From contig JAGCPJ010000053.1 of the NCBI GenBank assembly GCA_017965765.1, positions 1 through 59,142 of the forward strand: a stretch of DNA of 59,142 bases, given 5' to 3'. Source of the stretch: Bacteroidales bacterium. GTDB taxonomy: Bacteria > Bacteroidota > Bacteroidia > Bacteroidales > F082. Under the pieces are notes generated by a model. It worked only from the letters and a program-made list of their open reading frames with translations, had not been told where the DNA came from and did no database searches. A program made the translations under genes and the position numbers. Of the stretch, positions 1 to 59,142 are shown piece after piece (position 1 is the stretch's first letter; the number at the start of each line of letters is the position of its first letter).

Positions 1-2
1 AA

Positions 3-260
3 GTGGAGAAGGTGTATAATTATCCAAGGTATGAATATCCAGATGATACCGTTTTAGCTCACCCTGAAAGAATCCCTAAAAAAGGAGAATCTATTATGCC
101 AAGGGTAAATAGCTATGCTGGGAACAATGGAGTAGTCTTAACTTTACCTGGTGATAACAAGATAAATACCGGCCTGTCTTCAGAGGAAATCTTAGAACAA
201 TTAGACTTGGATTATCAAGATGTTTACGATTACTATGGTGGGGCTGAGGAATTATACTAA
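3..260 (+). CDS. Hypothetical protein, probably the C-terminal part of a gene cut by the window edge
   Basis: About 85 residues end in a TAA at 258-260. The frame is open to the left edge and the only possible start in view is a GTG at base 3, so this is more likely the tail of a longer gene than a complete one. The visible part is acidic near its end (a run of Asp, Tyr and Glu) with no signal peptide, membrane segment or motif I recognise. It is AT-rich like the next gene, which begins 31 bases downstream, so both could belong to one accessory unit. Function unknown. Confidence 0.5.
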   Translation: MEKVYNYPRYEYPDDTVLAHPERIPKKGESIMPRVNSYAGNNGVVLTLPGDNKINTGLSSEEILEQLDLDYQDVYDYYGGAEELY

Positions 261-291
261 TCTATATTATCTTCATTAAAATTAAACTGAC

Positions 292-798
292 ATGAAAAAG
301 AATGATTCAACTATTGTAGAAGGTTTTCCTCCACTAATGTGTCATGAGCCTCGAGTATTGATTTTGGGAACAATACCAGGGGAGAAGTCTATTAGTGCCA
401 ATGAGTATTATTGTGACAATAGAAATCGGATGTGGAAGATGTTGGCAGAATTAGCAACACAAAAATTGCCTACAAATTATTCCGAGAAAAAGGTGTTATT
501 AGAACGTTTACATGTCGTACTTTGGGATTATTATCAGCGTGTTGAGCGAACTAATGGCACAGATAAAGGTATCCTAGAAGGAATTCCAAACGATATTGTT
601 GGTTTTGTTAGAAAAAATCCGACTATAACAAAGATAGCCATAAATGGTTATGGAAAATACAAAGAGTTTGGAGAAAAACTGCAAAAACAGTTCGGACAAT
701 CCATCAAAGTGTTTCGTTTGCCAGAAACAAGCGGTCTCAACGCTTCTTGGACTTTAGAAAAACTGTGTAAGGAATGGAGCGTTGTGTTTGAACTATGA
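292..798 (+). CDS. DNA-deoxyinosine (hypoxanthine) glycosylase, uracil-DNA-glycosylase superfamily
   Basis: This 168-residue protein has the hallmarks of the short hypoxanthine/deoxyinosine glycosylases. There is an N-terminal LILGTIPG strand and loop at residues 23-30, a YYCDNRNRMW helix at 39-48 matching the family's YYxxPRNxFW, and a C-terminal LPETSGLNASW segment corresponding to LPSTSPANASW. Family members remove deaminated adenine or uracil from DNA in the cytoplasm to start base-excision repair. The Asn that replaces Pro in the YY-N-RN motif is a small departure. There is no partner gene; the upstream gene is only 31 bases away and could be cotranscribed. The gene is AT-rich relative to the housekeeping DNA that follows, which suggests acquisition. 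Substrate preference is inferred from the family only. Confidence 0.8.
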   Translation: MKKNDSTIVEGFPPLMCHEPRVLILGTIPGEKSISANEYYCDNRNRMWKMLAELATQKLPTNYSEKKVLLERLHVVLWDYYQRVERTNGTDKGILEGIPNDIVGFVRKNPTITKIAINGYGKYKEFGEKLQKQFGQSIKVFRLPETSGLNASWTLEKLCKEWSVVFEL

Positions 799-826
799 GA
801 TAGTGTTTCAACCAGTGTGTCCAGTT

Positions 827-875
827 CCAGCGGATTTGCAATCCGCTGGTTTCTGAATATAAGGATTTGCAATCC
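827..875. repeat. Two copies of a GGATTTGCAATCC palindrome
   Basis: A 10-base inverted repeat, CCAGCGGATT and AATCCGCTGG, surrounds the 3-base loop TGC at 827-849. A shorter copy with 5-base arms follows at 863-875. They lie in the tail-to-tail gap between the glycosylase and the GNAT gene, so they could act as a bidirectional transcription end. There is no T-run directly after either copy. The same core twice within 50 bases suggests a small dispersed palindromic repeat. Confidence 0.6.
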
Positions 876-992
876 GATAACACATTGTATTTCTTATTTA
901 TACATTCACTTCACCACTTCCACAATCTTCTCTCCCAACGCCAACTGAATCATAGCAAGCGTTTTGCAGGTGAAGTTGTGCTAAAACTTTTT

Positions 993-1562
993 CTATTCGT
1001 TTTTTGGGAATAACGCCCTAAACATCCGCAAAGTCTCCTTGTTGGGTTTCTTGAACTCGCAAGGTTCAAATTGGCATCTGGAATAAAAGGGTACAGCAGA
1101 GTATCCTTTTTCGATGTAGGCTTCCACAGTTAGAAACATACAACCAGCGGTTTTCTGCCGTTGGGCCATGTCAGCAATCGCATTCACAATGGCTTTGCCG
1201 ATACCCTTAGTGCGATATTTTTCCTCAACTGCCAAATAGGCAATCTCCAAAGCAGGATAATGATGTTTGCTCAAAAAGGTATCGACATAATTTTTCGACA
1301 AATCAGGTTTGTTGGCAGTATTAACACCATCTGCCATCTCTTCAAGTGAATCGGAATCCAATTCCAAGGAATCAAAACTGAGGGCAAACATGGCAACCAA
1401 CTCAGGACCAAGATGAACCGAGTAAGTGTTACAGTAATGATTTCGGATGCTGTCATTTAAACCTGAATGAATGAAATCATCCATGGCCTTAATGCCACAA
1501 CGGAAATTTGACAATGAAGAGGCATCTTCAATCTGACGAATGGTCAAATTGTTCACACCCAT
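993..1562 (-). CDS. GNAT-family N-acetyltransferase, TacT-like toxin candidate
   Basis: A 189-residue GNAT protein. The N-terminal FRCGIKAMDDFI stretch at about residues 20-31 matches the F-x-CG-x3-LDxFL opening of TacT/AtaT-type acetyltransferases. The acetyl-CoA motif lies at about residues 103-124 (LEIAYLAVEEKYRTKGIGKA, with the usual R/Q-x-x-G-x-G/A pattern), and a late VPFYSRCQFEP segment fits the family's AIPFYEKxGFEP. In TacT-like toxins this fold acetylates aminoacyl-tRNA. Its ATG lies inside the last codons of a 47-residue ORF (10-base overlap), which points to translational coupling. The known antitoxin fold (DUF1778, about 80-90 residues) is not present, so the enzyme could instead be an ordinary small-molecule acetyltransferase. 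Confidence 0.72.
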   Translation of the reverse strand: MGVNNLTIRQIEDASSLSNFRCGIKAMDDFIHSGLNDSIRNHYCNTYSVHLGPELVAMFALSFDSLELDSDSLEEMADGVNTANKPDLSKNYVDTFLSKHHYPALEIAYLAVEEKYRTKGIGKAIVNAIADMAQRQKTAGCMFLTVEAYIEKGYSAVPFYSRCQFEPCEFKKPNKETLRMFRALFPKNE

Positions 1563-1696
1563 TCTACATCGTATTTTTGAGTGTCTTTCTTGGTTTGGTC
1601 AGTCTTGTCGTGGTGCCACATGGAGAGAACTTCGCTCCAGATTCTTCTGGCGAATTCCCCTGTGATAATTTCTCTTTTTGAATCGATGCCTAACAT
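1553..1696 (-). CDS. Small 47-residue protein coupled to the GNAT gene (possible antitoxin)
   Basis: A short frame starts at ATG 1696 and ends in TGA at 1555-1553, overlapping the GNAT ATG at 1562-1560. The product begins MLGIDSKREIITGEFARRIW and ends QKYDVEWV. It is highly charged, with an amphipathic helix over about residues 9-30, and has no signal peptide or membrane segment. The overlap with the GNAT gene and the absence of any other upstream gene make it the likely first cistron. I do not recognise a family. It could be a non-standard antitoxin or merely a leader peptide that delivers ribosomes to the GNAT start. Confidence 0.5.
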   Translation of the reverse strand: MLGIDSKREIITGEFARRIWSEVLSMWHHDKTDQTKKDTQKYDVEWV

Positions 1697-1774
1697 ATCG
1701 TTATTTTTATAGTGCAAAAATAACGACAAAATTCATTCGTCGCAATCTTTTTGCATTATTTTTTGGAAAAATCG

Positions 1775-1782
1775 TATTTTTG
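1775..1782 (+). promoter_or_regulatory. Bacteroidetes-type -7 box of holB
   Basis: TATTTTTG matches the TAnnTTTG box recognised by the Bacteroidetes primary sigma factor and lies 18 bases before the ATG at 1801. It supports that ATG over an upstream in-frame start, which would lie before the promoter. Confidence 0.6.
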
Positions 1783-1800
1783 CTTTCAGAAATTTATCCC

Positions 1801-2934
1801 ATGCAATTCAAAGACGTCATCGGTCAAGAAGAGGTCAAGCGTAAGCTGATTCTCAGCGTGCAGGAGAACCGTGTGCCTCATGCCCAGCTGTTTTTGGGTC
1901 CGGAAGGCAACGGAAAACTGCCCTTGGCCCTGGCTTACGCGCAATACATCCTTTGTCCGCATCGGACAGCAACGGACAGTTGCGGGGTGTGCCCTTCCTG
2001 TCAGAAAATCAGCAAGCTGACTCATCCCGATTTGCATTTTGTGATGCCGACCACGACGACCAAAAGCGTGAAAAGCAATCCTGAATTGGATCTGTTCATG
2101 ACGGAATGGCGCGACTATGTGCTCCAAAAAGAGGGGTATGTCGATACCTCTTCGTGGTATGAGTTTTTGGAGGTGGAGAACAAGCAGGGCTATATCTCTG
2201 TGCGCGATGCGGCTTCCCTCTTGCGGAAGTTGAGCTTCAAAGCTTACGAAGGCGAATACAAGGTCGCCATCATCTGGATGGCGGAGAAACTGCGTGACGA
2301 TACGGCCAACAAATTGTTGAAACTGCTTGAAGAGCCGCCCGAGAAGACGATGTTTATCTTGATCGCCGAAGACCAAGAGGAACTGTTGGCCACCATCCGC
2401 TCCAGGACATCGCTGGTCAAGATTCCGAGGATTGAACAGACGGCATTGCAAACGGCTTTGGTTCAGCGACTGGGATGTGCGCCTCAGCAGGCCTCGGATG
2501 CGGCTGTGGTTGCGGAAGGCAACTGGATTAAGGCCTGCCATAATGTAAGGGATGCGGAGGACCAAAAGTTTTACTTCCGCACTTTCCAGCAATGGATGCG
2601 TTATTGTTTCAAGGTGGCTATCAACGAGTTAATAGATTTCTCAACCAACATTAAGACCCTGGGTCGTGAACGTCAGAAACAATTGCTGGAATATGGTCTG
2701 GGAATCATTCGCAATTCTCTGTTGTTCAATAACAACCTCGCCCAGCTGGTCATGCTTCCCGAGGAGGAGAAGAAGTTCAACGCAGGATTCTCACCTTTTG
2801 TGAAACCGGCCAATTTGTCTCAGATGGCCAATCTTCTTGAGGAAGCCTCACGACAAATCGAGCGCAACGGCTATGCACCCTTGATCTTCCTCGATGTCAG
2901 CTTCAAGATCACGAAACTATTAAGAATGAAGTAG
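1801..2934 (+). CDS. holB: DNA polymerase III delta' subunit
   Basis: The 377-residue protein is the clamp-loader delta' subunit, which works with delta and tau/gamma to place the beta clamp at primed sites. Residues 1-30 carry the typical FKDVIGQEEVKRKL opening and the HAQLFLGPEG lead into the P-loop. The P-loop reads GPEGNGKL at 33-40, so the Thr/Ser after Lys is replaced by Leu, as expected for a subunit that does not hydrolyse ATP. A zinc-binding set of Cys residues lies at 52, 61, 64 and 67. The sensor-like IRSRTSLVKI segment follows near residue 200. The start was chosen because the family N-terminus begins here and a -7 box lies just upstream. It converges on nadD with only a repeat between them. 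Confidence 0.92.
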   Translation: MQFKDVIGQEEVKRKLILSVQENRVPHAQLFLGPEGNGKLPLALAYAQYILCPHRTATDSCGVCPSCQKISKLTHPDLHFVMPTTTTKSVKSNPELDLFMTEWRDYVLQKEGYVDTSSWYEFLEVENKQGYISVRDAASLLRKLSFKAYEGEYKVAIIWMAEKLRDDTANKLLKLLEEPPEKTMFILIAEDQEELLATIRSRTSLVKIPRIEQTALQTALVQRLGCAPQQASDAAVVAEGNWIKACHNVRDAEDQKFYFRTFQQWMRYCFKVAINELIDFSTNIKTLGRERQKQLLEYGLGIIRNSLLFNNNLAQLVMLPEEEKKFNAGFSPFVKPANLSQMANLLEEASRQIERNGYAPLIFLDVSFKITKLLRMK

Positions 2935-2969
2935 ATGGATTGCTTCGGCCAAAGGCCTCGCAATGACGG
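2935..2969. repeat. Dispersed repeat with GATTGCTTCGGCC core, copy 1
   Basis: These 35 bases exactly fill the gap between the stop codons of holB and nadD. On the minus strand they read GTCATTGCGAGG, then CCTTTGGCC, then GAAGCAATCCA. The same outer blocks recur at 30889-30922. An internal GGCC-AAA-GGCC palindrome is present. The position between two convergent genes suggests a role as a transcription end or a neutral landing place for a mobile repeat. Confidence 0.75.
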
Positions 2970-3542
2970 TTACCACCCGGTTTTTTCAATCAGATATTGA
3001 TAAGCCTTCTCCGGCATGAAATGCCGTACGTCTTTCCCTTCTTTAAGACACTTTCTGATAAAGGTGGACGACACTTCAATCACTGGAGTTTCCAATACCT
3101 TCACGTGGGGATGGTGAATCAGTTCTCCTCCGTCATAGCCTTTTCGGGGAAACACCAGGAGTTCGTAGCCGTCAAGGATGGCTTGGTATTCTCTCCATCG
3201 GGGCAGTCCCTGCAAGCTATCCATGCCGCAGATAAAAACAAATTGATCGTCAGGATACTGTGTTGACAAAGCCCTCAAGGTGTTGATGGTGTAGGAGGGC
3301 TTTGATAGGTAGAATTCAATATCAGAGGCTTTCATCCTCGGATCATCGCCGAGGGCAAGCTTGACCATCTCCAAACGGTCGTCATCGTCCATCAGGTCGG
3401 TCTTTTCCTTTAGGGGATTCTGTGGAGACACCACGAACCACAACTCGTCCAGGTCGGAGAACTCCACCAGATAGTTGGCGAGCATCACATGGCCATGGTG
3501 GATCGGGTTGAACGAGCCGGAATAAAGTCCTATTCTTCGCAT
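2970..3542 (-). CDS. nadD: Nicotinate-nucleotide adenylyltransferase
   Basis: The 190-residue enzyme transfers AMP from ATP to nicotinate mononucleotide in NAD synthesis. The nucleotidyltransferase signature GLYSGSFNPIHHGHVMLA occupies residues 5-22, including the GxFxPxHxGH motif. The C-terminal EVSSTFIRKCLKEGKDVRHFMP matches the ISSTxIR motif that contacts the nucleotide, and length fits the family. Its ATG lies within the last codons of gmk (13-base overlap), so the two are cotranscribed and probably translationally coupled. Confidence 0.95.
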   Translation of the reverse strand: MRRIGLYSGSFNPIHHGHVMLANYLVEFSDLDELWFVVSPQNPLKEKTDLMDDDDRLEMVKLALGDDPRMKASDIEFYLSKPSYTINTLRALSTQYPDDQFVFICGMDSLQGLPRWREYQAILDGYELLVFPRKGYDGGELIHHPHVKVLETPVIEVSSTFIRKCLKEGKDVRHFMPEKAYQYLIEKTGW

Positions 3543-4120
3543 GGCGGGTCTTGTTCCAGGAAACGGGTTACTGCTTCAAGGATGTCGGTCTTGGCGGTCT
3601 CCAGGTCGTCGTTGATGATGGTGACGTCGAACTTGCCTTTGGCGAAATCCATCTCCCAGTCGGCCTTGGCGAGGCGCTTTTCGATTTCTTCCATCGAGTC
3701 GGTCTGGCGGTTCACCAGCCGCTCGCGCAACACCTCAATGGAAGGAGCTTGGATGAACACGGACAGCGCCTCTTGGCCGTAGAAGTTCTTGATGTTGGTG
3801 CCGCCCACCACATCCACGTCAAAGGCGACATGCTTTCCTTCTTCTTGCATCTTTTCGACTACGGCTTTCAGGGTTCCGTAGCAGCGACCGGGATATACTT
3901 CTTGCCATTCCAGGAATTCATCGTTCTCGACACGTTGTTTGAACTCCTCAAGGCTCATGAAGTAGTATTCCACTCCGTTTTGTTCTGTGCCTCTCGGTTC
4001 TCGGGTGGTGGCCGACACGGAGAAGGCCATGTTGGGGATTTCGCTCAGCAGGTGGTTGACCAAGGTGGTCTTGCCAGAACCTGAGGGGGCGGAGAAAATC
4101 AGCAATTTTCCTTTTTTCAT
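3530..4120 (-). CDS. gmk: Guanylate kinase
   Basis: The 196-residue enzyme phosphorylates GMP and dGMP. The P-loop SAPSGSGKTTLV is at about residues 7-18, followed by VSATTREPRGTEQNGVEYYF, the GMP-binding signature with its paired Arg and Tyr. I chose the ATG at 4120, giving MKKGKLLIF, over a TTG 12 bases upstream, because family proteins begin close to the first beta strand. The gene follows the M23 peptidase gene by 12 bases and overlaps nadD, forming a three-gene minus-strand operon of unrelated housekeeping functions. Confidence 0.95.
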   Translation of the reverse strand: MKKGKLLIFSAPSGSGKTTLVNHLLSEIPNMAFSVSATTREPRGTEQNGVEYYFMSLEEFKQRVENDEFLEWQEVYPGRCYGTLKAVVEKMQEEGKHVAFDVDVVGGTNIKNFYGQEALSVFIQAPSIEVLRERLVNRQTDSMEEIEKRLAKADWEMDFAKGKFDVTIINDDLETAKTDILEAVTRFLEQDPPCEE

Positions 4121-4132
4121 GGTGTGGGGCAA

Positions 4133-5224
4133 TTATTTTACGATGAGTTTCTGACCAATTTTCAGGGTCTTCTTCTCGCTGATATTGTTTAGTTTACAGA
4201 TCTTTTTGACGGTGGTGCCATGTTTTTTGGCAATGCTACTCAAGGTGTCGCCTTTTTTTACGGTATAGGTGACATTTTTCGGCGGGACCTGGGTGGCAGC
4301 TACTTCTGATTCCTTGTCGCTCTGTCCCTCATGGGAGTAGATGCTGAAATAGTGTTTTTTTAGGGTAAAGACTGTGTCACGCAGGGTCCCGTTTTCGAAG
4401 TCGATGATGCGCTCTGGGTCGAATGACTGACCCATATAGCGTGTTTCAAAGTGGAGGTGAGGACCCGTGGAGCGGCCGGTAGAGCCGCAGTAGCCGATAA
4501 TCTCTCCGGCTTTCACGATATCGTCGGTTTCTACGATGTATTGGCTCATGTGCCCATAATAGGTTTCCAGTCCGTTGGCATGGCGTAGCACCACGACGTT
4601 GCCGTAGCCACCAGTGTATTTGGTGGGCAATGCCACACGCACGATGCCATCAAAAGCGGCATAGATGGGCTCGCCGTGCGGGATGCCCAGATCGACCCCT
4701 TGGTGTTTGTGACCCTTCCTCACCTTGTAGGTCGATACCATCTTGCCGTAACCGGGAATGTGCCAACCATGTACCGAGTCGCAGAGTACGATGTCCAATT
4801 CCTCAGGCAAGTCCTTGACGTTGACATCGTAATAGGCATGAACTTGATCGGTCATCCAATGGTCGTTACTGATGAAATCGGGTAGGTCGGGCTTGGGAAT
4901 GTCGTAATAGATCCATGAGCCGTTGTCAAACAGGATGACTTTCTGGTATTTGTCATCTGTATTTAGGGTGTCGAAGGGCATGGGAATCCCTCCTTTGTTT
5001 GCTCCAACCACCTCATCTTCCGGGTCTTCTTCGATATCAAGATCCTCTTCGTCATCAATTTCGGTAACAATGTAGATGGTGTCGTGTACGATGATGGTAC
5101 GTCGATCTTTCAAATGTTGGAACCATCCCCGGATTCCTCTCAACGTATCGCTCTTAGGAGGTTCCTGGGCCAGGAGGGGCAGTGAAAACAACAAGATTAA
5201 TAGGGTTATAGTCGCTTTTTTCAT
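4133..5224 (-). CDS. M23 metallopeptidase with C-terminal LysM domain
   Basis: The 363-residue exported protein has a signal peptide at residues 1-19 (MKKATITLLILLFSLPLLAQ), an acidic linker, a peptidase M23 domain and one LysM at the end. Zinc ligands are visible in HQGVDLG and in the HLHFE motif, with the GHMS segment between them, so it should be catalytically competent. LysM (YTVKKGDTLSSIAKKHG) binds peptidoglycan. The likely role is cross-link cleavage or septal wall remodelling in the periplasm. An upstream in-frame start at 5257 is rejected because it precedes the signal peptide and spans the promoter box at 5245-5252. Confidence 0.9.
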   Translation of the reverse strand: MKKATITLLILLFSLPLLAQEPPKSDTLRGIRGWFQHLKDRRTIIVHDTIYIVTEIDDEEDLDIEEDPEDEVVGANKGGIPMPFDTLNTDDKYQKVILFDNGSWIYYDIPKPDLPDFISNDHWMTDQVHAYYDVNVKDLPEELDIVLCDSVHGWHIPGYGKMVSTYKVRKGHKHQGVDLGIPHGEPIYAAFDGIVRVALPTKYTGGYGNVVVLRHANGLETYYGHMSQYIVETDDIVKAGEIIGYCGSTGRSTGPHLHFETRYMGQSFDPERIIDFENGTLRDTVFTLKKHYFSIYSHEGQSDKESEVAATQVPPKNVTYTVKKGDTLSSIAKKHGTTVKKICKLNNISEKKTLKIGQKLIVK

Positions 5225-5244
5225 TTTTCGGAGGTATGAAGCGA

Positions 5245-5252
5245 CAAAGATA
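5245..5252 (-). promoter_or_regulatory. -7 box for the M23 peptidase-gmk-nadD operon
   Basis: On the minus strand this reads TATCTTTG, a full match to the Bacteroidetes -7 box, 20 bases before the ATG at 5224. The tail of the ClC gene lies immediately upstream. Confidence 0.7.
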
Positions 5253-5266
5253 AACAAAAATTACAA

Positions 5267-7111
5267 TTAATCTTCGGATATTTCGCTCAAGGTTTTGCGG
5301 TAGGTGGAGAAAATGTTGGCGCGCGAAAGGTAGCCTAGGTATTTCCCATGGTCAATCATCGGGATGTTGTATTTGCCGGAAACCTGGAATTTCTTCACGA
5401 CCTCTTCCATGGAGTCTTCGGGATGGATGACATATTCCGGGATGACCGTGAACTCTTCGATAGGCTGGTTGTACAAGGTTTGGTCGAACATCACACTGCG
5501 GATGTCGTCAAACAGTACATGTCCGCAAAAAGTGCCGTCTTTGTCAACTACCGGGAAGATGTTTCTTCTGGAGGTGGAGATGATGGGGATGAGGTCGCCC
5601 AACGTGGACCCCCTTTTCACAGTATTGAAGTTGTTCTCTATCAAGTTGTTTGTGCTCATCATGCTGAGGATGGTGACGTCCTTGTTGTGTGTTACCTCAA
5701 CACCTTGTTCGGCGACGGCGTTGGTATAGACGGAGTGCCTGAAGAAGATCCTGTTGACGAAATAGGAGAGGGCGGAGACGATCATCAAAGGCACGATGAG
5801 CGAATAGCCGTTGGTGATCTCAGCGATCAAAAAGATGCCCGTCAATGGCGCATGCAGCATGCCTGCGATGAGTCCGCTCATGCCCACCAAAGCAAACTTG
5901 GCGGGATCCAGGTCGCCAATGCCCAAAAGGTTCACAGTGAGGGCGAACAACAACCCAGAGAAGGCTCCGATAAACAAAGCAGGGGCGAAGGTGCCTCCTA
6001 CACCTCCGGCGCCGAACGTCAATGCCGTGGCGAAGGCTTTCAACAAAACGATGCCCGCCAGTAGTACCAGGATGCTCCATTTGTGCTCCATAAAGCTGGA
6101 GAAGAGTGGGTTGCCGTAGATGGGACTGTAGTCGCCCCGTAGCGCCGAGTTGATGGCCTCGTAACCTTCACCATATAGGGCGGGAAAAAGATAGATCAAG
6201 ATACCCAAGAGCGTCGCCCCGATGAAAAAACGCTTCCATGGGGAACCGATGCGCTTGAATCGTTTCTCCATGTTGAAGGTGACCTTCAGGAAATAGGCGG
6301 AGATTAATCCGATGAACAATCCTAATCCAATGTAATACAGTGCATTAGATGGAATAAAACCTTCATTGATCACCGCATTGTACTCTACGGCCTGACCCAG
6401 CAGAAAGTAGGAGGTGAGGATGGCGGAGAACGAGGAACAGATGATGGGAATCAGTGCCCCCAGCGAGAGGTCGATCATCAGCACTTCCAACGCAAAGAAG
6501 ATGCCTGTCATCGGTGCCTGGAAGATAGCGGCCAGCGCTGCAGCACCTCCCATGCCGATAAGCATGATCACCTGTTTGTATTCCAACTTCAACCAATGTC
6601 CGATGTTGGAACCTATGGAAGCGCCTGTGGACACGGAGGGACCTTCCAAACCTACAGAACCGCCGAAACCTACTGTCAACGCACTGGCAACAATGGTGGA
6701 CCACATGCTGTGCTTGCTTACCTCTCCCTTCTTCTTCTTGATGGCATACAAGATCCCAGGGATGCCATGACCAATCTCCTTTTTAAGGATAAACTTGCAG
6801 AAGCAGATCGTAAGGAAGATGCCGATGGCTGGAAAAATGAAATACAGCAGGTGAGAGTACTCGAACTTGATGCCTAGCAGGAAGTCGCGGATGGTATGTG
6901 CCAAAGTCTTGATGACCACAGCCGCAGAACCAGCCAGGAAACCCGTAGGGATACTGATCAACAATAGGAATTGTTGATCCGTCAGATGGGCCTTCCGCCA
7001 GTCTGTGAAACGCTGAATCCTGCTGCCGTTTACTTGTTTCGACACGTGCTGCTTGTTTTCGGCCGCTAAAATAGAAAAACTTTTTTTATCTTCGCACCAT
7101 ATTTTTTCCAT
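5267..7111 (-). CDS. ClC-family chloride channel/antiporter with two CBS domains
   Basis: The 614-residue inner-membrane protein has about ten or more hydrophobic helices followed by a CBS pair from about residue 475 to the end. Selectivity-filter elements are visible: GHGIPG, then GSVGLEGPS with the gating Glu kept (GREGP reads GLEGP), and GAGGVGGTFAPALF. The CBS pair probably binds nucleotide and tunes transport. Whether it is a channel or a proton-coupled exchanger cannot be settled by eye. The start is uncertain: the ATG at 7111 is one base from the xth ATG on the other strand, and the xth promoter box lies within the first codons. A GTG 22 codons in would still keep the whole membrane domain. 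Confidence 0.9.
   Translation of the reverse strand: MEKIWCEDKKSFSILAAENKQHVSKQVNGSRIQRFTDWRKAHLTDQQFLLLISIPTGFLAGSAAVVIKTLAHTIRDFLLGIKFEYSHLLYFIFPAIGIFLTICFCKFILKKEIGHGIPGILYAIKKKKGEVSKHSMWSTIVASALTVGFGGSVGLEGPSVSTGASIGSNIGHWLKLEYKQVIMLIGMGGAAALAAIFQAPMTGIFFALEVLMIDLSLGALIPIICSSFSAILTSYFLLGQAVEYNAVINEGFIPSNALYYIGLGLFIGLISAYFLKVTFNMEKRFKRIGSPWKRFFIGATLLGILIYLFPALYGEGYEAINSALRGDYSPIYGNPLFSSFMEHKWSILVLLAGIVLLKAFATALTFGAGGVGGTFAPALFIGAFSGLLFALTVNLLGIGDLDPAKFALVGMSGLIAGMLHAPLTGIFLIAEITNGYSLIVPLMIVSALSYFVNRIFFRHSVYTNAVAEQGVEVTHNKDVTILSMMSTNNLIENNFNTVKRGSTLGDLIPIISTSRRNIFPVVDKDGTFCGHVLFDDIRSVMFDQTLYNQPIEEFTVIPEYVIHPEDSMEEVVKKFQVSGKYNIPMIDHGKYLGYLSRANIFSTYRKTLSEISED
7087..7094 (+). promoter_or_regulatory. 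-7 box of xth
   Basis: TATCTTCG, one mismatch from the consensus, lies 19 bases before the xth ATG. It sits inside the first codons of the opposing ClC gene if that gene uses its ATG at 7111. Confidence 0.5.
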
Positions 7112-7112
7112 T

Positions 7113-7874
7113 ATGAAAATCGTCAGCTATAATGTCAACGGCATCCGCTCCGCTATTAGCAAGGGCTTGCTGCAATGGATCAATGAATACCAACCCGACG
7201 TACTGTGCTTTCAGGAATTGAAGGCTACTCCCGACCAAATCCCTTTGATGGACTTCGAGATGATGGGATACCATCATTATTGGTTTCCGGCACAAAAGAA
7301 AGGCTATAGCGGGGTTGGGCTGATTACGAAAGTCCAGCCGGATAACGTGGTCTATGGTATGGACAATCCCCTGTACGACAACGAAGGCCGATTCCTGAGA
7401 GCCGATTTCGGCGACTTGTCGGTGGTCAGCGTCTATCATCCTTCGGGCACCACAGGCGACGAGAGGCAGGCCTTCAAGATGGTCTGGCTCGACTTCTTCC
7501 GCAGCTATGTCAACCAACTTCGCAAAGAGCGCCCAAAACTTGTGCTTTCAGGGGATTACAATATCTGTCACGAGGATATCGATATCAATAACCCGAGAAA
7601 GCACGACACCTCCTCAGGCTTCCTTCCCGAAGAACGCCAGTGGATGACGGATTTCCTCAGTGATGGCTATATCGACAGTTTCAGGCAATTGGTGAAGGAA
7701 CCAAACCGCTACAGCTGGTGGAGCTTCCGCGCTGGCGCACGTCAGAAGAACCTTGGCTGGCGTATTGATTATCATATTGTTACAGAAAACATAAAGGAGA
7801 ATATCAACGCCGTCGATATTCTCCCTGAGGTGATGCACTCGGACCATTGTCCGATCGTGCTTGAATTGAAGTAG
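7113..7874 (+). CDS. xth: Exodeoxyribonuclease III
   Basis: The 253-residue protein is an AP endonuclease/3'-exonuclease of the EEP superfamily acting in base-excision repair. It begins MKIVSYNVNGIRSAISKG, has CFQELKA with the metal-binding Glu near residue 35, GDYNICHEDIDI with the catalytic Asp/Asn pair, and the terminal SDHCPI motif. The start was chosen at the first family residue; frames extending upstream cross the promoter. The stop codon TAG at 7872-7874 overlaps the 3' end of the opposing tRNA-Arg gene. Confidence 0.95.
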   Translation: MKIVSYNVNGIRSAISKGLLQWINEYQPDVLCFQELKATPDQIPLMDFEMMGYHHYWFPAQKKGYSGVGLITKVQPDNVVYGMDNPLYDNEGRFLRADFGDLSVVSVYHPSGTTGDERQAFKMVWLDFFRSYVNQLRKERPKLVLSGDYNICHEDIDINNPRKHDTSSGFLPEERQWMTDFLSDGYIDSFRQLVKEPNRYSWWSFRAGARQKNLGWRIDYHIVTENIKENINAVDILPEVMHSDHCPIVLELK

Positions 7875-7943
7875 CCCCACTAGGACTCGAACCTAGATTT
7901 AAAGTTTAGGAAACTTCCGTTCTATCCCTTGAACTATAGGGCC
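7872..7943 (-). tRNA. tRNA-Arg (anticodon CCU)
   Basis: The minus strand folds into a full cloverleaf of 72 bases. The acceptor stem pairs GGCCCTA with TGGGGCT (two G-U pairs), the D stem pairs GTTC with GAAC, the anticodon stem GAAGT with ACTTT encloses TTCCTAA, and the T arm is CTAGG-TTCGAGT-CCTAG. The anticodon is CCT, read CCU, decoding AGG. The discriminator base is A and CCA is not encoded. The last three bases overlap the xth stop codon on the other strand. Confidence 0.93.
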
Positions 7944-8010
7944 ATTCGTTTTTGCGCTGCAAAAATATGAAAAATCCGCTATCCTTTACCACAAATCAAA
8001 AAAATCATCG

Positions 8011-8018
8011 TATCTTTA
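8011..8018 (+). promoter_or_regulatory. Probable -7 box of porZ
   Basis: TATCTTTA, one base from TAnnTTTG, lies 21 bases before the ATG at 8039 and argues against an in-frame start at 7952. Confidence 0.45.
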
Positions 8019-8038
8019 TCGGTCAAAAACTTTCGAAA

Positions 8039-10378
8039 ATGAATCGTGCAAAATATTTCTTTTTTCTAGTGCTCGTTGCCTTCGGCATCCGTGGCTTTGC
8101 CCAAGATGGGATCGGTATAGGCCAATGGCGCACCCACATGCCTTATCACCAAGTGATCGGTGTGGAACTGTTTGACGATAAAGTGTACGCCGCCACGCCA
8201 TACGAACTGTTCACCTACGACAAGGAGGACTATAGCCTTGGGATCATGAACAAGATCAACGGTCTGTCGGACATCGGGATTTCCAAGATTTGCCTGAACG
8301 AGTCGCTCGACTTGCTTGTCGTTGCCTATACCAATGCCAACATCGACCTGATTGACCGGTCGGGTAACGTGTATAATATGAGCGATATCAAAGACAAAAC
8401 CATTCTTGGAAACAAAACGATCAATGATGTGGTGTTCCAAGGGAATCTGGCCTTCTTCGCCTGCGGTTTCGGCATTGTGGTCTTCGACCTGCAGCGGCAA
8501 GAGGTGAAAGACACCTATTACATCGGAGAGAACGGCGACTATGTCAACGTGCAGGATATTGCATTCTATGATGGAAAGATCTATGCGGCCACCAGCGACG
8601 GTGTGTATTTTGCCGATGCCTCAAGTAACAATTTGGCCAACTATGCCTCCTGGTCGTTCGACGAGTCTTTGATACATCCGCATTACAACTACAATGAAAT
8701 GGTCGCCTTCGGGGGAAAACTGTTGCTCAATTACACCAATGGGACCTATGACAGCGATACCTTATTCGTTTTCGACGGCAACCATTGGGACTATCTTGAT
8801 AAAACCAATGCCTCGAACAAACGGGAAATCAGGGTGGTAGGGAATAGGCTCCTGATGTCGAACTATTACAGTGTTGGCGTCTATGATGAGGCTTTGAACT
8901 TGGATAATCGCATCTATGAATGCGGCAGTATCATCATGCCCAATGCCACGGTAATGGATTCCGATGGCTCTTACTGGATTGGTGACGCCCAACGGGGTGT
9001 GATTCACGCCAAGAACAGTTGGGAGTATGACGATATCATGCCTAACGGGCCCTATAGCAAAAATGTCTTTGAACTCAGTTCCCTGGGGAAACACGTCTGG
9101 ATAGCAACAGGCGGCCATGACTCGAACTGGGCCAAGAAGTACTCCCAGGAAGGGGTGTGCCATTTTGATGGCAATTGGTGGACCAACTTGAACAATAGAA
9201 CGGTTGCGGCACTTGATAATGTGACCATCTCCGATTTCGTTTGCTGTGCCACCGATCCAAACGATACGACAGTGACATACGTGGGCACCTGGGGTTCGGG
9301 CTTGCTGAAGTTCAAAAGCAATCAGTATGTGATGACCTACGATAGCCACAACAGTTCTTTGGAAACGTGGACAATGGATCATAATCTATTGAATATTAGC
9401 GGTTTGGCATTTGATAGCAAGGGAAATCTTTGGGTGGCCAACACGGGCGCAAACAATCTGCTTTCCGTCATGGATACGCAAGGTCGTTGGCGTTCCTATA
9501 ATCTAGGAGGAACCAACAGTGGCATCGACATCTCCATCATGATCATCGATGCCAACGACTATAAATGGATTCTCCGCCGTGCGGGAAATGACGAAAAGGT
9601 CATCGTTTTCAATGACAATGGCACGTTGGATACTACGGCGGACGATCAGGTGGTCAGCCTGCGCTGTGTTCCTGGTCAAGGCGGTTTGTCTGGATCTTCC
9701 GTGAATTGCTTGGCCATGGATCGGAACGGGTATGTCTGGGTGGGCACCGACAGCGGCCCTTGTTATTTTCCCGATACGAAGAAGCTGTTCGATTCCCCTC
9801 AGTATGATGCCAGTGTGGTTTTGGTGCCGCGTAACGACGGTACCTCGCAGGCAGATCCGCTGTTCAATGAAATCAAAGTGCTGAGTATCGGTGTTGACGG
9901 TAACAATAACAAGTGGTTTGGACTTGAGTCGGGGGTTTACGAGATGTCGCCCGACTGCAAGACGGAGCTGTTGCATTTCACCACCGACAACAGCCCGCTT
10001 CTTGACAATGCAGTGAATACGATGACGATCAACGATGACGGAGAGGTGTTCTTTGGAACTGACTTGGGCGTGATCTCCTATCGTGGTTCGGCCACTCCGG
10101 GTGGACAGACCAATTCGGATGTCATCGCCTATCCCAATCCTGTCCGTCCAGGCTACAGCGGTTTTGTCGGCATCAAGGGGCTGGTGGAAGATGCCTTGGT
10201 GCGCATTGCCACTGTTGACGGTAGTTTTGTGACCGAGCTGATCGCGGAGGGCGGTCAGGCCGTATGGGATTGCACCACGATGGATGGCAAGAAAGTGCGT
10301 CCCGGCATCTACCTCGTCTTCGTCAGCACCCAGGAAGGTAACGAGCGTCTCGCCACGAAGATCCTAATTATGAACTGA
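8039..10378 (+). CDS. porZ: Type IX secretion system protein PorZ
   Basis: The 779-residue protein has a signal peptide (residues 1-21, ending GIRGFAQ). Two large beta-propeller regions follow with repeated YVWVGT/NLWVAN-type blades, the first carrying the family motif WRTHMPYHQVIGVE and the NGLSDIGIS segment. The C-terminal sorting domain begins near residue 695 with AYPNPVRPG. PorZ is a surface component of the T9SS attachment complex that in Porphyromonas handles the A-LPS anchoring step, and it is itself exported through its C-terminal signal. Its presence implies a functioning T9SS elsewhere in the genome. The stop overlaps the recO start by one base (TGATG), so recO depends on this transcript. 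Confidence 0.9.
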   Translation: MNRAKYFFFLVLVAFGIRGFAQDGIGIGQWRTHMPYHQVIGVELFDDKVYAATPYELFTYDKEDYSLGIMNKINGLSDIGISKICLNESLDLLVVAYTNANIDLIDRSGNVYNMSDIKDKTILGNKTINDVVFQGNLAFFACGFGIVVFDLQRQEVKDTYYIGENGDYVNVQDIAFYDGKIYAATSDGVYFADASSNNLANYASWSFDESLIHPHYNYNEMVAFGGKLLLNYTNGTYDSDTLFVFDGNHWDYLDKTNASNKREIRVVGNRLLMSNYYSVGVYDEALNLDNRIYECGSIIMPNATVMDSDGSYWIGDAQRGVIHAKNSWEYDDIMPNGPYSKNVFELSSLGKHVWIATGGHDSNWAKKYSQEGVCHFDGNWWTNLNNRTVAALDNVTISDFVCCATDPNDTTVTYVGTWGSGLLKFKSNQYVMTYDSHNSSLETWTMDHNLLNISGLAFDSKGNLWVANTGANNLLSVMDTQGRWRSYNLGGTNSGIDISIMIIDANDYKWILRRAGNDEKVIVFNDNGTLDTTADDQVVSLRCVPGQGGLSGSSVNCLAMDRNGYVWVGTDSGPCYFPDTKKLFDSPQYDASVVLVPRNDGTSQADPLFNEIKVLSIGVDGNNNKWFGLESGVYEMSPDCKTELLHFTTDNSPLLDNAVNTMTINDDGEVFFGTDLGVISYRGSATPGGQTNSDVIAYPNPVRPGYSGFVGIKGLVEDALVRIATVDGSFVTELIAEGGQAVWDCTTMDGKKVRPGIYLVFVSTQEGNERLATKILIMN

Positions 10379-11103
10379 TGTTGGATAAAACCCGTGGTTT
10401 TGTATTGCAATCCATTCGATATGGCGACACCAGCCTTATCGTGAAGGTCTATACCCTGAACGAGGGATTGCAAACCTATATGGTGAAAGGGGTCACAGGA
10501 AAAGCTTCACAAAACAGGATCGCATTCTTCCAGCCCCTGACTTTCCTGTCTTTCGTGCAGACCGGAAAGAACCGGCAGGGGAGTATGGCCTATATGAAAG
10601 ACTTGGAATTGGATTATGTTTACCAATCCGTTCCGACGAACATGAACAAAAGTGCCATACTCATGTACCTCTCGGAATTGCTCGCGCACACGTTGACGCA
10701 GCAGGAAAGGAATGAAAGCCTGTACCAGTTTGTCCATCAGTCAATGGTATGGCTGGATCTTGTGGATTCGGGTTACGCCAACTTTCCGCTTTATTTCACC
10801 TTGGAGCTGAGCAGGTTCCTGGGGTTTTATCCTCAAGCCAACTACCAACAGGGGCTTGTTTTCGACATGATGGAAGGGCAGTTTGTCGCTTCAGTGCCAT
10901 TGCATTCTTATTATTTGGATGAGCGTCAAAGTTTCATGTTGTCGCAGTTGCTGAATCGCGGCGTTGATGATCTGCATACGGTAGCCCTGTCAGGTTTGGA
11001 GCGTAATGCCTTGCTTGACGGGGTGATAACATTCATGCGACTGCATGCCCCTGTGTTGAAAGGGTTGCAGTCGCATGAGGTGTTGAAAACGGTGCTGCGG
11101 TAA
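10378..11103 (+). CDS. recO: DNA repair protein RecO
   Basis: The 241-residue protein has the RecO OB-fold opening (KTRGFVLQSIRYGDTSLIVKVYT) followed by the helical domain with the LSELLAHTLTQQE and LELSRFLGFYPQANY segments typical of Bacteroidetes RecO. RecO helps load RecA onto SSB-coated DNA in the RecFOR pathway. The Cys cluster found in some RecO proteins is absent, as is usual in this phylum. The start codon overlaps the porZ stop, so translation is probably coupled. The gene converges on the coiled-coil gene with a 15-base gap. Confidence 0.93.
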   Translation: MLDKTRGFVLQSIRYGDTSLIVKVYTLNEGLQTYMVKGVTGKASQNRIAFFQPLTFLSFVQTGKNRQGSMAYMKDLELDYVYQSVPTNMNKSAILMYLSELLAHTLTQQERNESLYQFVHQSMVWLDLVDSGYANFPLYFTLELSRFLGFYPQANYQQGLVFDMMEGQFVASVPLHSYYLDERQSFMLSQLLNRGVDDLHTVALSGLERNALLDGVITFMRLHAPVLKGLQSHEVLKTVLR

Positions 11104-11118
11104 ACGACGCAGAACGGT

Positions 11119-12033
11119 TTATTTCAAAGTGAAGGATGTCTGACCGACCAGGTTGTTGTTGTCGTCATAAACATCAACGAAATAATAGCCGGGTTGCAGT
11201 TCCAGGTCGGAGGGCTTGATGAAGTAAGCCCTAACGTCTTTCTCGGCGTTTTCGTAATTCACGTTGACTTTCTCTGTGTATTGAAGCAACTCGCCGTTAT
11301 AGGTGAAAGCATACTCGTCGCCCATGCCTTTGCAGATGATGTTCTTGGAAGGATCTGCAATGCGGAGATAGAAGTTCTTGCTTCCGGCGTCCACCAGATC
11401 GTTTTGTCCGATGGTGAAGGAAACGCGTACCCTTTCCGCTCTCTTCGCCTTGTTGGTTTCGGTTTCCTGGCTGCCTCCCTTGAAACGTACAGCATCGGCC
11501 GTGAGGTTGTAGATACGCAGCACAGCGGCTTGGTTCACCTTGTTGGTCAACTCTTCCTTTTGGCGTTGCAAGGCCTTGTTTTGCCTGCGTTCGGCCTGTA
11601 CTTCTTCGCGAATACGTTCGTTTTCAGCAACCAGCTCTTGGTTAACCACATACAGTGAATCCAGCTGGCGCACATATTTCTGCGAGATGGCTTGCAGTTC
11701 CGACACCTTACGTTTGATTCTGTTATAGTCCCATTGGGTTTCCAGAAGCTTCTTGATTTCTTCGGCATCGGCTTGGATGATGCTGTCCTTCTCCGCCAAT
11801 TGATCGCTTAATTCTCCATAGTTTGACTTCAGTTCATTGTGAACCTTCAGCAAACTGTCAACCTCGGCTTGGAAATCCGCGCGTTGGGCTTCCTTTTCTT
11901 TTTCCAGGGTGTTCAGGTTCCCCTTGAGAGAAATCAGCCAAATGGATAGACCGATAATGGCCAGAGCAAGTAAACCCAGGATGCCGTACAGCCATCCTTT
12001 GGGTTTTGTGGAAGATGTTCTTTCAGTGTTCAT
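11119..12033 (-). CDS. Membrane-anchored coiled-coil protein of unknown function
   Basis: This 304-residue protein has a short cytoplasmic N-terminus, one membrane helix at about residues 14-35, a long coiled coil from about 36 to 170 rich in Glu, Lys and Gln heptads, and a beta-rich C-terminal domain (about 172-304) that ends GYYFVDVYDDNNNLVGQTSFTLK. The topology would place the coiled coil and end domain in the periplasm. I do not recognise a named family; similar proteins are found in Bacteroidetes. It is the last gene of the gldH-wza-wzc-upxY run, 16 bases after upxY, so a structural role in envelope or glycan export is possible but unproven. Confidence 0.75.
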   Translation of the reverse strand: MNTERTSSTKPKGWLYGILGLLALAIIGLSIWLISLKGNLNTLEKEKEAQRADFQAEVDSLLKVHNELKSNYGELSDQLAEKDSIIQADAEEIKKLLETQWDYNRIKRKVSELQAISQKYVRQLDSLYVVNQELVAENERIREEVQAERRQNKALQRQKEELTNKVNQAAVLRIYNLTADAVRFKGGSQETETNKAKRAERVRVSFTIGQNDLVDAGSKNFYLRIADPSKNIICKGMGDEYAFTYNGELLQYTEKVNVNYENAEKDVRAYFIKPSDLELQPGYYFVDVYDDNNNLVGQTSFTLK

Positions 12034-12049
12034 GATCGTTTGCGCTTTA

Positions 12050-12586
12050 TTAGATTACTTTGTTTTCGTACACCGGTTCAACTTTGGTTCTTGAGATATT
12101 GATGGGGAGGTAATGCCCCACGGATTCGATATAGACGATGAGTCGTTTTTTATTATTAATAGGTGCCAGACGTCCAATCAATCCCATCATGTCTCCACTC
12201 GTTATTCTCACCAATTGTCCTTCATGGAACTCATAGTTGTTTTCCGTTGGTTCATCGTCATTATAGTCGTTACAGTATTTCTTTATGGCGAGGATCTGAT
12301 TCTCGGGTACCACCACGGCTTTCTTCTCGAAGCTCACGAATCGGGTTACACCTGGAATGGAGAGGATGTCAAATCGAAATCTTTCATCGGTGCGGACGAA
12401 GAGATAGGACTTGAACAAGGGTTCCTCCACCTTTTTCCGACGGTCGCTCCATACTTTCATTTTGGTTACGAGCGGGAGAAATGCTTCATATCCCATGCTT
12501 AACAGGCAGGAATACACTTTCTTTTCCGCCCTTGAATGAACATACAGCGCGTACCAAGGTAACTGTTCCGACGTTGTCTTATCCAT
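12050..12586 (-). CDS. UpxY-type NusG-like transcription antiterminator
   Basis: The 178-residue protein has a NusG N-terminal domain (WYALYVHSRAEKKVYSCLLSMG at about residues 11-32 and FKSYLFVRTD at about 58-67) and a KOW segment (EGQLVRITSGDMMGLIGRLA at about 122-141). UpxY proteins associate with RNA polymerase and let it read through the long leaders of capsule operons in Bacteroides. Here it is downstream of wzc and overlaps it by one base, rather than leading a capsule operon, and no glycosyltransferase genes follow. It may therefore act in trans, or regulate its own export operon. Confidence 0.88.
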   Translation of the reverse strand: MDKTTSEQLPWYALYVHSRAEKKVYSCLLSMGYEAFLPLVTKMKVWSDRRKKVEEPLFKSYLFVRTDERFRFDILSIPGVTRFVSFEKKAVVVPENQILAIKKYCNDYNDDEPTENNYEFHEGQLVRITSGDMMGLIGRLAPINNKKRLIVYIESVGHYLPINISRTKVEPVYENKVI

Positions 12587-15135
12587 TACTTGGAATCGGA
12601 TTTGTGATGGCGACGATGTTTCTTTTTCTTTCCGTTCAGGTCTTCTTCGTCCAATTCGTAATAGCTCTTGGCGTCAGCGGGATCCATGCTATAGTTGCCA
12701 TAATGGCCATAGTTTCCATAGCCGTAACCGTAGCCGTAACCATAGCCGTAACCATAGCCGTAGTTATAGCTACCGTATTTACTGTATTTGCCATAGCCGT
12801 AGGAACCTTCTTGGTGGATGCCGTTGATGACGATGTTGACCTTCATGCCACGGTCTTCGATGTCTTTGATCACGCTTCCGAAGATGTTCTTGTCGGTGAC
12901 GCCCTGACGGACGATATAGACATTGGCATCGGAATACTTCATCAGCAGGTAAGCGTCGGTCACAAGGCCCAAGGGCGGGGTGTCGATGATGATGTAGTCA
13001 TATCTTTCCTTGAGCAGACGGAACAACTCTGCGGTTTTGTCGGAAGCGATGAGCTCAGCCGGGTTGGGCGGGATCGGTCCTGAGGTGATGAGGTCCAGAC
13101 TGTCGAGTTTGCCGGAGTTCTGGATCACTTCGTCAAGTTCGTTCTTGTTGCTGAGGTAGGAGCTAAGACCGATGTTGTTCGAGATGTTGAACTCTTGGTA
13201 CAGCTTAGGCTTTCTCAAGTCGAAGCCGAGCAGGACGGTCTTCTTTCCATACATGGCGTAGATGGAAGCGATATTGATACTGTTAAAGGTCTTACCTACG
13301 CTCTGCATGTCACCTGTGACCAGGATGGTGCTTTGCTCTTTTCCTTGGGTGATGAAGTCAAGGTTGGTTCTGATGGAACGGAAGGCCTCCGAAATCGGTG
13401 ACTTGGGTTTTTCGATGACAACGGTCGGGCTCTTGCTCTTGGTCTGTCCGATTTGGCCGATGATTGGGAAGTCGGTCAGTTTCTCCACGTCTTTGCGTTC
13501 ACGGATCTTCACGTTGAAGTAATCCTTCAGGAAGAGGAAGATGGTGGGGATCAGCAAGCCGATGATCAAGGCGACGAGGTAATTCATCATCTTTTTGGGA
13601 GCCACTAAGGCAGCGCGTTGGAAATCGGCTTCGTCGAGGATTTCATTGTCGGCAGTATTGGAGGCCTTGATGATTTGGGCTTCTGCGCGACGTTGCATCA
13701 AATAGTTGTAGGTCTCTTGATTCAATGTGAACTTACGTTGATAGCCCACAAGCAAGCGCTCCTTTTGAGGAAGGTTTCTGGTTTCATTTTCAACCTTCTT
13801 AATGCGGCTTTCAATGTCGTTGAGGTTTAATCTGGTGTTGTCCACCAAGTTGTTGACGTTCTCGAGGAGGGTCTTTTTGGTGGTGACAATTTGTTCGTCA
13901 ATCTTCGCAATGACAGGGTGCTGGTCGGTATAGGTCAGCAACTGCATGGTTCTTTGCTGGTTGAGGTTGACCAGGTCTTGCACCAACTTGTTGAGCAAGG
14001 GGTCGGAGATACCCAAGGCAGAAGGTGCTGCCAAGTTGTCTGGGTTGTCGATATTGGTCTGGATGTAATTCTGAAGACGCTTGAAATATTGGTAATTCAC
14101 GAGCAAAGAGGCATGCTGTTTCTCCAAATCTTGCAAGGAGTTGATCATCTGCCTCGATTGCTCATTGAGGTTGGTCAGGTCGTGTTTGGTTCGGAACTCC
14201 TGCAATTCGTTTTCGGCTTGGCTCAAGGAGCTCTCGGTTTCTTCCAACTGTTGGTCGATAAACACGATGGTGTTCTGGGAGACTTGGTTCTTCTTGTCCA
14301 GACCACGGTTGACATATTCATTCATCAAGGTGTTGATGAACTCAACACATTTTTCGCGGTTCTTTCCTGTCATGGAAATCCTGATGATGGAAGCTTGTTT
14401 GCTGATGGCTGCGGCGGAGAACTGCATGGTTTGCGCCAGCGTCAGGTAATCCTTGAACACGAAGGACATCTTGCGCCCGTTGTCAGTCTCGGGAACGAAG
14501 AAAGCATTCTTCTCGATGCGGAAGCGGTTATACCCTGTGTCGATCCATTCTCCAACGGGATAGGTGCCATTGATGGAGATGGGGCCAATAGGAGTCGTAG
14601 TCACAAATTCCTCGGTGGAGTAATCGTATTGTGAAATCATATTGGCCTCTGCGCTGAGCGTAACCTGTTCGCCATCGATCACTACAGAGTAAAGCAGATT
14701 CACCGCTTGGGGAATTTGCTTGTCAAATTCAATGGTGAATGGCGAGGTCTTGTACATCTCGTTGATGATCAGACCGCTGTTGTCAAAATACATCACCTCC
14801 ATGTTCATCTTCTTCACGGCTTTTTCACGGAGGTTAAAAGATTGCAATACGGCAATTTCGTTGTCGAGGATCTGTGAATTTCCGTATGCCACACCGGTCA
14901 TGATCGCCGTCGGGTCGAAGTTGGTCTTCTGGTCTTTGATCAACAACGTTCCATTAACCTGGTACTCTGGGGCCTTCAGTCGATTAAATGCCCAGCCCAC
15001 TGCCAATGCTATGATGACGCATAGGAAAAAGATGTGCCAATGGCGCAAGGCCATGTAGATTAGCGCCTTCAGATCAAAACTTTGATCGTTTCTGTCTTGT
15101 TTGGAATTAGCGGATCTTTGTTGAGAATTGCTCAT
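12586..15135 (-). CDS. wzc: Polysaccharide co-polymerase/BY-kinase, Wzc-like
   Basis: The 849-residue inner-membrane protein combines a Wzz chain-length domain and a tyrosine autokinase. Membrane helices lie at about residues 33-50 and 508-527, with the coiled periplasmic region between. The kinase domain has Walker A (GDMQSVGKTFNS), Walker A' (LLGFDLRKP) and Walker B (YIIIDTPPLG). It ends in a tyrosine cluster with eight consecutive Tyr-Gly pairs, where BY-kinases autophosphorylate in trans to cycle the oligomer and set chain length. It follows the wza-like gene by 15 bases and overlaps upxY. The Tyr tail is unusually long and regular. Confidence 0.92.
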   Translation of the reverse strand: MSNSQQRSANSKQDRNDQSFDLKALIYMALRHWHIFFLCVIIALAVGWAFNRLKAPEYQVNGTLLIKDQKTNFDPTAIMTGVAYGNSQILDNEIAVLQSFNLREKAVKKMNMEVMYFDNSGLIINEMYKTSPFTIEFDKQIPQAVNLLYSVVIDGEQVTLSAEANMISQYDYSTEEFVTTTPIGPISINGTYPVGEWIDTGYNRFRIEKNAFFVPETDNGRKMSFVFKDYLTLAQTMQFSAAAISKQASIIRISMTGKNREKCVEFINTLMNEYVNRGLDKKNQVSQNTIVFIDQQLEETESSLSQAENELQEFRTKHDLTNLNEQSRQMINSLQDLEKQHASLLVNYQYFKRLQNYIQTNIDNPDNLAAPSALGISDPLLNKLVQDLVNLNQQRTMQLLTYTDQHPVIAKIDEQIVTTKKTLLENVNNLVDNTRLNLNDIESRIKKVENETRNLPQKERLLVGYQRKFTLNQETYNYLMQRRAEAQIIKASNTADNEILDEADFQRAALVAPKKMMNYLVALIIGLLIPTIFLFLKDYFNVKIRERKDVEKLTDFPIIGQIGQTKSKSPTVVIEKPKSPISEAFRSIRTNLDFITQGKEQSTILVTGDMQSVGKTFNSINIASIYAMYGKKTVLLGFDLRKPKLYQEFNISNNIGLSSYLSNKNELDEVIQNSGKLDSLDLITSGPIPPNPAELIASDKTAELFRLLKERYDYIIIDTPPLGLVTDAYLLMKYSDANVYIVRQGVTDKNIFGSVIKDIEDRGMKVNIVINGIHQEGSYGYGKYSKYGSYNYGYGYGYGYGYGYGYGNYGHYGNYSMDPADAKSYYELDEEDLNGKKKKHRRHHKSDSK
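12718..12772 (-). repeat. Tandem Tyr-Gly codon repeat in wzc
   Basis: Alternating TAC/TAT and GGC/GGT codons make a near-perfect 6- to 12-base tandem repeat encoding eight Tyr-Gly pairs. Slippage in steps of six bases would change the number of tyrosines without shifting the frame. Confidence 0.8.
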
Positions 15136-15150
15136 GATATAGATGCTTTT

Positions 15151-15942
15151 TTATTTCTTATACAATGCGAAGTAGGTGAGAACGGTGACACCCAGGGACA
15201 CGATGGACATGACCGTTGAATACGGGAAGGTGGTGAAGCCCCATTGCTTGATCTTCATAGGTTCAACGTAAACGATGTCATTGGGCTTCAGATAATAGTA
15301 TGGTGAAGCAAGGATGTCGGCACTGCCAACGTCCAAAGTCACGATCTCACTGCCGTTGTCAGTGCGGCGTACGACTTTGACACTGGATGTTTTGGCAAAA
15401 TTCGACATGTTTCCAGCTAAAGAGAGCGCTTCGAGAATGCTGATTTCCGACTGGTAGATCTTGTATTTTCCAGGACGTGAGACTTCGCCGAGGATGGTGA
15501 GGTCGAAGTTGGACAACTTCAACATCACTGCGGTTTCTTTCACGTATTTGGCAAGCTCGTTTTCCATTTTTTTCTTGGCCTGTTCCACGGTGAGGTTCTT
15601 GACCTCAACCAAACCGGTTAACGGGAAGTCGATGCAACCATCCTTGTTCACCGTGTAAGAACTCAAATAAATGGCAGCATCAGAGGTCAGGTAATTGCTC
15701 CGATCCCCACTGAGCACGTTCTTTTCGTCGATCATGTTAAAAGCACGGATGAAGAGGTTGTCTCCCGGCTTGATCTTGTACTCCAAACTTCTTTCATTCT
15801 GGTATTCGATGGAAGTAGTTTCATTCGCCATCTCCATGTTTTTCAACAACAACATTTTCTTTTGCGGTACGCAAGAAGTAAATGAGAAATAGCCGACGAT
15901 GGCTAGCAGCAAGAATGTCTTGATTGAAATGGAATGCTTCAT
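15151..15942 (-). CDS. Wza-like outer-membrane polysaccharide export lipoprotein
   Basis: The 263-residue lipoprotein has a signal ending FTSC (lipidated Cys at residue 24). The Poly_export domain starts LEYKIKPGDNLFIRAFNM, followed by an SLBB-type region (LTILGEVSRPGKYKIYQSEISILEALSLAG) and a hydrophobic C-terminal helix near 240-259. It should form the outer-membrane channel through which the Wzc-controlled polymer leaves the cell. The gene is 8 bases after the gldH-like gene and 15 before wzc. It is shorter than enterobacterial Wza, as is common in Bacteroidetes. Confidence 0.9.
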   Translation of the reverse strand: MKHSISIKTFLLLAIVGYFSFTSCVPQKKMLLLKNMEMANETTSIEYQNERSLEYKIKPGDNLFIRAFNMIDEKNVLSGDRSNYLTSDAAIYLSSYTVNKDGCIDFPLTGLVEVKNLTVEQAKKKMENELAKYVKETAVMLKLSNFDLTILGEVSRPGKYKIYQSEISILEALSLAGNMSNFAKTSSVKVVRRTDNGSEIVTLDVGSADILASPYYYLKPNDIVYVEPMKIKQWGFTTFPYSTVMSIVSLGVTVLTYFALYKK

Positions 15943-15950
15943 ATTTCTTG

Positions 15951-16415
15951 TTATTTGTTTAATATTGCAATTTCATGGATGCCCGTCAAAGGGGTGATGG
16001 GCATGCGGTTTTCCAATTGGAAACGATAAGTGCCAGGTTCGTTGATGGTCAACTCGCTATTGATGGGCAAGGTGAAATGGTAACAACCATCCACCAACTC
16101 CGACTTCCAAGCACCATAGCCGTCCTTGAGCCTGAATTTGTAGCTCTTGGTGCGGAATGGCCGCTCGTCATCATCAAACACCGTGAATACCACCGTAAGG
16201 TTATCTGGAGCATACGAAGGATCAAATGAGGCAGTCAGCACCAAATCGTAAGTGGTGGGTTTCTTGATCTCTACGTCTTCCTTGATAAAGTCAAACCGTT
16301 CCCAACTGGCCGTCGGGAAAGACCTAAATAGCATCGTTTCTCCTTTCTTACTTGAATTACAGGAGATTAAGCATATCAAACAAAGGACTCCAAATGCAAG
16401 AAAACCTTTTTTCAT
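15951..16415 (-). CDS. gldH: GldH-like gliding-motility lipoprotein
   Basis: The 154-residue lipoprotein has a signal MKKGFLAFGVLCLICLISC with lipidated Cys at 19. The mature part shows GldH features: SWERFDFI near the start, TYDLVLTASF, DNLTVVFTVFDDD, and the closing ENRMPITPLTGIHEIAI. GldH supports GldJ stability and hence gliding and T9SS function in Flavobacterium, but is widespread in non-gliding Bacteroidetes. A start 37 codons upstream (16526) is rejected, because it would cross the -7 box at 16443-16450 and put a long tail before the signal. It appears to lead the polysaccharide-export operon. Confidence 0.78.
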   Translation of the reverse strand: MKKGFLAFGVLCLICLISCNSSKKGETMLFRSFPTASWERFDFIKEDVEIKKPTTYDLVLTASFDPSYAPDNLTVVFTVFDDDERPFRTKSYKFRLKDGYGAWKSELVDGCYHFTLPINSELTINEPGTYRFQLENRMPITPLTGIHEIAILNK

Positions 16416-16442
16416 TTGCGTCTGAACACAATTATTAGCTTG

Positions 16443-16450
16443 CAAAGATA
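16443..16450 (-). promoter_or_regulatory. -7 box of the gldH-wza-wzc-upxY operon
   Basis: On the minus strand TATCTTTG lies 27 bases before the gldH ATG. It is a full consensus match and probably drives the five-gene operon down to 11119. Confidence 0.65.
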
Positions 16451-16531
16451 CATTTTTTTTTGAAATTAAAACATTTTTAAAAAGAAGAGAAAAAAATCCC
16501 AAAAACAACGGCGGGACTCTAAACAATTCAT

Positions 16532-16539
16532 TATTTTTG
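16532..16539 (+). promoter_or_regulatory. -7 box of mrdA
   Basis: TATTTTTG lies 10 bases before the ATG at 16550, implying a very short leader. It diverges from the gldH promoter. Confidence 0.6.
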
Positions 16540-16549
16540 CGCTGAGGAA

Positions 16550-18391
16550 ATGAGCACCAGAAATACCAATAGAAATCTAGCCAAACGTCAGTTTGTGATT
16601 ATCGGCATTTTTGTCGCTATATGCGCTATTTATCTATTGAAGCTATTTTCAATTCAAGTGTTGGATAAAACACTAAAACAGTCAGCCGACAACAACGTGC
16701 TTCGTTTTGTGACCCAATACCCGGCTCGCGGCAAGGTCTTCGATCGTAATGGCGAGTTGCTCGTCTATAATGAAGCAGTGTATGACCTCATGGTGGTCCC
16801 TGGACAGGTCAAGGAGATCGATACGACCAAATTCTGCCAACTGTTGGGCATCTCTCATGAGACCTTCGTCGAGAACATGGCCAAAGCCAGAAAGTACTCC
16901 AGGATCAAGGCTTCGGTGTTTGTCTCCCAAATCTCCAAAGAAGATTACGCACATATCGTTGAAATCCTTCACAATTTCCCGGGATTTTACTTTCAGACTC
17001 GAACGTTGCGCCATTATCCCAAAGCCATCGCCGCACATACCTTGGGCGACATCGGCGAGGTGAACAAAAGTGAACTGGAGGCGGATCCTTATTACAAAAT
17101 GGGTGATTATGTTGGGAAATCGGGGATTGAACGTTTCTATGAAAAAGAACTCAGAGGCAGAAAAGGCTTGAAGGTGGTCATGGTGGACGTCCACAACCGG
17201 GAAAAGGGTAGCTATCTCGACGGATCCCTTGACTCGCTCCCAGTCGCAGGAAAAGATATCTATCTGGGCCTTGATGCTGAACTGCAGGCCTATGGCGAAC
17301 AGCTGATGCACGGCAAGATTGGCTCCATCGTTGCCATCGAGCCGAAAACGGGACAGATCCTTGCCTTCGTGACCAGCCCCACCTACGATCCCAACCTTTT
17401 GGTCGGTCGTGTCAGAGGCGCTCACTATAACGAGCTGCTGAAAGATCCGATGAAACCCTTGTTGAACAGGGCGATCAGCGGCACCTATCCTCCAGGTTCC
17501 ACCTTCAAGATGGTCAACGGCCTCATCGCCTTGCAAAGTGGCAGCATCGTTCCGGCTACCCAATTCCGGTGCAACGGTCCGGGCAGTACCCCCATCAAAT
17601 GCACCCACCATCATGGACCTTCCCCGGATCTTGCCAATGCCATCGAGAACTCTTGCAACCCTTATTTCTACGAAGCTTTCAAGACTACCATCAACAATCC
17701 CAAGTTCGGCGGTATCAAGGAAGGCTATGAGTATTGGTACCAGATGACCCAAAAACTCGGACTGGGCCATCCTTTCGAAACGGACATCCCTTATGAGAAG
17801 TCGGGTAACATCCCTACAAGGAAGTACTATGACAAGATGTATGGAGGAAGCTGGAATTCGGTGACTATCAGATCGTTGGGTATCGGTCAGGGCGAAATCT
17901 TGGTCACCCCTCTGCAACTGGCGAACATCGTGGCCACGATTGCCAACGAGGGTTATTACTATCCTCCGCACCTGATCCGAGCCTTTGGCGATTCCACCGC
18001 CATCCCGGAAAAGATGACCACACGCTGTGAGACAGGGATCGAGAGGAAACATTTCCAGGTCATCAAGGCTGGCATGAGGAGCGTCTTCGAGGGGTCGCAC
18101 GGAACAGCTCGAGGTTCAAAGATACCGGGCATCAGCGCGGGTGGAAAGACGGGCACCGCCCAGAACCCTCATGGTGAAAACCACTCTATCTTCATCGCCT
18201 TTGCACCGGTCGAAGATCCCCAAATCGCATTGTCCATCATCATCGAGAACGGCGGATATGGCTCCACTTGGGCTGCCCCCATCGCTTCACTCATGATGGA
18301 AAAATATATCAGAGGTTATACGGAACGTCCCCTCGTGGAGAAACGCATGATGGAGGGCGTGATTAACTATGCAGTGAAAAAGAAGAAATGA
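16550..18391 (+). CDS. mrdA: Penicillin-binding protein 2 (elongasome transpeptidase)
   Basis: The 613-residue class B PBP has an N-terminal membrane helix (about residues 13-33), a dimerisation domain with RGKVFDRNGELL, and a transpeptidase domain. Catalytic motifs are visible: STFK (nucleophile Ser, in PPGSTFKMV), SCN in ENSCNPYFY, and KTG in AGGKTGTAQ. It cross-links peptidoglycan during lateral growth together with RodA. The stop overlaps the rodA start by four bases (ATGA), so the pair is translationally coupled. The other mre genes are not in view. Confidence 0.95.
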   Translation: MSTRNTNRNLAKRQFVIIGIFVAICAIYLLKLFSIQVLDKTLKQSADNNVLRFVTQYPARGKVFDRNGELLVYNEAVYDLMVVPGQVKEIDTTKFCQLLGISHETFVENMAKARKYSRIKASVFVSQISKEDYAHIVEILHNFPGFYFQTRTLRHYPKAIAAHTLGDIGEVNKSELEADPYYKMGDYVGKSGIERFYEKELRGRKGLKVVMVDVHNREKGSYLDGSLDSLPVAGKDIYLGLDAELQAYGEQLMHGKIGSIVAIEPKTGQILAFVTSPTYDPNLLVGRVRGAHYNELLKDPMKPLLNRAISGTYPPGSTFKMVNGLIALQSGSIVPATQFRCNGPGSTPIKCTHHHGPSPDLANAIENSCNPYFYEAFKTTINNPKFGGIKEGYEYWYQMTQKLGLGHPFETDIPYEKSGNIPTRKYYDKMYGGSWNSVTIRSLGIGQGEILVTPLQLANIVATIANEGYYYPPHLIRAFGDSTAIPEKMTTRCETGIERKHFQVIKAGMRSVFEGSHGTARGSKIPGISAGGKTGTAQNPHGENHSIFIAFAPVEDPQIALSIIIENGGYGSTWAAPIASLMMEKYIRGYTERPLVEKRMMEGVINYAVKKKK

Positions 18392-19662
18392 CAACGGACA
18401 GGAACAGTATCATAGGTAAAGTGGATTGGCCGCTGCTGCTGATGTTTTTTGCATTGGTGATCATCGGCTGGCTGAGTATCTATTCTGCCGGACTGAGTGA
18501 AGGCAATCACGCCATCTATGAGATGTCGCAGTTTTCCGGAAAGCAGATGATCTGGATGGCGGCTTCCTTGACCCTGGGCTTCATCGTGCTGCTTCTCGAC
18601 GCGAAATTCTTCGACGCGTTTGCCTTCTGGATCTATGCTATCGTACTGTTTTTACTCGTTTTTGTGCTGGTGTATGGAAAGGCTACCAAAGGCGCCACTT
18701 CTTGGATCGATTTCGGAGGCGGGGTGAAATTCCAACCTTCCGAGTTCGCCAAGCTGGCTACCGCCCTTGCCTTGTCGCATTATCTTGGCCGCCAGGATGC
18801 TGAACTGACACGCCGTAAAAACCGGCTGGTTTCGTATGCCATCATCCTCTTGCCAGCTGCTTTGGTGTTGCTGCAAAACGACACGGGTTCGGCCCTGGTC
18901 TTCGCATCCTTCATCTTCGTGCTGTATCGTGAAGGAATGCCTGGAGCCGGCGCAATCATGCTTTTGGCCGTGGGCGCTATTGCGGTTTTTGTGTTCACCC
19001 TGATCTGGTCACGAATGGTCATGTTCATCATTCTTGGCTCACTGTTTGCCCTTACCTTGACCTACTACCTGCTGAACAAGAAGAAAGGTATCGGTAAGAT
19101 GGTGGCAGTGTTCGCGTTTTTCTTCGCCTTCGTGTTCTTCGTTGACTTTGCGTTTAACCACGTCCTGGAAGATCATCAACGTACGCGTATTGAGGTGCTG
19201 CTGGGAATGAAAGAAGACCCCAAAGGTGCCGGCTATAACCTCCATCAATCCAAGATTGCCATCGGTTCCGGGGGCTTTTGGGGTAAAGGGTTCCTCCAGG
19301 GGACGCAAACCAAATATGACTTTGTGCCAGAGCAACATACGGATTTCATCTTTTGTACCATCGGTGAGGAAGGCGGATTCAAGGGGTCGCTCATCGTCTT
19401 GTTGTTGTATTGTGGCATGCTTGTGCGAATTATCAGGATGGCTGAACGGCAACGACTTGCGTTTAGCCGTATCTATGGGTATTGCATTGCCGGCATTATC
19501 TTCGTTCACGTGGCCATCAATATCGGTATGACCATCGGACTGGTCCCGGTGATCGGCATTCCGCTTCCCTTCTTGAGTTACGGTGGCTCAAGCCTGTTGG
19601 CCTTCACCATCATGTTGGCCATTTTTGTCAAACAGGACGCAAACCGCCTTAATATTTTGTGA
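18388..19662 (+). CDS. rodA: Rod shape-determining glycosyltransferase RodA
   Basis: The 424-residue SEDS-family membrane protein has about ten hydrophobic helices. Recognisable SEDS segments include GGVKFQPSEFAKL, LLQNDTGSALVF, PKGAGYNLHQSKIAIGSGG, GKGFLQGTQTKYDFVPEQHTDFIF and GIPLPFLSYGGSS. It polymerises lipid II into glycan strands and partners with the PBP2 gene it overlaps by four bases. Confidence 0.95.
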   Translation: MTTDRNSIIGKVDWPLLLMFFALVIIGWLSIYSAGLSEGNHAIYEMSQFSGKQMIWMAASLTLGFIVLLLDAKFFDAFAFWIYAIVLFLLVFVLVYGKATKGATSWIDFGGGVKFQPSEFAKLATALALSHYLGRQDAELTRRKNRLVSYAIILLPAALVLLQNDTGSALVFASFIFVLYREGMPGAGAIMLLAVGAIAVFVFTLIWSRMVMFIILGSLFALTLTYYLLNKKKGIGKMVAVFAFFFAFVFFVDFAFNHVLEDHQRTRIEVLLGMKEDPKGAGYNLHQSKIAIGSGGFWGKGFLQGTQTKYDFVPEQHTDFIFCTIGEEGGFKGSLIVLLLYCGMLVRIIRMAERQRLAFSRIYGYCIAGIIFVHVAINIGMTIGLVPVIGIPLPFLSYGGSSLLAFTIMLAIFVKQDANRLNIL

Positions 19663-19669
19663 TTTTTAT

Positions 19670-19677
19670 TATCTTTG
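19670..19677 (+). promoter_or_regulatory. -7 box of the MltD-like gene
   Basis: TATCTTTG, a full consensus match followed by CAG, lies 21 bases before ATG 19699 and rules out the in-frame start at 19675. Confidence 0.7.
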
Positions 19678-19698
19678 CAGTTTGTTAGTTTTGCTTCT

Positions 19699-21249
19699 AT
19701 GAAAAAAATAGCTAGTTTAGTCCTCTTATCGCTCTTTTTTGTTGCCACAGGTCGGGCCCAGGTGGTCCACCCTCTGGATCTTCCCGCCGATAGTGTCTAT
19801 GTGGTGGACTCGGTGGAGCATCTTCCCGATAGCATTGAATTGTTTGAGGAACAAAGGAATGCAGACTTCAGGGAAGCGCGTATGCTGGTAGGGGAGACCG
19901 AGGTCTTCAAGATGTTTGAGACTTTGGGCAGCATTCCGTATTTTGGCGACGAATACCTGCAAATCGACACTGCCGAATTCAATATCTATGGTTATGATTA
20001 CGGTGAAGTCCCCATTTTCCCCGATAGTGTCTATAACCAGCGCATTGAACAGTTGGCCAGCCAAACTACCCTGCCGCTGGTTTTTAATGCGCACGTAAAG
20101 CCGTTCATTGAACTCTATGCCAACCGTAGGCGGGCGCTTACAGGTCGTATGTTGGGCCTTTCCTACGTGTATTTCCCGCTGTTCGAGCAGATGCTTGACA
20201 AATACAACATGCCGCTGGAGTTGAAATACTTGGCGATGATTGAATCGGCCTTGAATCCTGTCGCGGGTTCTAGGGTGGGCGCCAAGGGACTTTGGCAGTT
20301 CATGCATGCTACGGGCAAACAGTATGGATTGCATTCCACGACGCTGGTGGAAGACCGTTTCGACCCGATCAAGTCCACAGAAGCAGCATGCCTTTATATG
20401 CTTGATCTCTACTACAAGTACAAGGACTGGTTCCTGGTACTTGCCGCCTATAACTCGGGTCCCGGCACCGTGAACAAAGCCATCGTCAGGGCAGGCGGTG
20501 TCATGGACTATTGGGCGATCTGGCCGTTCCTCCCCCAAGAGACACGTGGCTATGTGCCTGCCTTCATTGCGGTAAACTACGTGATGAGCTATGCCAGGGA
20601 ACACAATATCTATCCCATCAACCCGGGCTTGCTGATGTCGGGAACCGATACGGTGACTGTGCGGGATTTCCTGACCTTCGGTCAACTCAATGAGACCCTC
20701 GGAGTGCCGATGCGCGACCTCCAGTTCTTCAACCCTCAGTACACCAAGGAAATCATCCCGGGCAACGATTCGACCTCCTACGTGCTTCGCCTTCCTTCGC
20801 AATACGCACTCATGTTTGTGGAAAAGGAACGGGAAATCTATGCCTACAAGACGAAAGAAACCATCGAGAAAGAAAAGGTGATGGAACAGGTGAAGAGCGT
20901 CAGCGACCGCACCGTACATGTGGTGAAGAAAGGGGAGACGCTTAACGCCGTGGCTCGGAAATATAACGTCAGTGTCTCCAACCTCAAGAAGTGGAATAAT
21001 CTTCGGAAAGACACGTTGGTGGTGGGCCAGAAACTGACCATCTACTCGTCAGGCGGCCCCATGGCTTCCTCTGACAGCAACTCCAAGGCCGCAGGCTCTT
21101 CCGCGCCGAAATACTATACCGTCAAAGCTGGCGACACGCTGGCTTCTATCGCGAAGAAATACAACACCTCCGTTTCCAAGCTGAAAAAATGGAACAACTT
21201 GAAATCGGATAAGATCCAGGTAAAGCAAAAATTACGGGTGTCAAAATAA
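19699..21249 (+). CDS. mltD: MltD-like membrane-bound lytic transglycosylase with two LysM domains
   Basis: The 516-residue exported protein has a signal peptide (about residues 1-21, ending ATGRAQ) and an SLT domain with the catalytic Glu in AMIESALNP, then SRVGAKGLWQFM and AYNSGPGTVNKA. Two C-terminal LysM domains (VKKGETLNAVARKYN and VKAGDTLASIAKKYN) bind glycan. It cleaves peptidoglycan strands to 1,6-anhydro products. Its location behind mrdA-rodA, with its own promoter, fits wall growth coupled to turnover. The lipobox of E. coli MltD is absent, so it is probably secreted into the periplasm rather than lipid-anchored. Confidence 0.9.
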   Translation: MKKIASLVLLSLFFVATGRAQVVHPLDLPADSVYVVDSVEHLPDSIELFEEQRNADFREARMLVGETEVFKMFETLGSIPYFGDEYLQIDTAEFNIYGYDYGEVPIFPDSVYNQRIEQLASQTTLPLVFNAHVKPFIELYANRRRALTGRMLGLSYVYFPLFEQMLDKYNMPLELKYLAMIESALNPVAGSRVGAKGLWQFMHATGKQYGLHSTTLVEDRFDPIKSTEAACLYMLDLYYKYKDWFLVLAAYNSGPGTVNKAIVRAGGVMDYWAIWPFLPQETRGYVPAFIAVNYVMSYAREHNIYPINPGLLMSGTDTVTVRDFLTFGQLNETLGVPMRDLQFFNPQYTKEIIPGNDSTSYVLRLPSQYALMFVEKEREIYAYKTKETIEKEKVMEQVKSVSDRTVHVVKKGETLNAVARKYNVSVSNLKKWNNLRKDTLVVGQKLTIYSSGGPMASSDSNSKAAGSSAPKYYTVKAGDTLASIAKKYNTSVSKLKKWNNLKSDKIQVKQKLRVSK

Positions 21250-21263
21250 TAAATCCGACTACT

Positions 21264-22280
21264 ATGAAAACGATGAAATACCACAAGACATTGGCATGGG
21301 CAATGCTATTTGTTTTTATCGCTGCATTGACTGCATGTGATGGTGAAGATAAAAAAGGGAAGAAAGACCGTTCCTCTGGCGGCACCTCGGAAATCTTGGT
21401 GGTGACCCAAAACAAGGAACAATGGGAAGGCATGATCGGCGACTCCATCCGCGCCTTCTTCCTCCAACCCCAATATGGACTGCCCCAGCCTGAGCCGCTG
21501 AACAAACTCTCCCATATCACCGTGGATGGTTTGGTGGATATGTTCAAAAAGCATAAATGCCTTTTGATTGTCGAAATCAACCCCGCCCTGGAGAAAACCG
21601 TGGTGGAGACAGGGGAGGACCTTTGGTCGGCACCCCAACGGGTGATCAAGATTGTCGCCCCCAACCGTACCGAGTGGTGCAAGACCTTCAACGAACAAAA
21701 GGAGGCGTATAAGATGTGGTACGACAAAGTGGAACGGGAACGTATCATGTCGGTGCTTCGTCCCTCGGTTGATAACAAGTTGGGCGCTCGAATCAAGGAA
21801 AAGTTCGGTTTCAACATCACCATCCCCTCTGGTTTCTTCATCTCCAAGGAGGAGCCTGATTTCCTTTGGATTCGCAAGGAGCTGGAGAAGAACAGTTTTG
21901 GCATTTTCATCTATACCACGCCCTATAAAGACACACTTCAGCTGGAGTTGAACAGCTTGATCTCGGTGCGCGACCGCCTCTTGCAGCAATATGTGCCTGG
22001 TCCCGCCGACGGCTCCTTCATGACTACCGAAAAAGAATTCGTTCCCCCTGTAGTGAACTACATTTCCACCTATCCCACCGGTTTCGCGGCAGAAACCAGA
22101 GGCATGTGGTGCCTGGTGGGGGATTATATGGCTGGGCCTTTCGTCTCCTATACGTTCCCCGACAATCGGACGGGAAACCTTGTGACGCTTGAGGGCTATG
22201 TCTATTACCCGAATCACAACAAGCGGGATGACCTGTTACAGTTGCAGTCCATCCTTTACAGCATCAGCTACGATGAGTGA
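21264..22280 (+). CDS. DUF4837 family lipoprotein
   Basis: The 338-residue lipoprotein has lipobox LTAC near residue 25, a charged linker, and a mature domain beginning EILVVTQNKEQWEGMIGDSIRAFF. This opening and the later CLLIVEINPALEK, FISKEEPDFLWIRKE and TRGMWCLVGDYMAGPF segments match the Bacteroidetes DUF4837 family, whose function is not known. It lies 14 bases after the MltD-like gene and its stop overlaps the next start by one base, so the three may be cotranscribed. Confidence 0.85.
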   Translation: MKTMKYHKTLAWAMLFVFIAALTACDGEDKKGKKDRSSGGTSEILVVTQNKEQWEGMIGDSIRAFFLQPQYGLPQPEPLNKLSHITVDGLVDMFKKHKCLLIVEINPALEKTVVETGEDLWSAPQRVIKIVAPNRTEWCKTFNEQKEAYKMWYDKVERERIMSVLRPSVDNKLGARIKEKFGFNITIPSGFFISKEEPDFLWIRKELEKNSFGIFIYTTPYKDTLQLELNSLISVRDRLLQQYVPGPADGSFMTTEKEFVPPVVNYISTYPTGFAAETRGMWCLVGDYMAGPFVSYTFPDNRTGNLVTLEGYVYYPNHNKRDDLLQLQSILYSISYDE

Positions 22281-22714
22281 TGTCGGATCTCCAATGGTTT
22301 AAGACGAAGATTCAGGACGGGAAGACCTTGGTCTTCGACCCTTTGAGAAAACTGTACTGCAAACTCACCCCCGAGGAGGAGGTGCGGCAGAAGGTGCTGT
22401 ATCTCTTGGTAGAGCATCTGGAGGTGCCGGCGGGCTTGTTGGCCGTGGAGTATTCCATCAAAGTCAATGGACTTGACAAGCGTTGTGATGCCGTCGTTTT
22501 CGGGAAGGACGGAACTCCCTTGATGATTGTGGAATGTAAAGCGGCTAGCGTGGAACTGTCGCAAGCCACCTTGGAGCAGGCGGTGCGCTACTATTCGGTG
22601 CTTCATCCCAAGTATCTGCTCTTGTATAACGGCGCTTCGTGTTATTGTTTCAAGGCCGAGGCAGGTGCTTTGGCTGCCATGGACCATCTTCCCAACTACC
22701 CGGAGATGCTTTAA
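22280..22714 (+). CDS. Type I restriction HsdR_N-like nuclease-fold protein, stand-alone
   Basis: The 144-residue protein matches the short Bacteroidetes proteins annotated as type I restriction enzyme R N-terminal domain. A PD-(D/E)XK-like core is visible in NGLDKRCDAVVFGKDGTPLMIVECKA, with Asp, Glu and Lys spaced as in D...ExK, followed by an alpha-helical EQAVRYYSVLHPKYLLLYNG. There are no motor or methylase genes near it, so it is not a restriction system; its cell role is unknown. The ATG at 22280 overlaps the TGA of the DUF4837 gene by one base; a GTG one codon upstream is less likely. Confidence 0.8.
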   Translation: MSDLQWFKTKIQDGKTLVFDPLRKLYCKLTPEEEVRQKVLYLLVEHLEVPAGLLAVEYSIKVNGLDKRCDAVVFGKDGTPLMIVECKAASVELSQATLEQAVRYYSVLHPKYLLLYNGASCYCFKAEAGALAAMDHLPNYPEML

Positions 22715-22715
22715 T

Positions 22716-22750
22716 GGAAAAAATGGCCGCCAGCCCTAAAGCTGGCGGCC
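22716..22750 (-). terminator. Intrinsic terminator of nrdJ
   Basis: GGCCGCCAGC (22725-22734) and GCTGGCGGCC (22741-22750) form a perfect 10-bp stem with a 6-base loop. On the minus strand it is followed by ATTTTTT, so it ends transcription of nrdJ. It also stands directly after the opposing HsdR_N-like gene. Confidence 0.85.
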
Positions 22751-22787
22751 TGCCATTATGAAGATAAAAAAACAACTGTAGTCGTCG

Positions 22788-25436
22788 TTAACCGCACTTG
22801 GAATGCCCGCAGTTGGTGCAGAGCATGCATCCGTCTTGGTAGATGATGGTGTTCTGACCACAATTCGGACATACCTTGCCGGTGATCTTGGTGCCGTCAG
22901 GGATGTATTTCTTCAACGCCCTGACGATGCCGTTCTTCCATGTGTTGATGTTGTCCTCCTCCACAGTGAGGTTCTGGATGAGCTCGATGACATAGTTGAT
23001 GGGCATGCCGTGTCGCAGGATGCCGGAAATCAACTTGGCGTAGTTCCAGTATTCTTTGTTGAACATGCGGGAAAGCCCTTGGATGGTCACGGGATAACCA
23101 CCCTTGTCGAGGTATTGGAAGTCGTACCTCGAGGCTTCGCCTTTGCTCTTCTCTTTGATGATCTTGCCTTTTTCCACAAACGGCGGCAGGAAGATCTCAT
23201 CGGCATTGCCAAGGAAGATCTCGTAAGGCTTGTCATGGAGCTTGCCCACGAAGGCGATCCACTTTTCGTAGTTGTTTTGGAATCGGACCACGTCGCACTC
23301 CAATTCCTTGGGCCGTTGCGGGGCGGAATTCAACTTGATGTCGCTGGGACGTGCGTTGCCATCGGCAGAGGCTTTCTTTTCCTCGGTCTTTTTCTCGTCC
23401 TTGGAGACCAGCACACCGTCGCGGGAACCGTCACGATAGATGGTCATGCCCTTGCATCCGCATTCCCAGGCGGTCATATAGATCCTGCTGACCAGTGCTT
23501 CAGTGGTCTCTTTGGGCACGTTGACGGTGACACTGATGGAGTGGTCCACCCATTGCTGCATGCTTCCCTGCATCTTCACCTTGTTGACCCAGTCAATGTC
23601 ATTGGCCGTGGCTTTGTAATAGGGGGACTGGGCGATGACTTCATTCAGTTTTGCATCGTCATAGTGCATCACCTCTTCTACGTTGTATCCGTTGACTTCA
23701 AGCCAGGTGAGGAATTTGTGGTGGAAGACGTTGTATTCTTCGAAGGAGTTGCCCACGCTGTCAACGAAGGTGACTTTGGCGTCTTTGTCGCTCGGGTTGA
23801 CCTTTCTGCGGCGTTTGTACACCACCATGAAAACGGGCTCGATACCAGAGGAGGTCTGGGTGCAGAGGCTGACGGAGCCGGTGGGGGCGATGGTCAACAT
23901 GGCGATGTTACGGCGCCCCACCTTGGTCATCTTCCGGTAGAGCGCTTCGTCGATGTCGCGAAGTCGGTTGATGAAGGGATTGTTTTCCTCGCGTTTGGCA
24001 TTATATATGGGGAAGGCTCCTCTTTCCTCGGCGAGATTGACGGAGGAGCGATAGGCTTCATGGGCGAGGAGTTTCTGCACTTCCGTGGAGAAGGCGATGG
24101 CTTCCTCTGAGGCATAACGTTTCCCAAGGGCGGCTAGCATGTCGCCTTCGGCCGTGATGCCGATGCCTGTCCTGCGTCCCTGGAGGCATTTTTCCCTGAT
24201 GTTCTTCCAAAGGTTGAGTTCGATGCGCTTCACCTCGGCGTCTTCCGGGTCGGAATCGATCTTCTTCAGGATGCTATCCACCTTCTCGATCTCAAGGTCA
24301 ACGATGTCGTCCATCATGCGTTGGGCGATGGCCACATGCTTGGAGAACAGCTGGCTGTTGAAACGCGCTGCTTTCGTGAACGGGTGGTCAACATAGCTAT
24401 AGAGGTTGATGGCGATCAGGCGGCAGCTGTCGTAGGCGCAGAGCGGGATCTCTCCGCAGGGGTTCGTGCTCAAGGTGCGGAATCCCAAGTCGGCATAACA
24501 GTCGGGGATGGACTCGCGCAAGATGGTGTCCCAGAACAAGACACCAGGTTCGGCGGACTTCCATGCGTTGTGGATGATTTTGTTCCACAGGGCACGGGCA
24601 TCGATTTCCTTGGTGAATATGGGGTTGGGTGAGTCGATGGGATATTGCTGCACAAAGGGCTTGCCCTCCCGGACGCACTGCATGAACTCGTCGGTGATCT
24701 TGACAGAGACGTTGGCGTTGGTGATCTTGCCTTGGGTCATCTTCGCATCGATGAAGGCTTCTGCGTCGGGGTGCTTGATGCTGATGCTCATCATCAGGGC
24801 ACCGCGACGACCGTCCTGGGCGACTTCCTTGGTGGAGTTGGAATAGCGCTCCATGAACGGGACGATGCCTGTAGAGGTCAAGGCGCAGTTTTTGACGGGG
24901 CTTCCCGTCGGACGGAGGTGGGAGAGGTCGTGACCTACGCCACCCCTGCGTTTCATCAACTGTACCTGCTCCTGGTCGATCTTCATGATGCCACCGTAGG
25001 AGTCGGCGTTGCCTTTGTTTCCGATCACGAAACAGTTCGACAAAGAGGAGATCTGGAAGTCGTTGCCAATGCCTGCCATCGGGCTGCCTTGGGGAACGAT
25101 GTACTTGAAGTCTTTCAAGACCTCGAAGACCTCCGCTTCAGTCAAGGGATTCGGATATTTCTTCTCAATCCTGGCAATCTCACGGGCAATGCGATGGTGC
25201 ATGTCGTCGGGCGTGAGTTCATAGATGTTCCCCTCACTGTCCTTGAGGGCGTATTTGTTGGCCCAAACATCACCAGCCAAGGCGTCGCCATGGAAATATT
25301 TCTTGGCCGCCGCCTTCACTTCTTCCGTGGGATAGATGTGATAGACGGGCTTCTCAACGAGCTGAACCGGCTCCTCCCACTGTGACTCGCTGAACAGGGT
25401 CTGCTCTACAATCACTGGTTGACGTTTGTTCTTCAT
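22788..25436 (-). CDS. nrdJ: Adenosylcobalamin-dependent (class II) ribonucleotide reductase
   Basis: The 882-residue enzyme reduces ribonucleotides with a cobalamin-derived radical, so it works with or without oxygen. Key features are SNCFVIGN (first redox Cys), the NPCGEIPL active-site motif with the N-x-C-x-E triad, IAPTGSVSLCTQTSSGIEP, a TSCPD-like domain from about residue 700, and a C-terminal zinc-ribbon-like tail with CPNCG and CTNCG that can recycle the active-site disulfide. It has its own promoter and terminator, so it is monocistronic. I found no cobalamin riboswitch in its leader. Length fits the Bacteroidetes NrdJ group. Confidence 0.95.
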   Translation of the reverse strand: MKNKRQPVIVEQTLFSESQWEEPVQLVEKPVYHIYPTEEVKAAAKKYFHGDALAGDVWANKYALKDSEGNIYELTPDDMHHRIAREIARIEKKYPNPLTEAEVFEVLKDFKYIVPQGSPMAGIGNDFQISSLSNCFVIGNKGNADSYGGIMKIDQEQVQLMKRRGGVGHDLSHLRPTGSPVKNCALTSTGIVPFMERYSNSTKEVAQDGRRGALMMSISIKHPDAEAFIDAKMTQGKITNANVSVKITDEFMQCVREGKPFVQQYPIDSPNPIFTKEIDARALWNKIIHNAWKSAEPGVLFWDTILRESIPDCYADLGFRTLSTNPCGEIPLCAYDSCRLIAINLYSYVDHPFTKAARFNSQLFSKHVAIAQRMMDDIVDLEIEKVDSILKKIDSDPEDAEVKRIELNLWKNIREKCLQGRRTGIGITAEGDMLAALGKRYASEEAIAFSTEVQKLLAHEAYRSSVNLAEERGAFPIYNAKREENNPFINRLRDIDEALYRKMTKVGRRNIAMLTIAPTGSVSLCTQTSSGIEPVFMVVYKRRRKVNPSDKDAKVTFVDSVGNSFEEYNVFHHKFLTWLEVNGYNVEEVMHYDDAKLNEVIAQSPYYKATANDIDWVNKVKMQGSMQQWVDHSISVTVNVPKETTEALVSRIYMTAWECGCKGMTIYRDGSRDGVLVSKDEKKTEEKKASADGNARPSDIKLNSAPQRPKELECDVVRFQNNYEKWIAFVGKLHDKPYEIFLGNADEIFLPPFVEKGKIIKEKSKGEASRYDFQYLDKGGYPVTIQGLSRMFNKEYWNYAKLISGILRHGMPINYVIELIQNLTVEEDNINTWKNGIVRALKKYIPDGTKITGKVCPNCGQNTIIYQDGCMLCTNCGHSKCG

Positions 25437-25522
25437 ATCTCGTTGAAAATTAGGAAATTATATTTTTAATTCAAATGAATTGCTCGTGCTGGATTGCGTT
25501 TGCTAAATTAGAAAAGAGGTGG

Positions 25523-25530
25523 CAAACTTA
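25523..25530 (-). promoter_or_regulatory. -7 box of nrdJ
   Basis: On the minus strand TAAGTTTG matches TAnnTTTG and lies 87 bases before the nrdJ ATG. The resulting leader of about 80 bases is AT-rich and shows no B12-box sequence. Confidence 0.5.
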
Positions 25531-25592
25531 GCGCGAAAAAGCGCCTTTTCTGCATGGGTTTTTATCAACATTGCGTGTTGATAAAAAAGGCG
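25531..25592 (-). terminator. Stem-loop and probable terminator after the propeller/barrel gene
   Basis: TTTTTATCAACA (25559-25570) and TGTTGATAAAAA (25576-25587) make a perfect 12-bp stem with a 5-base loop. CGCCTTTT (25542-25549) and AAAAGGCG (25585-25592) make an outer stem, partly in competition. On the minus strand the outer stem is followed by CTTTTTC, so it can end the upstream transcript just before the nrdJ promoter. Confidence 0.55.
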
Positions 25593-25611
25593 TTTGAGTT
25601 TCAGCGAAATA

Positions 25612-28600
25612 CTAGAAATCCAAGTTGAAGGAGAGATAAAATTGTGGCTTTTTGGTGAGCTTTCCGTCCTCAACGCCCCAGGCCATGTCGCCCCGGACAA
25701 AATAGCCCAGGACGGTGGTTCTCAAGCCGAAGCCGAAACCGCCGACGATGGGTTCTTTCAGCTTCGTTACGCTGATGTCGAGGTTCCCGTCATGATAATG
25801 TGAGGTGTAGAGGGAATTGCTGGGATCGTAAGGGTTCCAACCGGTCCATGCCGTGCCCACGTCGCCGAAAGCCACCACTTGGAAGTTCTTGATGAATTGC
25901 ATGTTGATGGGGCGGTCGAGCAGGTAGCTGAAGACGGGGAAGCGGAGCTCGCTGTTGAGGACCACGAAGTTGTTTCCGTTCCGAATGTTCTGCTGGAAGC
26001 CCCTCATGTTGGTGGCGAGGGTCTGGTATGTGAAGTTCTGGTTGTAGTCGATCGGCGTTTCGTTGTTGAAGGTGGCCAGGATCCAATTGTCCACACCGCC
26101 CATGTAATAGATCAGTTTGTTTTGTCCGAAGGAACTGCTGGCAGCGATGCGGTTGGCCCAGATGAAGTTCCTGTGAATGCGGGTGTAGTGCCGATAGTCA
26201 AAGCCCACCACGATCATGTTGCGGGTCTCTTTCTTGATGCTTTGGTAATACTCGGCGAAGAGCTTGCCCCTGGCACCCACGTAGATGTTGGTTTGCAGCT
26301 TCTTGGAATTGTCATAGACCAGTTCCCCACGGAATCCTCCCAGATTCTCCATGACGTTGGGACCGGCAAGACCTTGGTCGGAGATGGCCAGACTCACCCG
26401 TTTGTCGTTCCTCAGGATGAGGGTGCCACGAGCGCTGAGGATTTCGCTGAATGGGTAACTCAAGGTGTAGAATAGCTCGTTGGTGAAGGTGCGGTAATAC
26501 CAGGCATTGGAGAAATAGTTGTCGGTGACATACCGGTGCAAGGTCAGGCTTTTGTCGGTCCTTTGGCTCAGATCACGGAAGCGGAGGATGTATTCGTTGT
26601 TGATCAGCGAGGTGTTCAGCTTCAACCCGATGTCGATTTTGTGGTCTTCCATCAAATCGGTCATCGTGGAGCCGAGATACATGTTGAATCCGGAATTGAG
26701 GTAGATCGCGTTGCCACCTCCGGAGAAGGGCTGGTAGCTGTAATTCATGTAGCTGAAATCCACTTGGCTCGTCAAGGCGTCGGTGAAGAGCTCCACATAA
26801 TGGTTCTTTGCACGAAGCGTCGTGTCCTTTTGGGCCACAAGCAGGTTTTCTGAGCCTTCCACGGGTTCCATGGGGATGGCATTGCCTGGCGCGACAGCAA
26901 GGCTATCCACAGCGCCGTAAGGTGCTTTCCTCAAGGGCTTTCGGTAACTGTTTTTGAAACGCCTTTCGGTGGTCTTCTCTTGTGCAGCGGATTCTTCCTG
27001 CTGCTTCTTCAAAACTCTTCGTTGGGCGTAGGGACTCATCTGTTGGAGCTGCACCGAGGGGCCGGCTTGCAAGTAGGGTATAGTGTAAACCTTCTGACCG
27101 TCGCCGTCGGGAAGCAACGCCACGAAACTCCTTGTCCTGGGATTGTAGGAGTAGTTGATGATGCTTGTGCTGTAGTTTGTCAACGCGCTGCTGATGGTGA
27201 AATAGCGGTAATGAACGATGGTATCGACATGGCTGACGGTGCTGTCGAACCTGGCCTCGTAAAGGTTGAAGTAGCCGCTGGAGTCATTCAGATAGAACAA
27301 TTTGTTGCCTGCGAAGGATTTGGGCATGAGGCTGCTTGACAGATGCTGCCGGGTCATGTTCCGAAGGGTTGCCTCGCCGTTGCCATAATCGTAGGCAAAC
27401 AGATCAAATTGTTTCCGGTCGCCCGTGCGGTTCGAACTAAAGATGATCTGACGGTCGTCCCAAGTGAACACGGGCGACAGATCGGTGAATTCGTCGTCGG
27501 TAATCTGTTCGATGGTGTTGGAGAAAAGGTTGTAAACAAAGATGTCTGGTTTCCCCCAACGGGAGGCCGACAAGACGATCTTGCGTTCTTTATGCGCGTA
27601 TGAGAAAGAGGTGATCTTCTGGAACTCGAACAGATAGGTCTGTCCCAGCTTTTTGGTTCCCAAGTCGAGGCTGCAGAGCAGAAGCTGCCCTTTTTCTTCC
27701 AGAATGAAGCTCAAGATGCTTCCTGAAGGATGCCATGCCAACAAGGGGAAGGAGGTGTCCCCCCAGCTGTCGGAACGATGCCCGGATTTGTAAAGCCGCT
27801 CTCGTTTCCCAGTCTTGAGGTCTTCGACCCAGATGCAGATGCGCCCCTCATCGTTGCTGACGTAGGCGATGCGTTGGCCGTCGGGACTGATCTCGGGTTC
27901 GGTGAAGGTGCGGTACTTCTTGTAACGCAAAGGCATCACCTGGTCGGGATACCTTTGGTACAAGGCGGAATAGCGCTCCAAATAGTAGTCATACCAGGCT
28001 TTGATGAGGGGCTTGTATTTCATCCCGGTGACGTACAGTAGGGCTTTCTTCACATTGCGGGAGTTCTCCGCCAAAGTCATGATGTCGTTGAAGGCTTTGG
28101 TCCCGTACCGTTCTTCAATGAACTCCCAGAAGGAATAACCTGCCACGGTGGCTTCCTCGTCCCTGAGATGGTTGATTTTCTTGAAATCCCCCGAAAGGAT
28201 GCCTCTTTGAAGGCAGTCTTCCTTGAAACTGTCCCAATCCTCTGTAAGGTAAGCACAAAGGCCGTTTTGGAACCATTCGGGAATATCATATTGGTAGGAA
28301 TTTCTGATTTGTGAACCAATGGAAGTCCCGTTCATCACCTGGTTCAACAGCAGATGGGCGACGCCTTCCTTGATTTGCTGCTCAAAATCGTAATAATTGC
28401 CGTTAAAATACAGGAATACCTTTGAACCGATGATTTTGGTGATGCCGCCGGTGTTGCCCGTATCTTCTTCGTCGTTATTGAGGTTGCTTTGCTTGAGGTC
28501 GCCCAGACTATTGAATACCAGAAATTGGACCTTGTTGGTGAAATGGTATCCAAAGCGCTTCTCCAGCACGGGGATCGCTCCGTTGGCGTAGTGGATGACG

Positions 28601-28809
28601 TACTTGGCCAGTTCATCGCCTCCTTGGTAAAAATACACGTCGAAGGTCTCCTGTTCATAGTAGGACCAATGGAAGTCCTTCCATTGCACTCGGTTTTTGC
28701 CGAATTCCATGTTCATCCCGTTGTAGAACTGGGCGTAGGACAATGAAGCCAGGAATGTCAGTGTGATCACCAACATCAAACGCATGTACCGTTTTGTTCT
28801 CGACTTCAT
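25612..28809 (-). CDS. Large secreted protein with peptidase-like, TolB-type propeller and outer-membrane barrel domains
   Basis: The 1065-residue protein has a signal peptide ending SLSYAQ. An N-terminal domain of about 250 residues looks like an M1/gluzincin-type fold but has EGVAHLLL where HExxH would be expected. A WD40/PD40 propeller region follows (EISPDGQRIAYVSNDEGR and similar blades at about 300-600), then a basic low-complexity linker, then a C-terminal surface-antigen-like beta-barrel from about 700, ending in an aromatic-rich FYLSFNLDF. Such proteins occur across Bacteroidetes and are assumed to sit in the outer membrane; their role is unknown. I chose MKSRTKRYMRL at 28809 because an upstream start at 28881 crosses the divergent promoter region. 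Confidence 0.75.
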   Translation of the reverse strand: MKSRTKRYMRLMLVITLTFLASLSYAQFYNGMNMEFGKNRVQWKDFHWSYYEQETFDVYFYQGGDELAKYVIHYANGAIPVLEKRFGYHFTNKVQFLVFNSLGDLKQSNLNNDEEDTGNTGGITKIIGSKVFLYFNGNYYDFEQQIKEGVAHLLLNQVMNGTSIGSQIRNSYQYDIPEWFQNGLCAYLTEDWDSFKEDCLQRGILSGDFKKINHLRDEEATVAGYSFWEFIEERYGTKAFNDIMTLAENSRNVKKALLYVTGMKYKPLIKAWYDYYLERYSALYQRYPDQVMPLRYKKYRTFTEPEISPDGQRIAYVSNDEGRICIWVEDLKTGKRERLYKSGHRSDSWGDTSFPLLAWHPSGSILSFILEEKGQLLLCSLDLGTKKLGQTYLFEFQKITSFSYAHKERKIVLSASRWGKPDIFVYNLFSNTIEQITDDEFTDLSPVFTWDDRQIIFSSNRTGDRKQFDLFAYDYGNGEATLRNMTRQHLSSSLMPKSFAGNKLFYLNDSSGYFNLYEARFDSTVSHVDTIVHYRYFTISSALTNYSTSIINYSYNPRTRSFVALLPDGDGQKVYTIPYLQAGPSVQLQQMSPYAQRRVLKKQQEESAAQEKTTERRFKNSYRKPLRKAPYGAVDSLAVAPGNAIPMEPVEGSENLLVAQKDTTLRAKNHYVELFTDALTSQVDFSYMNYSYQPFSGGGNAIYLNSGFNMYLGSTMTDLMEDHKIDIGLKLNTSLINNEYILRFRDLSQRTDKSLTLHRYVTDNYFSNAWYYRTFTNELFYTLSYPFSEILSARGTLILRNDKRVSLAISDQGLAGPNVMENLGGFRGELVYDNSKKLQTNIYVGARGKLFAEYYQSIKKETRNMIVVGFDYRHYTRIHRNFIWANRIAASSSFGQNKLIYYMGGVDNWILATFNNETPIDYNQNFTYQTLATNMRGFQQNIRNGNNFVVLNSELRFPVFSYLLDRPINMQFIKNFQVVAFGDVGTAWTGWNPYDPSNSLYTSHYHDGNLDISVTKLKEPIVGGFGFGLRTTVLGYFVRGDMAWGVEDGKLTKKPQFYLSFNLDF

Positions 28810-28828
28810 TTTCTTCGGGTTGAATCTG

Positions 28829-28856
28829 CAAAAATACGCAAAACTCTTTACCTTTG
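28829..28856. promoter_or_regulatory. Divergent promoter pair: propeller/barrel gene (minus) and MBL hydrolase (plus)
   Basis: The minus-strand TATTTTTG lies at 28829-28836, 20 bases before ATG 28809. The plus-strand TACCTTTG lies at 28849-28856, 24 bases before ATG 28880. Both match the Bacteroidetes -7 box and are spaced back to back. Confidence 0.65.
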
Positions 28857-28879
28857 CCCCAACAAAAAAAGAAAACATC

Positions 28880-29524
28880 ATGCTTCAGGTAAACTCTTTC
28901 GTCTTCAATCCCTTTGCGGAAAACACGTATGTCATTTATGACGAAACGCGCCAATGTGTCATCATCGATCCAGGCTGTCATACATCCTCGGAGGTGGATG
29001 AATTGTTGGGTTTCATCGACCTTCATCAGTTGGAACCGCTCATGGTAGTCAATACCCATGGGCATATCGACCACATCATGGGCAACGAGGCGGTCAAAAG
29101 GCATTATGGCATCCAGGTGGCGGCACATCCCGAAGTGAAGAACGACATCCTGAGGTCCCGCCAGCAGGCTATGATGTTTGGGTTGCCGATGGTGGAGGAA
29201 TGTAAGCTGCCGGAGGTGGATCTGACGGATGGCGAACTCATCAAGGTGGGTAACAGTACCTTGGAAGTCCTTTGTACGCCGGGTCACGCCAAGGGAAGCA
29301 TCAGCCTCTATGCCATGGCGGAAGGATGGGTCTTTACGGGTGATGCCTTGTTCTGCCGCAGCATCGGGCGTACCGACTTCCCTGGTGGCGACTTTGAGGA
29401 ACTACGGGAGTCTATTCGAACTCGTCTTTTCACCCTCCCCGAGGATACGGAGGTCTATTCCGGTCACGGCGAAACCACCACCATTGGCGAGGAGAAGGAT
29501 TTTAATCCTTACGTCGCTGTTTAG
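28880..29524 (+). CDS. MBL-fold metallo-hydrolase (glyoxalase II-like)
   Basis: The 214-residue cytoplasmic protein has the full metal-binding set: NTHGHIDHIMG (HxHxDH), PGHAKGSISLY, GDALFCRSIGRTDFP with the bridging Asp, and a final SGHGETTTIGEE. The SIGRTDFPGG segment and order of motifs match the glyoxalase II/YcbL-like group that hydrolyses thioesters, but the substrate cannot be told from sequence. The start begins at the family N-terminus (LQVNSFVFNPFAENTYV). It is monocistronic by promoter position. Confidence 0.9.
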   Translation: MLQVNSFVFNPFAENTYVIYDETRQCVIIDPGCHTSSEVDELLGFIDLHQLEPLMVVNTHGHIDHIMGNEAVKRHYGIQVAAHPEVKNDILRSRQQAMMFGLPMVEECKLPEVDLTDGELIKVGNSTLEVLCTPGHAKGSISLYAMAEGWVFTGDALFCRSIGRTDFPGGDFEELRESIRTRLFTLPEDTEVYSGHGETTTIGEEKDFNPYVAV

Positions 29525-29549
29525 AGTTGATTTATTCAAAATTAAACCC

Positions 29550-29557
29550 TAACTTTG
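29550..29557 (+). promoter_or_regulatory. -7 box of rocD
   Basis: TAACTTTG followed by CC lies 60 bases before the rocD ATG, so the mRNA has a leader of about 50 bases made mostly of the AT repeat noted separately. Confidence 0.6.
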
Positions 29558-29572
29558 CCGCTCCTTTTATAT

Positions 29573-29609
29573 GAATCTTTAAATCTTTAAGTTTTTAAAT
29601 CCTTAAATA
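29573..29609 (+). repeat. AATCTTTAA-type tandem repeat in the rocD leader
   Basis: Degenerate copies of an AATCTTTAA unit run up to 7 bases before the rocD ATG. A similar AATCTTGAA repeat occupies the same place before tnaA (53581-53612). Confidence 0.6.
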
Positions 29610-29616
29610 TCGAATC

Positions 29617-30849
29617 ATGATCGAGAAAATCACGTCATCACAGCAGGCCATGGAGCTCGAAGAGAAATACGGAGCTCATAACTATCACCCGCTGCCGGTC
29701 GTCCTCGCCAAAGGCAAGGGCGCCAAGGTTTGGGATGTCGAAGGCAAGGAATACTTCGACTTCTTGTCCGCTTACTCCGCAGTGAACCAAGGTCACTGCC
29801 ACCCGGCCATCATCAAGGCCATGACCGATCAGGCCAACCGTCTCACCCTCAGCTCGCGCGCTTTCTTCAACGACGCACTGGGCGTGTGGGAGAAGTATGT
29901 CACTGAGTACTTCGGCTATGACAAGGTGTTGCCGATGAACTCTGGTGCCGAAGCCGACGAGACCGGTCTGAAACTGGCTCGCCGCTGGGGTGTGGTCAAG
30001 AAAGGCATCCCGAACGACAAGGTGAAGATCGTCTGCTGCGAAGGCAACTTCCACGGCCGTACCATCACCATCATCACCATGAGTAACGACCCCGAGAGCT
30101 ATGCTAACTACGGTCCCATGACTCCTGGTTTCATCCGTATCCCTTACAATGATCCTGACGCACTGGAGCAAGTACTGGCTAAGGACGGTAAGGAAATCGC
30201 CGGTTTCCTGCTGGAGCCCATCCAAGGCGAGGCTGGCGTGTATGTGCCGGATGATGGCTACCTGAAGAAATGCTACGACATCTGCAAGAAGTACAACGTG
30301 CTGTTCATGGCTGACGAGGTGCAGTGCGGTATCGCCCGTACGGGTAAGATGCTGGCCTGCGACCACGAAGGCGTCCGTCCCGACATCCTCATCCTGGGTA
30401 AGGCCCTCGGTGGTGGTGTGGTTCCGGTCTCCTGCGTGTTGGCCGACGACGATATCATGCTGAACATCAAGCCCGGCGAGCACGGCTCCACCTTCGGTGG
30501 CAACCCCATCGCCGCCCGCGTGTCCATCGCCGCCCTCCAGGTCATCAAAGATGAACACCTGATGGAAAACGCCGACCGTCTCGGTAAGATCTTCCGTGAG
30601 GAGATTGGCAAGATCAAGAGCCCGATGATCGAGAAGGTTCGTGGCAAAGGCTTGCTCAACGCCGTGATCATCAAGCCCAAAGATGGTAAAGAGGCTTGGG
30701 ATGTGTGCCTGAAGATGCGTGACCTCGGCCTGCTGGCCAAGCCCACCCACCAGCACATCATCCGCTTCGCTCCGCCCTTGGTCATCACCGAGGCTGAACT
30801 CCGCGAAGCCATCGAGATCATCAAGAAGGCCATCGCCTCGTTTGAATGA
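29617..30849 (+). CDS. rocD: Ornithine--oxo-acid (delta) aminotransferase
   Basis: The 410-residue class III PLP enzyme converts ornithine and 2-oxoglutarate to glutamate semialdehyde and glutamate, linking arginine and proline metabolism. Family segments are plain: [77 protein letters not shown], and the PLP Lys in ILGKALGGG. Codon use is strongly biased (many GGC, ATC, AAG), a sign of high expression. It sits alone behind its own promoter and repeat-rich leader. Confidence 0.95.
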
Positions 30850-30888
30850 TTTAGCCTTTTATTCGCAAGGAAATGGCAGCCGATAGCT

Positions 30889-30948
30889 GTCATTGCGAGG
30901 GAGGCACGACCGAAGCAATCCAGTACTACACTCGTATTGGATTGCTTC
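30889..30948. repeat. Dispersed repeat with GTCATTGCGAGG...GAAGCAATCC, copy 2
   Basis: The blocks GTCATTGCGAGG and GAAGCAATCCA at 30889-30922 match copy 1 at 2935-2969 in inverse orientation, with a different middle. An additional inverted GGATTGCTTC at 30939-30948 lets GAAGCAATCC fold into a 10-bp hairpin with a 17-base loop. It fills most of the gap between rocD and the next gene. Confidence 0.75.
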
Positions 30949-30963
30949 TCTTATTAAATAGAA

Positions 30964-32136
30964 ATGAAGAAGAAACTGGTTATTTTCGATCTGGACGGTA
31001 CCCTGCTCGATACTATCGAGGACCTCGGCAATGCCGTCAATTACCTCCTGGAACGCCGTGGGATGCCCCAATACACGTTGGAACAATACCGCAAGATGGT
31101 GGGCCATGGCATCCGTAACCTGATCCGTAAAGCCTTCTCGCCCATGGAGTTGGACGATGCTTCTCTGGAGACCTGTGTGGCGGAATTCAAAGCGTATTAC
31201 TTGGCCCATATTGACGAACATACCCAGCCTTTCCCAGGCATTGTCGCCTTGCTTAATGACTTGTATGCTAAGGGTATAAAGCTGGCGGTAGTCTCCAATA
31301 AGGTGCAGGAAGGTACCGAGCGGCTCATTCATGAGTTCTTTCCTGACCTCACTTTTGTCGCCATCTTTGGCAACCGGGTGGGCTATCCCATGAAACCAGC
31401 ACCTGAAATCGTCGCCTCCGTGCTGGCCAAGGCGGGCTGTGTACCAGCCGATGCAGTCATGGTGGGCGACTCCAACACCGATATGCTGACCGCCGCCAAC
31501 GGTGGTATCGATGGCATCGCCGTCAGCTGGGGCAACCGTACCCGTGAACAACTGGCGGGAAATCGTATGGTGGACACCGTGGAAGAGCTTCGCCGATGCT
31601 TGCTGGATGAGGTCTTCTTGATGGAGACGAGGCGCCTTCGTGTCCGCCCCTGGCTTGATGCCGATGCAGAAACCCTCTATAAATATGCCTCCGATCCTGA
31701 GGTGGGGCCCCGTGCGGGATGGCCTCCGCATCAATCCGTCGAAGATAGCCTTCAGGTGATTCGCAATATCTTCTCCAACGGTCATACTTGGGCGCTGGAA
31801 CTCAAAGAAACAGCGGAACCTGTCGGTTGCATGGGCTATTATGCCCATGGTGAGAGCAATATCGACATTGCTCCTAATGATGCTGAGCTAGGCTATTGGA
31901 TTGCCAAACCCTACTGGAACCAAGGCCTCTGTACGGAAGCGCTTCAAACCATGATTGACTATTGCTTCAACATGAAGCATTTCCAAACCCTTTGGGCTGA
32001 CTTCTTTGTGGATAACCCTGCCTCGGGTCGTGTCATGGAGAAATGTGGTTTCCAAGACACGGGCAGGGTCAACTGGTGCAGCCGGCTTTATCAGGGCGAT
32101 GAAAGACCGGTGAAGATCATGAGGTTAAACCGTTAA
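30964..32136 (+). CDS. HAD phosphatase (phosphoglycolate-type)-GNAT acetyltransferase fusion
   Basis: The 390-residue protein joins two enzymes. Residues 1 to about 212 are a HAD hydrolase with VIFDLDGTLLDT (nucleophile Asp 8 and Asp 10), VVSNK, KPAPE and MVGDSNTDM, resembling phosphoglycolate phosphatase. Residues from about 219 are a RimJ/RimL-type GNAT domain (METRRLRVRPWLDADAETLY, then ELGYWIAKPYWNQGLCTEAL with the acetyl-CoA loop, and NPASGRVMEKCGFQ). Both halves keep their motifs, so both may be active. The frame is unbroken through the join. The substrates are unknown; a paired role in metabolite repair or protein N-acetylation is speculation. Confidence 0.88.
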   Translation: MKKKLVIFDLDGTLLDTIEDLGNAVNYLLERRGMPQYTLEQYRKMVGHGIRNLIRKAFSPMELDDASLETCVAEFKAYYLAHIDEHTQPFPGIVALLNDLYAKGIKLAVVSNKVQEGTERLIHEFFPDLTFVAIFGNRVGYPMKPAPEIVASVLAKAGCVPADAVMVGDSNTDMLTAANGGIDGIAVSWGNRTREQLAGNRMVDTVEELRRCLLDEVFLMETRRLRVRPWLDADAETLYKYASDPEVGPRAGWPPHQSVEDSLQVIRNIFSNGHTWALELKETAEPVGCMGYYAHGESNIDIAPNDAELGYWIAKPYWNQGLCTEALQTMIDYCFNMKHFQTLWADFFVDNPASGRVMEKCGFQDTGRVNWCSRLYQGDERPVKIMRLNR

Positions 32137-32146
32137 CGAGTTTGGT

Positions 32147-32208
32147 AAAAACAATATTTTAATATGGAAAATCATATAAAAAACCATATTTGAATATTGT
32201 TTTTATTA
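32147..32208 (+). terminator. Intrinsic terminator of the HAD-GNAT gene
   Basis: Arms of 21 bases at 32147-32167 and 32184-32204 pair with only two mismatches (AAAACAATATT...ATATGG against CCATAT...AATATTGTTTT) around a 16-base loop, and the right arm runs into TTTTTATT. The stem is AT-rich, so the strength is uncertain. Confidence 0.6.
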
Positions 32209-32233
32209 TGACAAAACAGAGAATACATAAGTT

Positions 32234-32995
32234 ATGGTAATAAAATTGGTTTCATTTCCCAGTTGGAATCGTTTGTCTTCGAAGCAGAGAAAACTTCGGA
32301 TTAGTACTGTAGTGGAAATACTCAATGAAAAGGATGCTGATTTTGTGATGTTTAGCGAGTGGGTATTTAATAACAAAGAAGATTTAAACTCTGTCTGTCA
32401 ATTAGTCCATAATGAAAAAGTCACCGCTCTGTTTGAATTGAAATTGTCACGTGGCCTTGTCGGAAACCAGTTATTTCTTTTACAAAACGGAAAGATTATA
32501 GATCTCAAAACACATCAAATCTTCAGTAAGCATAAGGATGCAACAGAAGAAAACATTGAGAGATTGATTGATGAATTAGAGCGGCAGCGACAATTTAAGG
32601 TCGGCGAAAAACACTTTTTGGTTATTCAATGTGGAGAAAACAACATATTGAAAACCCAACGTGGCGTTAAAAATAGAGCAGAATTTCGCTTACAAAATCG
32701 CAACCTAAAAAAGCGTTTTGACAAAGTAATTGATAGTGTAGATGTGATCTTAAATCCTGTACATGAAAGATGGAGCAGATTTTATGATTTAACTTGCCGA
32801 TTGTATAAATTTAGTGAAAAGAATAAATTTTGTTTGTATTGTTCTCAACTTGAAGGAAATCAATTGGTAAATGCGATAAAAAGCCCAGAAAAGAATACGG
32901 CTCAAAGGGCTATGAAGAGTAGAAGATTATTGTCTCCGCTTTTTTGTTCAGACAGCACCAATCAAGATTTTTTGTTGCAGGCATACGAAATCTAA
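32234..32995 (+). CDS. Hypothetical protein, possible divergent nitrilase-fold (carbon-nitrogen hydrolase)
   Basis: This 253-residue AT-rich gene has no clear family. I note an order of features like the C-N hydrolase fold: a strand with an acidic residue in ADFVMFSEW (about residues 35-43), a LLQNGKIIDLKTHQIF segment where the catalytic Lys region would lie, HFLVIQCGENN with a Cys after a strand (about 132-142), and VDVILNPVHERW, like the conserved aDlil-NP segment. This would be a distant match and could be coincidence. There is no signal peptide. The neighbours are a HAD-GNAT gene upstream and a MntA-HepT module downstream, so the gene may belong to an accessory island. Confidence 0.45.
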   Translation: MVIKLVSFPSWNRLSSKQRKLRISTVVEILNEKDADFVMFSEWVFNNKEDLNSVCQLVHNEKVTALFELKLSRGLVGNQLFLLQNGKIIDLKTHQIFSKHKDATEENIERLIDELERQRQFKVGEKHFLVIQCGENNILKTQRGVKNRAEFRLQNRNLKKRFDKVIDSVDVILNPVHERWSRFYDLTCRLYKFSEKNKFCLYCSQLEGNQLVNAIKSPEKNTAQRAMKSRRLLSPLFCSDSTNQDFLLQAYEI

Positions 32996-33018
32996 AATCC
33001 AACCCTCGTTAGGCTGCA

Positions 33019-33372
33019 TCAAATGTTCTTCATTTCAGCAATATACCGTCTTACATGCTCCAATAAAGTTCCAAGGTCTTTGGTGTAAGTTTCCCAGATG
33101 AAAAGTGGACTTGCAATATAGTACCCATGGACTAGCACATTACGCATGTCTATGATGTTGCGCCAAGGCACTTCGGGGTGCTCTTCTCTGAATTCTTTAG
33201 TCAGCATATTGGCCGCCTCGCCGATAATCATGATGTTGTAAACTACGGCGTGGAAGCACATTGTATCATCCCTCATCTCCTCAAAGGTCTTACCTTCAAG
33301 GAAATCCATCACATGGTTGATGCTCTCTTCGATGTGATATAGACGATCGATGTCCTTAGTTCGCTCTCTCAT
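33019..33372 (-). CDS. hepT: HepT-like HEPN-domain toxin
   Basis: The 117-residue protein has the HEPN signature RNVLVHGY (R-x4-H-x-Y) near residue 80, used by HepT ribonucleases or as AMP acceptor, and the family opening RLYHIEESINHVMDFLEG. The preferred start is MRERTKD at 33372, inside the last codons of mntA (17-base overlap). A start at 33411 would add 13 residues encoded wholly within mntA. In the HepT/MntA system the nucleotidyltransferase AMPylates the Tyr of this motif to silence the toxin. Confidence 0.88.
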   Translation of the reverse strand: MRERTKDIDRLYHIEESINHVMDFLEGKTFEEMRDDTMCFHAVVYNIMIIGEAANMLTKEFREEHPEVPWRNIIDMRNVLVHGYYIASPLFIWETYTKDLGTLLEHVRRYIAEMKNI

Positions 33373-33655
33373 AAACCAGTTTTTTATCACGGTTAGCGGA
33401 CTCCACGGCAAAAGGTTTCAAGGTGCCTTCTTCCACGAGGTCAACCTTACGGCCTAGACGCTCTTGCAATTCCCTCCAAATTTGGGCGTAAGTGAATAAT
33501 CCAATAGGGTTGCTGTGGTCAAACTCAACTAGAATATCCACATCACTATCGGGGGTGGCTTCGCCACGAGCAAACGACCCGAACAACCAAGCCTTTAAAA
33601 CTGGCTGGGTCTTAAAATACTCGGCAATAGTGCTTATTAGGATCTGTTCGCTCAT
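33356..33655 (-). CDS. mntA: MntA-like nucleotidyltransferase antitoxin
   Basis: The 99-residue minimal nucleotidyltransferase has GSFARGEATPDSDVDILVEF (GS-x10-DxD), the catalytic core of MNT-domain antitoxins. It precedes and overlaps the HEPN gene, the standard order for this type VII toxin-antitoxin pair. Its predicted job is to modify HepT with AMP. A consensus promoter box lies 25 bases upstream. Confidence 0.9.
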   Translation of the reverse strand: MSEQILISTIAEYFKTQPVLKAWLFGSFARGEATPDSDVDILVEFDHSNPIGLFTYAQIWRELQERLGRKVDLVEEGTLKPFAVESANRDKKLVYERAN

Positions 33656-33679
33656 GGTTGATTATTGTTTTGTTTTCCG

Positions 33680-33687
33680 CAAAGATA
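33680..33687 (-). promoter_or_regulatory. -7 box of mntA-hepT
   Basis: On the minus strand TATCTTTG lies 25 bases before the mntA ATG, a full consensus match. Confidence 0.65.
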
Positions 33688-33729
33688 AATAAAAAAACTA
33701 ATATTACCCCTCCCCCCAAAAAAACCTTC

Positions 33730-34689
33730 TTATAACTCTGCCACTAACGCCTCAATACCCCCTCTTGCTTCAGTGATCCCCAACTTCTTCCTAATCCCCG
33801 TCCGGCACTTGCCGACCATGGCAGGGGAGACCTTTAAGATATCTGCCACCTCCTTCACGCTGAAAGGCATCATCGAAAGGAGGCATACCTTAAACTCACT
33901 TTCTGTCAAAGAAGGTTGATGTTCTCGCAACCGTTGTACCACCTCGGGATAGACTTGATGATAGGCGTCGAAGATGGCTTCGTAGGCAGTATCGGCTTCC
34001 TTGCCGCAAACGCTGGATTTCACTTTGTTGAAGGTCTCTTGGTCGATGTCCTTCTTTTCTCCGATGAGGAAAACCTTGTAAATCATCATCGCCCGTTGGA
34101 AGAGGTTGTCGCGGTTGGTCTCGGCCAAGTTCTCGGATTCCTTCTGCAGCTCGGCCATGCTGAGTTTCATCTCGGCAAGAGTAGCCCGTTTTTGTGCGGA
34201 ACGGTAGAGGAGGAACAATACCACCCCGATAGCGGCCACCAAAGCCAAAAGGATGATGTTGAGCATCCTCCTGCGGCGCAAAAACACGCTGATCATGTTT
34301 TCGGTATGATCCAGGTCACCATGTAAAGCCGAAATGGTCGTCTGCACCTTTTCCAACAGCCTAAGATCTTGGCTTGCTTTGGCCGTGGCAATGGCCTCGT
34401 CCAAAGCCTTCATGGCGGAGTCGTAGTCGTTTTGCTGCCAATACACACAGCCGCTGTACAAGGCCGAAAGTGTCTTCATCTCAGCATCGTCAGAGAGGTC
34501 GAAGTAGCGTCTTGCCTGGAAGATGGAGGTGTCTTGCGAAATGTCTTCGCCTCGTTCAAACTTGTTTTCGATCTCCATGACCAATCGCTCCATGTTATCC
34601 ATGTCGGACTTCACGTTACAGGCCGCCAACAACGCAATCAGCGCGAAGGCAATCCAACATCTCGATCGGAAAAGCAATCCAAGCATCAT
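33730..34689 (-). CDS. Membrane-tethered lipoprotein regulator with C-terminal HTH
   Basis: The 319-residue protein starts with a lipoprotein-like signal (LIALLAAC, Cys near residue 24). It has short TPR-like helices (ALYSGCVYWQQNDYDSAMKALDEA), a membrane helix at about 142-162, a coiled linker, and a C-terminal segment ESEFKVCLLSMMPFSVKEVADILKVSPAMVGKCRTGIRKKLGI with the layout of a LuxR/sigma-4-type helix-turn-helix. This places the sensor part in the periplasm and the HTH in the cytoplasm. It follows a TonB-type receptor gene by 79 bases and has its own -7 box, so it may regulate that receptor. A similar, larger protein is encoded at 55031-56770. Confidence 0.7.
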   Translation of the reverse strand: MMLGLLFRSRCWIAFALIALLAACNVKSDMDNMERLVMEIENKFERGEDISQDTSIFQARRYFDLSDDAEMKTLSALYSGCVYWQQNDYDSAMKALDEAIATAKASQDLRLLEKVQTTISALHGDLDHTENMISVFLRRRRMLNIILLALVAAIGVVLFLLYRSAQKRATLAEMKLSMAELQKESENLAETNRDNLFQRAMMIYKVFLIGEKKDIDQETFNKVKSSVCGKEADTAYEAIFDAYHQVYPEVVQRLREHQPSLTESEFKVCLLSMMPFSVKEVADILKVSPAMVGKCRTGIRKKLGITEARGGIEALVAEL

Positions 34690-34702
34690 GTCATTTTTAA
34701 CG

Positions 34703-34710
34703 CAAAAATA
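34703..34710 (-). promoter_or_regulatory. -7 box of the HTH lipoprotein gene
   Basis: On the minus strand TATTTTTG lies 13 bases before the ATG at 34689, just after the AACGGAAA repeat that trails the receptor gene. Confidence 0.5.
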
Positions 34711-34739
34711 GTCATTTTGTTTTTATCTTCTCAAAAACT

Positions 34740-34768
34740 TTCCGTTTCCCGTTTTCCGTTTTCCGTTC
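34740..34768 (-). repeat. AACGGAAAACGGAAA repeat directly after the receptor stop codon
   Basis: In gene direction the TAG of the receptor is followed at once by GAACGGAAAACGGAAAACGG and two degenerate units. The same sequence follows the stops of the genes ending at 48655 and 48765. Confidence 0.8.
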
Positions 34769-37000
34769 CTACTGTCCTCCTTTTTCTCCAGCCGTCTGTG
34801 CCTCTTGCTCCAACTCCACATTGCCGAAACGCAGGGTGAAACCAGCGCAAAGATAGGTGCTGTTGCTTCTGCTAGAATAGCTGCCGCTTGAGATCGGGTT
34901 GGTGTAGGTGTTGCTGTAGCGCATCAGGCCGAAGAGGTCGTAGCCGTTGACAAACACCGACAACTTGTGGTTGAAGAAATCGGTGCGCATCCCGCAATCG
35001 ATGGAATAGTTGGCCCCGACTTGGTTGAACAGACGTTGTATAGGAGAGGAATAATGGCCCGAGGCATGGATCTCCAGTCGGTTCCACAGCTTGGCCCATG
35101 CGGTCAGTTGAAGGCTGTATGACCATAACTCGTTCTTTTCCCATTGATCCAGTACCCCATAATTGGTCTCGAGATAGGAGTCATAGACATTGGCATAAAA
35201 TCGCAGGTTGAACATCCCGTTGGGGCGGTACATCATGTTGAACTCCCCTCCCACCATATAGGACCGCCCTACATTGACAGGCCTTGAAAATTGCACTACC
35301 CGGCCAAAATGCTCATGATACCCCGACTCGTTGATGGAGGTAATCTCGTTTTTCTTGCTTTTGTAATAACCCGTCAACCCCACCGACCCGAAGTCGTTCC
35401 AATATTTGGTCCAGCTGGCTTCCAAGTTTTGTGTGTAAACGGGTTCCAGATAGGGATTACCCGTGAGGTAGGTCTCGGTGTCGTAGATGTTGAAAGGACT
35501 GAGCTGTTTTGCCGTGGGGTGGTTGACCCTTCTGGAATAGCTCAACTTGAAGTTGTGCATTGAAGGGGTGCGGTAGGAGAGGTGTAGCGAGGGAGTGACG
35601 TTGAAATAATGATACGGTTGAAGATCAATAATATACGGATAATCAGGCGTATCAGGATAGACGATGCTGGTTTGATAGTAGTTCAGGTTGATGCCGGGTT
35701 GCACGGTAAAATCGCCGAAACGATGTCGTACCATGAGATAACCGCCTAGTTTTTGGTCCTTGGTGCGATAGTGGTAGCTCATGATCGGATCGTGCACGTA
35801 GGTGTTGCCAATCAAGGTGTCCACGTCGTTCCGCGTGAGGCCTGACTCCCAGCTGCCATTGAGCCCCATGCTGAATTCTCCGGTCTTCAAGTAGGGAAGG
35901 TTGTAATCGATATTGGCCGATAAAGGTACGTTCGACATGAGGTAGTCCATGCGAAAAACATCCTCTCGGGGTGCAGGCAAGGTGTAGGTGGTGTGGTCCT
36001 CCAAAGGCACGGCGTTGCGGTTCCAGTTGCCATTGGCACGTAGGGTAAGGTTGTGCCCTTCTTCGTTGAACTTGTGCTGGTAATACAAGCCCGAGTTGAG
36101 AAACAAGTAATTGGTATAGGAGTGGTTGACAAAGACATATTCGTAGGTGCCCGCCTGCTCCAGGAACTCCGTTCGTTTTCGTTCAGTGGTGCCTTCCACT
36201 GGGCCGAAGGAATCCCAGCAGTTTAACCACAACGCGAAGGTGTTCTTCTCATTGGGAGTATGGGTGACGTTCAGTGAGGCTCCTGGACTGTATGTGAAGT
36301 ATTTGTCATACCGGATGCTATGGGTCCGGCTCGTCGGGATGAATTGTCCGTTTTCATCTCTGATAAAGAGGTTCCTGTCGTTTTCCGATTTCGCTTCGCC
36401 ATGATAGAAATAGCTACTGGCGAAGGCGTTCACGGTCCAACGGTCGTTTTTCCAAACGTAGGAGGCCCATGGCATTACGTACGGTTGCGAGGAGACATTG
36501 GTTCCAAAGCACAGGAACTCATTCCGCTTGATCTTGCCGCTCATCACGATGTTGATGATGCCGTCGGCTTCGGTAGCCCATCTGGCCGAAGGGTTGGTGA
36601 TGACCTCGATGCGGTCGATGGCATTGGCGGGCAAGGTCTGGATGTAGGCTTTCAAGTTCTCTTTCGTGAGGTGTGAAGGCTGGTCGTTGATCCAGATTTC
36701 CACGTTCGAAGCACCCCTCAGGGTGATGTTGCCTTCCACATCCACACTGACACCAGGCGCATTTTGTAAGGCATCGGAAGCGACACCGTTCTGTACGGTA
36801 GGATCTTCGGACACTTGGTACAGCGTCTTTTCACCATCCACCGAAAACAATGGCCGCTCTGCAGTGATGGAGACCCCTTCTAACAATAGGGTGTCGGCAG
36901 TCATCTTCAAACTGTCCAACTTGATCTCGGGTTCTTGGGCAACAACTCTTGTTGACAGCAGCCAACAAGCCGCTAGAAAAAACAGTGATAATCTTTTCAT
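34769..37000 (-). CDS. TonB-dependent receptor-like outer-membrane beta-barrel protein
   Basis: The 743-residue protein has a signal peptide ending TRVVAQ, a plug domain at about residues 40-160 (LLEGVSITAERPLFSVDGEKTLY, then DALQNAPGVSVDVEGNITLRGASNVEIWINDQP and ADGIINIVM), and a long barrel of the OMP_b-brl_3 type. The carboxypeptidase-like N-terminal extension seen in SusC proteins is missing and there is no SusD partner, so it is not a polysaccharide-utilisation locus. A role in siderophore, peptide or metal uptake is possible; the ligand is unknown. A likely regulator gene follows. Confidence 0.88.
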   Translation of the reverse strand: MKRLSLFFLAACWLLSTRVVAQEPEIKLDSLKMTADTLLLEGVSITAERPLFSVDGEKTLYQVSEDPTVQNGVASDALQNAPGVSVDVEGNITLRGASNVEIWINDQPSHLTKENLKAYIQTLPANAIDRIEVITNPSARWATEADGIINIVMSGKIKRNEFLCFGTNVSSQPYVMPWASYVWKNDRWTVNAFASSYFYHGEAKSENDRNLFIRDENGQFIPTSRTHSIRYDKYFTYSPGASLNVTHTPNEKNTFALWLNCWDSFGPVEGTTERKRTEFLEQAGTYEYVFVNHSYTNYLFLNSGLYYQHKFNEEGHNLTLRANGNWNRNAVPLEDHTTYTLPAPREDVFRMDYLMSNVPLSANIDYNLPYLKTGEFSMGLNGSWESGLTRNDVDTLIGNTYVHDPIMSYHYRTKDQKLGGYLMVRHRFGDFTVQPGINLNYYQTSIVYPDTPDYPYIIDLQPYHYFNVTPSLHLSYRTPSMHNFKLSYSRRVNHPTAKQLSPFNIYDTETYLTGNPYLEPVYTQNLEASWTKYWNDFGSVGLTGYYKSKKNEITSINESGYHEHFGRVVQFSRPVNVGRSYMVGGEFNMMYRPNGMFNLRFYANVYDSYLETNYGVLDQWEKNELWSYSLQLTAWAKLWNRLEIHASGHYSSPIQRLFNQVGANYSIDCGMRTDFFNHKLSVFVNGYDLFGLMRYSNTYTNPISSGSYSSRSNSTYLCAGFTLRFGNVELEQEAQTAGEKGGQ

Positions 37001-37026
37001 GGCATGATAGTTTTGTTTTCATGCCA

Positions 37027-37034
37027 CAAAAGTA
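37027..37034 (-). promoter_or_regulatory. -7 box of the receptor gene
   Basis: On the minus strand TACTTTTG fits TAnnTTTG and lies 27 bases before ATG 37000. Confidence 0.55.
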
Positions 37035-37193
37035 TAAGGAAATAACCTTGTTTTTTCAAGGGTAGGGACAAGGTAGAGATGTTTTGGCTGTCAATTATTC
37101 CTAATGTCTGATAATCAGTGTGATATAAAACTACTGGTAGAGATATTGGATGGGTATTTGTTCTTTTTTTCTTATTCTAATTCAGTTTTTTAA

Positions 37194-37201
37194 TACCTTT
37201 G
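37194..37201 (+). promoter_or_regulatory. -7 box of the nitroreductase lipoprotein gene
   Basis: TACCTTTG lies 26 bases before ATG 37227, a full consensus match. The rest of the 226-base gap back to the receptor gene is AT-rich, with nothing else I can identify beyond the receptor promoter. Confidence 0.65.
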
Positions 37202-37226
37202 TAGTCGAACTATAATCTCTCGAAAA

Positions 37227-37865
37227 ATGAATAAACTATCTTTGATTTTGCTCGCTGCCGTTGCTTTGGTGATGGCTAGCTGTTGTGGCGAAAAAGCTGC
37301 TAATGAAAAAACTTGTGAAAACAAAAACGAAACTACTATGAATACTACGATGAACGATCTGCTGACGCGTCGCAGCGTACGCAGCTACACCGATGAAGTG
37401 CCTCCCGTGGAGGTGATCGAAGAAATCTGCAAAGCCGGAACATACGCCCCGACCGGCATGAACCGCCAAGCACCCATCATCATCGCCGTCACCAATCGTG
37501 AGGTGCGCGACAAGATGAGCCAACTCAATGCTGCCGTGTTCGGCATGGATAGCGATCCTTTCTATGGTGCTCCTGTGGTGCTGGTGGTGCTGGCTGATAC
37601 CACCGCTGCCATGACGTGGAAAGAGGACGGCTCCTTGGTGATGGGCAACCTGCTCAATGCCGCTCATGCCAAAGGCTTGGGCTCCTGCTGGATCCATCGT
37701 GCCAAAGAGGTCTTCGAGACCGAAGAAGGCAAAGCCATCCTGCGTGACCTTGGCATCGACGACACCAAGTACGTAGGTATCGGCAACTGCATCCTCGGCT
37801 ATACCGCTGGTGACTATCCCGAAGCCAGACCTCGTAAAGAGAATTACGTGTACTGGATCAAATAA
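37227..37865 (+). CDS. Nitroreductase-family protein carrying a lipoprotein signal
   Basis: The 212-residue protein has a clear lipoprotein signal (MNKLSLILLAAVALVMASCC, lipidated Cys at about 19) and a 25-residue Lys/Glu/Thr-rich linker. A nitroreductase domain starts at about residue 43: MNDLLTRRSVRSYTDEVPP, then AGTYAPTGMNRQAP and GLGSCWIHRAKE for FMN binding. Nitroreductases are normally cytoplasmic flavoenzymes, so anchoring in the envelope is unusual. An internal ATG near residue 39 or 43 could give a soluble form, but the consensus promoter and start context favour the full-length lipoprotein. FMN would need to be loaded outside the cytoplasm or before Tat-like export; no twin-Arg is present. 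Confidence 0.85.
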   Translation: MNKLSLILLAAVALVMASCCGEKAANEKTCENKNETTMNTTMNDLLTRRSVRSYTDEVPPVEVIEEICKAGTYAPTGMNRQAPIIIAVTNREVRDKMSQLNAAVFGMDSDPFYGAPVVLVVLADTTAAMTWKEDGSLVMGNLLNAAHAKGLGSCWIHRAKEVFETEEGKAILRDLGIDDTKYVGIGNCILGYTAGDYPEARPRKENYVYWIK

Positions 37866-37877
37866 CAACAAATTGTT

Positions 37878-37957
37878 AACGGCGAATTAAACGAATTAAA
37901 CGAATTTTCGAATTTTTTCAAAAATAAGTTCGTTTAATTCGTTTAATTCGTTTAATT
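37878..37957. repeat. AATTCGTTTAATTCG repeat forming a 29-bp inverted repeat between nitroreductase and dus
   Basis: The left arm starts AACGGCGAATTAAACGAATT at 37878 and pairs over about 29 bases with the right arm, which ends near 37964. The arms consist of 9-base GAATTAAAC units. It lies between two convergent stop codons and could end both transcripts. The right arm extends into the last codons of dus. Confidence 0.8.
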
Positions 37958-38938
37958 CGCCGTTCCTTCTTTAATTCGCCGTTCCTGAAAAACGGCGTCC
38001 ACAGCTTCTTCGTATTCCTTTAGCGCATTGATTTTCTTGATCTTGCGCCAGATGTCCTGTGGCTCGTCGAACGAGTTCATCAGATAAGACCATAGTTCCT
38101 TCATCCGTCCCAACACCTTGGGACTGCCCCCAGCGTGACGTAATCGGTCTTCGTAAAGGTCAACCACGTAGGCATAAAGCCGGTCTTTTTTGGGGCAAAC
38201 AGGTTCGCTGAATTCGTTCAATTCGCCGTTCTTTTTTATCTCCTCCGCCAAGAACGGATTCGCCAACAAACCTCGTCCCAGCATGAACTCATTCACCGGT
38301 TTGACCATTTCGCTAATACGTTCAAAACTATCCACCGAAATGATGTCACCATTATAAACCAAAGGCGCCTTGATCATCGGAATCAATTCCGCGAAACGTT
38401 TCACGTCGGCTTCACCTTTATATAATTGCTTGCCAATTCGTGGATGGATGATCAGTTCACTCAGAGGATATTGATTGAAAATATCAATAACTGGAACAAT
38501 CTCATCGGGATCGAAGTAGCCCAGTCGGCACTTAATGCTGAATTTCAAATCGATACGCTCAAAAACTGTGCTGAGCATCGCTGTGATCTTCTCGGGATAA
38601 GGCAAAAGCCCACAACCGCGTTTCTTGTTGGCCACTCTCGGGAAGGGACAGCCCATGTTCAAGTTGATCTCCTTGTAACCCAGTTCTTTGCATTGTGATG
38701 CGAAGCGCAAAATCTCCTCAGCATCGGTACTCAGGATTTGTGGTGTCAAGGTCTCCACATCATTGAAACGAGGGTCGATCTCTTCCACCTGCAGGTTCTT
38801 GGCGTGATCTTTCTGGATACCAGTAAAGAAAGGCGTGTAGAACTTGTCGATGCCGCCGAAATGTTTTTTGAAGACGTTCCGGAAGGGGGCGTCGGTGATG
38901 CCTTGAAACGGACCGAGGGATAGCAGAGAGGTTTTCAT
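37952..38938 (-). CDS. dus: tRNA-dihydrouridine synthase
   Basis: The 328-residue flavoenzyme reduces uridines in the tRNA D loop. It opens LSLGPFQGITDAPFRNVFKKHFGG, has NLNMGCPFPRVANKKRGCGLL with the catalytic Cys in the second half, KFSIKCRLGY, a conserved IIHPRIGKQLYKGEAD, and VYNGDI. Two stretches look imposed by repeats: NGELNEFSEP (coded at 38210-38231) and the C-terminus RRIKEGTAN, both encoded by the GGCGAATT repeat that also fills the gap to the next gene. Apart from these the domain is intact. Confidence 0.92.
   Translation of the reverse strand: MKTSLLSLGPFQGITDAPFRNVFKKHFGGIDKFYTPFFTGIQKDHAKNLQVEEIDPRFNDVETLTPQILSTDAEEILRFASQCKELGYKEINLNMGCPFPRVANKKRGCGLLPYPEKITAMLSTVFERIDLKFSIKCRLGYFDPDEIVPVIDIFNQYPLSELIIHPRIGKQLYKGEADVKRFAELIPMIKAPLVYNGDIISVDSFERISEMVKPVNEFMLGRGLLANPFLAEEIKKNGELNEFSEPVCPKKDRLYAYVVDLYEDRLRHAGGSPKVLGRMKELWSYLMNSFDEPQDIWRKIKKINALKEYEEAVDAVFQERRIKEGTAN
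38210..38231 (-). repeat. In-frame copy of the AATTCGCCGTTC repeat inside dus
   Basis: The sequence GAATTCGTTCAATTCGCCGT closely matches the repeat at 37930-37964 (one C for T change in the shared part) and is translated as part of NGELNEF. It keeps the dus frame open. Confidence 0.6.
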
Positions 38939-38952
38939 GGGCTGTTACATAG

Positions 38953-40563
38953 CTAGCATCCCTTACGAGATGCGCTCTTCCTATGACGTTTCAGGAAACT
39001 GACGATGGTCAATATCACCGTGGCGAGTAGCAACCCGAAGGTCATCCACATCGCGATCCGATACAGATAGTCACCGTGTTTGGTGTAAAAAGTCTTTTCT
39101 GTATTCGCTTTTAATGTGGCCTTGATGACGTCTTCTTTCCAATATTCGGTGCTTTGGACCACGTCGCCCCGTTGGTTGAAGAACCCTGATTTCCCAGTGT
39201 TTGCTGAGCGTGCCACACAACGACGGTTCTCGATGGCGCGCAATTTCGAGAATTCGAAGTGCTGCTTGTAGCCAGGCGTATCACCCCACCAGCCGTCATT
39301 GGTGATGACGAACAGCAGATCGGCACCTTTCTTGGCAAACTCGCTCACATAGCCGCCGAAAGCCGACTCGTAGCAGATGGGCACACCCACTTGGTGTCCG
39401 TCGAAACTCATGTTATGTGGGTAAGGATCGGTTTTCAGCGTACCTCGTGCAATACCGACGGTGAGGCTAAAGTGTTTCAGGAACCCCATCCATTCAGGAA
39501 TAGCCTCTACCGCTGGAGTCAGCTTCGACTTGTTGCGGTGCTGTACGTTGAGTGTGTCGATGAGCCAAGCAGTGTTATGGGCGTAGTAATAACGGTCGCT
39601 ATTACCGACTTGTCGCGCAGGGAAGTCGTCCTCCATTCCCTTGGGCACCCATTCGTAAGAAAATCCACCGATGACGAAACAACAGTTGGGGTGTCGCTCA
39701 GTGAACGTGCCGAGGATGTCGAAAGCTCTGACGTCCGTCAATCGGTCTAGCCAGATGCCCTCCTCTATGGCCGATTCGGAGCTGACAACGAATCGCGTCT
39801 CAGGGGTGACGAGTTTCTCGGCCAAGTTGACGTTGCGCTGGACTACCGCATCGTAATATTGCTTATCGAACTGCTCGTTCCAGGGGTCGCAGTTCTGTTG
39901 GATCACAATCACCTCGGTGTCGGTGCCCTTTTCTTCGTAATGGTTATAAGCGATCTTGCTCCCCACAATAGGCAGGACTAAAAGTAGGATGGTGGCTATC
40001 GAGTATAGACGTATGGCTTTCTTTTCGCGTTCCCTTTCGCAAGAGGCAAGGTTGTTGATCATGATGTTGACCAGCAAAACCCAAAGGGTGCCGCCGGCGA
40101 CACCAGTGACGGAATACCATTGCACCCAGGTCGTGGTGGTGGAGAATACATTGCCAAGACTGAGCCAAGGCCATTTGGCAGACCAGTAGTAATGCAGGAA
40201 CTCGAAGGCCATCCAATAGGGGATGAGCAGGAAATTGCCCCAATGGTCGTTGTGTAGCTTCATTTTGGTGAAATGGAAGGCCCAGAACACGATGGCCATG
40301 AACAGAGCGTTGAGGACCCAAGCAAGGATGGCTGCGGGTGTGGCATTCCAAACCCACCAGGTAGTCAACACATTCCAAATCAAAAAGGTGACGAAGGCTA
40401 GTCCGAAAACACTACCTCTTTCTCCTTTGCTGATGCGCTCTTCCACATAGAGCAGGGGAGCCAACCCGATGAAGGCCAAGGCAGCCCATCCGCGTGTGGG
40501 CCAGGCAGCCCACAGCAACAATCCGCTGATGACAGCCATCAAAAGCTTATGGTATCTTTTCAT
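38953..40563 (-). CDS. lnt: Apolipoprotein N-acyltransferase
   Basis: The 536-residue enzyme adds the third acyl chain to lipoproteins. About seven membrane helices in the first 210 residues and one near the C-terminus flank a nitrilase-fold periplasmic domain. The catalytic set is visible: Glu in VVSSESAIEEG, Lys in NKSKLTPAVEAIPEW, and Cys in VGVPICYESAFGGY. The ATG at 40563 is preferred to a TTG two codons upstream. It precedes dus by 14 bases and is probably cotranscribed with it. It serves the many lipoproteins seen in this window. Confidence 0.93.
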   Translation of the reverse strand: MKRYHKLLMAVISGLLLWAAWPTRGWAALAFIGLAPLLYVEERISKGERGSVFGLAFVTFLIWNVLTTWWVWNATPAAILAWVLNALFMAIVFWAFHFTKMKLHNDHWGNFLLIPYWMAFEFLHYYWSAKWPWLSLGNVFSTTTTWVQWYSVTGVAGGTLWVLLVNIMINNLASCEREREKKAIRLYSIATILLLVLPIVGSKIAYNHYEEKGTDTEVIVIQQNCDPWNEQFDKQYYDAVVQRNVNLAEKLVTPETRFVVSSESAIEEGIWLDRLTDVRAFDILGTFTERHPNCCFVIGGFSYEWVPKGMEDDFPARQVGNSDRYYYAHNTAWLIDTLNVQHRNKSKLTPAVEAIPEWMGFLKHFSLTVGIARGTLKTDPYPHNMSFDGHQVGVPICYESAFGGYVSEFAKKGADLLFVITNDGWWGDTPGYKQHFEFSKLRAIENRRCVARSANTGKSGFFNQRGDVVQSTEYWKEDVIKATLKANTEKTFYTKHGDYLYRIAMWMTFGLLLATVILTIVSFLKRHRKSASRKGC

Positions 40564-40577
40564 TTCCAAAATTTTGG

Positions 40578-40606
40578 CAAAAATAACGAATAGTTAACTA
40601 TCTTTG
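40578..40606. promoter_or_regulatory. Divergent promoter pair: lnt-dus (minus) and GT9 gene (plus)
   Basis: The minus-strand TATTTTTG is at 40578-40585, 15 bases before the lnt ATG. The plus-strand TATCTTTG is at 40599-40606, 18 bases before the TTG at 40625. Confidence 0.65.
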
Positions 40607-40624
40607 CCGAACAAATATTGCGTC

Positions 40625-41622
40625 TTGAAAAAAATCCTTCTCATACGCTTCAGTTCCATTGGCGACATCGTGTTGACCACCCCTGTCATTCGATGCCTTC
40701 GCCAACAGCTGCCGGATCTGGAACTTCATGTGCTGACGAAAAAAGCATATCAATCCATCTATGCGACAAATCCCTTCGTCGATAAGGTCTTCACCATCGA
40801 TGGCGATTTGCGCGAAGTCACGGCCTTGTTGCGCAAGGAGCATTATGACTTCGTTGTAGATCTTCACAAGAACTGGCGATCCCTCAAGGTGCGCTGGGCA
40901 CTTCATCGTCCCTCGGCTTCATTCCCGAAGCTTGACTTCAAGAAGTTCCTCTATACCAAACTCAAACTGGGCAAGATGCCTCCAGTACACATCGTGGACC
41001 GCTACTTCAAGGCGGTGGAGCGATTGGGGGTGAAGAACGACGGCCAAGGCTTGGATTTCTTTTTCAGCGAAGGCGATGACATGCATTACGAAGATCTCCC
41101 TGAGGCTTTTCGTGACGGCTTTGTCGCCATCGTCATCGGAGGCCAACATGCTACCAAGATCTTGCCGGTCGATAAGGTCGTGGAGGTCTGCGAGGCCTTG
41201 GATTATCCCGTCATTCTGGTGGGTGGACCGGAAGACGCCTCGCGCGGTGACCGCATCAAAGAGAAGGTGGGAAGTTATGTGGGCAACAGTTGCGGGAGGC
41301 TTACCGTCGGACAGTCGGCTTCGCTGCTCAAGCTTTCCGATGCCGTGCTCACCAACGATACGGGGATGATGCACATTGCCGCAGCCTTGCACAAACCCAT
41401 CGTCTCGGTCTGGGGCAACACCGTGCCGGAATTTGGCATGTATCCTTACCTTCCCCAAGGCATGAAACCTGCTTCAATCGTGGAGGTCAAGGCATTGCGA
41501 TGCCGCCCCTGCGACAAGTTGGGCTATGACCGTTGCCCCAAGGGCCATTTCAATTGCATGAATAGATTGGATGGGAAGCAAATCGCTGAAATAATAAAAG
41601 CCGGACTTGCGCCCGGCTTTGA

Positions 41623-41644
<22 letters not shown>
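40625..41644 (+). CDS. Glycosyltransferase family 9 (heptosyltransferase-like), TTG start
   Basis: The 339-residue protein opens LKKILLIRFSSIGDIVLTTPVIRCLRQ, the standard GT9 N-terminus, with VVDLHKNWRSLKVRW, LPVDKVVEVCEALDYPVILVGG and LTNDTGMMHIAAALHKPIVSVWG. Members add heptose or related sugars to the lipid A core. No ATG or GTG fits; the TTG at 40625 begins exactly at the family start, and a further TTG at 40604 overlaps the promoter box. The last seven codons lie in the opposing tRNA-Phe gene and the preceding codons form that tRNA's terminator, so the C-terminal tail AGLAPGFDGGTSGN is probably not functionally constrained. Confidence 0.9.
41595..41621. terminator. Intrinsic terminator of tRNA-Phe, inside the GT9 coding sequence
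   Basis: AAAGCCGG (41597-41604) and CCGGCTTT (41613-41620) form an 8-bp stem with an 8-base loop. On the minus strand it is followed by TATTATTT just after the tRNA, a good intrinsic terminator. On the plus strand it lies within GT9 codons and lacks a long T-run. Confidence 0.75.
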
Positions 41645-41698
<54 letters not shown>

Positions 41699-41803
41699 CC
41701 GTAGAATGCGACTGCAAAAATACAGCTTTTTTTGACAACAGCAACAATTTTTTATAAAAATTTCGGTTTTTTTTTGGATATTTGCACCCCGAAACAACCA
41801 ATA

Positions 41804-43102
41804 ATGAAGAATCGTTCACATAATAAACTGATATTGACCGCACTTGTCGTGATGATGTGCGGCAGTGTGTTTGCTCAGGCTGACGTTGATTCGCCTTATT
41901 CCATGTTCGGCCTGGGACAGGTGAGGGACAAGAGTATGAATGCGCGTCTCAAAGGCATGGGAGGCGTTGCGAATGCCATGTATGACAAGGCTATGGTCAA
42001 TGCCGAAAACCCCGCCTCATACGCCATGATTGACACCTTGGCCTTCCTGTTTGACGCCTGCTTGTATGCCAAGTCGTCCAATTTCAGCACCTCGGCGCTC
42101 TCTGAACGCGCCAGTACCGCTGCCTTCGAGTCAGTGACCATGGGGTTCGCCCTGACCAATTGGTGGAAGATGGCTGTCGGTGCCCAACCATACAGCAATG
42201 TGGGGTACAACATCGTGACCTCCGGCTATGATGCCTATTCAGGCAACTACTCCCAATTTTTCCAGGGCGACGGTGGCTTGAACAGGGCCTTTTGGGGTAA
42301 TGGCTTCCGTCTGGGCAAGCATTTCTCAGTAGGTGCTAATGCCAGCTATGTGTTTGGCGACAGCAAGGCTACCACAACGTTGACCTATCCCGACTCGACC
42401 TTCGTCATCTGCTCACGCCGCAGCCGCGATGTGATGATTAGCTCGTTCATGTTCGACTACGGCTTGATGTTCCATGGCAAGGTGGGGAAAGACTTGACCC
42501 TGACCTTAGGCGCTACCTATGATCAGCAAATCAAACTGAGAGGTTCCCAGACCATCTTTATCCGCAGCATCGAGGCAGGCGATTATTCCTCCGCCTCGGC
42601 AGCCGAATACCTCATTGATACCGTCTGGTACCAAACGGACAACAAGGCGTCTCTGACCATGCCCCACGGTGTGGGCTTCGGCATTACTCTGCAGAAAAAC
42701 AACCGCTGGACCTTGGGCGCAGACTTCAACTGGGCACAATGGAGCGCTTTTGAAAGAAATGGTGTCAACCAGGGACTTCAAGACTCATGGAGTGTCGCCG
42801 TCGGTGGCGAATATATCCCCGTGTCCACTACTTTGTCGAGTTATTGGACGAAGATGTCGTACCGTCTAGGCGGTTTCTATGAACAGACCTACTTGAACAT
42901 CAACGGGCATTCTATTAATAAATTAGGTGTGACGGCAGGCGTGACCCTCCCAGTGCCCAAAACCCTCTCCCGTGTGAACCTCAGTTTGGAGGTGGGAAAA
43001 TGTGGCACGAAATCTGATAACCTCATCCAAGAAGGTTACGTGAACTTCACCCTCGGCGTCTCCATCTTCGAACGCTGGTTTGTCAAGAGAATGTATAGAT
43101 AA
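41804..43102 (+). CDS. Exported outer-membrane beta-barrel protein (FadL/PorV-like superfamily), unknown role
   Basis: The 432-residue protein has a signal peptide ending CGSVFAQ. The mature part opens DSPYSMFGLGQV...NARLKGMGGVANAM, the pattern of Bacteroidetes barrel proteins that resemble FadL and PorV, followed by alternating aromatic strands and a terminal FTLGVSIFERWF. The start at 41804 was chosen over an in-frame one at 41732 because the signal peptide begins here. It heads a run of envelope genes (TPR protein, lptC, CNNM protein, foldase) found together in other Bacteroidales, and may load or export an envelope lipid or protein. Function unproven. Confidence 0.8.
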   Translation: MKNRSHNKLILTALVVMMCGSVFAQADVDSPYSMFGLGQVRDKSMNARLKGMGGVANAMYDKAMVNAENPASYAMIDTLAFLFDACLYAKSSNFSTSALSERASTAAFESVTMGFALTNWWKMAVGAQPYSNVGYNIVTSGYDAYSGNYSQFFQGDGGLNRAFWGNGFRLGKHFSVGANASYVFGDSKATTTLTYPDSTFVICSRRSRDVMISSFMFDYGLMFHGKVGKDLTLTLGATYDQQIKLRGSQTIFIRSIEAGDYSSASAAEYLIDTVWYQTDNKASLTMPHGVGFGITLQKNNRWTLGADFNWAQWSAFERNGVNQGLQDSWSVAVGGEYIPVSTTLSSYWTKMSYRLGGFYEQTYLNINGHSINKLGVTAGVTLPVPKTLSRVNLSLEVGKCGTKSDNLIQEGYVNFTLGVSIFERWFVKRMYR

Positions 43103-43132
43103 AGAAAGTTAAACCAATAAAATACAAGAGAG

Positions 43133-44587
43133 ATGAAAATGAAAAGATTTGTGATCCTGGCCTTCGTCTTAGGAATGGCCTTCAGCGTTTCCGCACAGGA
43201 TTTGGCCACCACCGCAAAATACGGTGTGGACAGTGTGAACTGCGTGACCAAGATTTCGATTTACCGTGAGTATTACAAGCAGTGGGAAGCCGCCAAGTTC
43301 TCTCCCGATGCTGCCAGCAAAGAGATGATCTCCGCCTGGCGTGAGGTCTTCCTTACGGGCCCGCGTGCTACGCAATATACCTATACCAATGGTGAAAAGA
43401 TCTTGGATTACCTCATCCGTCAGAACCCTAAAGACAAAGACGCTTACATTGATACGCTCTGCATGTTGATGGATACCAGAGCCGTCTGCTTCCCCAATGA
43501 CCCCAAGACGGGCGCCTCACAGGTGGCCAACATCATGGGTCGTAAAGGCCTCTTGATCTACACCTACAACAAGAACCGCTACGAAGAGGCTTACAACGTG
43601 CTGAAAGAAGCCGTTGCCATGGATCCTTCTCAGCTCCAAGGTGCCTACATCGACGCATACTTCAAGTCAACCATCGACATGGTGAGCAACAACAAGGAAG
43701 AAAAGATGACCATCATCAACGTCTATCAGGAGCTTTCAGAAGTCCTTGACGACAATATCAAGGCGCTGGCTGAGACCGAGACCCAACTGGTGGAGGCCAA
43801 GGCCAATGCCGAGGAGTCTGGTGATACTGAGGCGATTGCCGGTTTCGACAAGCAACTGGAGAAGAACGAGAAGTCCATCAACATCAACAAAGGTGTGAAG
43901 AACAATCTGGACAACCTCTTCCAGCCTTACGCTTCCTGCGACGACCTGATCAAGGTGTTCAGCGCCAAGATGGCTGAAACTCCCGATGATATCACGCTGC
44001 TCAAGCGCATCACCACCATCCTTGATAAGAAGGAGTGCACCGATTCGAAACTCTTCCTTGACGCCAGTAAGAAACTCTACGATCTGGAACCCAGCCCGGA
44101 AGCCGCTTACAACATTGGTGTTAAACTCTTCAAGGACGGTAAGAACGGTGAAGCTGCCAAGTACTTCGAACAAGCCACTTCCGCTTCGAACAACGACCGC
44201 GTCTATAGAGCTTACAGAAACCTGGCCTACTGCTATCTGAACATGGGTTCCACCAGCAGATGCCGCGACGCCGCCCGCAGGGCTGCCGCCGTTGACCCGA
44301 CCGCAGGTGAACCTTACATCCTCATCGGTATGGCCTACGCCGCTTCAGCCGGCTCCTTCGATGGCAAGTTCGGTGGCAGGGAAGTCTATTGGGTGGCTGT
44401 TGACAAGTGTGCCAGGGCTGCCGCCATCGACCCATCGGTCGCTAGCCGCGCCAATAGTCTGGCTGCCTCCTACAGACAGCACTTCCCCACCACGGAGACC
44501 ATCTTCTTCAACGACTATGCTGAAGGACAGTCCTACACCGTTGGCGGTTGGATTGGCGAGACCACTACGATCAGAGCCGCTAAATGA
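43133..44587 (+). CDS. Exported tetratricopeptide-repeat protein
   Basis: The 484-residue protein has a signal peptide ending AFSVSAQ, then helical repeats across most of its length. TPR-type units are clear around AYNVLKEAVAMDPSQLQGAYIDAYF and AAYNIGVKLFKDGKNGEAAKYFEQA, separated by a Glu/Lys coiled coil at about residues 200-265. The C-terminus holds a conserved-looking AADPTAGEPYILIGMAYAASA region. It sits between the barrel protein and lptC and overlaps lptC by four bases, so it is likely a periplasmic scaffold for an envelope process. The partner is unknown. Confidence 0.85.
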   Translation: MKMKRFVILAFVLGMAFSVSAQDLATTAKYGVDSVNCVTKISIYREYYKQWEAAKFSPDAASKEMISAWREVFLTGPRATQYTYTNGEKILDYLIRQNPKDKDAYIDTLCMLMDTRAVCFPNDPKTGASQVANIMGRKGLLIYTYNKNRYEEAYNVLKEAVAMDPSQLQGAYIDAYFKSTIDMVSNNKEEKMTIINVYQELSEVLDDNIKALAETETQLVEAKANAEESGDTEAIAGFDKQLEKNEKSININKGVKNNLDNLFQPYASCDDLIKVFSAKMAETPDDITLLKRITTILDKKECTDSKLFLDASKKLYDLEPSPEAAYNIGVKLFKDGKNGEAAKYFEQATSASNNDRVYRAYRNLAYCYLNMGSTSRCRDAARRAAAVDPTAGEPYILIGMAYAASAGSFDGKFGGREVYWVAVDKCARAAAIDPSVASRANSLAASYRQHFPTTETIFFNDYAEGQSYTVGGWIGETTTIRAAK

Positions 44588-45141
44588 TCCACAGACGCCT
44601 TCTGATGATATGCAACATCACAGCCTTCTTGGCTGTGATGTTGTTTTCGTGTGGGAACCCGACTTCCGTGATCCAACAACTGGCGTCGGACGACACCCTC
44701 TCGGGCGTGGTGGCTTACGACGTGGTGTTCTACAGGAGCGACTCGGGTATCGTGAAGGTCGAGCTGCAGGCACCTGTCATGGTGAGGGAGGATGCCGATA
44801 CCGCCTTTATCGAGTTCCCCCAGGGATTCCATGCCACCATCTTCGACAACAACCATCGGGTGGTGTCTGAAATCAGCGCTGACTACGGCATCAACTACAC
44901 AGACCAGAAAATGGTGGAAGCCCGAGGAAACGTCAGCGTTGAAAACCATCAGAGCGAGCAGAAGATGCTCTCCGAGAAACTGTTCTGGTATCAGGACACC
45001 AAAATGATCTATACCCGCTCGAAAGTGCGGATCATTATGCCCGACAAGGACATCACAGGCGATAGCTTGGTGTCGTTCGAAGGCTTTGAAGAATACAGCA
45101 TCTATAATGGACAAGCCACGTTTGAAGTGGAGGATGATTGA
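44584..45141 (+). CDS. lptC: LPS export protein LptC
   Basis: The 185-residue protein has an N-terminal lipoprotein-type segment (AVMLFSCGNP) and a beta-jellyroll LptC domain: VVAYDVVFYRSDSGIVKVELQAPVMVR, FPQGFHATIFD, VVSEISADYGINYTDQKMVEARGNV and SEQKMLSEKLFWYQDTKMIYT. LptC bridges the inner-membrane LptBFG complex to LptA. It overlaps the TPR gene by four bases (ATGA) and precedes the CNNM gene by two bases. Bacteroidetes LptC proteins often have a Cys-containing anchor in place of a plain helix, as here. Confidence 0.88.
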   Translation: MIHRRLLMICNITAFLAVMLFSCGNPTSVIQQLASDDTLSGVVAYDVVFYRSDSGIVKVELQAPVMVREDADTAFIEFPQGFHATIFDNNHRVVSEISADYGINYTDQKMVEARGNVSVENHQSEQKMLSEKLFWYQDTKMIYTRSKVRIIMPDKDITGDSLVSFEGFEEYSIYNGQATFEVEDD

Positions 45142-45143
45142 CG

Positions 45144-46427
45144 ATGAATGACTGGATTGTTGTAGCGGTTACCTTGTTCTTCTCGGCCTTGTGCTCGGGA
45201 TTGGAGATTGCATTCAACAGCACCAACCGGCTGCAGTTGGAGGTCGATACCAAGAAAAACAAGTTCTCCGCCAAGATCGTCAGCTTGTTCTTCAAGAACC
45301 AGTCGCGGTTCATCACCTCGTTGCTGATCGGTAACAACCTCGCCCTGATCATCTATGGCATGAGCATGGCGAAGATTCTTGACGCACCCGTCGTGCGTTG
45401 GCTGCAAGCCGTTTCGCTCAACAACGACTTCATGGTGCTGCTGTTGAAGACCGTTTTGGCCACCTTGTTTGTCCTGGTGGTGGCCGAGTTCCTACCGAAG
45501 ATCCTGTTCCGCATCAACCCCAACGGCATCCTCTCGTTTTTCGCCGTGCCAACCCTTATCTTCTACTATTTGCTGTACCCGCTGACCTTGGTCTATTCCG
45601 GTATCGCTTACCTCATCATCCGCGTGTTTTTCGGGATGAAGATGGATCAACAGCAATACCAGATCAGCACGGTTGACTTCGACGACTACATCACCAGCAT
45701 GGCCCCACCCAAGGAGGCCAACGAGGATTTCCAACAGGAGATCCAACTGTTCCAAAACGCCATGGAGTTCCGCACGGTCAAGCTACGCGAATGCATGGGC
45801 CCGAGAAATGAGATCGAGGCGGTGAAGATCACGGACCATCTGGATGTCTTGAAAGACCGTTTCGAGGAGACCAAGCACTCCAAGCTGATCGTCTATTCGG
45901 AAAACATTGACAATATCGTCGGATACATCCATCTCAACGACGTCGTTGAAGCCATCGCCCATGGCAAAACTGTTACCGCAGCCGATTTGGTGCGCGCCAT
46001 AGATTTCTTCCCGGAGACATATACGGCAGACCGGCTGCTGAAGCATTTCATCCAGAAGCACCAAGGCGTTGCCGTGGTGGTCGATGAGTTCGGCGGCACC
46101 GCAGGCATTGTTACCATGGAGGACGTCATCGAGGAGATCTTCGGAGAGATCGAAGACGAATACGACGAGCCGGAGGAGACGGAAGAGAAGGTCCAGGAGG
46201 ATACCTACGTGTTCTCCGCCCGACTTGAAATCGACTACCTGAATGAAACCTATAAACTCAACCTCCCCGTGTCGGATGACTATGAGACTTTGGCGGGCAT
46301 GATCCTCCATTATTACGAGAATATCCCGGAAATCGGGGAAGAACTGGTCATCGGGCCCTATCGGATCAAGGTGCTGAAAGCCACGGATATGAAGCTGGAA
46401 GAGGTTGAACTAAAGCGAGTTGAGTAA
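45144..46427 (+). CDS. CNNM/CorC-HlyC family transporter with CBS domains
   Basis: The 427-residue membrane protein has a DUF21 domain of about four helices in the first 150 residues (FSALCSGLEIAFNSTNRLQLE), a CBS pair from about 200 to 325 (FRTVKLRECMGPRNEIEAVKITDHLDVL and GVAVVVDEFGGTAGIVTMEDVIEEIFGEI), and a C-terminal CorC/HlyC domain with a beta-rich end. Relatives move Mg2+ or Co2+; GldE of Flavobacterium belongs to the same family. The ATG at 45144 follows the lptC stop by two bases; a TTG two codons upstream overlaps it and is less likely. It is part of the envelope operon. Confidence 0.9.
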   Translation: MNDWIVVAVTLFFSALCSGLEIAFNSTNRLQLEVDTKKNKFSAKIVSLFFKNQSRFITSLLIGNNLALIIYGMSMAKILDAPVVRWLQAVSLNNDFMVLLLKTVLATLFVLVVAEFLPKILFRINPNGILSFFAVPTLIFYYLLYPLTLVYSGIAYLIIRVFFGMKMDQQQYQISTVDFDDYITSMAPPKEANEDFQQEIQLFQNAMEFRTVKLRECMGPRNEIEAVKITDHLDVLKDRFEETKHSKLIVYSENIDNIVGYIHLNDVVEAIAHGKTVTAADLVRAIDFFPETYTADRLLKHFIQKHQGVAVVVDEFGGTAGIVTMEDVIEEIFGEIEDEYDEPEETEEKVQEDTYVFSARLEIDYLNETYKLNLPVSDDYETLAGMILHYYENIPEIGEELVIGPYRIKVLKATDMKLEEVELKRVE

Positions 46428-46477
46428 ATTAATTAATAAAGTTTGCCCAATTTTTACGGAGATTGAAAACCTTTTAC

Positions 46478-46485
46478 TAAATTTG
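46478..46485 (+). promoter_or_regulatory. -7 box of the SurA/PpiD-like gene
   Basis: TAAATTTG lies 46 bases before ATG 46532 in a gap of 104 bases, implying a separate transcript and an AT-rich leader. Confidence 0.5.
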
Positions 46486-46531
46486 CAGGCTCAAATTTTG
46501 GATAAAATAAATATAAATAATTACAAGCATT

Positions 46532-48655
46532 ATGGCAGCAATTGAAAAAATCAGAAGACGTTCGGGATTGTTGATTGCAATCATCGGACTTGCCTTGTTG
46601 GCATTCGTTCTTCAAGACCTTTTCCAAAGCACAGGGAGACATCGTGAGTTTAATGTGGCCGTCGTCGATGGCGAAAAGATTCCCTACAAGGACTTTGAGG
46701 ATCTGAAGAACAAGAATCTGGAAAACATGAAGAGAAGCTACGGTGGCAACCTCAGCTCATCTCAGACCTACAGCGTTTATAACAACACCCTTGAACAGAT
46801 GATCAAGGATCACATCATGAACAAGGAATACGATGCCATCGGCATGAACGTTTCCAGTGATGAACTCTACGATCAATTCCTGGGTGAAGAACCGCACCAG
46901 TGGGTTGTCCAGAACTTCTCCGACGCCAACGGCAACTTCGACCGTGAAGGCCTTCAGAATTTCATGCAGAACCTCGACCAGTATCCGATCGAAAACCGCA
47001 ACCAGTGGGTCGATTTCGAGAACGCCATCAAGGAAAACCGTCTGGAGAACAAGTTCAACAACCTGATCAAGGCTTCTTATTTCGTTCCCGCCAAGTTGGC
47101 TCAGAAGTATTATGAGAACAAGAACGTGAAGGCCACGGCTGACGTCATTGCCCTCCGTTATTCGAAGATTGCCGACTCCACCGTGGTGGTGACCGACAAG
47201 GACAACAAGAAGTTCTACGAAGAAAACAAATACAGGTTCGAGACCGACGAGGCCCGTGGCATCGAATACATCGTGTTCGACATCAAGCCTTCAGCCCAGG
47301 ACAACCAGGACGCCCGCCAGTATGTTGACGATTTGAAGAGAGACTTCACTACTACCGACAACGCCATCAGCTTTGTCAACGCTAACTCAGACCAGCGTTA
47401 CGACAGCACTTGGATGGCCCGCAAGGACGTTCCCGCCTCCATTGAGAGCGCCATCTTCGACAACGGCAACCAGCCTGGTTTCGTGTTTGGACCGTATTTC
47501 GATGACAACGCCTACGGCTTGGTTCGTATCATCGACCTCCAGAACCGTGCCGACTCACTGAAAGCCAGCCATATCCTCATCGCCTACAATGGCGCACTTC
47601 GTAGCGAGGACACCATTACCACCAAGGAAGAAGCCAAGATGCGCGCCGACAGCATCGTCAACGTGCTGAAGAAGAACACCAAGAAGCCTGAACTCTTTGA
47701 AGAGTTGGCTACCAAGTTCTCCGGCGACAAAGGCTCTGCCGAAAAAGGCGGCGACCTGGACTGGTTCACCGACGGCGTGATGGTTTACAACTTCAACGAA
47801 TTCGTGATGAACAACCCCGTGGGTACCATCGGCGTCGTTGAGACTCCTTTTGGCTACCATGTGATTAAAGTCACTGGCAAGACCGAGATGCAGCCCAAGG
47901 CTCGCCTCGCCTTCATCAAGCATGAAGTCACCCCGAGCACCAAGACCTATCAGGACATCTTCGCCCAGGCCAACAAGTTCGTCACCGAGAACCGCACCTA
48001 CGATCAGTTCAATGCTGCCATCGAAGCGCAAGGCTTGACCAAGCGCAGCCAGCCGAGACTGAACGCCTCCACTTACCAGATCACGGGTATCGACAACCCG
48101 CGTCAGATCGTCCGCTGGGCTTTCGACGACAAGACCAAGAAGGGTGATGTTTCTTCGATCTTTGAACTCGACAACATGTTCGTGGTGGCCGCTTTGACCG
48201 ATGTCATCCCCGAGGGCTACGCTCCATTGGAGAAGGTGCTCGAGCAGTCCAAGTACCAGATCCTCAACCTCAAGAAGGGTGAGGCCGCTGTGGAAAAGAT
48301 GAAGGCTTGCGGCAACGACTACGACAGAATGGTCAAGGAACTCGGTGCTGAAGAAGCCTCGGTGAGCGATGTCAACATCGAGAGCCGTGTGCTGAGCAAC
48401 TTCGGCGTTGAGGCCGACATTATCGGTACCATCATGGGCATGAAGGAAGGTGAAGTCGTTGGTCCTATCGCCGGCAACTCAAGCGCTTTCATCATCAAGA
48501 ACGTGAAGGTGCAGCCAGCTGAAGCCACCACCGACTACAGCAACATCCTTCGTGAGAAGACCGCTCAATTCAACAACAAGGTGTTGAACAACAGCGTCTA
48601 TAACGCTTTGAGAAACAACGTCAAGATTGAAGACAACAGAGCGAGATTCTATTAA
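46532..48655 (+). CDS. SurA/PpiD-like periplasmic peptidyl-prolyl isomerase
   Basis: The 707-residue protein has an N-terminal membrane anchor (GLLIAIIGLALLAFVLQDLF, about residues 11-30) and a SurA N-type helical domain (VVDGEKIPYKDFEDLKN to about 270). A parvulin domain at about 345-455 is seen in SLKASHILIAYNGAL, KFSGDKGSAEKGGDLDWF and VGVVETPFGYHVIKV-like segments, followed by a further isomerase-like C-terminal region. It fits PpiD, an inner-membrane-anchored foldase for outer-membrane proteins. Codon use is highly biased towards abundant codons, so it is probably strongly expressed. The last codon is followed at once by an AACGGAAA repeat and a terminator. Confidence 0.9.
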   Translation: MAAIEKIRRRSGLLIAIIGLALLAFVLQDLFQSTGRHREFNVAVVDGEKIPYKDFEDLKNKNLENMKRSYGGNLSSSQTYSVYNNTLEQMIKDHIMNKEYDAIGMNVSSDELYDQFLGEEPHQWVVQNFSDANGNFDREGLQNFMQNLDQYPIENRNQWVDFENAIKENRLENKFNNLIKASYFVPAKLAQKYYENKNVKATADVIALRYSKIADSTVVVTDKDNKKFYEENKYRFETDEARGIEYIVFDIKPSAQDNQDARQYVDDLKRDFTTTDNAISFVNANSDQRYDSTWMARKDVPASIESAIFDNGNQPGFVFGPYFDDNAYGLVRIIDLQNRADSLKASHILIAYNGALRSEDTITTKEEAKMRADSIVNVLKKNTKKPELFEELATKFSGDKGSAEKGGDLDWFTDGVMVYNFNEFVMNNPVGTIGVVETPFGYHVIKVTGKTEMQPKARLAFIKHEVTPSTKTYQDIFAQANKFVTENRTYDQFNAAIEAQGLTKRSQPRLNASTYQITGIDNPRQIVRWAFDDKTKKGDVSSIFELDNMFVVAALTDVIPEGYAPLEKVLEQSKYQILNLKKGEAAVEKMKACGNDYDRMVKELGAEEASVSDVNIESRVLSNFGVEADIIGTIMGMKEGEVVGPIAGNSSAFIIKNVKVQPAEATTDYSNILREKTAQFNNKVLNNSVYNALRNNVKIEDNRARFY

Positions 48656-48684
48656 ACGGAAAACGGAGAACGGAAAACGGAAAA
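48656..48684 (+). repeat. AACGGAAAACGGAAA repeat directly after the foldase stop codon
   Basis: The TAA at 48653-48655 is followed by ACGGAAAACGGAGAACGGAA and two more units. It is the same orientation relative to the gene as at 34740-34768 and 48732-48764, and it pairs with the latter as an inverted repeat around the terminator. Confidence 0.8.
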
Positions 48685-48686
48685 TT

Positions 48687-48723
48687 AGGGCGCGACTGAT
48701 ACCAGCCGCGCCCTTGTTTTTTT
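48687..48723 (+). terminator. Intrinsic terminator of the foldase gene
   Basis: AGGGCGCG (48687-48694) and CGCGCCCT (48707-48714) make an 8-bp GC stem with a 12-base loop, followed by TGTTTTTTT. It is a strong plus-strand terminator; on the minus strand the trailing AATTTT is weak. Confidence 0.85.
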
Positions 48724-48731
48724 AAGAAATC

Positions 48732-48764
48732 AGTTTTCCGTTTTCAACTTTCCGTTTTCCGTTC
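48732..48764 (-). repeat. AACGGAAAACGGAAA repeat directly after the C69 dipeptidase stop codon
   Basis: In gene direction the TGA is followed by GAACGGAAAACGGAAAGTTG and a further AACGGAAAACTG. It is the third copy of the post-stop repeat. Confidence 0.8.
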
Positions 48765-50369
48765 TCAGAACCCCATCCCGAACCAGTACCAGAACTGGCT
48801 TTCCATTTCTTTCCAGGTCTGGCGGGCGGCGGCAGCGAAGTCCTTGGTGTATTGGTTGAGTAACTTGGTGGCGTCGTCTTTCTTGCCGTCATTGAGAAGG
48901 GCTTGGGCTTTCTGTTCGATGTTAGGAATCTCCTCGAAGGCCTTATCTTCCAGGCGTTTGGCATTGCCGAGGAGGACAGGTTTGGTGCGGCCCCACATCA
49001 CGGTAGCCAGCTTGTTGGCCCTACGGTAATCCCAGATCCAGGCTTCTTCACGATAGCGGAGCTGACCGCATTTGTCGAAGCCTTGAGGTAGGGTAGTGGA
49101 TCCGGAGAAGATGGGGATGCGAGGGCTCTGTCCAGGATTGTCGCAGGCCATCCAGCAGATGGCTCCGATCTCGTCGGGCACCCAGCTGCGGCATTGGATG
49201 ATGTGATGGTAGCTGCTCCAGGCCACGGCCACGGTGCGTTGGAACTTCACCGTCTCGGGGGCGAGGAAGTTCAGTGTGCTCTGCAGGGTGCCGTTCATCC
49301 AGGGATTGGCGATGGGGCTGATGATGGTGTCGTTGACCACGGAGCCGTCGTCCTGGCGTTTGCGAGTCACCATCTTGATGTTTCGGGTCATGTCCATATC
49401 GGTGCCTTCGTAGGTGCTGCGGAAGAGTTCCATCACCTTGCGGACATCGACATTTTCGTCCGGTTTCACCGAGAACGGCAGTTCGGGCATGTCGCGGTTG
49501 AGGTTGAGTGAGGGAGCCAGTTGGTTGAGGATGAAGAACTCGCGGTCGCTGTAGTTCTTACCGCCACCATATTCGGCACGGAAGGCTTTCCAGAAGACGA
49601 AGTCGCCTTCGCCGTCCCAGAGGCCGTATTTCTTGGCCACCTTCTCGCAGTTGTCGGAGCAGTAGAAGTCCTTGCTCTTGCGTTCCAGCTTGCCGATGCG
49701 GGCGATATTGGCGCTGACACCCACCTCGTCGTCGGGGATGCGTTTGGCAGCCCATACGCCTCCGATTTTGTCGGGACCTTCGCCGAGGATCTCCATCTGC
49801 CATACTTCGTTCTTGTCGGCGATGGTGATGCATTCGCCGCCGTCGCCGTAGCCATATTCCTTGATGAGTTTACCGATGAGTTGGATGGCGTCGCGGGCAT
49901 TGTCGCAGCGCATCAAGGCCACGCGCTCCAGCTCTTCGATGAGGAACATGCCGTTCTTGTTGACCAAGGTGTCGGGACCTGAGAAGGTCGTCTCTCCAAT
50001 AGCCAGTTGTTTCTCGTTGAGACAAGGATAAGCGGTGTTGAGATAGGCATAGGTGTGAGCCACCTGTGGGATTTCGCCAGCGAGTTCCACCTTGCGGTTG
50101 TCGAAGGGGTCCTCGGTGTGCATGGTGCCTTTATATACCTTGTGCATCTCACCTTTCTCGTGGTCGGCGGCGGGTTCCCAACGCATCCAGGTGCGGTAGC
50201 GGCCGTCGCAGGTGTGAGAGGTGATGACAGAGCCGTCGGTGGAGGCTTTCTTGCCCACCAGAATGCTGGTGCAGTTGGCACCGACGAGTTGTTCTTGGTC
50301 TTCCTGAGCGTAAGTGCTGAAGCCGAGCAGCAGGAGACCGGAGAGGATTAATGATTTAAGTTTGAACAT
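48765..50369 (-). CDS. C69-family dipeptidase
   Basis: The 534-residue protein has a signal peptide ending FSTYAQ and the Ntn-hydrolase C69 domain. The nucleophile Cys lies in VGANCTSILVGKKAS near residue 33, which must be exposed by processing. Further family segments are DGSVITSHTCDGR, IGETTFSGPDTL, LMRCDNARDAIQLIGKLIKEYGY and YHHIIQCRSWVPDEIGAICW. It should hydrolyse dipeptides in the periplasm or outside the cell, supplying amino acids to pathways such as those of tnaA and rocD. A Tyr/Lys-rich tail ends in WFGMGF. The transcription start is not evident. Confidence 0.92.
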   Translation of the reverse strand: MFKLKSLILSGLLLLGFSTYAQEDQEQLVGANCTSILVGKKASTDGSVITSHTCDGRYRTWMRWEPAADHEKGEMHKVYKGTMHTEDPFDNRKVELAGEIPQVAHTYAYLNTAYPCLNEKQLAIGETTFSGPDTLVNKNGMFLIEELERVALMRCDNARDAIQLIGKLIKEYGYGDGGECITIADKNEVWQMEILGEGPDKIGGVWAAKRIPDDEVGVSANIARIGKLERKSKDFYCSDNCEKVAKKYGLWDGEGDFVFWKAFRAEYGGGKNYSDREFFILNQLAPSLNLNRDMPELPFSVKPDENVDVRKVMELFRSTYEGTDMDMTRNIKMVTRKRQDDGSVVNDTIISPIANPWMNGTLQSTLNFLAPETVKFQRTVAVAWSSYHHIIQCRSWVPDEIGAICWMACDNPGQSPRIPIFSGSTTLPQGFDKCGQLRYREEAWIWDYRRANKLATVMWGRTKPVLLGNAKRLEDKAFEEIPNIEQKAQALLNDGKKDDATKLLNQYTKDFAAAARQTWKEMESQFWYWFGMGF

Positions 50370-50382
50370 GATGATATGGTTT

Positions 50383-50793
50383 TTATAGTTTTAGTTTTTC
50401 TTTGATTTGAGCTGGCGTTATGACAAAGGGACAATCTGGAAAATGTTTGATGTTACCCGTGATGAGGATTCCTCCCAATTCTAAATAAACCAATGCCGCT
50501 TCATAAAAACAAACATCCTTTTTGTCAGGAAGTGTTTTGTTCGTTTGTGGAGGATTGATGATCAAGGCTTGGGCCTTGAATAGGTCCAAGAACTTTTCGA
50601 TTTTCTTTTTGTCGAAACCGAATTTCTCTCTGTTCAGCACTTCCTGGTATTCTTCTAAAATATCATTTGAAACGATGGGAATGAGGGCTCCTCTAAAAAC
50701 GGCATTCAATATGGAAAAAGGAGCCGAGTCGTTTCTGTTTTGTGCCAACAATGCAGAAACAATAACATTGGTGTCAATTACAGCGAAAACCAT
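50383..50793 (-). CDS. PIN-domain toxin, COG1569 type
   Basis: The 136-residue protein has a PIN nuclease fold. VIDTNVIVSALL holds the first catalytic Asp and Asn, EEYQEVL the middle Glu, DKKDVCFYEAAL the next Asp pair, and LITGNIKHFP the last strand. It fits the putative toxin component group COG1569, which cleaves RNA. The gene follows the RelB-like gene by two bases and is oriented with it, making a standard antitoxin-first pair. Confidence 0.88.
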   Translation of the reverse strand: MVFAVIDTNVIVSALLAQNRNDSAPFSILNAVFRGALIPIVSNDILEEYQEVLNREKFGFDKKKIEKFLDLFKAQALIINPPQTNKTLPDKKDVCFYEAALVYLELGGILITGNIKHFPDCPFVITPAQIKEKLKL

Positions 50794-50795
50794 AG

Positions 50796-51089
50796 TTATG
50801 GGTTGTTTTCGTTGTGAAGAGATGTTATTTCGGCCTCAATCTCCTCTTCGGTCATTCCTGCTTTGCCATTTTTTATGGCATCAGCATTCAACGCATACAG
50901 CAGCTCAATTCCCTCGGTTGAAACACGTGGCGTTTCTTTTAGGTCGAAGGGGACGCCGTTTTCGGCCACGGACCGTTTTAGAAACATTCTGACCGCTGTT
51001 GGGAGGTCAAGTCCAAGACGGTCGAACAGGGCGATGGCCTGCTCTTTTAGATTGTCTTCTATTCGGATTTGTAATGTACTTGTTGACAT
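50796..51089 (-). CDS. RelB/DinJ-family antitoxin
   Basis: The 97-residue protein has a ribbon-helix-helix N-terminus: TLQIRIEDNLKEQAIALFDRLGLDLPTAVRMFLKRSVAENGVPFDL is the RelB/DinJ pattern. A disordered acidic tail follows, which would bind the PIN toxin. It pairs a RelB-type antitoxin with a PIN toxin rather than a RelE/YafQ toxin, a known mixed combination. It probably represses its own promoter, whose -7 box is 30 bases upstream. Confidence 0.88.
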   Translation of the reverse strand: MSTSTLQIRIEDNLKEQAIALFDRLGLDLPTAVRMFLKRSVAENGVPFDLKETPRVSTEGIELLYALNADAIKNGKAGMTEEEIEAEITSLHNENNP

Positions 51090-51118
51090 AACAAATGATT
51101 TTTATATTAATTTCATTG

Positions 51119-51126
51119 CAAAAATA
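51119..51126 (-). promoter_or_regulatory. -7 box of the RelB/PIN operon
   Basis: On the minus strand TATTTTTG lies 30 bases before the antitoxin ATG and 30 bases from the first copy of the long repeat. Confidence 0.55.
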
Positions 51127-51155
51127 ATACAAATTAATTAATTGTCAATAGTTTT

Positions 51156-51400
51156 TCTTGTTACTTTTGGCTTGATCCAAAAGTAACCAAAAGATCAAGG
51201 CCCAAAACATCGGTCCACCGCACGGCCGTTCTAAAAGGCTGACCCTCATGGGTGGGGAGTGCCTTCGTGCCGAAGGCAAACGCTCCGCTGAAGCTCCGCG
51301 CCCCACCCTGAGGCTCAAGCCTTTTAGCCCGCCCTTTTGGCAGGCGCTGCTCCGGTTTTGGGCCGTGGCCCGCCCGCCCAGCCTGAGGCAGTGACGGCCA
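51156..51400 (+). repeat. Long structured repeat, copy A (left inverted copy)
   Basis: This roughly 245-base element begins CTTGTTACTTTTGGCTTGAT and contains the hairpin ACTTTTGG/CCAAAAGT, a GCCTTCG-x3-CGAAGGC hairpin and a GC-rich end. The copy at 53142-53377 matches it over its whole length in inverse orientation, by eye at about 85% identity or better. The outer ends of the two copies face away from the gene between them. The 328-base gap between the RelB-like gene and the next gene holds this element, the RelB promoter and nothing else I can identify. Apparent reading frames across it are repeat shadows. Confidence 0.85.
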
Positions 51401-51417
51401 ACTTGAATACTCTAAAT

Positions 51418-53073
51418 TTAGAAGATTCCCGACGAGACCATTTTTTTGGTCCAACCGTTATTGATACGCTTCACTATGAAGTCCCAGAAACCATGACGAT
51501 CCGATTTGGAAACATAATAGGTGTCATCCTCGTTGTCAAGCTTGAACATCGGAGACACGTGTAATTGCTCAATGGGGAGATAAAAACATCCGGCCTTCTC
51601 AAGTTCCTCAGGAGTAATGAAGATGATGCGTTGGATTCGTGGTTGAATGGCTTGAAGGTCGGGGTCGTCCGTGACAATCATGACGGTGTTTGTCCTCGGA
51701 TTTGCGTAACGCGCTTCAGAAACAGTCAATGGAATAGTGTCGGCAAAAACATAATCAACAAGATCTTCAAAGACAACCGTTTTGTCAGAGCGGGGCAGTG
51801 ACATTCTTGGATTCAAATCAAGACCATCCTCAACGCCATCATTGTCGGTGTCGGAAAGGAGAGGATTGGTCATGAATTTGGCTTCCGCGATATCTGTCAG
51901 TCCATCGCCGTCGGTGTCCCGTCGTAAGGTCTCAAAATCAATAGTCAACAACAAACCATCTTTGACAAGTTCATAATTCGCTCCTTGGCCCAATAGGTGC
52001 GGTGTGATCTGGCGAAGCATGCAAGCTTCCAGTTGTAAATCGCCATCCTTATTGAACAAAGGTAGATTAGATTGGGATTTTAAGCAAAACGGTTGACAAT
52101 GAGAGATTCCCGTGTAATAGAAAGCCCATGTCTTCCCCTTGTTTTCGGAATAAGCGACCCAAATGCCAGGTTCACGCTCGTCATATTCGTAACTTTTATA
52201 CACGATGGCTTCTTTGCGGCCTTTCTTCTCATATTTCACCACTTGGCGTCTGTCAATTTCACCGATAAGCTTAGGACTGGCATCGATCCTTTTCCTGAGG
52301 CTCTCGTAAAAGAACTTAAGATGCTCTTCGCCTTTTTGATATGGTGTATAATCAGTTATTTCCTCATGGTTGAAAAAAGGATTTGTATAATTCAAGACAA
52401 CGGCTATATCTAAAGGCTGAAATGGCTTGAATTCAAAATCCCTATGATACGCATCGTATTCTTCACTGAGAATTTCCGAGAAGTGCTGGGTCTTTAAATT
52501 GTAATAGATTTCGGCTTGATCTCCTCCGTTGTTTTCAAAACAAACTTTAACTCTGTAATTATCAAAGAACTCGGCCCCACATCGCCACCAAATCGATGAA
52601 ATGCTCATCTCATATTCTTCTATTCGAAAAGGTGAAATGTTTTTAAGCGAATACTTCTGGATTAGGTTTCCATTTTCATCATAACATACCATCACGTTGT
52701 CACCGTAGCCGCATTCGTGCCAATTATCAAAGGTGACCAGGTATTTCCCATCACAAGAAACGATGGCTGTTACAGGAGCTATAGGATTGACCAAATCTTT
52801 CTTCCAAACCAAGCTGTCTCCTTGTTCGGCCACCTTAAACATCATTGCGTAGCAGGGGGTGATGATGGTGTCGGTAGGCAGATACTTTTGTTTTTTCTTT
52901 GATGAGGCGTTTTCCCAACTATAGTAGTTGTCGGGAATATTTATGGGAACAATCCTAGCAAAGTAGGAACTGTCTGCATTATAGTAGTCTTTGGTCTCGG
53001 GCTCCTTCCATACGTCTGCAAACACAAAAACCGGAGCCAAGAGAAGCAGTATTATTCCAAGACTCTTTTTCAT
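51418..53073 (-). CDS. Exported protein with thrombospondin type-3-like calcium repeats, unknown function
   Basis: The 551-residue AT-rich gene encodes a signal peptide ending APVFVFA, a mature N-terminal region with no recognisable domain, and from about residue 395 to 440 two or three TSP3-like repeats (DTDGDGLTDIAEAKF and DTDNDGVEDGLDLNP) that bind calcium. A final 110-residue domain contains a FITPEELEKAGCFYLPIEQLH stretch. There is no T9SS tail or barrel. It is bracketed by inverted copies of a long repeat: its stop lies 17 bases from copy A and its start about 70 bases from copy B. No good promoter box is visible just upstream. Function unknown. Confidence 0.75.
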   Translation of the reverse strand: MKKSLGIILLLLAPVFVFADVWKEPETKDYYNADSSYFARIVPINIPDNYYSWENASSKKKQKYLPTDTIITPCYAMMFKVAEQGDSLVWKKDLVNPIAPVTAIVSCDGKYLVTFDNWHECGYGDNVMVCYDENGNLIQKYSLKNISPFRIEEYEMSISSIWWRCGAEFFDNYRVKVCFENNGGDQAEIYYNLKTQHFSEILSEEYDAYHRDFEFKPFQPLDIAVVLNYTNPFFNHEEITDYTPYQKGEEHLKFFYESLRKRIDASPKLIGEIDRRQVVKYEKKGRKEAIVYKSYEYDEREPGIWVAYSENKGKTWAFYYTGISHCQPFCLKSQSNLPLFNKDGDLQLEACMLRQITPHLLGQGANYELVKDGLLLTIDFETLRRDTDGDGLTDIAEAKFMTNPLLSDTDNDGVEDGLDLNPRMSLPRSDKTVVFEDLVDYVFADTIPLTVSEARYANPRTNTVMIVTDDPDLQAIQPRIQRIIFITPEELEKAGCFYLPIEQLHVSPMFKLDNEDDTYYVSKSDRHGFWDFIVKRINNGWTKKMVSSGIF

Positions 53074-53141
53074 ATAACTATTGTTTTTGAATAGAACGAA
53101 ACAGCGGGTCTTTTATTGCTTATAATATTAAGCACGACTCA

Positions 53142-53377
53142 CTTCCTCGGGCTGGGCGCGGTGGCCAAGGCCAAAAATCGGAGCAGCGGCTGCCCCAAGG
53201 ACGGGCTAAAAGGCTTGAGCCTCAGGGCGGGGCGCGGAGCTTCAGCGGAGCGTTTGCCTTCGGTACGAAGGCACTCCCCGCCTTGACGGCTCAGCCTTTT
53301 AGAACGGCCGTGCGGTGGGCCGTTATTTTTGGCCTTGATCTTTTGGTTACTTTTGGATCAAGCCAAAAGTAACAAGA
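53142..53377 (-). repeat. Long structured repeat, copy B (right inverted copy)
   Basis: This is the inverse partner of copy A. It ends CCAAAAGTAACAAGA at 53377 and carries the same hairpins and GC-rich internal part. Differences cluster in the loops and at the GC-rich end. With the AT-rich 68 bases at 53074-53141, in which I see no promoter or gene, and the tnaA leader beyond, it fills the first part of the 553-base gene-free stretch. Confidence 0.85.
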
Positions 53378-53437
53378 AGCAGGCGCCCTTAGGGCGCTAT
53401 TAAAAGAAAAATCTTCTTGTTTTTCTGGAAAATTTCG

Positions 53438-53445
53438 TATCTTTG
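53438..53445 (+). promoter_or_regulatory. -7 box of the tnaA transcript
   Basis: TATCTTTG lies 182 bases before the tnaA ATG, giving a long leader of about 175 bases that contains a 19-codon ORF and an AATCTTGAA repeat. Confidence 0.65.
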
Positions 53446-53470
53446 ACCGATTTTTGAAAGCATATATTTC

Positions 53471-53530
53471 ATGCCTAAAGCTTTCGGTAAAGCGATCTAC
53501 CTTAACGTCAAAGAACGTGACCGTTTCTGA
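53471..53530 (+). CDS. 19-residue leader ORF upstream of tnaA
   Basis: ATG at 53471 opens a frame MPKAFGKAIYLNVKERDRF that stops with TGA at 53528-53530, 96 bases before tnaA. It starts about 20 bases after the likely transcription start. The peptide is basic, with no Trp, unlike enterobacterial TnaC, so it would not work by the known TnaC Trp-stalling mechanism. It may regulate by another route or be chance. Confidence 0.35.
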   Translation: MPKAFGKAIYLNVKERDRF

Positions 53531-53580
53531 GCTCCTGCTTGGGAATCTTAGGTCTTTTTATTGTTTTTCTCCTCCTAAAG

Positions 53581-53612
53581 AAAATCTTGAAATCTTTGAA
53601 TCTTGAAATCTT
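53581..53612 (+). repeat. AATCTTGAA-type tandem repeat in the tnaA leader
   Basis: Four near-copies of AATCTTGAA/AATCTTTGA lie 15-46 bases before the tnaA ATG. They are closely similar in sequence and position to the repeat before rocD. Confidence 0.6.
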
Positions 53613-53626
53613 AAATTAATATTGTT

Positions 53627-55003
53627 ATGGAATTACCATTTGCAGAAGCGTGGAAAATCAAGATGGTTGAACCCATTAAGAAATCCACCCGTGAACAACG
53701 CGAAAAGTGGCTCAACGAAGCCCATCAGAATGTCTTCATGTTGAAGAGCGACTATGTCTATATCGACTTGCTGACCGATAGCGGCACTGGCGCCATGAGC
53801 GACCGTCAATGGGCTGCCATGATGCAAGGCGATGAAAGTTACGGTGGTGCCCGTTCCTTCTATCACATGAAGGACACCATCACCGAGATCACCGGTTTTG
53901 AGTATGTCATCCCCACCCACCAGGGCCGTGCAGCTGAGAATGTGCTGTTCAGCTATTTGGTGAAGCCTGGTCAAGTCGTTCCTGGCAACGCCCACTTCGA
54001 CACCACCAAGGGTCATATCGAGAGCCGCAAGGCCTTCGCCATCGACGTCACTGTTCCTGAAGCCTACGACACCCAGCTGGAAGTGCCTTTCAAAGGCAAT
54101 GTCAGTCTCGAGAAGCTTGAGAAGGTACTGCAAGAGAACAAGGGCAATGTGCCTTTCATGGTGCTTACCGTGACCAACAACACCGTTGGTGGTCAGCCTG
54201 TGAGCATGAAGAACATCCGTGAGACCTGTGAGCTCTGCCACAAATACGGCGTGCCGGTCAATATTGACAGCGCCCGTTTCATCGAGAACGCCTACTTCAT
54301 CAAGACCCGCGAGGAAGGCTATGCCGACAAGACCTTGCGTGAGATCTGCAAAGAGATGTTCAGTTATGCCGATTCGATGACGATGTCGGCCAAGAAGGAC
54401 GGTCTGGTCAACATGGGCGGCTTCATTGCTACCAACAAAAAGGACTGGTACGAAGGTGCCAAGTTGTTCTGCATCCCCTTCGAGGGCTTCCTGACCTACG
54501 GTGGCATGAACGGTCGCGACATGGACGCTCTGGCTGTCGGTCTGCAGGAAAACATCGAGTTCGACATGGTCGAAACCCGTATCAAGCAGGTTCATTATCT
54601 TGCCAAGAAACTTGACGAGTATGGCATTCCTTACCAGCGTCCTGCCGGTGGCCACGCCATCTTCGTTGATGCCGACAAGGTGCTGACCCAGATCCCCAAG
54701 GAAGAGTTCCCGGCGCAGACCTTGACCTGCGAACTGTATCTTGAAGCTGGCATTCGTGCCTGCGAAATCGGTTACGTCTTGGCTGACCGTGACCCGGTGA
54801 CCCGTCAGAACCGTTTCGGTGGCAACGACTTCGTGCGCCTGTGCATCCCGCGCCGTGTCTATACCAACAACCACATGGATGTGATCGCCGCCGCCTTGAA
54901 GAACGTCTATGACCGCCGCGACAGCATCAAACGTGGTTTGGAAATCACTTGGGAAGCCGAGTTGATGCGCCACTTCACCTGCCAGTTCAAACGGCTGGGA
55001 TAA
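53627..55003 (+). CDS. tnaA: Tryptophanase (L-tryptophan indole-lyase)
   Basis: The 458-residue PLP enzyme splits tryptophan into indole, pyruvate and ammonia. The start MELPFAEAWKIKMVEPIKKSTREQRE and segments YIDLLTDSGTGAMSDRQWAA, IPTHQGRAAENVLF, HFDTTKGHIESR, DSARFIENAYFIKTRE, the PLP Lys in MTMSAKKDG and ACEIGYVLADRDPVT match Bacteroides tryptophanase. The close relative tyrosine phenol-lyase has FTTTRYHQ in place of FDTTKGH, so tryptophanase is favoured. Codon bias is very strong. It has a long leader and a terminator overlapping the next gene, so it is likely monocistronic. No tryptophan permease gene is adjacent. Confidence 0.9.
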   Translation: MELPFAEAWKIKMVEPIKKSTREQREKWLNEAHQNVFMLKSDYVYIDLLTDSGTGAMSDRQWAAMMQGDESYGGARSFYHMKDTITEITGFEYVIPTHQGRAAENVLFSYLVKPGQVVPGNAHFDTTKGHIESRKAFAIDVTVPEAYDTQLEVPFKGNVSLEKLEKVLQENKGNVPFMVLTVTNNTVGGQPVSMKNIRETCELCHKYGVPVNIDSARFIENAYFIKTREEGYADKTLREICKEMFSYADSMTMSAKKDGLVNMGGFIATNKKDWYEGAKLFCIPFEGFLTYGGMNGRDMDALAVGLQENIEFDMVETRIKQVHYLAKKLDEYGIPYQRPAGGHAIFVDADKVLTQIPKEEFPAQTLTCELYLEAGIRACEIGYVLADRDPVTRQNRFGGNDFVRLCIPRRVYTNNHMDVIAAALKNVYDRRDSIKRGLEITWEAELMRHFTCQFKRLG

Positions 55004-55017
55004 TAAAACTTTTTTAG

Positions 55018-55025
55018 TATCTTTG
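55018..55025 (+). promoter_or_regulatory. -7 box directly before the TPR/HTH lipoprotein gene
   Basis: TATCTTTG ends only five bases before the ATG at 55031. Transcription would start at or within a base or two of the ATG, suggesting a leaderless mRNA. The box overlaps the left arm of the tnaA terminator. Confidence 0.55.
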
Positions 55026-55066
55026 CCCCTATGAAGTTTCGTAGTTTCATAGGGGCATTTTTGTTT
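55024..55066 (+). terminator. tnaA terminator hairpin spanning the next gene's start codon
   Basis: TGCCCCTATGAA (55024-55035) and TTCATAGGGGCA (55046-55057) form a perfect 12-bp stem with a 10-base loop, followed by TTTTTGTTT. It is a strong intrinsic terminator for tnaA. The ATG of the following gene (55031-55033) lies in its left arm. Confidence 0.8.
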
Positions 55067-56770
55067 CTGGCGCTGGCGGCCTGTCATCGTCCTGTAGAGA
55101 CGTGCCATGGCGCGTCTCTAACATCGGAATTGGTGTCCATCGACAGCATCATGCAGTCCCGTCCCGACAGCGCGTTGGCTTTGTTGCAGGCGTCTCCGAA
55201 AGTGGATCCCTATTACCAGCTGCTGCTTTCCGAGGCACTTTACAAGAACGATTCCGCCCAGCTGAACCGCCCCGAGTTACTTGAAGCCATGGCTTATTAT
55301 GACTCCTTGGGTTGCCCGTTCCTGTCCGCCCGTTGCCATTACATGAACGGGGTGGGCTATTACGAGATGGACAGTGTAGTGGAGGCATGCGAACAATACC
55401 TCAAGGCCTTGGAAATCATGGAAGAACAATATGAAGAGAAGGATTTGGTGGGGTACAAGGCAAAGTTCATGGCGCTGACGTACAATCGTCTTGGCAGTCT
55501 TTTTTCCGAGCAATTCATGATGCAGTTGTCAACATACTGTTTAGAACAATCCCTTAAATTCTGCTTGATTGAACCCACTTCCCCACAAGGTCTTTCCAAG
55601 ACACTTTATCAGATAGGGAAGCAATATGACAAAATGGATGAGCTTGATAAAGCGAGGAGTTATTATTTGTTAGCAATAAAAAAGGCGCCAAATTGTAACA
55701 CCTTGTTTTATAGGGATGTTTTGTCAAGTACAGCTTTATGCGATTATCAAATGGGAAGAGGAAGCAATCATTCATTGATTGTCTTAAGGCAAATCCTTGC
55801 CCAAGCAGTTGATGAAGATGAGAAGTTAACACGTCGTTTTATTATAGGGGCTATCTATTATGATGAAGGTCTGTATGACTCGGCTCTTTACTATTTAGAG
55901 CCCGTTTTTGTGAAAGAAGAAACCACCTTACGTAATATACAAGTGGCTGAATATCTTCGTGTTATCTATGATAATCTTGGGTTCGGAGAAAGGTCGGATG
56001 AATGTTCGCGCTATTTAGTAGCAAACAAGTGCTCTGAGGGGGTGAGCAAGGCTTTGGTTTCGAGACTTGAAGCCGTGTATCAGGATTATTTAATGCAAAA
56101 ACAAGACAGGCAGGCCGCGAAGTTGAGAGGGAAAGAAATACAACACATATTCATTTTAGCCGCTCCTATTATTCTGATAACAGTCTTGGTTATAATCATC
56201 TTTACAAGGTATCGAGGAAAGAAGATGATGGAGACGCAGCAGTTAGATGCGGAAAGAGTGCTTAGAGAGAAGCAACGGCAGCTTGAAAAAGAAAAGAATG
56301 CCCGTCAACGTGACATAGAAAAACATCGGCAAGATATTCTTCAAAAGGAAGAACATTTACGTATGTTAGAGAGTGCGCTTAACCATCAACGCACCGAGGC
56401 GAATTTACGGCGTCAAGCCTTTTTGCAGGAGGCGGTATGTGTTAGAATCAACGATAGTGTTAGAAACCAACATATAACCGCTCGAAACAGTTCTCGAAAA
56501 AGTGTGCCTTTTTCGGAAAGTGATGCTGTGGAGTTAGGCAAGGCCATATTGACACATTACAATGATTTCGAGTCATTATTATTGGGCAAGTATCCTAAAA
56601 TGAGTAAAGACGACCTGCAGCTTTGTCAATTATATTTGTTAGGTTTGGATGAACGGCAGATAGCCGTAATACAGTGCAAATCATACTCGGCCATCAAAAA
56701 AAGAGCCAATACTTTAAAAGAATTATTGGGGATAAATGAAAGTTTATCGTCCTATATTTTAAAGTTTTAG
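55031..56770 (+). CDS. Membrane-tethered TPR lipoprotein regulator with C-terminal HTH
   Basis: The 579-residue protein begins with a lipoprotein signal (LFLALAAC, Cys 18). TPR-like helices run from about 35 to 330 (ALLQASPKVDPYYQLLLSEAL, CEQYLKALEIMEEQY, KARSYYLLAIKKAPN), with a membrane helix at about 374-394, a long coiled coil to about 470, and a final HTH-like segment DDLQLCQLYLLGLDERQIAVIQCKSYSAIKKRANTLKELLGI. This is the sensor-membrane-HTH plan of the smaller protein at 33730-34689. Residues 22-30 are encoded by a 26-bp palindrome. GC content falls sharply after about residue 165, suggesting a mosaic origin. Target genes are unknown; the downstream secreted-protein genes are candidates. 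Confidence 0.75.
   Translation: MKFRSFIGAFLFLALAACHRPVETCHGASLTSELVSIDSIMQSRPDSALALLQASPKVDPYYQLLLSEALYKNDSAQLNRPELLEAMAYYDSLGCPFLSARCHYMNGVGYYEMDSVVEACEQYLKALEIMEEQYEEKDLVGYKAKFMALTYNRLGSLFSEQFMMQLSTYCLEQSLKFCLIEPTSPQGLSKTLYQIGKQYDKMDELDKARSYYLLAIKKAPNCNTLFYRDVLSSTALCDYQMGRGSNHSLIVLRQILAQAVDEDEKLTRRFIIGAIYYDEGLYDSALYYLEPVFVKEETTLRNIQVAEYLRVIYDNLGFGERSDECSRYLVANKCSEGVSKALVSRLEAVYQDYLMQKQDRQAAKLRGKEIQHIFILAAPIILITVLVIIIFTRYRGKKMMETQQLDAERVLREKQRQLEKEKNARQRDIEKHRQDILQKEEHLRMLESALNHQRTEANLRRQAFLQEAVCVRINDSVRNQHITARNSSRKSVPFSESDAVELGKAILTHYNDFESLLLGKYPKMSKDDLQLCQLYLLGLDERQIAVIQCKSYSAIKKRANTLKELLGINESLSSYILKF
55095..55120. repeat. 26-bp palindrome TAGAGACG...CGTCTCTA inside a coding sequence
   Basis: The 26 bases centred on CCATGG are self-complementary except for one T/G pair. 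They encode residues 22-30 (VETCHGASL) just after the lipidated Cys of the regulator. The TAGAGACG/CGTCTCTA ends resemble a palindromic repeat that I recall from many bacterial genomes. Confidence 0.7.
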
Positions 56771-56909
56771 TCTTGATTTGTTTTGTAAATCATTGATTTT
56801 CAATATTTACAATCTTCTTGTATACAATTCCAACATAATTCCAACGCAAAACCATTCATGTGCTGGGATGATGATTACTTTTGTTTTCAAACGTCCCAAT
56901 CAAAATGAC

Positions 56910-57296
56910 ATGAAAAGAGTAACAACAATTGTTATGATGCTCTGCTTGATTCTTTCGGGAGCATGGAGCCACGCCAAAGGTGAGGCCAGAACAGAAAAAG
57001 AAAACAAAGAAGGAATACCTATTGAGGTAAAAGAAGTAGCATCACTCTCCGGCCTTGATAAGAGTAATGCAATTCTTTCATTTATTGACGGCCATGTCCT
57101 CACGGTGGTCTTTCTGGAAAACTTAGGTCAGGTTTCCATTGAGATTTCGAGGGTTCCTACTGGGGAAACCCAGATTCAGTCCACGCACACGCCCGACGGC
57201 GTGGAATTCTACATTTTCAGTACTGGTAACTTCATTGTCACGTTCACCCTTCCCAACGGGGATGAGTATTACGGGGAGTTTAGCGTAACAGATTAA
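56910..57296 (+). CDS. DUF3244-like small secreted protein
   Basis: The 128-residue protein has a signal peptide (MKRVTTIVMMLCLILSGAWS, cleavage near HAKG) and a beta-rich mature part ending PNGDEYYGEFSV. The pattern of short Ig-like strands (VLTVVFLENLGQVSIEISR, GVEFYIFSTGNFIVTFTL) fits the Bacteroidales DUF3244 group of exported proteins with no known activity. The start at 56910 was chosen because the signal peptide begins there; upstream in-frame Met codons fall in non-coding AT-rich DNA. The mature product is about 105 residues. Confidence 0.78.
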   Translation: MKRVTTIVMMLCLILSGAWSHAKGEARTEKENKEGIPIEVKEVASLSGLDKSNAILSFIDGHVLTVVFLENLGQVSIEISRVPTGETQIQSTHTPDGVEFYIFSTGNFIVTFTLPNGDEYYGEFSVTD

Positions 57297-57297
57297 T

Positions 57298-57342
57298 TAC
57301 TATTCACAATCGTTTAATCAAATTAAAACAAACAACGATGAA
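57298..57342 (+). repeat. 45-bp direct repeat, copy 1
   Basis: A stretch beginning TACTATTCACAATCG and running through the ATG of the next gene is repeated identically at 58825-58869, again ending at a start codon plus AA. Confidence 0.9.
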
Positions 57343-58261
57343 AACAAAAAACATCTTTACAATCACTTTAATGGTGATAGCGGCATGTGTAGTCGCTGTT
57401 GTTTCGTGCACAAAAGAAAAAACCGAGAATCTAAAACAAGAAGCAATAAAAAATAACGAATCCTCGTTCTCAAACATAAACGGTATTCATGTCAGGGTTG
57501 AACATGATACTACAATGTCAAAAGAAGCGAGAATAGATTGGCTAAATTTTGAAACAAAGAGTGATTACGAACTAGCGATTTCTACATACTCCAATCTTCC
57601 AGAAGATAGTCTTGTTGCTTTTGAGAATCGACTGTCCTTTAACTCAATGCGATCTTCCCTAACAGAGCTCCAACGAGAAGATAATGAGATTGAAGATGAT
57701 TTGCTAGCAACACTATTAAGCCCCTGTGGAACAATTCAGATTGGAGATTATTATTTTGTGCTGAATGTATCAAAGGATACTGTTCTTATGTACGATTTAA
57801 GCTCTGCCATAGAGACGGTTCGAGTTTTTAGTACTGATGATGAAATCTTTGACATTTTGGAAAACAAAGGAGAATCTGGAGATAAAGGGTGTTCGGCAAA
57901 AAACAAAGTAAAAGGAAGTGACGTTGGATGTAATTCTATAAATGCAAAGGTAGTCTATCAAAAAGCTGGAATTTATTTTTCTTTACAGTCAAAAATTAAA
58001 AAGGATTGTTATGGAGGAACCCTTGAATTGTTTTTAAGTTGTGGCGGCAACACAAATACTTACAAAAGAAATAGAGACAACACCATCTATGCTATTCCAG
58101 CTTATGGTGTTTACGGTGGTGATCACTCTTATCACTATAGACCATACTCGGGAATTCGAAAACTTGTCAATTTTCATTTTTCAGTTTCTTTTTTGGCGAG
58201 AGATAGTTTTTCCAATATTGATACAGGGTGGTTCGATCTTTCAATTCATTGTGGCGTGTAA
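57338..58261 (+). CDS. Hypothetical lipoprotein, AT-rich
   Basis: The 307-residue protein has a lipoprotein signal (VAVVSC, lipidated Cys near residue 24) and an acidic, Ser-rich linker. Its C-terminal half contains several Cys residues (KGCSAKN, VGCNSIN, LFLSCGGN, SIHCGV) that could form disulfides. No family is recognised. Base composition is markedly lower in GC than tnaA or porZ. It lies in the segment bracketed by the 45-bp direct repeats, with the small barrel gene behind it, so the two may have arrived together. Confidence 0.65.
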   Translation: MKTKNIFTITLMVIAACVVAVVSCTKEKTENLKQEAIKNNESSFSNINGIHVRVEHDTTMSKEARIDWLNFETKSDYELAISTYSNLPEDSLVAFENRLSFNSMRSSLTELQREDNEIEDDLLATLLSPCGTIQIGDYYFVLNVSKDTVLMYDLSSAIETVRVFSTDDEIFDILENKGESGDKGCSAKNKVKGSDVGCNSINAKVVYQKAGIYFSLQSKIKKDCYGGTLELFLSCGGNTNTYKRNRDNTIYAIPAYGVYGGDHSYHYRPYSGIRKLVNFHFSVSFLARDSFSNIDTGWFDLSIHCGV

Positions 58262-58290
58262 TAAAGTTTCAAACCATAAATTGGCGTTAT

Positions 58291-58812
58291 ATGAAAAAAG
58301 TTTTTCTGTTCATGGCATTATTGTTTGCCGTCATCAATGTTTATTGCCAAATCCCCAAGCAAGGTCTTGAAATTGAAGCTGGATGTTCAATGGTTGATGA
58401 AACAATAGGGCCGCGTCTGGGGGCGCGATATTGTCTAGAGATGTCAGATTTTTTTACTCTATCTGCATCACTAAGTTCCTCAAACGGTTTCCGCATAGGC
58501 AAATATGATGTAACAAATGCAGAATCATATTATTCTGGTTTTTCTTCTGTAAATATTGGAATTGGCTCCCATGTGGATTTTTTGAAAGTCTGTTTATTCG
58601 GATTGACGATAGATGGAGGTAGTGGCATGTATATCAAAAGGAATGTAATGTATTTCCGACCTGTAATCGGTGGAACGGCAAAACTATCCTTTAAATTGAA
58701 CCAAAAAATACAGATGGGGCTATTTTGCAATCAAACCTGGATGCATTACTCTGGCTTTTTTAATAAAGTTGCTTCCTCTTTTGGTATCTGTTGGAGGTGG
58801 AACCCCTTATGA
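58291..58812 (+). CDS. Hypothetical small outer-membrane beta-barrel protein
   Basis: The 173-residue protein has a signal peptide (MKKVFLFMALLFAVINVYCQ). The mature part has alternating hydrophobic strands with Gly and aromatic residues (LEIEAGCSMVDETIGPRLGARYCLEMSDFFTLSASLSSS is typical), ending FGICWRW. This looks like an eight-stranded barrel of the OmpA/OmpW size class but I cannot name a family. It begins 29 bases after the lipoprotein gene and shares its low GC. An in-frame upstream start at 58228 overlaps the lipoprotein gene and is not used here. Confidence 0.6.
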   Translation: MKKVFLFMALLFAVINVYCQIPKQGLEIEAGCSMVDETIGPRLGARYCLEMSDFFTLSASLSSSNGFRIGKYDVTNAESYYSGFSSVNIGIGSHVDFLKVCLFGLTIDGGSGMYIKRNVMYFRPVIGGTAKLSFKLNQKIQMGLFCNQTWMHYSGFFNKVASSFGICWRWNPL

Positions 58813-58824
58813 TATATTTAAACC

Positions 58825-58869
58825 TACTATTCACAATCGTTTAATCAAATTAAAACAAACAACGATGAA
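58825..58869 (+). repeat. 45-bp direct repeat, copy 2
   Basis: Identical to 57298-57342. It carries the start codon of the gene that runs off the window. Confidence 0.9.
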
Positions 58870-59142
58870 CAGTCAACATAAACACAAAGTTGCAATAGCC
58901 CTGGCATTTGCCTTGTTGGCCTTCGCCAGGGCCTCCGCCCAGAGCCCCGACCTGTTCTTCGAGGAGCAGTTTCCTTATCAAAGCCTTGGTAATCCTCCTG
59001 TGTCTATTTTTGCCGACAAACCCTATTGCTATGTCACCGAAGTTGCACCGTCCGGCGAGTCAGAAGGCTATTGCCTGATGACCGTAAACCACGACAGGAT
59101 CTGCTCCATTTACGAGACGCAGAGCGTGTCGCAGCCCTTGGT
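58865..59142 (+). CDS. Exported protein, N-terminal part, cut by window edge
   Basis: The frame opens at ATG 58865 and remains open to the end of the window (92 codons seen). It encodes a signal peptide (AIALAFALLAFARASA, cleavage before QSPD) and a mature part beginning PDLFFEEQFPYQS with GYCLMTVNHDRICSIYE further on. No family can be assigned from this fragment. The gene returns to high GC, unlike the two genes before it, and shares its 45-bp start region with the lipoprotein gene at 57338. Confidence 0.75.
   Translation, partial: MNSQHKHKVAIALAFALLAFARASAQSPDLFFEEQFPYQSLGNPPVSIFADKPYCYVTEVAPSGESEGYCLMTVNHDRICSIYETQSVSQPL

What the first reader, a model, noticed from the sequence alone, without database searches (positions are those of the whole stretch)
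34740..48764. An AACGGAAAACGGAAA repeat placed directly after three stop codons, always in gene orientation
The TonB-type receptor (stop at 34769-34771), the SurA/PpiD-like foldase (stop at 48653-48655) and the C69 dipeptidase (stop at 48765-48767) are unrelated genes on different strands. Each stop codon is followed within one or two bases by GAACGGAAAACGGAAA or a near copy, in the same orientation relative to the gene. Chance placement at three 3' ends in one window is unlikely. Explanations could be an mRNA 3'-end element (stability, localisation, or an antisense contact between transcripts), a repeat that spreads by insertion at 3' ends, or a stop-linked recombination hotspot. I know of no named element of this kind, but my recall is not a search.
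Basis: seen in the sequence. Interest (0 to 1): 0.72.

Follow-up and report, generated by a model that had tools for sequence, protein, structure and literature searches.

The report
Heptamer repeats anchored at gene ends
The repeat after these stop codons belongs to a class of short seven-base tandem arrays that this bacterium and its near relatives carry at many gene ends, where the site is often kept while the seven-base unit is swapped between species.

Summary
The window's three repeats are tandem heptamer arrays (ACGGAAA), each starting at a stop codon in gene orientation. The genome holds 144 exact 15-mers and 0 of the reversed control. Of 73 arrays round the first 100 hits, 45 have their 5' edge at a sense stop and 3 their 3' edge at an antisense stop.

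The motif is one of many units. In an unbiased 400-kb sample, 37 of 38 strong tandem arrays have period 7. Orthologous gene ends in close species keep an array but change its unit. Arrays also lie in frame inside genes. Neighbouring inverted arrays face each other 17 times to 1 and mostly share a unit.

Rehm et al. 2015 (PMC4692102) describe similar stop-linked, facing, four-unit heptamer arrays in Xanthomonas and Nostoc and discuss G-quadruplexes. None of 114 arrays here has four GGG runs. Their rule for starts is not borne out here.

I favour DNA-level rewriting by template switching, with a unit-independent role after the stop as close rival. New variant of a known kind.

The parts
34739..34768 (-). 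heptamer array (unit ACGGAAA, one unit ACGGGAA) starting 1 nt after the TAG stop of the TonB-dependent receptor gene
   Evidence: orthologs
34769..37000 (-). TonB-dependent receptor gene whose stop the array follows
48656..48683 (+). heptamer array (ACGGAAA, ACGGAGA) flush after the TAA stop of the PpiD/SurA-like foldase gene
   Evidence: orthologs
46532..48655 (+). PpiD/SurA-like foldase gene
48688..48723 (.). terminator-like hairpin GGGCGCG...CGCGCCC plus T run between the two inverted arrays; a similar hairpin is seen in G019
   Evidence: read by eye from the sequence
48728..48764 (-). heptamer array (ACGGAAA with GTTGAAA and ACTGA units) starting 1 nt after the TGA stop of the C69 peptidase gene; inverted partner of the array at 48656-48683
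48765..50369 (-). Peptidase_C69 gene
37929..37951 (-). related case with a nonamer unit (ACGAATTAA) flush after the TAA stop of the gene at 37952-38938
37883..37906 (+). inverted partner nonamer array, 17 nt after the stop of the convergent gene ending at 37865

Best explanation
What it is (shown): a dispersed system of purine-rich tandem arrays, mostly about 30 bp long with a 7-nt unit, in a clade of one Bacteroidia genus. It resembles the GGGAATC arrays of Xanthomonas and GGGGA(C/T)T arrays of Nostoc. Intergenic arrays sit by stop codons, mostly with the purine strand as the mRNA strand. At the gene ends followed here the site is kept between close species while the unit is replaced. Arrays also take the place of loops and linkers in frame inside genes. 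How it works (inferred): the arrays are mutational filler, written and rewritten by replication template switching. A nascent 3' end at the edge of constrained sequence anneals by a short purine microhomology to an existing array, copies about four or five units and returns; between inverted arms the same switching makes the two arms agree. Arrays survive where sequence is free: just after stop codons, and in loops or disordered segments when the frame is kept. The link to the stop is then a link to the last constrained base, not a signal with these letters. Not explained by this: why the purine strand is the sense strand after stops, and why the step is 7.
For: Period: 37 of 38 strong arrays in 400 kb of G000 and 33 of 38 in 400 kb of G019 have period 7, against 2 of 8 in 400 kb of two more distant species; block shuffles of half of each sample gave 0 arrays. 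Length peaks near 30 bp; 4 units in 54 and 5 units in 41 of 114 arrays. Placement: 5' edge within 10 nt of (or overlapping) a sense stop in 47 of 68 intergenic arrays, against a mean of 20.6 and a maximum of 30 in 2000 random placements. Unit turnover at kept sites: foldase 3' end in 8 of 8 close species read, four unit types; receptor 3' end in 9 species of the clade, four unit families. In-frame replacement in a cysteine desulfurase loop and a RadA-type linker. Inverted neighbours: 17 facing pairs, 1 diverging; arms share a unit in 14 of 17, against 36% and 21% of random pairs. Arm homogenization by template switching is in print (start of the abstracts of PMC8604942 and PMC7202029, listing). 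No Ku match in 60 of 60 genomes, many of them incomplete, which speaks against Ku-dependent end joining.
Against: Template switching does not by itself give the strand bias, the 7-nt period or the length. Keeping arrays at the same gene ends in the close species could equally mean selection for a unit-independent function. A 'last constrained base' model would also expect crowding at start codons, and there is none beyond chance: 5' edge at an antisense start 12 of 68 against 10.2, 3' edge at a sense start 10 of 68 against 10.1. In codirectional gaps arrays lie nearer the stop in 34 of 40, and the purine strand is sense in 29 of 40, so stop and strand both matter. Inside genes there is no strand preference (25 sense, 25 antisense). 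Heptamer arrays also occur in the desulfurase loop of more distant species. No strain pairs or very close empty sites were available.
Confidence: 0.38

Rival explanations
1. A unit-independent function after the stop: a purine-rich, poorly structured ~30-nt stretch of the mRNA helps ribosome release, protects the 3' end or keeps the terminator hairpin clear of the ribosome. Selection keeps an array there but not its letters.
For: Sites are kept in 8 of 8 and 9 of 9 species of the close clade that were read, while units differ. Intergenic arrays are at stops and not at starts beyond chance, with the purine strand as mRNA strand (47 against 11 of 68; 29 against 11 of 40 codirectional). In the foldase/C69 interval the array lies between stop and terminator.
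Against: 50 of 127 arrays in the two unbiased samples are called inside genes, without strand preference (the caller can misplace some). More distant species of the genus do without an array at the same genes.
Confidence: 0.29
2. A dedicated templated writer: an enzyme (reverse transcriptase with an RNA template, or an end-healing polymerase) adds 7-nt purine repeats to 3' ends at breaks, with telomere-like polarity; two healed ends joined give the facing pairs.
For: Dominant 7-nt step, ~30-bp length, facing pairs 17 to 1, and sequence lost at the desulfurase and RadA-type sites.
Against: RVT_1 matches in 32 of 60 genomes and in none of G009, G012, G035 and G061, which carry arrays (assemblies 73-90% complete), so it does not track the arrays. 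No Ku match in 60 of 60. No candidate gene came up; only these two families were searched.
Confidence: 0.11
3. Plain replication slippage: heptamers arise locally by duplication, and neutral regions tolerate them.
For: Heptamers are reported as the commonest long simple repeats in many genomes, with polymerase slippage proposed as cause (Mrazek et al. 2007, as cited in PMC4679880).
Against: The same unit recurs at many loci. Copy number peaks at 4-5 with few arrays of 3, which were detectable; arrays of 2 were below detection. Units are replaced at kept sites. Slippage alone does not disperse units or set a strand bias.
Confidence: 0.15
4. A palindromic selfish element, like the Rickettsia palindromic elements, that inserts as a whole, including in frame in genes.
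For: In-frame facing pairs in coding regions.
Against: 17 facing pairs within 120 bp among 127 arrays, so most arrays are one-sided. The RadA-type linker is replaced rather than interrupted.
Confidence: 0.05

Closest known systems
GGGAATC (Xanthomonas) and GGGGA(C/T)T (Nostoc) heptamer arrays, Rehm et al. 2015, PMC4692102 (abstract, search passages, four Results sections and Discussion seen)
   Same: Tandem heptamers with a purine-rich strand at many loci, close to or overlapping stop codons on the coding strand, facing inverted pairs (70 and 75 cases), four units preferred, most sites shared by two related species.
   Different: Units here lack G-tracts and 0 of 114 arrays have four GGG runs. 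Several unit families coexist and replace each other at kept sites. Many arrays are called inside genes (50 of 127; 89-93% intergenic in Xanthomonas). Crowding upstream of starts on the non-coding strand, which they report, is not seen here beyond chance.
TAACTGA direct repeats of Beggiatoaceae, some Cyanobacteria and Bacteroidetes, MacGregor 2015, PMC4679880 (abstract, Introduction, Cyanobacteria/Bacteroidetes section and search passages seen)
   Same: Dispersed heptamer direct repeats, sporadic across phyla, mixed with other heptamers in some Bacteroidetes.
   Different: There most arrays lie just upstream of start codons; here most intergenic ones lie at stops, and two tandem TAACTGA units were not found in 1.2 Mb of this genus.
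Heptamer repeats of Calothrix (three units, as cited in PMC4692102; the name STRR is recalled)
   Same: Dispersed heptamer arrays in a bacterium.
   Different: No placement rule known to me; recalled, not tested.
Rickettsia palindromic elements (recalled; related papers only seen in the listing)
   Same: Repeated inverted DNA in frame inside protein genes.
   Different: As recalled, those insert as a fixed palindrome; here most arrays are one-sided and the unit varies.
Borg tandem repeats, PMC9879509 (title and start of abstract in the listing)
   Same: Fast-evolving tandem repeats that create disordered protein segments.
   Different: Borg repeat regions arise independently according to that abstract; here units are shared by many loci.

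Membership tests
G-rich heptamer arrays of Rehm et al. 2015 | tandem arrays of a 7-nt unit at many loci | tested here: met
G-rich heptamer arrays of Rehm et al. 2015 | at or overlapping stop codons on the coding strand | tested here: met
   47 of 68 against 20.6 expected; 45 of 73 in the targeted set
G-rich heptamer arrays of Rehm et al. 2015 | close to start codons on the non-coding strand, i.e. nearest to the 5' neighbouring ORF whatever its orientation | tested here: not met
   5' edge at an antisense start 12 of 68 against 10.2 expected. Overall 51 of 67 are nearer the ORF on the 5' side, but with the purine strand antisense to codirectional genes only 3 of 11 are
G-rich heptamer arrays of Rehm et al. 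2015 | facing inverted pairs | tested here: met
   17 facing, 1 diverging, 2 tandem
G-rich heptamer arrays of Rehm et al. 2015 | preference for four units | tested here: met
   54 of 114 with 4 and 41 with 5 units; 7 with 3
G-rich heptamer arrays of Rehm et al. 2015 | G-tracts able to form G-quadruplexes | tested here: not met
   0 of 114 arrays hold four GGG runs; 7 of 114 hold any GGG. Works in part like them; not filed as a member
G-rich heptamer arrays of Rehm et al. 2015 | about 90% intergenic | tested here: not met
   29 of 61 (G000) and 17 of 53 (G019) called inside genes; coding is 92% of the sample, so intergenic DNA is still enriched
TAACTGA direct repeats | unit TAACTGA | tested here: not met
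   two tandem units: 0 in 1.2 Mb from four genomes
TAACTGA direct repeats | within several nt upstream of a start codon | tested here: not met
   3' edge at a sense start 10 of 68, chance 10.1
Palindromic elements (RPE-like) | one palindrome per copy | tested here: not met
   17 facing pairs among 127 arrays
Palindromic elements (RPE-like) | in-frame presence inside protein genes | tested here: met
Known structured RNA (Rfam 15) | match at gathering score | tested here: not met
   only a tRNA at 41626-41698 in window 34400-49100

The most novel reading that the evidence does not exclude
A DNA-writing process that I did not find in print lays ~30-nt patches in 7-nt steps, with the purine strand running outward from stop codons. 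It keeps a memory of sites while the unit changes between species, and it also overwrites protein loops and linkers in frame. It would act in several phyla, and the G-quadruplexes discussed for Xanthomonas and Nostoc would be a side effect of the units used there, not the cause of the pattern.
Probability: 0.22. Interest if true: 0.88.

Novelty: new variant of a known kind. Interest (0 to 1): 0.57.

Why it matters
The abundance of heptamer repeats in bacteria has been an open puzzle, with polymerase slippage and G-quadruplexes as published ideas. This clade separates the variables: stop placement, strand bias, facing pairs and the preference for about four units all hold without G-tracts. Kept sites with swapped units give a natural experiment on how such arrays are made and whether selection holds them. 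The arrays also rewrite protein loops, so they are a source of species-specific linkers.

Tried and rejected
mRNA signal with the letters AACGGAAA: rejected because close species keep the site and change the unit. Translation start aid for the next gene: rejected as the general cause, because arrays also precede terminator-like hairpins and lie between convergent genes. CsrA-type GGA site: not general because AGAAGNC and GATAARA units lack GGA (reasoning only). Ku-dependent end joining: no match in 60 of 60 genomes. Reverse transcriptase: does not track the arrays. G-quadruplex: 0 of 114.

Corrections to my own earlier readings. My first gene caller over-extended starts and put 22 arrays inside genes; a better one gave 17, and in two of those (L039, and L042 at 2016) the coding frame changes at the array, i.e. 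they are gene ends. My early impression that in-gene arrays are always sense was wrong (25 sense, 25 antisense). My working rule that the 5' edge sits on any ORF boundary did not survive: starts are at chance, and purine-antisense arrays in codirectional gaps lie nearer the stop, not the 5' ORF.

Limits. One search listed the first 100 of 144 hits, so the 73 targeted arrays cover those and the window; 44 hits were not examined in that set. Of the ortholog searches I read 30 foldase loci (G012 and G022 belong to the clade but their split matches were not read), 14 receptor loci, 30 desulfurase loci and, because of my anchor pattern, 23 of 30 RadA-type loci (G060, G033, G078, G022, G012, G035, G067 not read). 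The reversed control is not zero in four relatives (G008 9, G010 1, G047 2, G052 1), and that (AGAAGNC) also matches in several of the array genomes (for example 4 in G000, 13 in G004, 18 in G074), so that count is not clean. A viral-contig scan showed a different layout. Literature: (heptamer repeats with Bacteroidales or rumen) found 1,589 papers, and the 8 listed hold none of the repeat terms; one paper search was left unused.
Full report
The observation. The three repeats are present at the stated places and orientation. They are tandem heptamer arrays (unit ACGGAAA, with ACGGAGA and a few other variants), not a single 15-mer. The window holds 13 matches with up to 3 mismatches against a mean of 2.78 (largest 7) in 100 shuffles. 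The window's genome (G000, 2.0 Mb, 78 contigs, 76% complete) holds 144 exact 15-mers and 0 of the reversed control. The genes are a TonB-dependent receptor, a SurA/PpiD-like foldase and a C69 peptidase.

Targeted set. I took stretches round the first 100 of the 144 hits and with the window found 73 arrays. A test that does not use called genes (an open frame with coding signal ending -13 to +10 nt from the array edge) puts the 5' edge of 45 of 73 at a sense stop and the 3' edge of 3 of 73 at an antisense stop, one array counting in both; 26 have neither. A gene caller agrees: 43 within -13 to +6 nt of a sense stop and 17 called inside genes. At 9 of the in-gene loci the coding signal runs in the same frame on both sides of the array, with peptides such as TENGKRK.

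Unbiased set. In 400 kb of G000 taken without regard to the motif, 37 of 38 strong tandem arrays have period 7; in 400 kb of G019 33 of 38 (5 of period 8); in 400 kb of two more distant species (G071, G083) 2 of 8. Shuffling within 50-bp blocks, done on half of each sample, gave 0. At a lower score the period-7 counts are 61, 53 and 4, against 0-7 for each other period. Units vary (AAAACGG, AACGGAG, AATGCGG, AGGAGTG, AGAGTTG, AGAGGTG and others) but are purine-rich on one strand: a cyclic purine run of 5 or more in 51 of 61 and 48 of 53, about a third expected from intergenic heptamers. Copy number is 4 in 54 and 5 in 41 of 114, with 7 arrays of 3; length peaks near 30 bp.

Placement and strand. 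At score 11 there are 127 arrays in the two samples: 50 called inside genes, 6 without a clear purine strand, and 68 intergenic with both neighbours. Of the 68, the 5' edge of the purine strand is within 10 nt of (or overlaps) a sense stop in 47 and an antisense start in 12; the 3' edge is at an antisense stop in 11 and a sense start in 10. Random position and strand give means of 20.6, 10.2, 20.6 and 10.1 with maxima of 30, 19, 31 and 20 in 2000 trials; random strand alone gives 28.9, 11.0, 29.1 and 11.0, with a maximum of 40 for the first. So sense stops are enriched, antisense stops depleted, and starts are at chance. Counting arrays with one edge on a boundary only, 34 have the 5' edge and 1 the 3' edge at a stop (binomial 2e-9), and 6 against 3 for starts. 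In codirectional gaps 34 of 40 arrays lie nearer the stop, and the purine strand is sense in 29 of 40; of the 11 antisense ones 8 lie nearer the stop. Neighbouring arrays within 120 bp face each other 17 times, diverge once and run the same way twice. Facing arms have the same unit within one change in 14 of 17, against 36% and 21% of random pairs in the two genomes. Inside genes the purine strand is sense in 25 and antisense in 25.

Other units in other species. In sites chosen by unit, and counting a sense stop within 25 nt, GATAARA arrays of G019 are at a stop in 20 of 23, AGAAGNC arrays of G004 and G035 in 9 of 21 and GCGGAAT arrays of G009 in 6 of 24. The rule is thus strong for some units and weak for others. 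Arrays antisense to a stop exist (for example L307, L309, L296).

Kept sites, changed units. After the foldase gene, G000 and seven species at 79-85% protein identity (8 of 8 read) have a purine heptamer array directly after the stop, with units ACGGAAA, GCGGAAT, GATAARA or AGAAGNN. In six of those seven, where the sequence that follows matches the C69 gene end, an inverted arm of the same unit family follows beyond a terminator-like hairpin. The 22 more distant orthologs read (66-72%) show no heptamer array there (by eye). After the receptor gene, G000 and eight species (73-94% identity) have an array directly after the stop, with units ACGGAAA, AGTGAGA, AGTTAGG/AGTGAGG or GGTGARA; G073 and G079 (76-77%), G083 and G068 have none, and G030 (64%) has an eight-base repeat (14 loci read). 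The same species can use different units at the two genes. Among 60 genomes each (G000 included) the patterns for ACGGAAA, GCGGAAT, GATAARA and AGAAGNC match in 10, 17, 21 and 19 (which includes 24 genomes of the same order; within the genus), with the highest counts in the close clade. The reversed control of the AGAAGNC pattern is not clean.

Replacement inside genes. In the cysteine desulfurase (Aminotran_5) the loop before ...TAMEHHSN is ordinary (EHLF..EGDKV or the like) in G013, G083, G073 and G082 and short in G033, G061 and G074. It holds facing ACGGAAA arrays in G000 and G022, a facing GTGGAAA pair in G009, pyrimidine-sense arrays in G078 (TTCTCCG) and, with AACTCTC, in G019 and in the more distant G068, G003, G065, G020, G071 and G018. 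In G004, G012, G060, G017 and G079 it holds other sequences that look by eye like further dispersed repeats, which I did not test (30 loci read). In the RadA-type ATPase, 18 of the 23 loci read keep a linker like VVTGKDSKSVKKSVGLEMDKG, while G000, G019, G004, G074 and G009 have it replaced in frame by heptamers.

Prior art. Rehm et al. 2015 (PMC4692102; abstract, passages, sections 10 and 13-16 seen) report GGGAATC arrays in Xanthomonas and GGGGA(C/T)T arrays in Nostoc. These lie next to the 5' neighbouring ORF whatever its orientation, overlap stops on the coding strand and prefer four units. In Xanthomonas they form 70 and 75 facing pairs, and 83% are kept in the same gene context between two species. 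The authors discuss G-quadruplexes and say a function remains to be found. MacGregor 2015 (PMC4679880) reports TAACTGA heptamers mostly upstream of starts. The arrays here share the stop placement, the facing pairs and the four-unit preference, but 0 of 114 have four GGG runs, so those features do not need a quadruplex. The start-side rule of Rehm et al. is not seen here.

Mechanism. A sequence-specific mRNA element does not fit. Pure slippage does not give shared units, a peaked copy number or a strand bias. No Ku match was found in 60 of 60 genomes, and reverse transcriptase matches do not track the arrays (32 of 60; none in G009, G012, G035 and G061). Template switching between arrays, in cis across facing arms and in trans between loci, would explain shared units, arm agreement, replacement and turnover; arm homogenization by template switching is in print (start of abstracts). 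It leaves the sense-strand bias, the 7-nt step and the length unexplained, and the lack of crowding at starts speaks against a pure 'free sequence' model. A unit-independent role of a purine-rich stretch after the stop is the main rival because sites are kept and stops are singled out.

Distribution and source. G033 matches the named record of isolate RUG14627, an uncultured Bacteroidia bacterium (L013 lies within L118).

Noticed in passing
window 37866-37951: Convergent genes with facing nonamer arrays (unit ACGAATTAA), one flush after its stop and one 17 nt after; a similar layout with a 9-nt step.
   Followed up: partly
L415-L418, L422-L426 (IMG/VR contigs): ACGGAAA arrays that end 2-12 nt before an ATG of an open frame, several with a common tail ACGAGTCTTTAAATG or ACGAGCTTCCCAATG; it looks like a viral gene leader, opposite in layout to the host arrays (10 of 11 arrays in the 10 of 14 loci looked at).
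   Followed up: partly
L233-L262, desulfurase loop: One protein loop holds many different repeat-like sequences across the genus (GTCATTGCGAGGA..AGCAATCC, CCCCTCTGAGAGGGGGG, GGTGAGCCTGTCGAACC, heptamers).
   Followed up: partly
L042, L059, L062: A longer composite repeat: ACGGAAA units, then CCCCGAAGGGCTCACCGACCGAACGGGAGGT (with small variants), then ACGGAAA again, seen in genes and after a stop.
   Followed up: no
L233 and L234 3' ends, L058:23-51, L429: Another repeat, CCCC(A/G)T(C/A)GGGGT followed by ATCGGTAGAA, sits after stops or next to heptamer arrays.
   Followed up: no
L076, L123, L140, L161, L165 (at least L076, L123 and L140 titled Siphonobacter sp. BAB-5405): ACGGAAA arrays with a similar left flank GGTTTA(T/C)CCTA, so the same unit seems to be part of a longer repeat in another bacterium.
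   Followed up: no
L345, L347, L351, L352, L355, L357 (G019): A second array class with an eight-base unit (AACAACTG) in the same genome.
   Followed up: no
G008: The reversed control AAAGGCAAAAGGCAA matches 9 times in one relative with no ACGGAAA hit, which suggests yet another heptamer family.
   Followed up: no
window 2935-2970: A palindromic sequence (GGATTGCTTCGGCCAAAGGCCTCGCAATGAC) fills the gap between two convergent genes.
   Followed up: no
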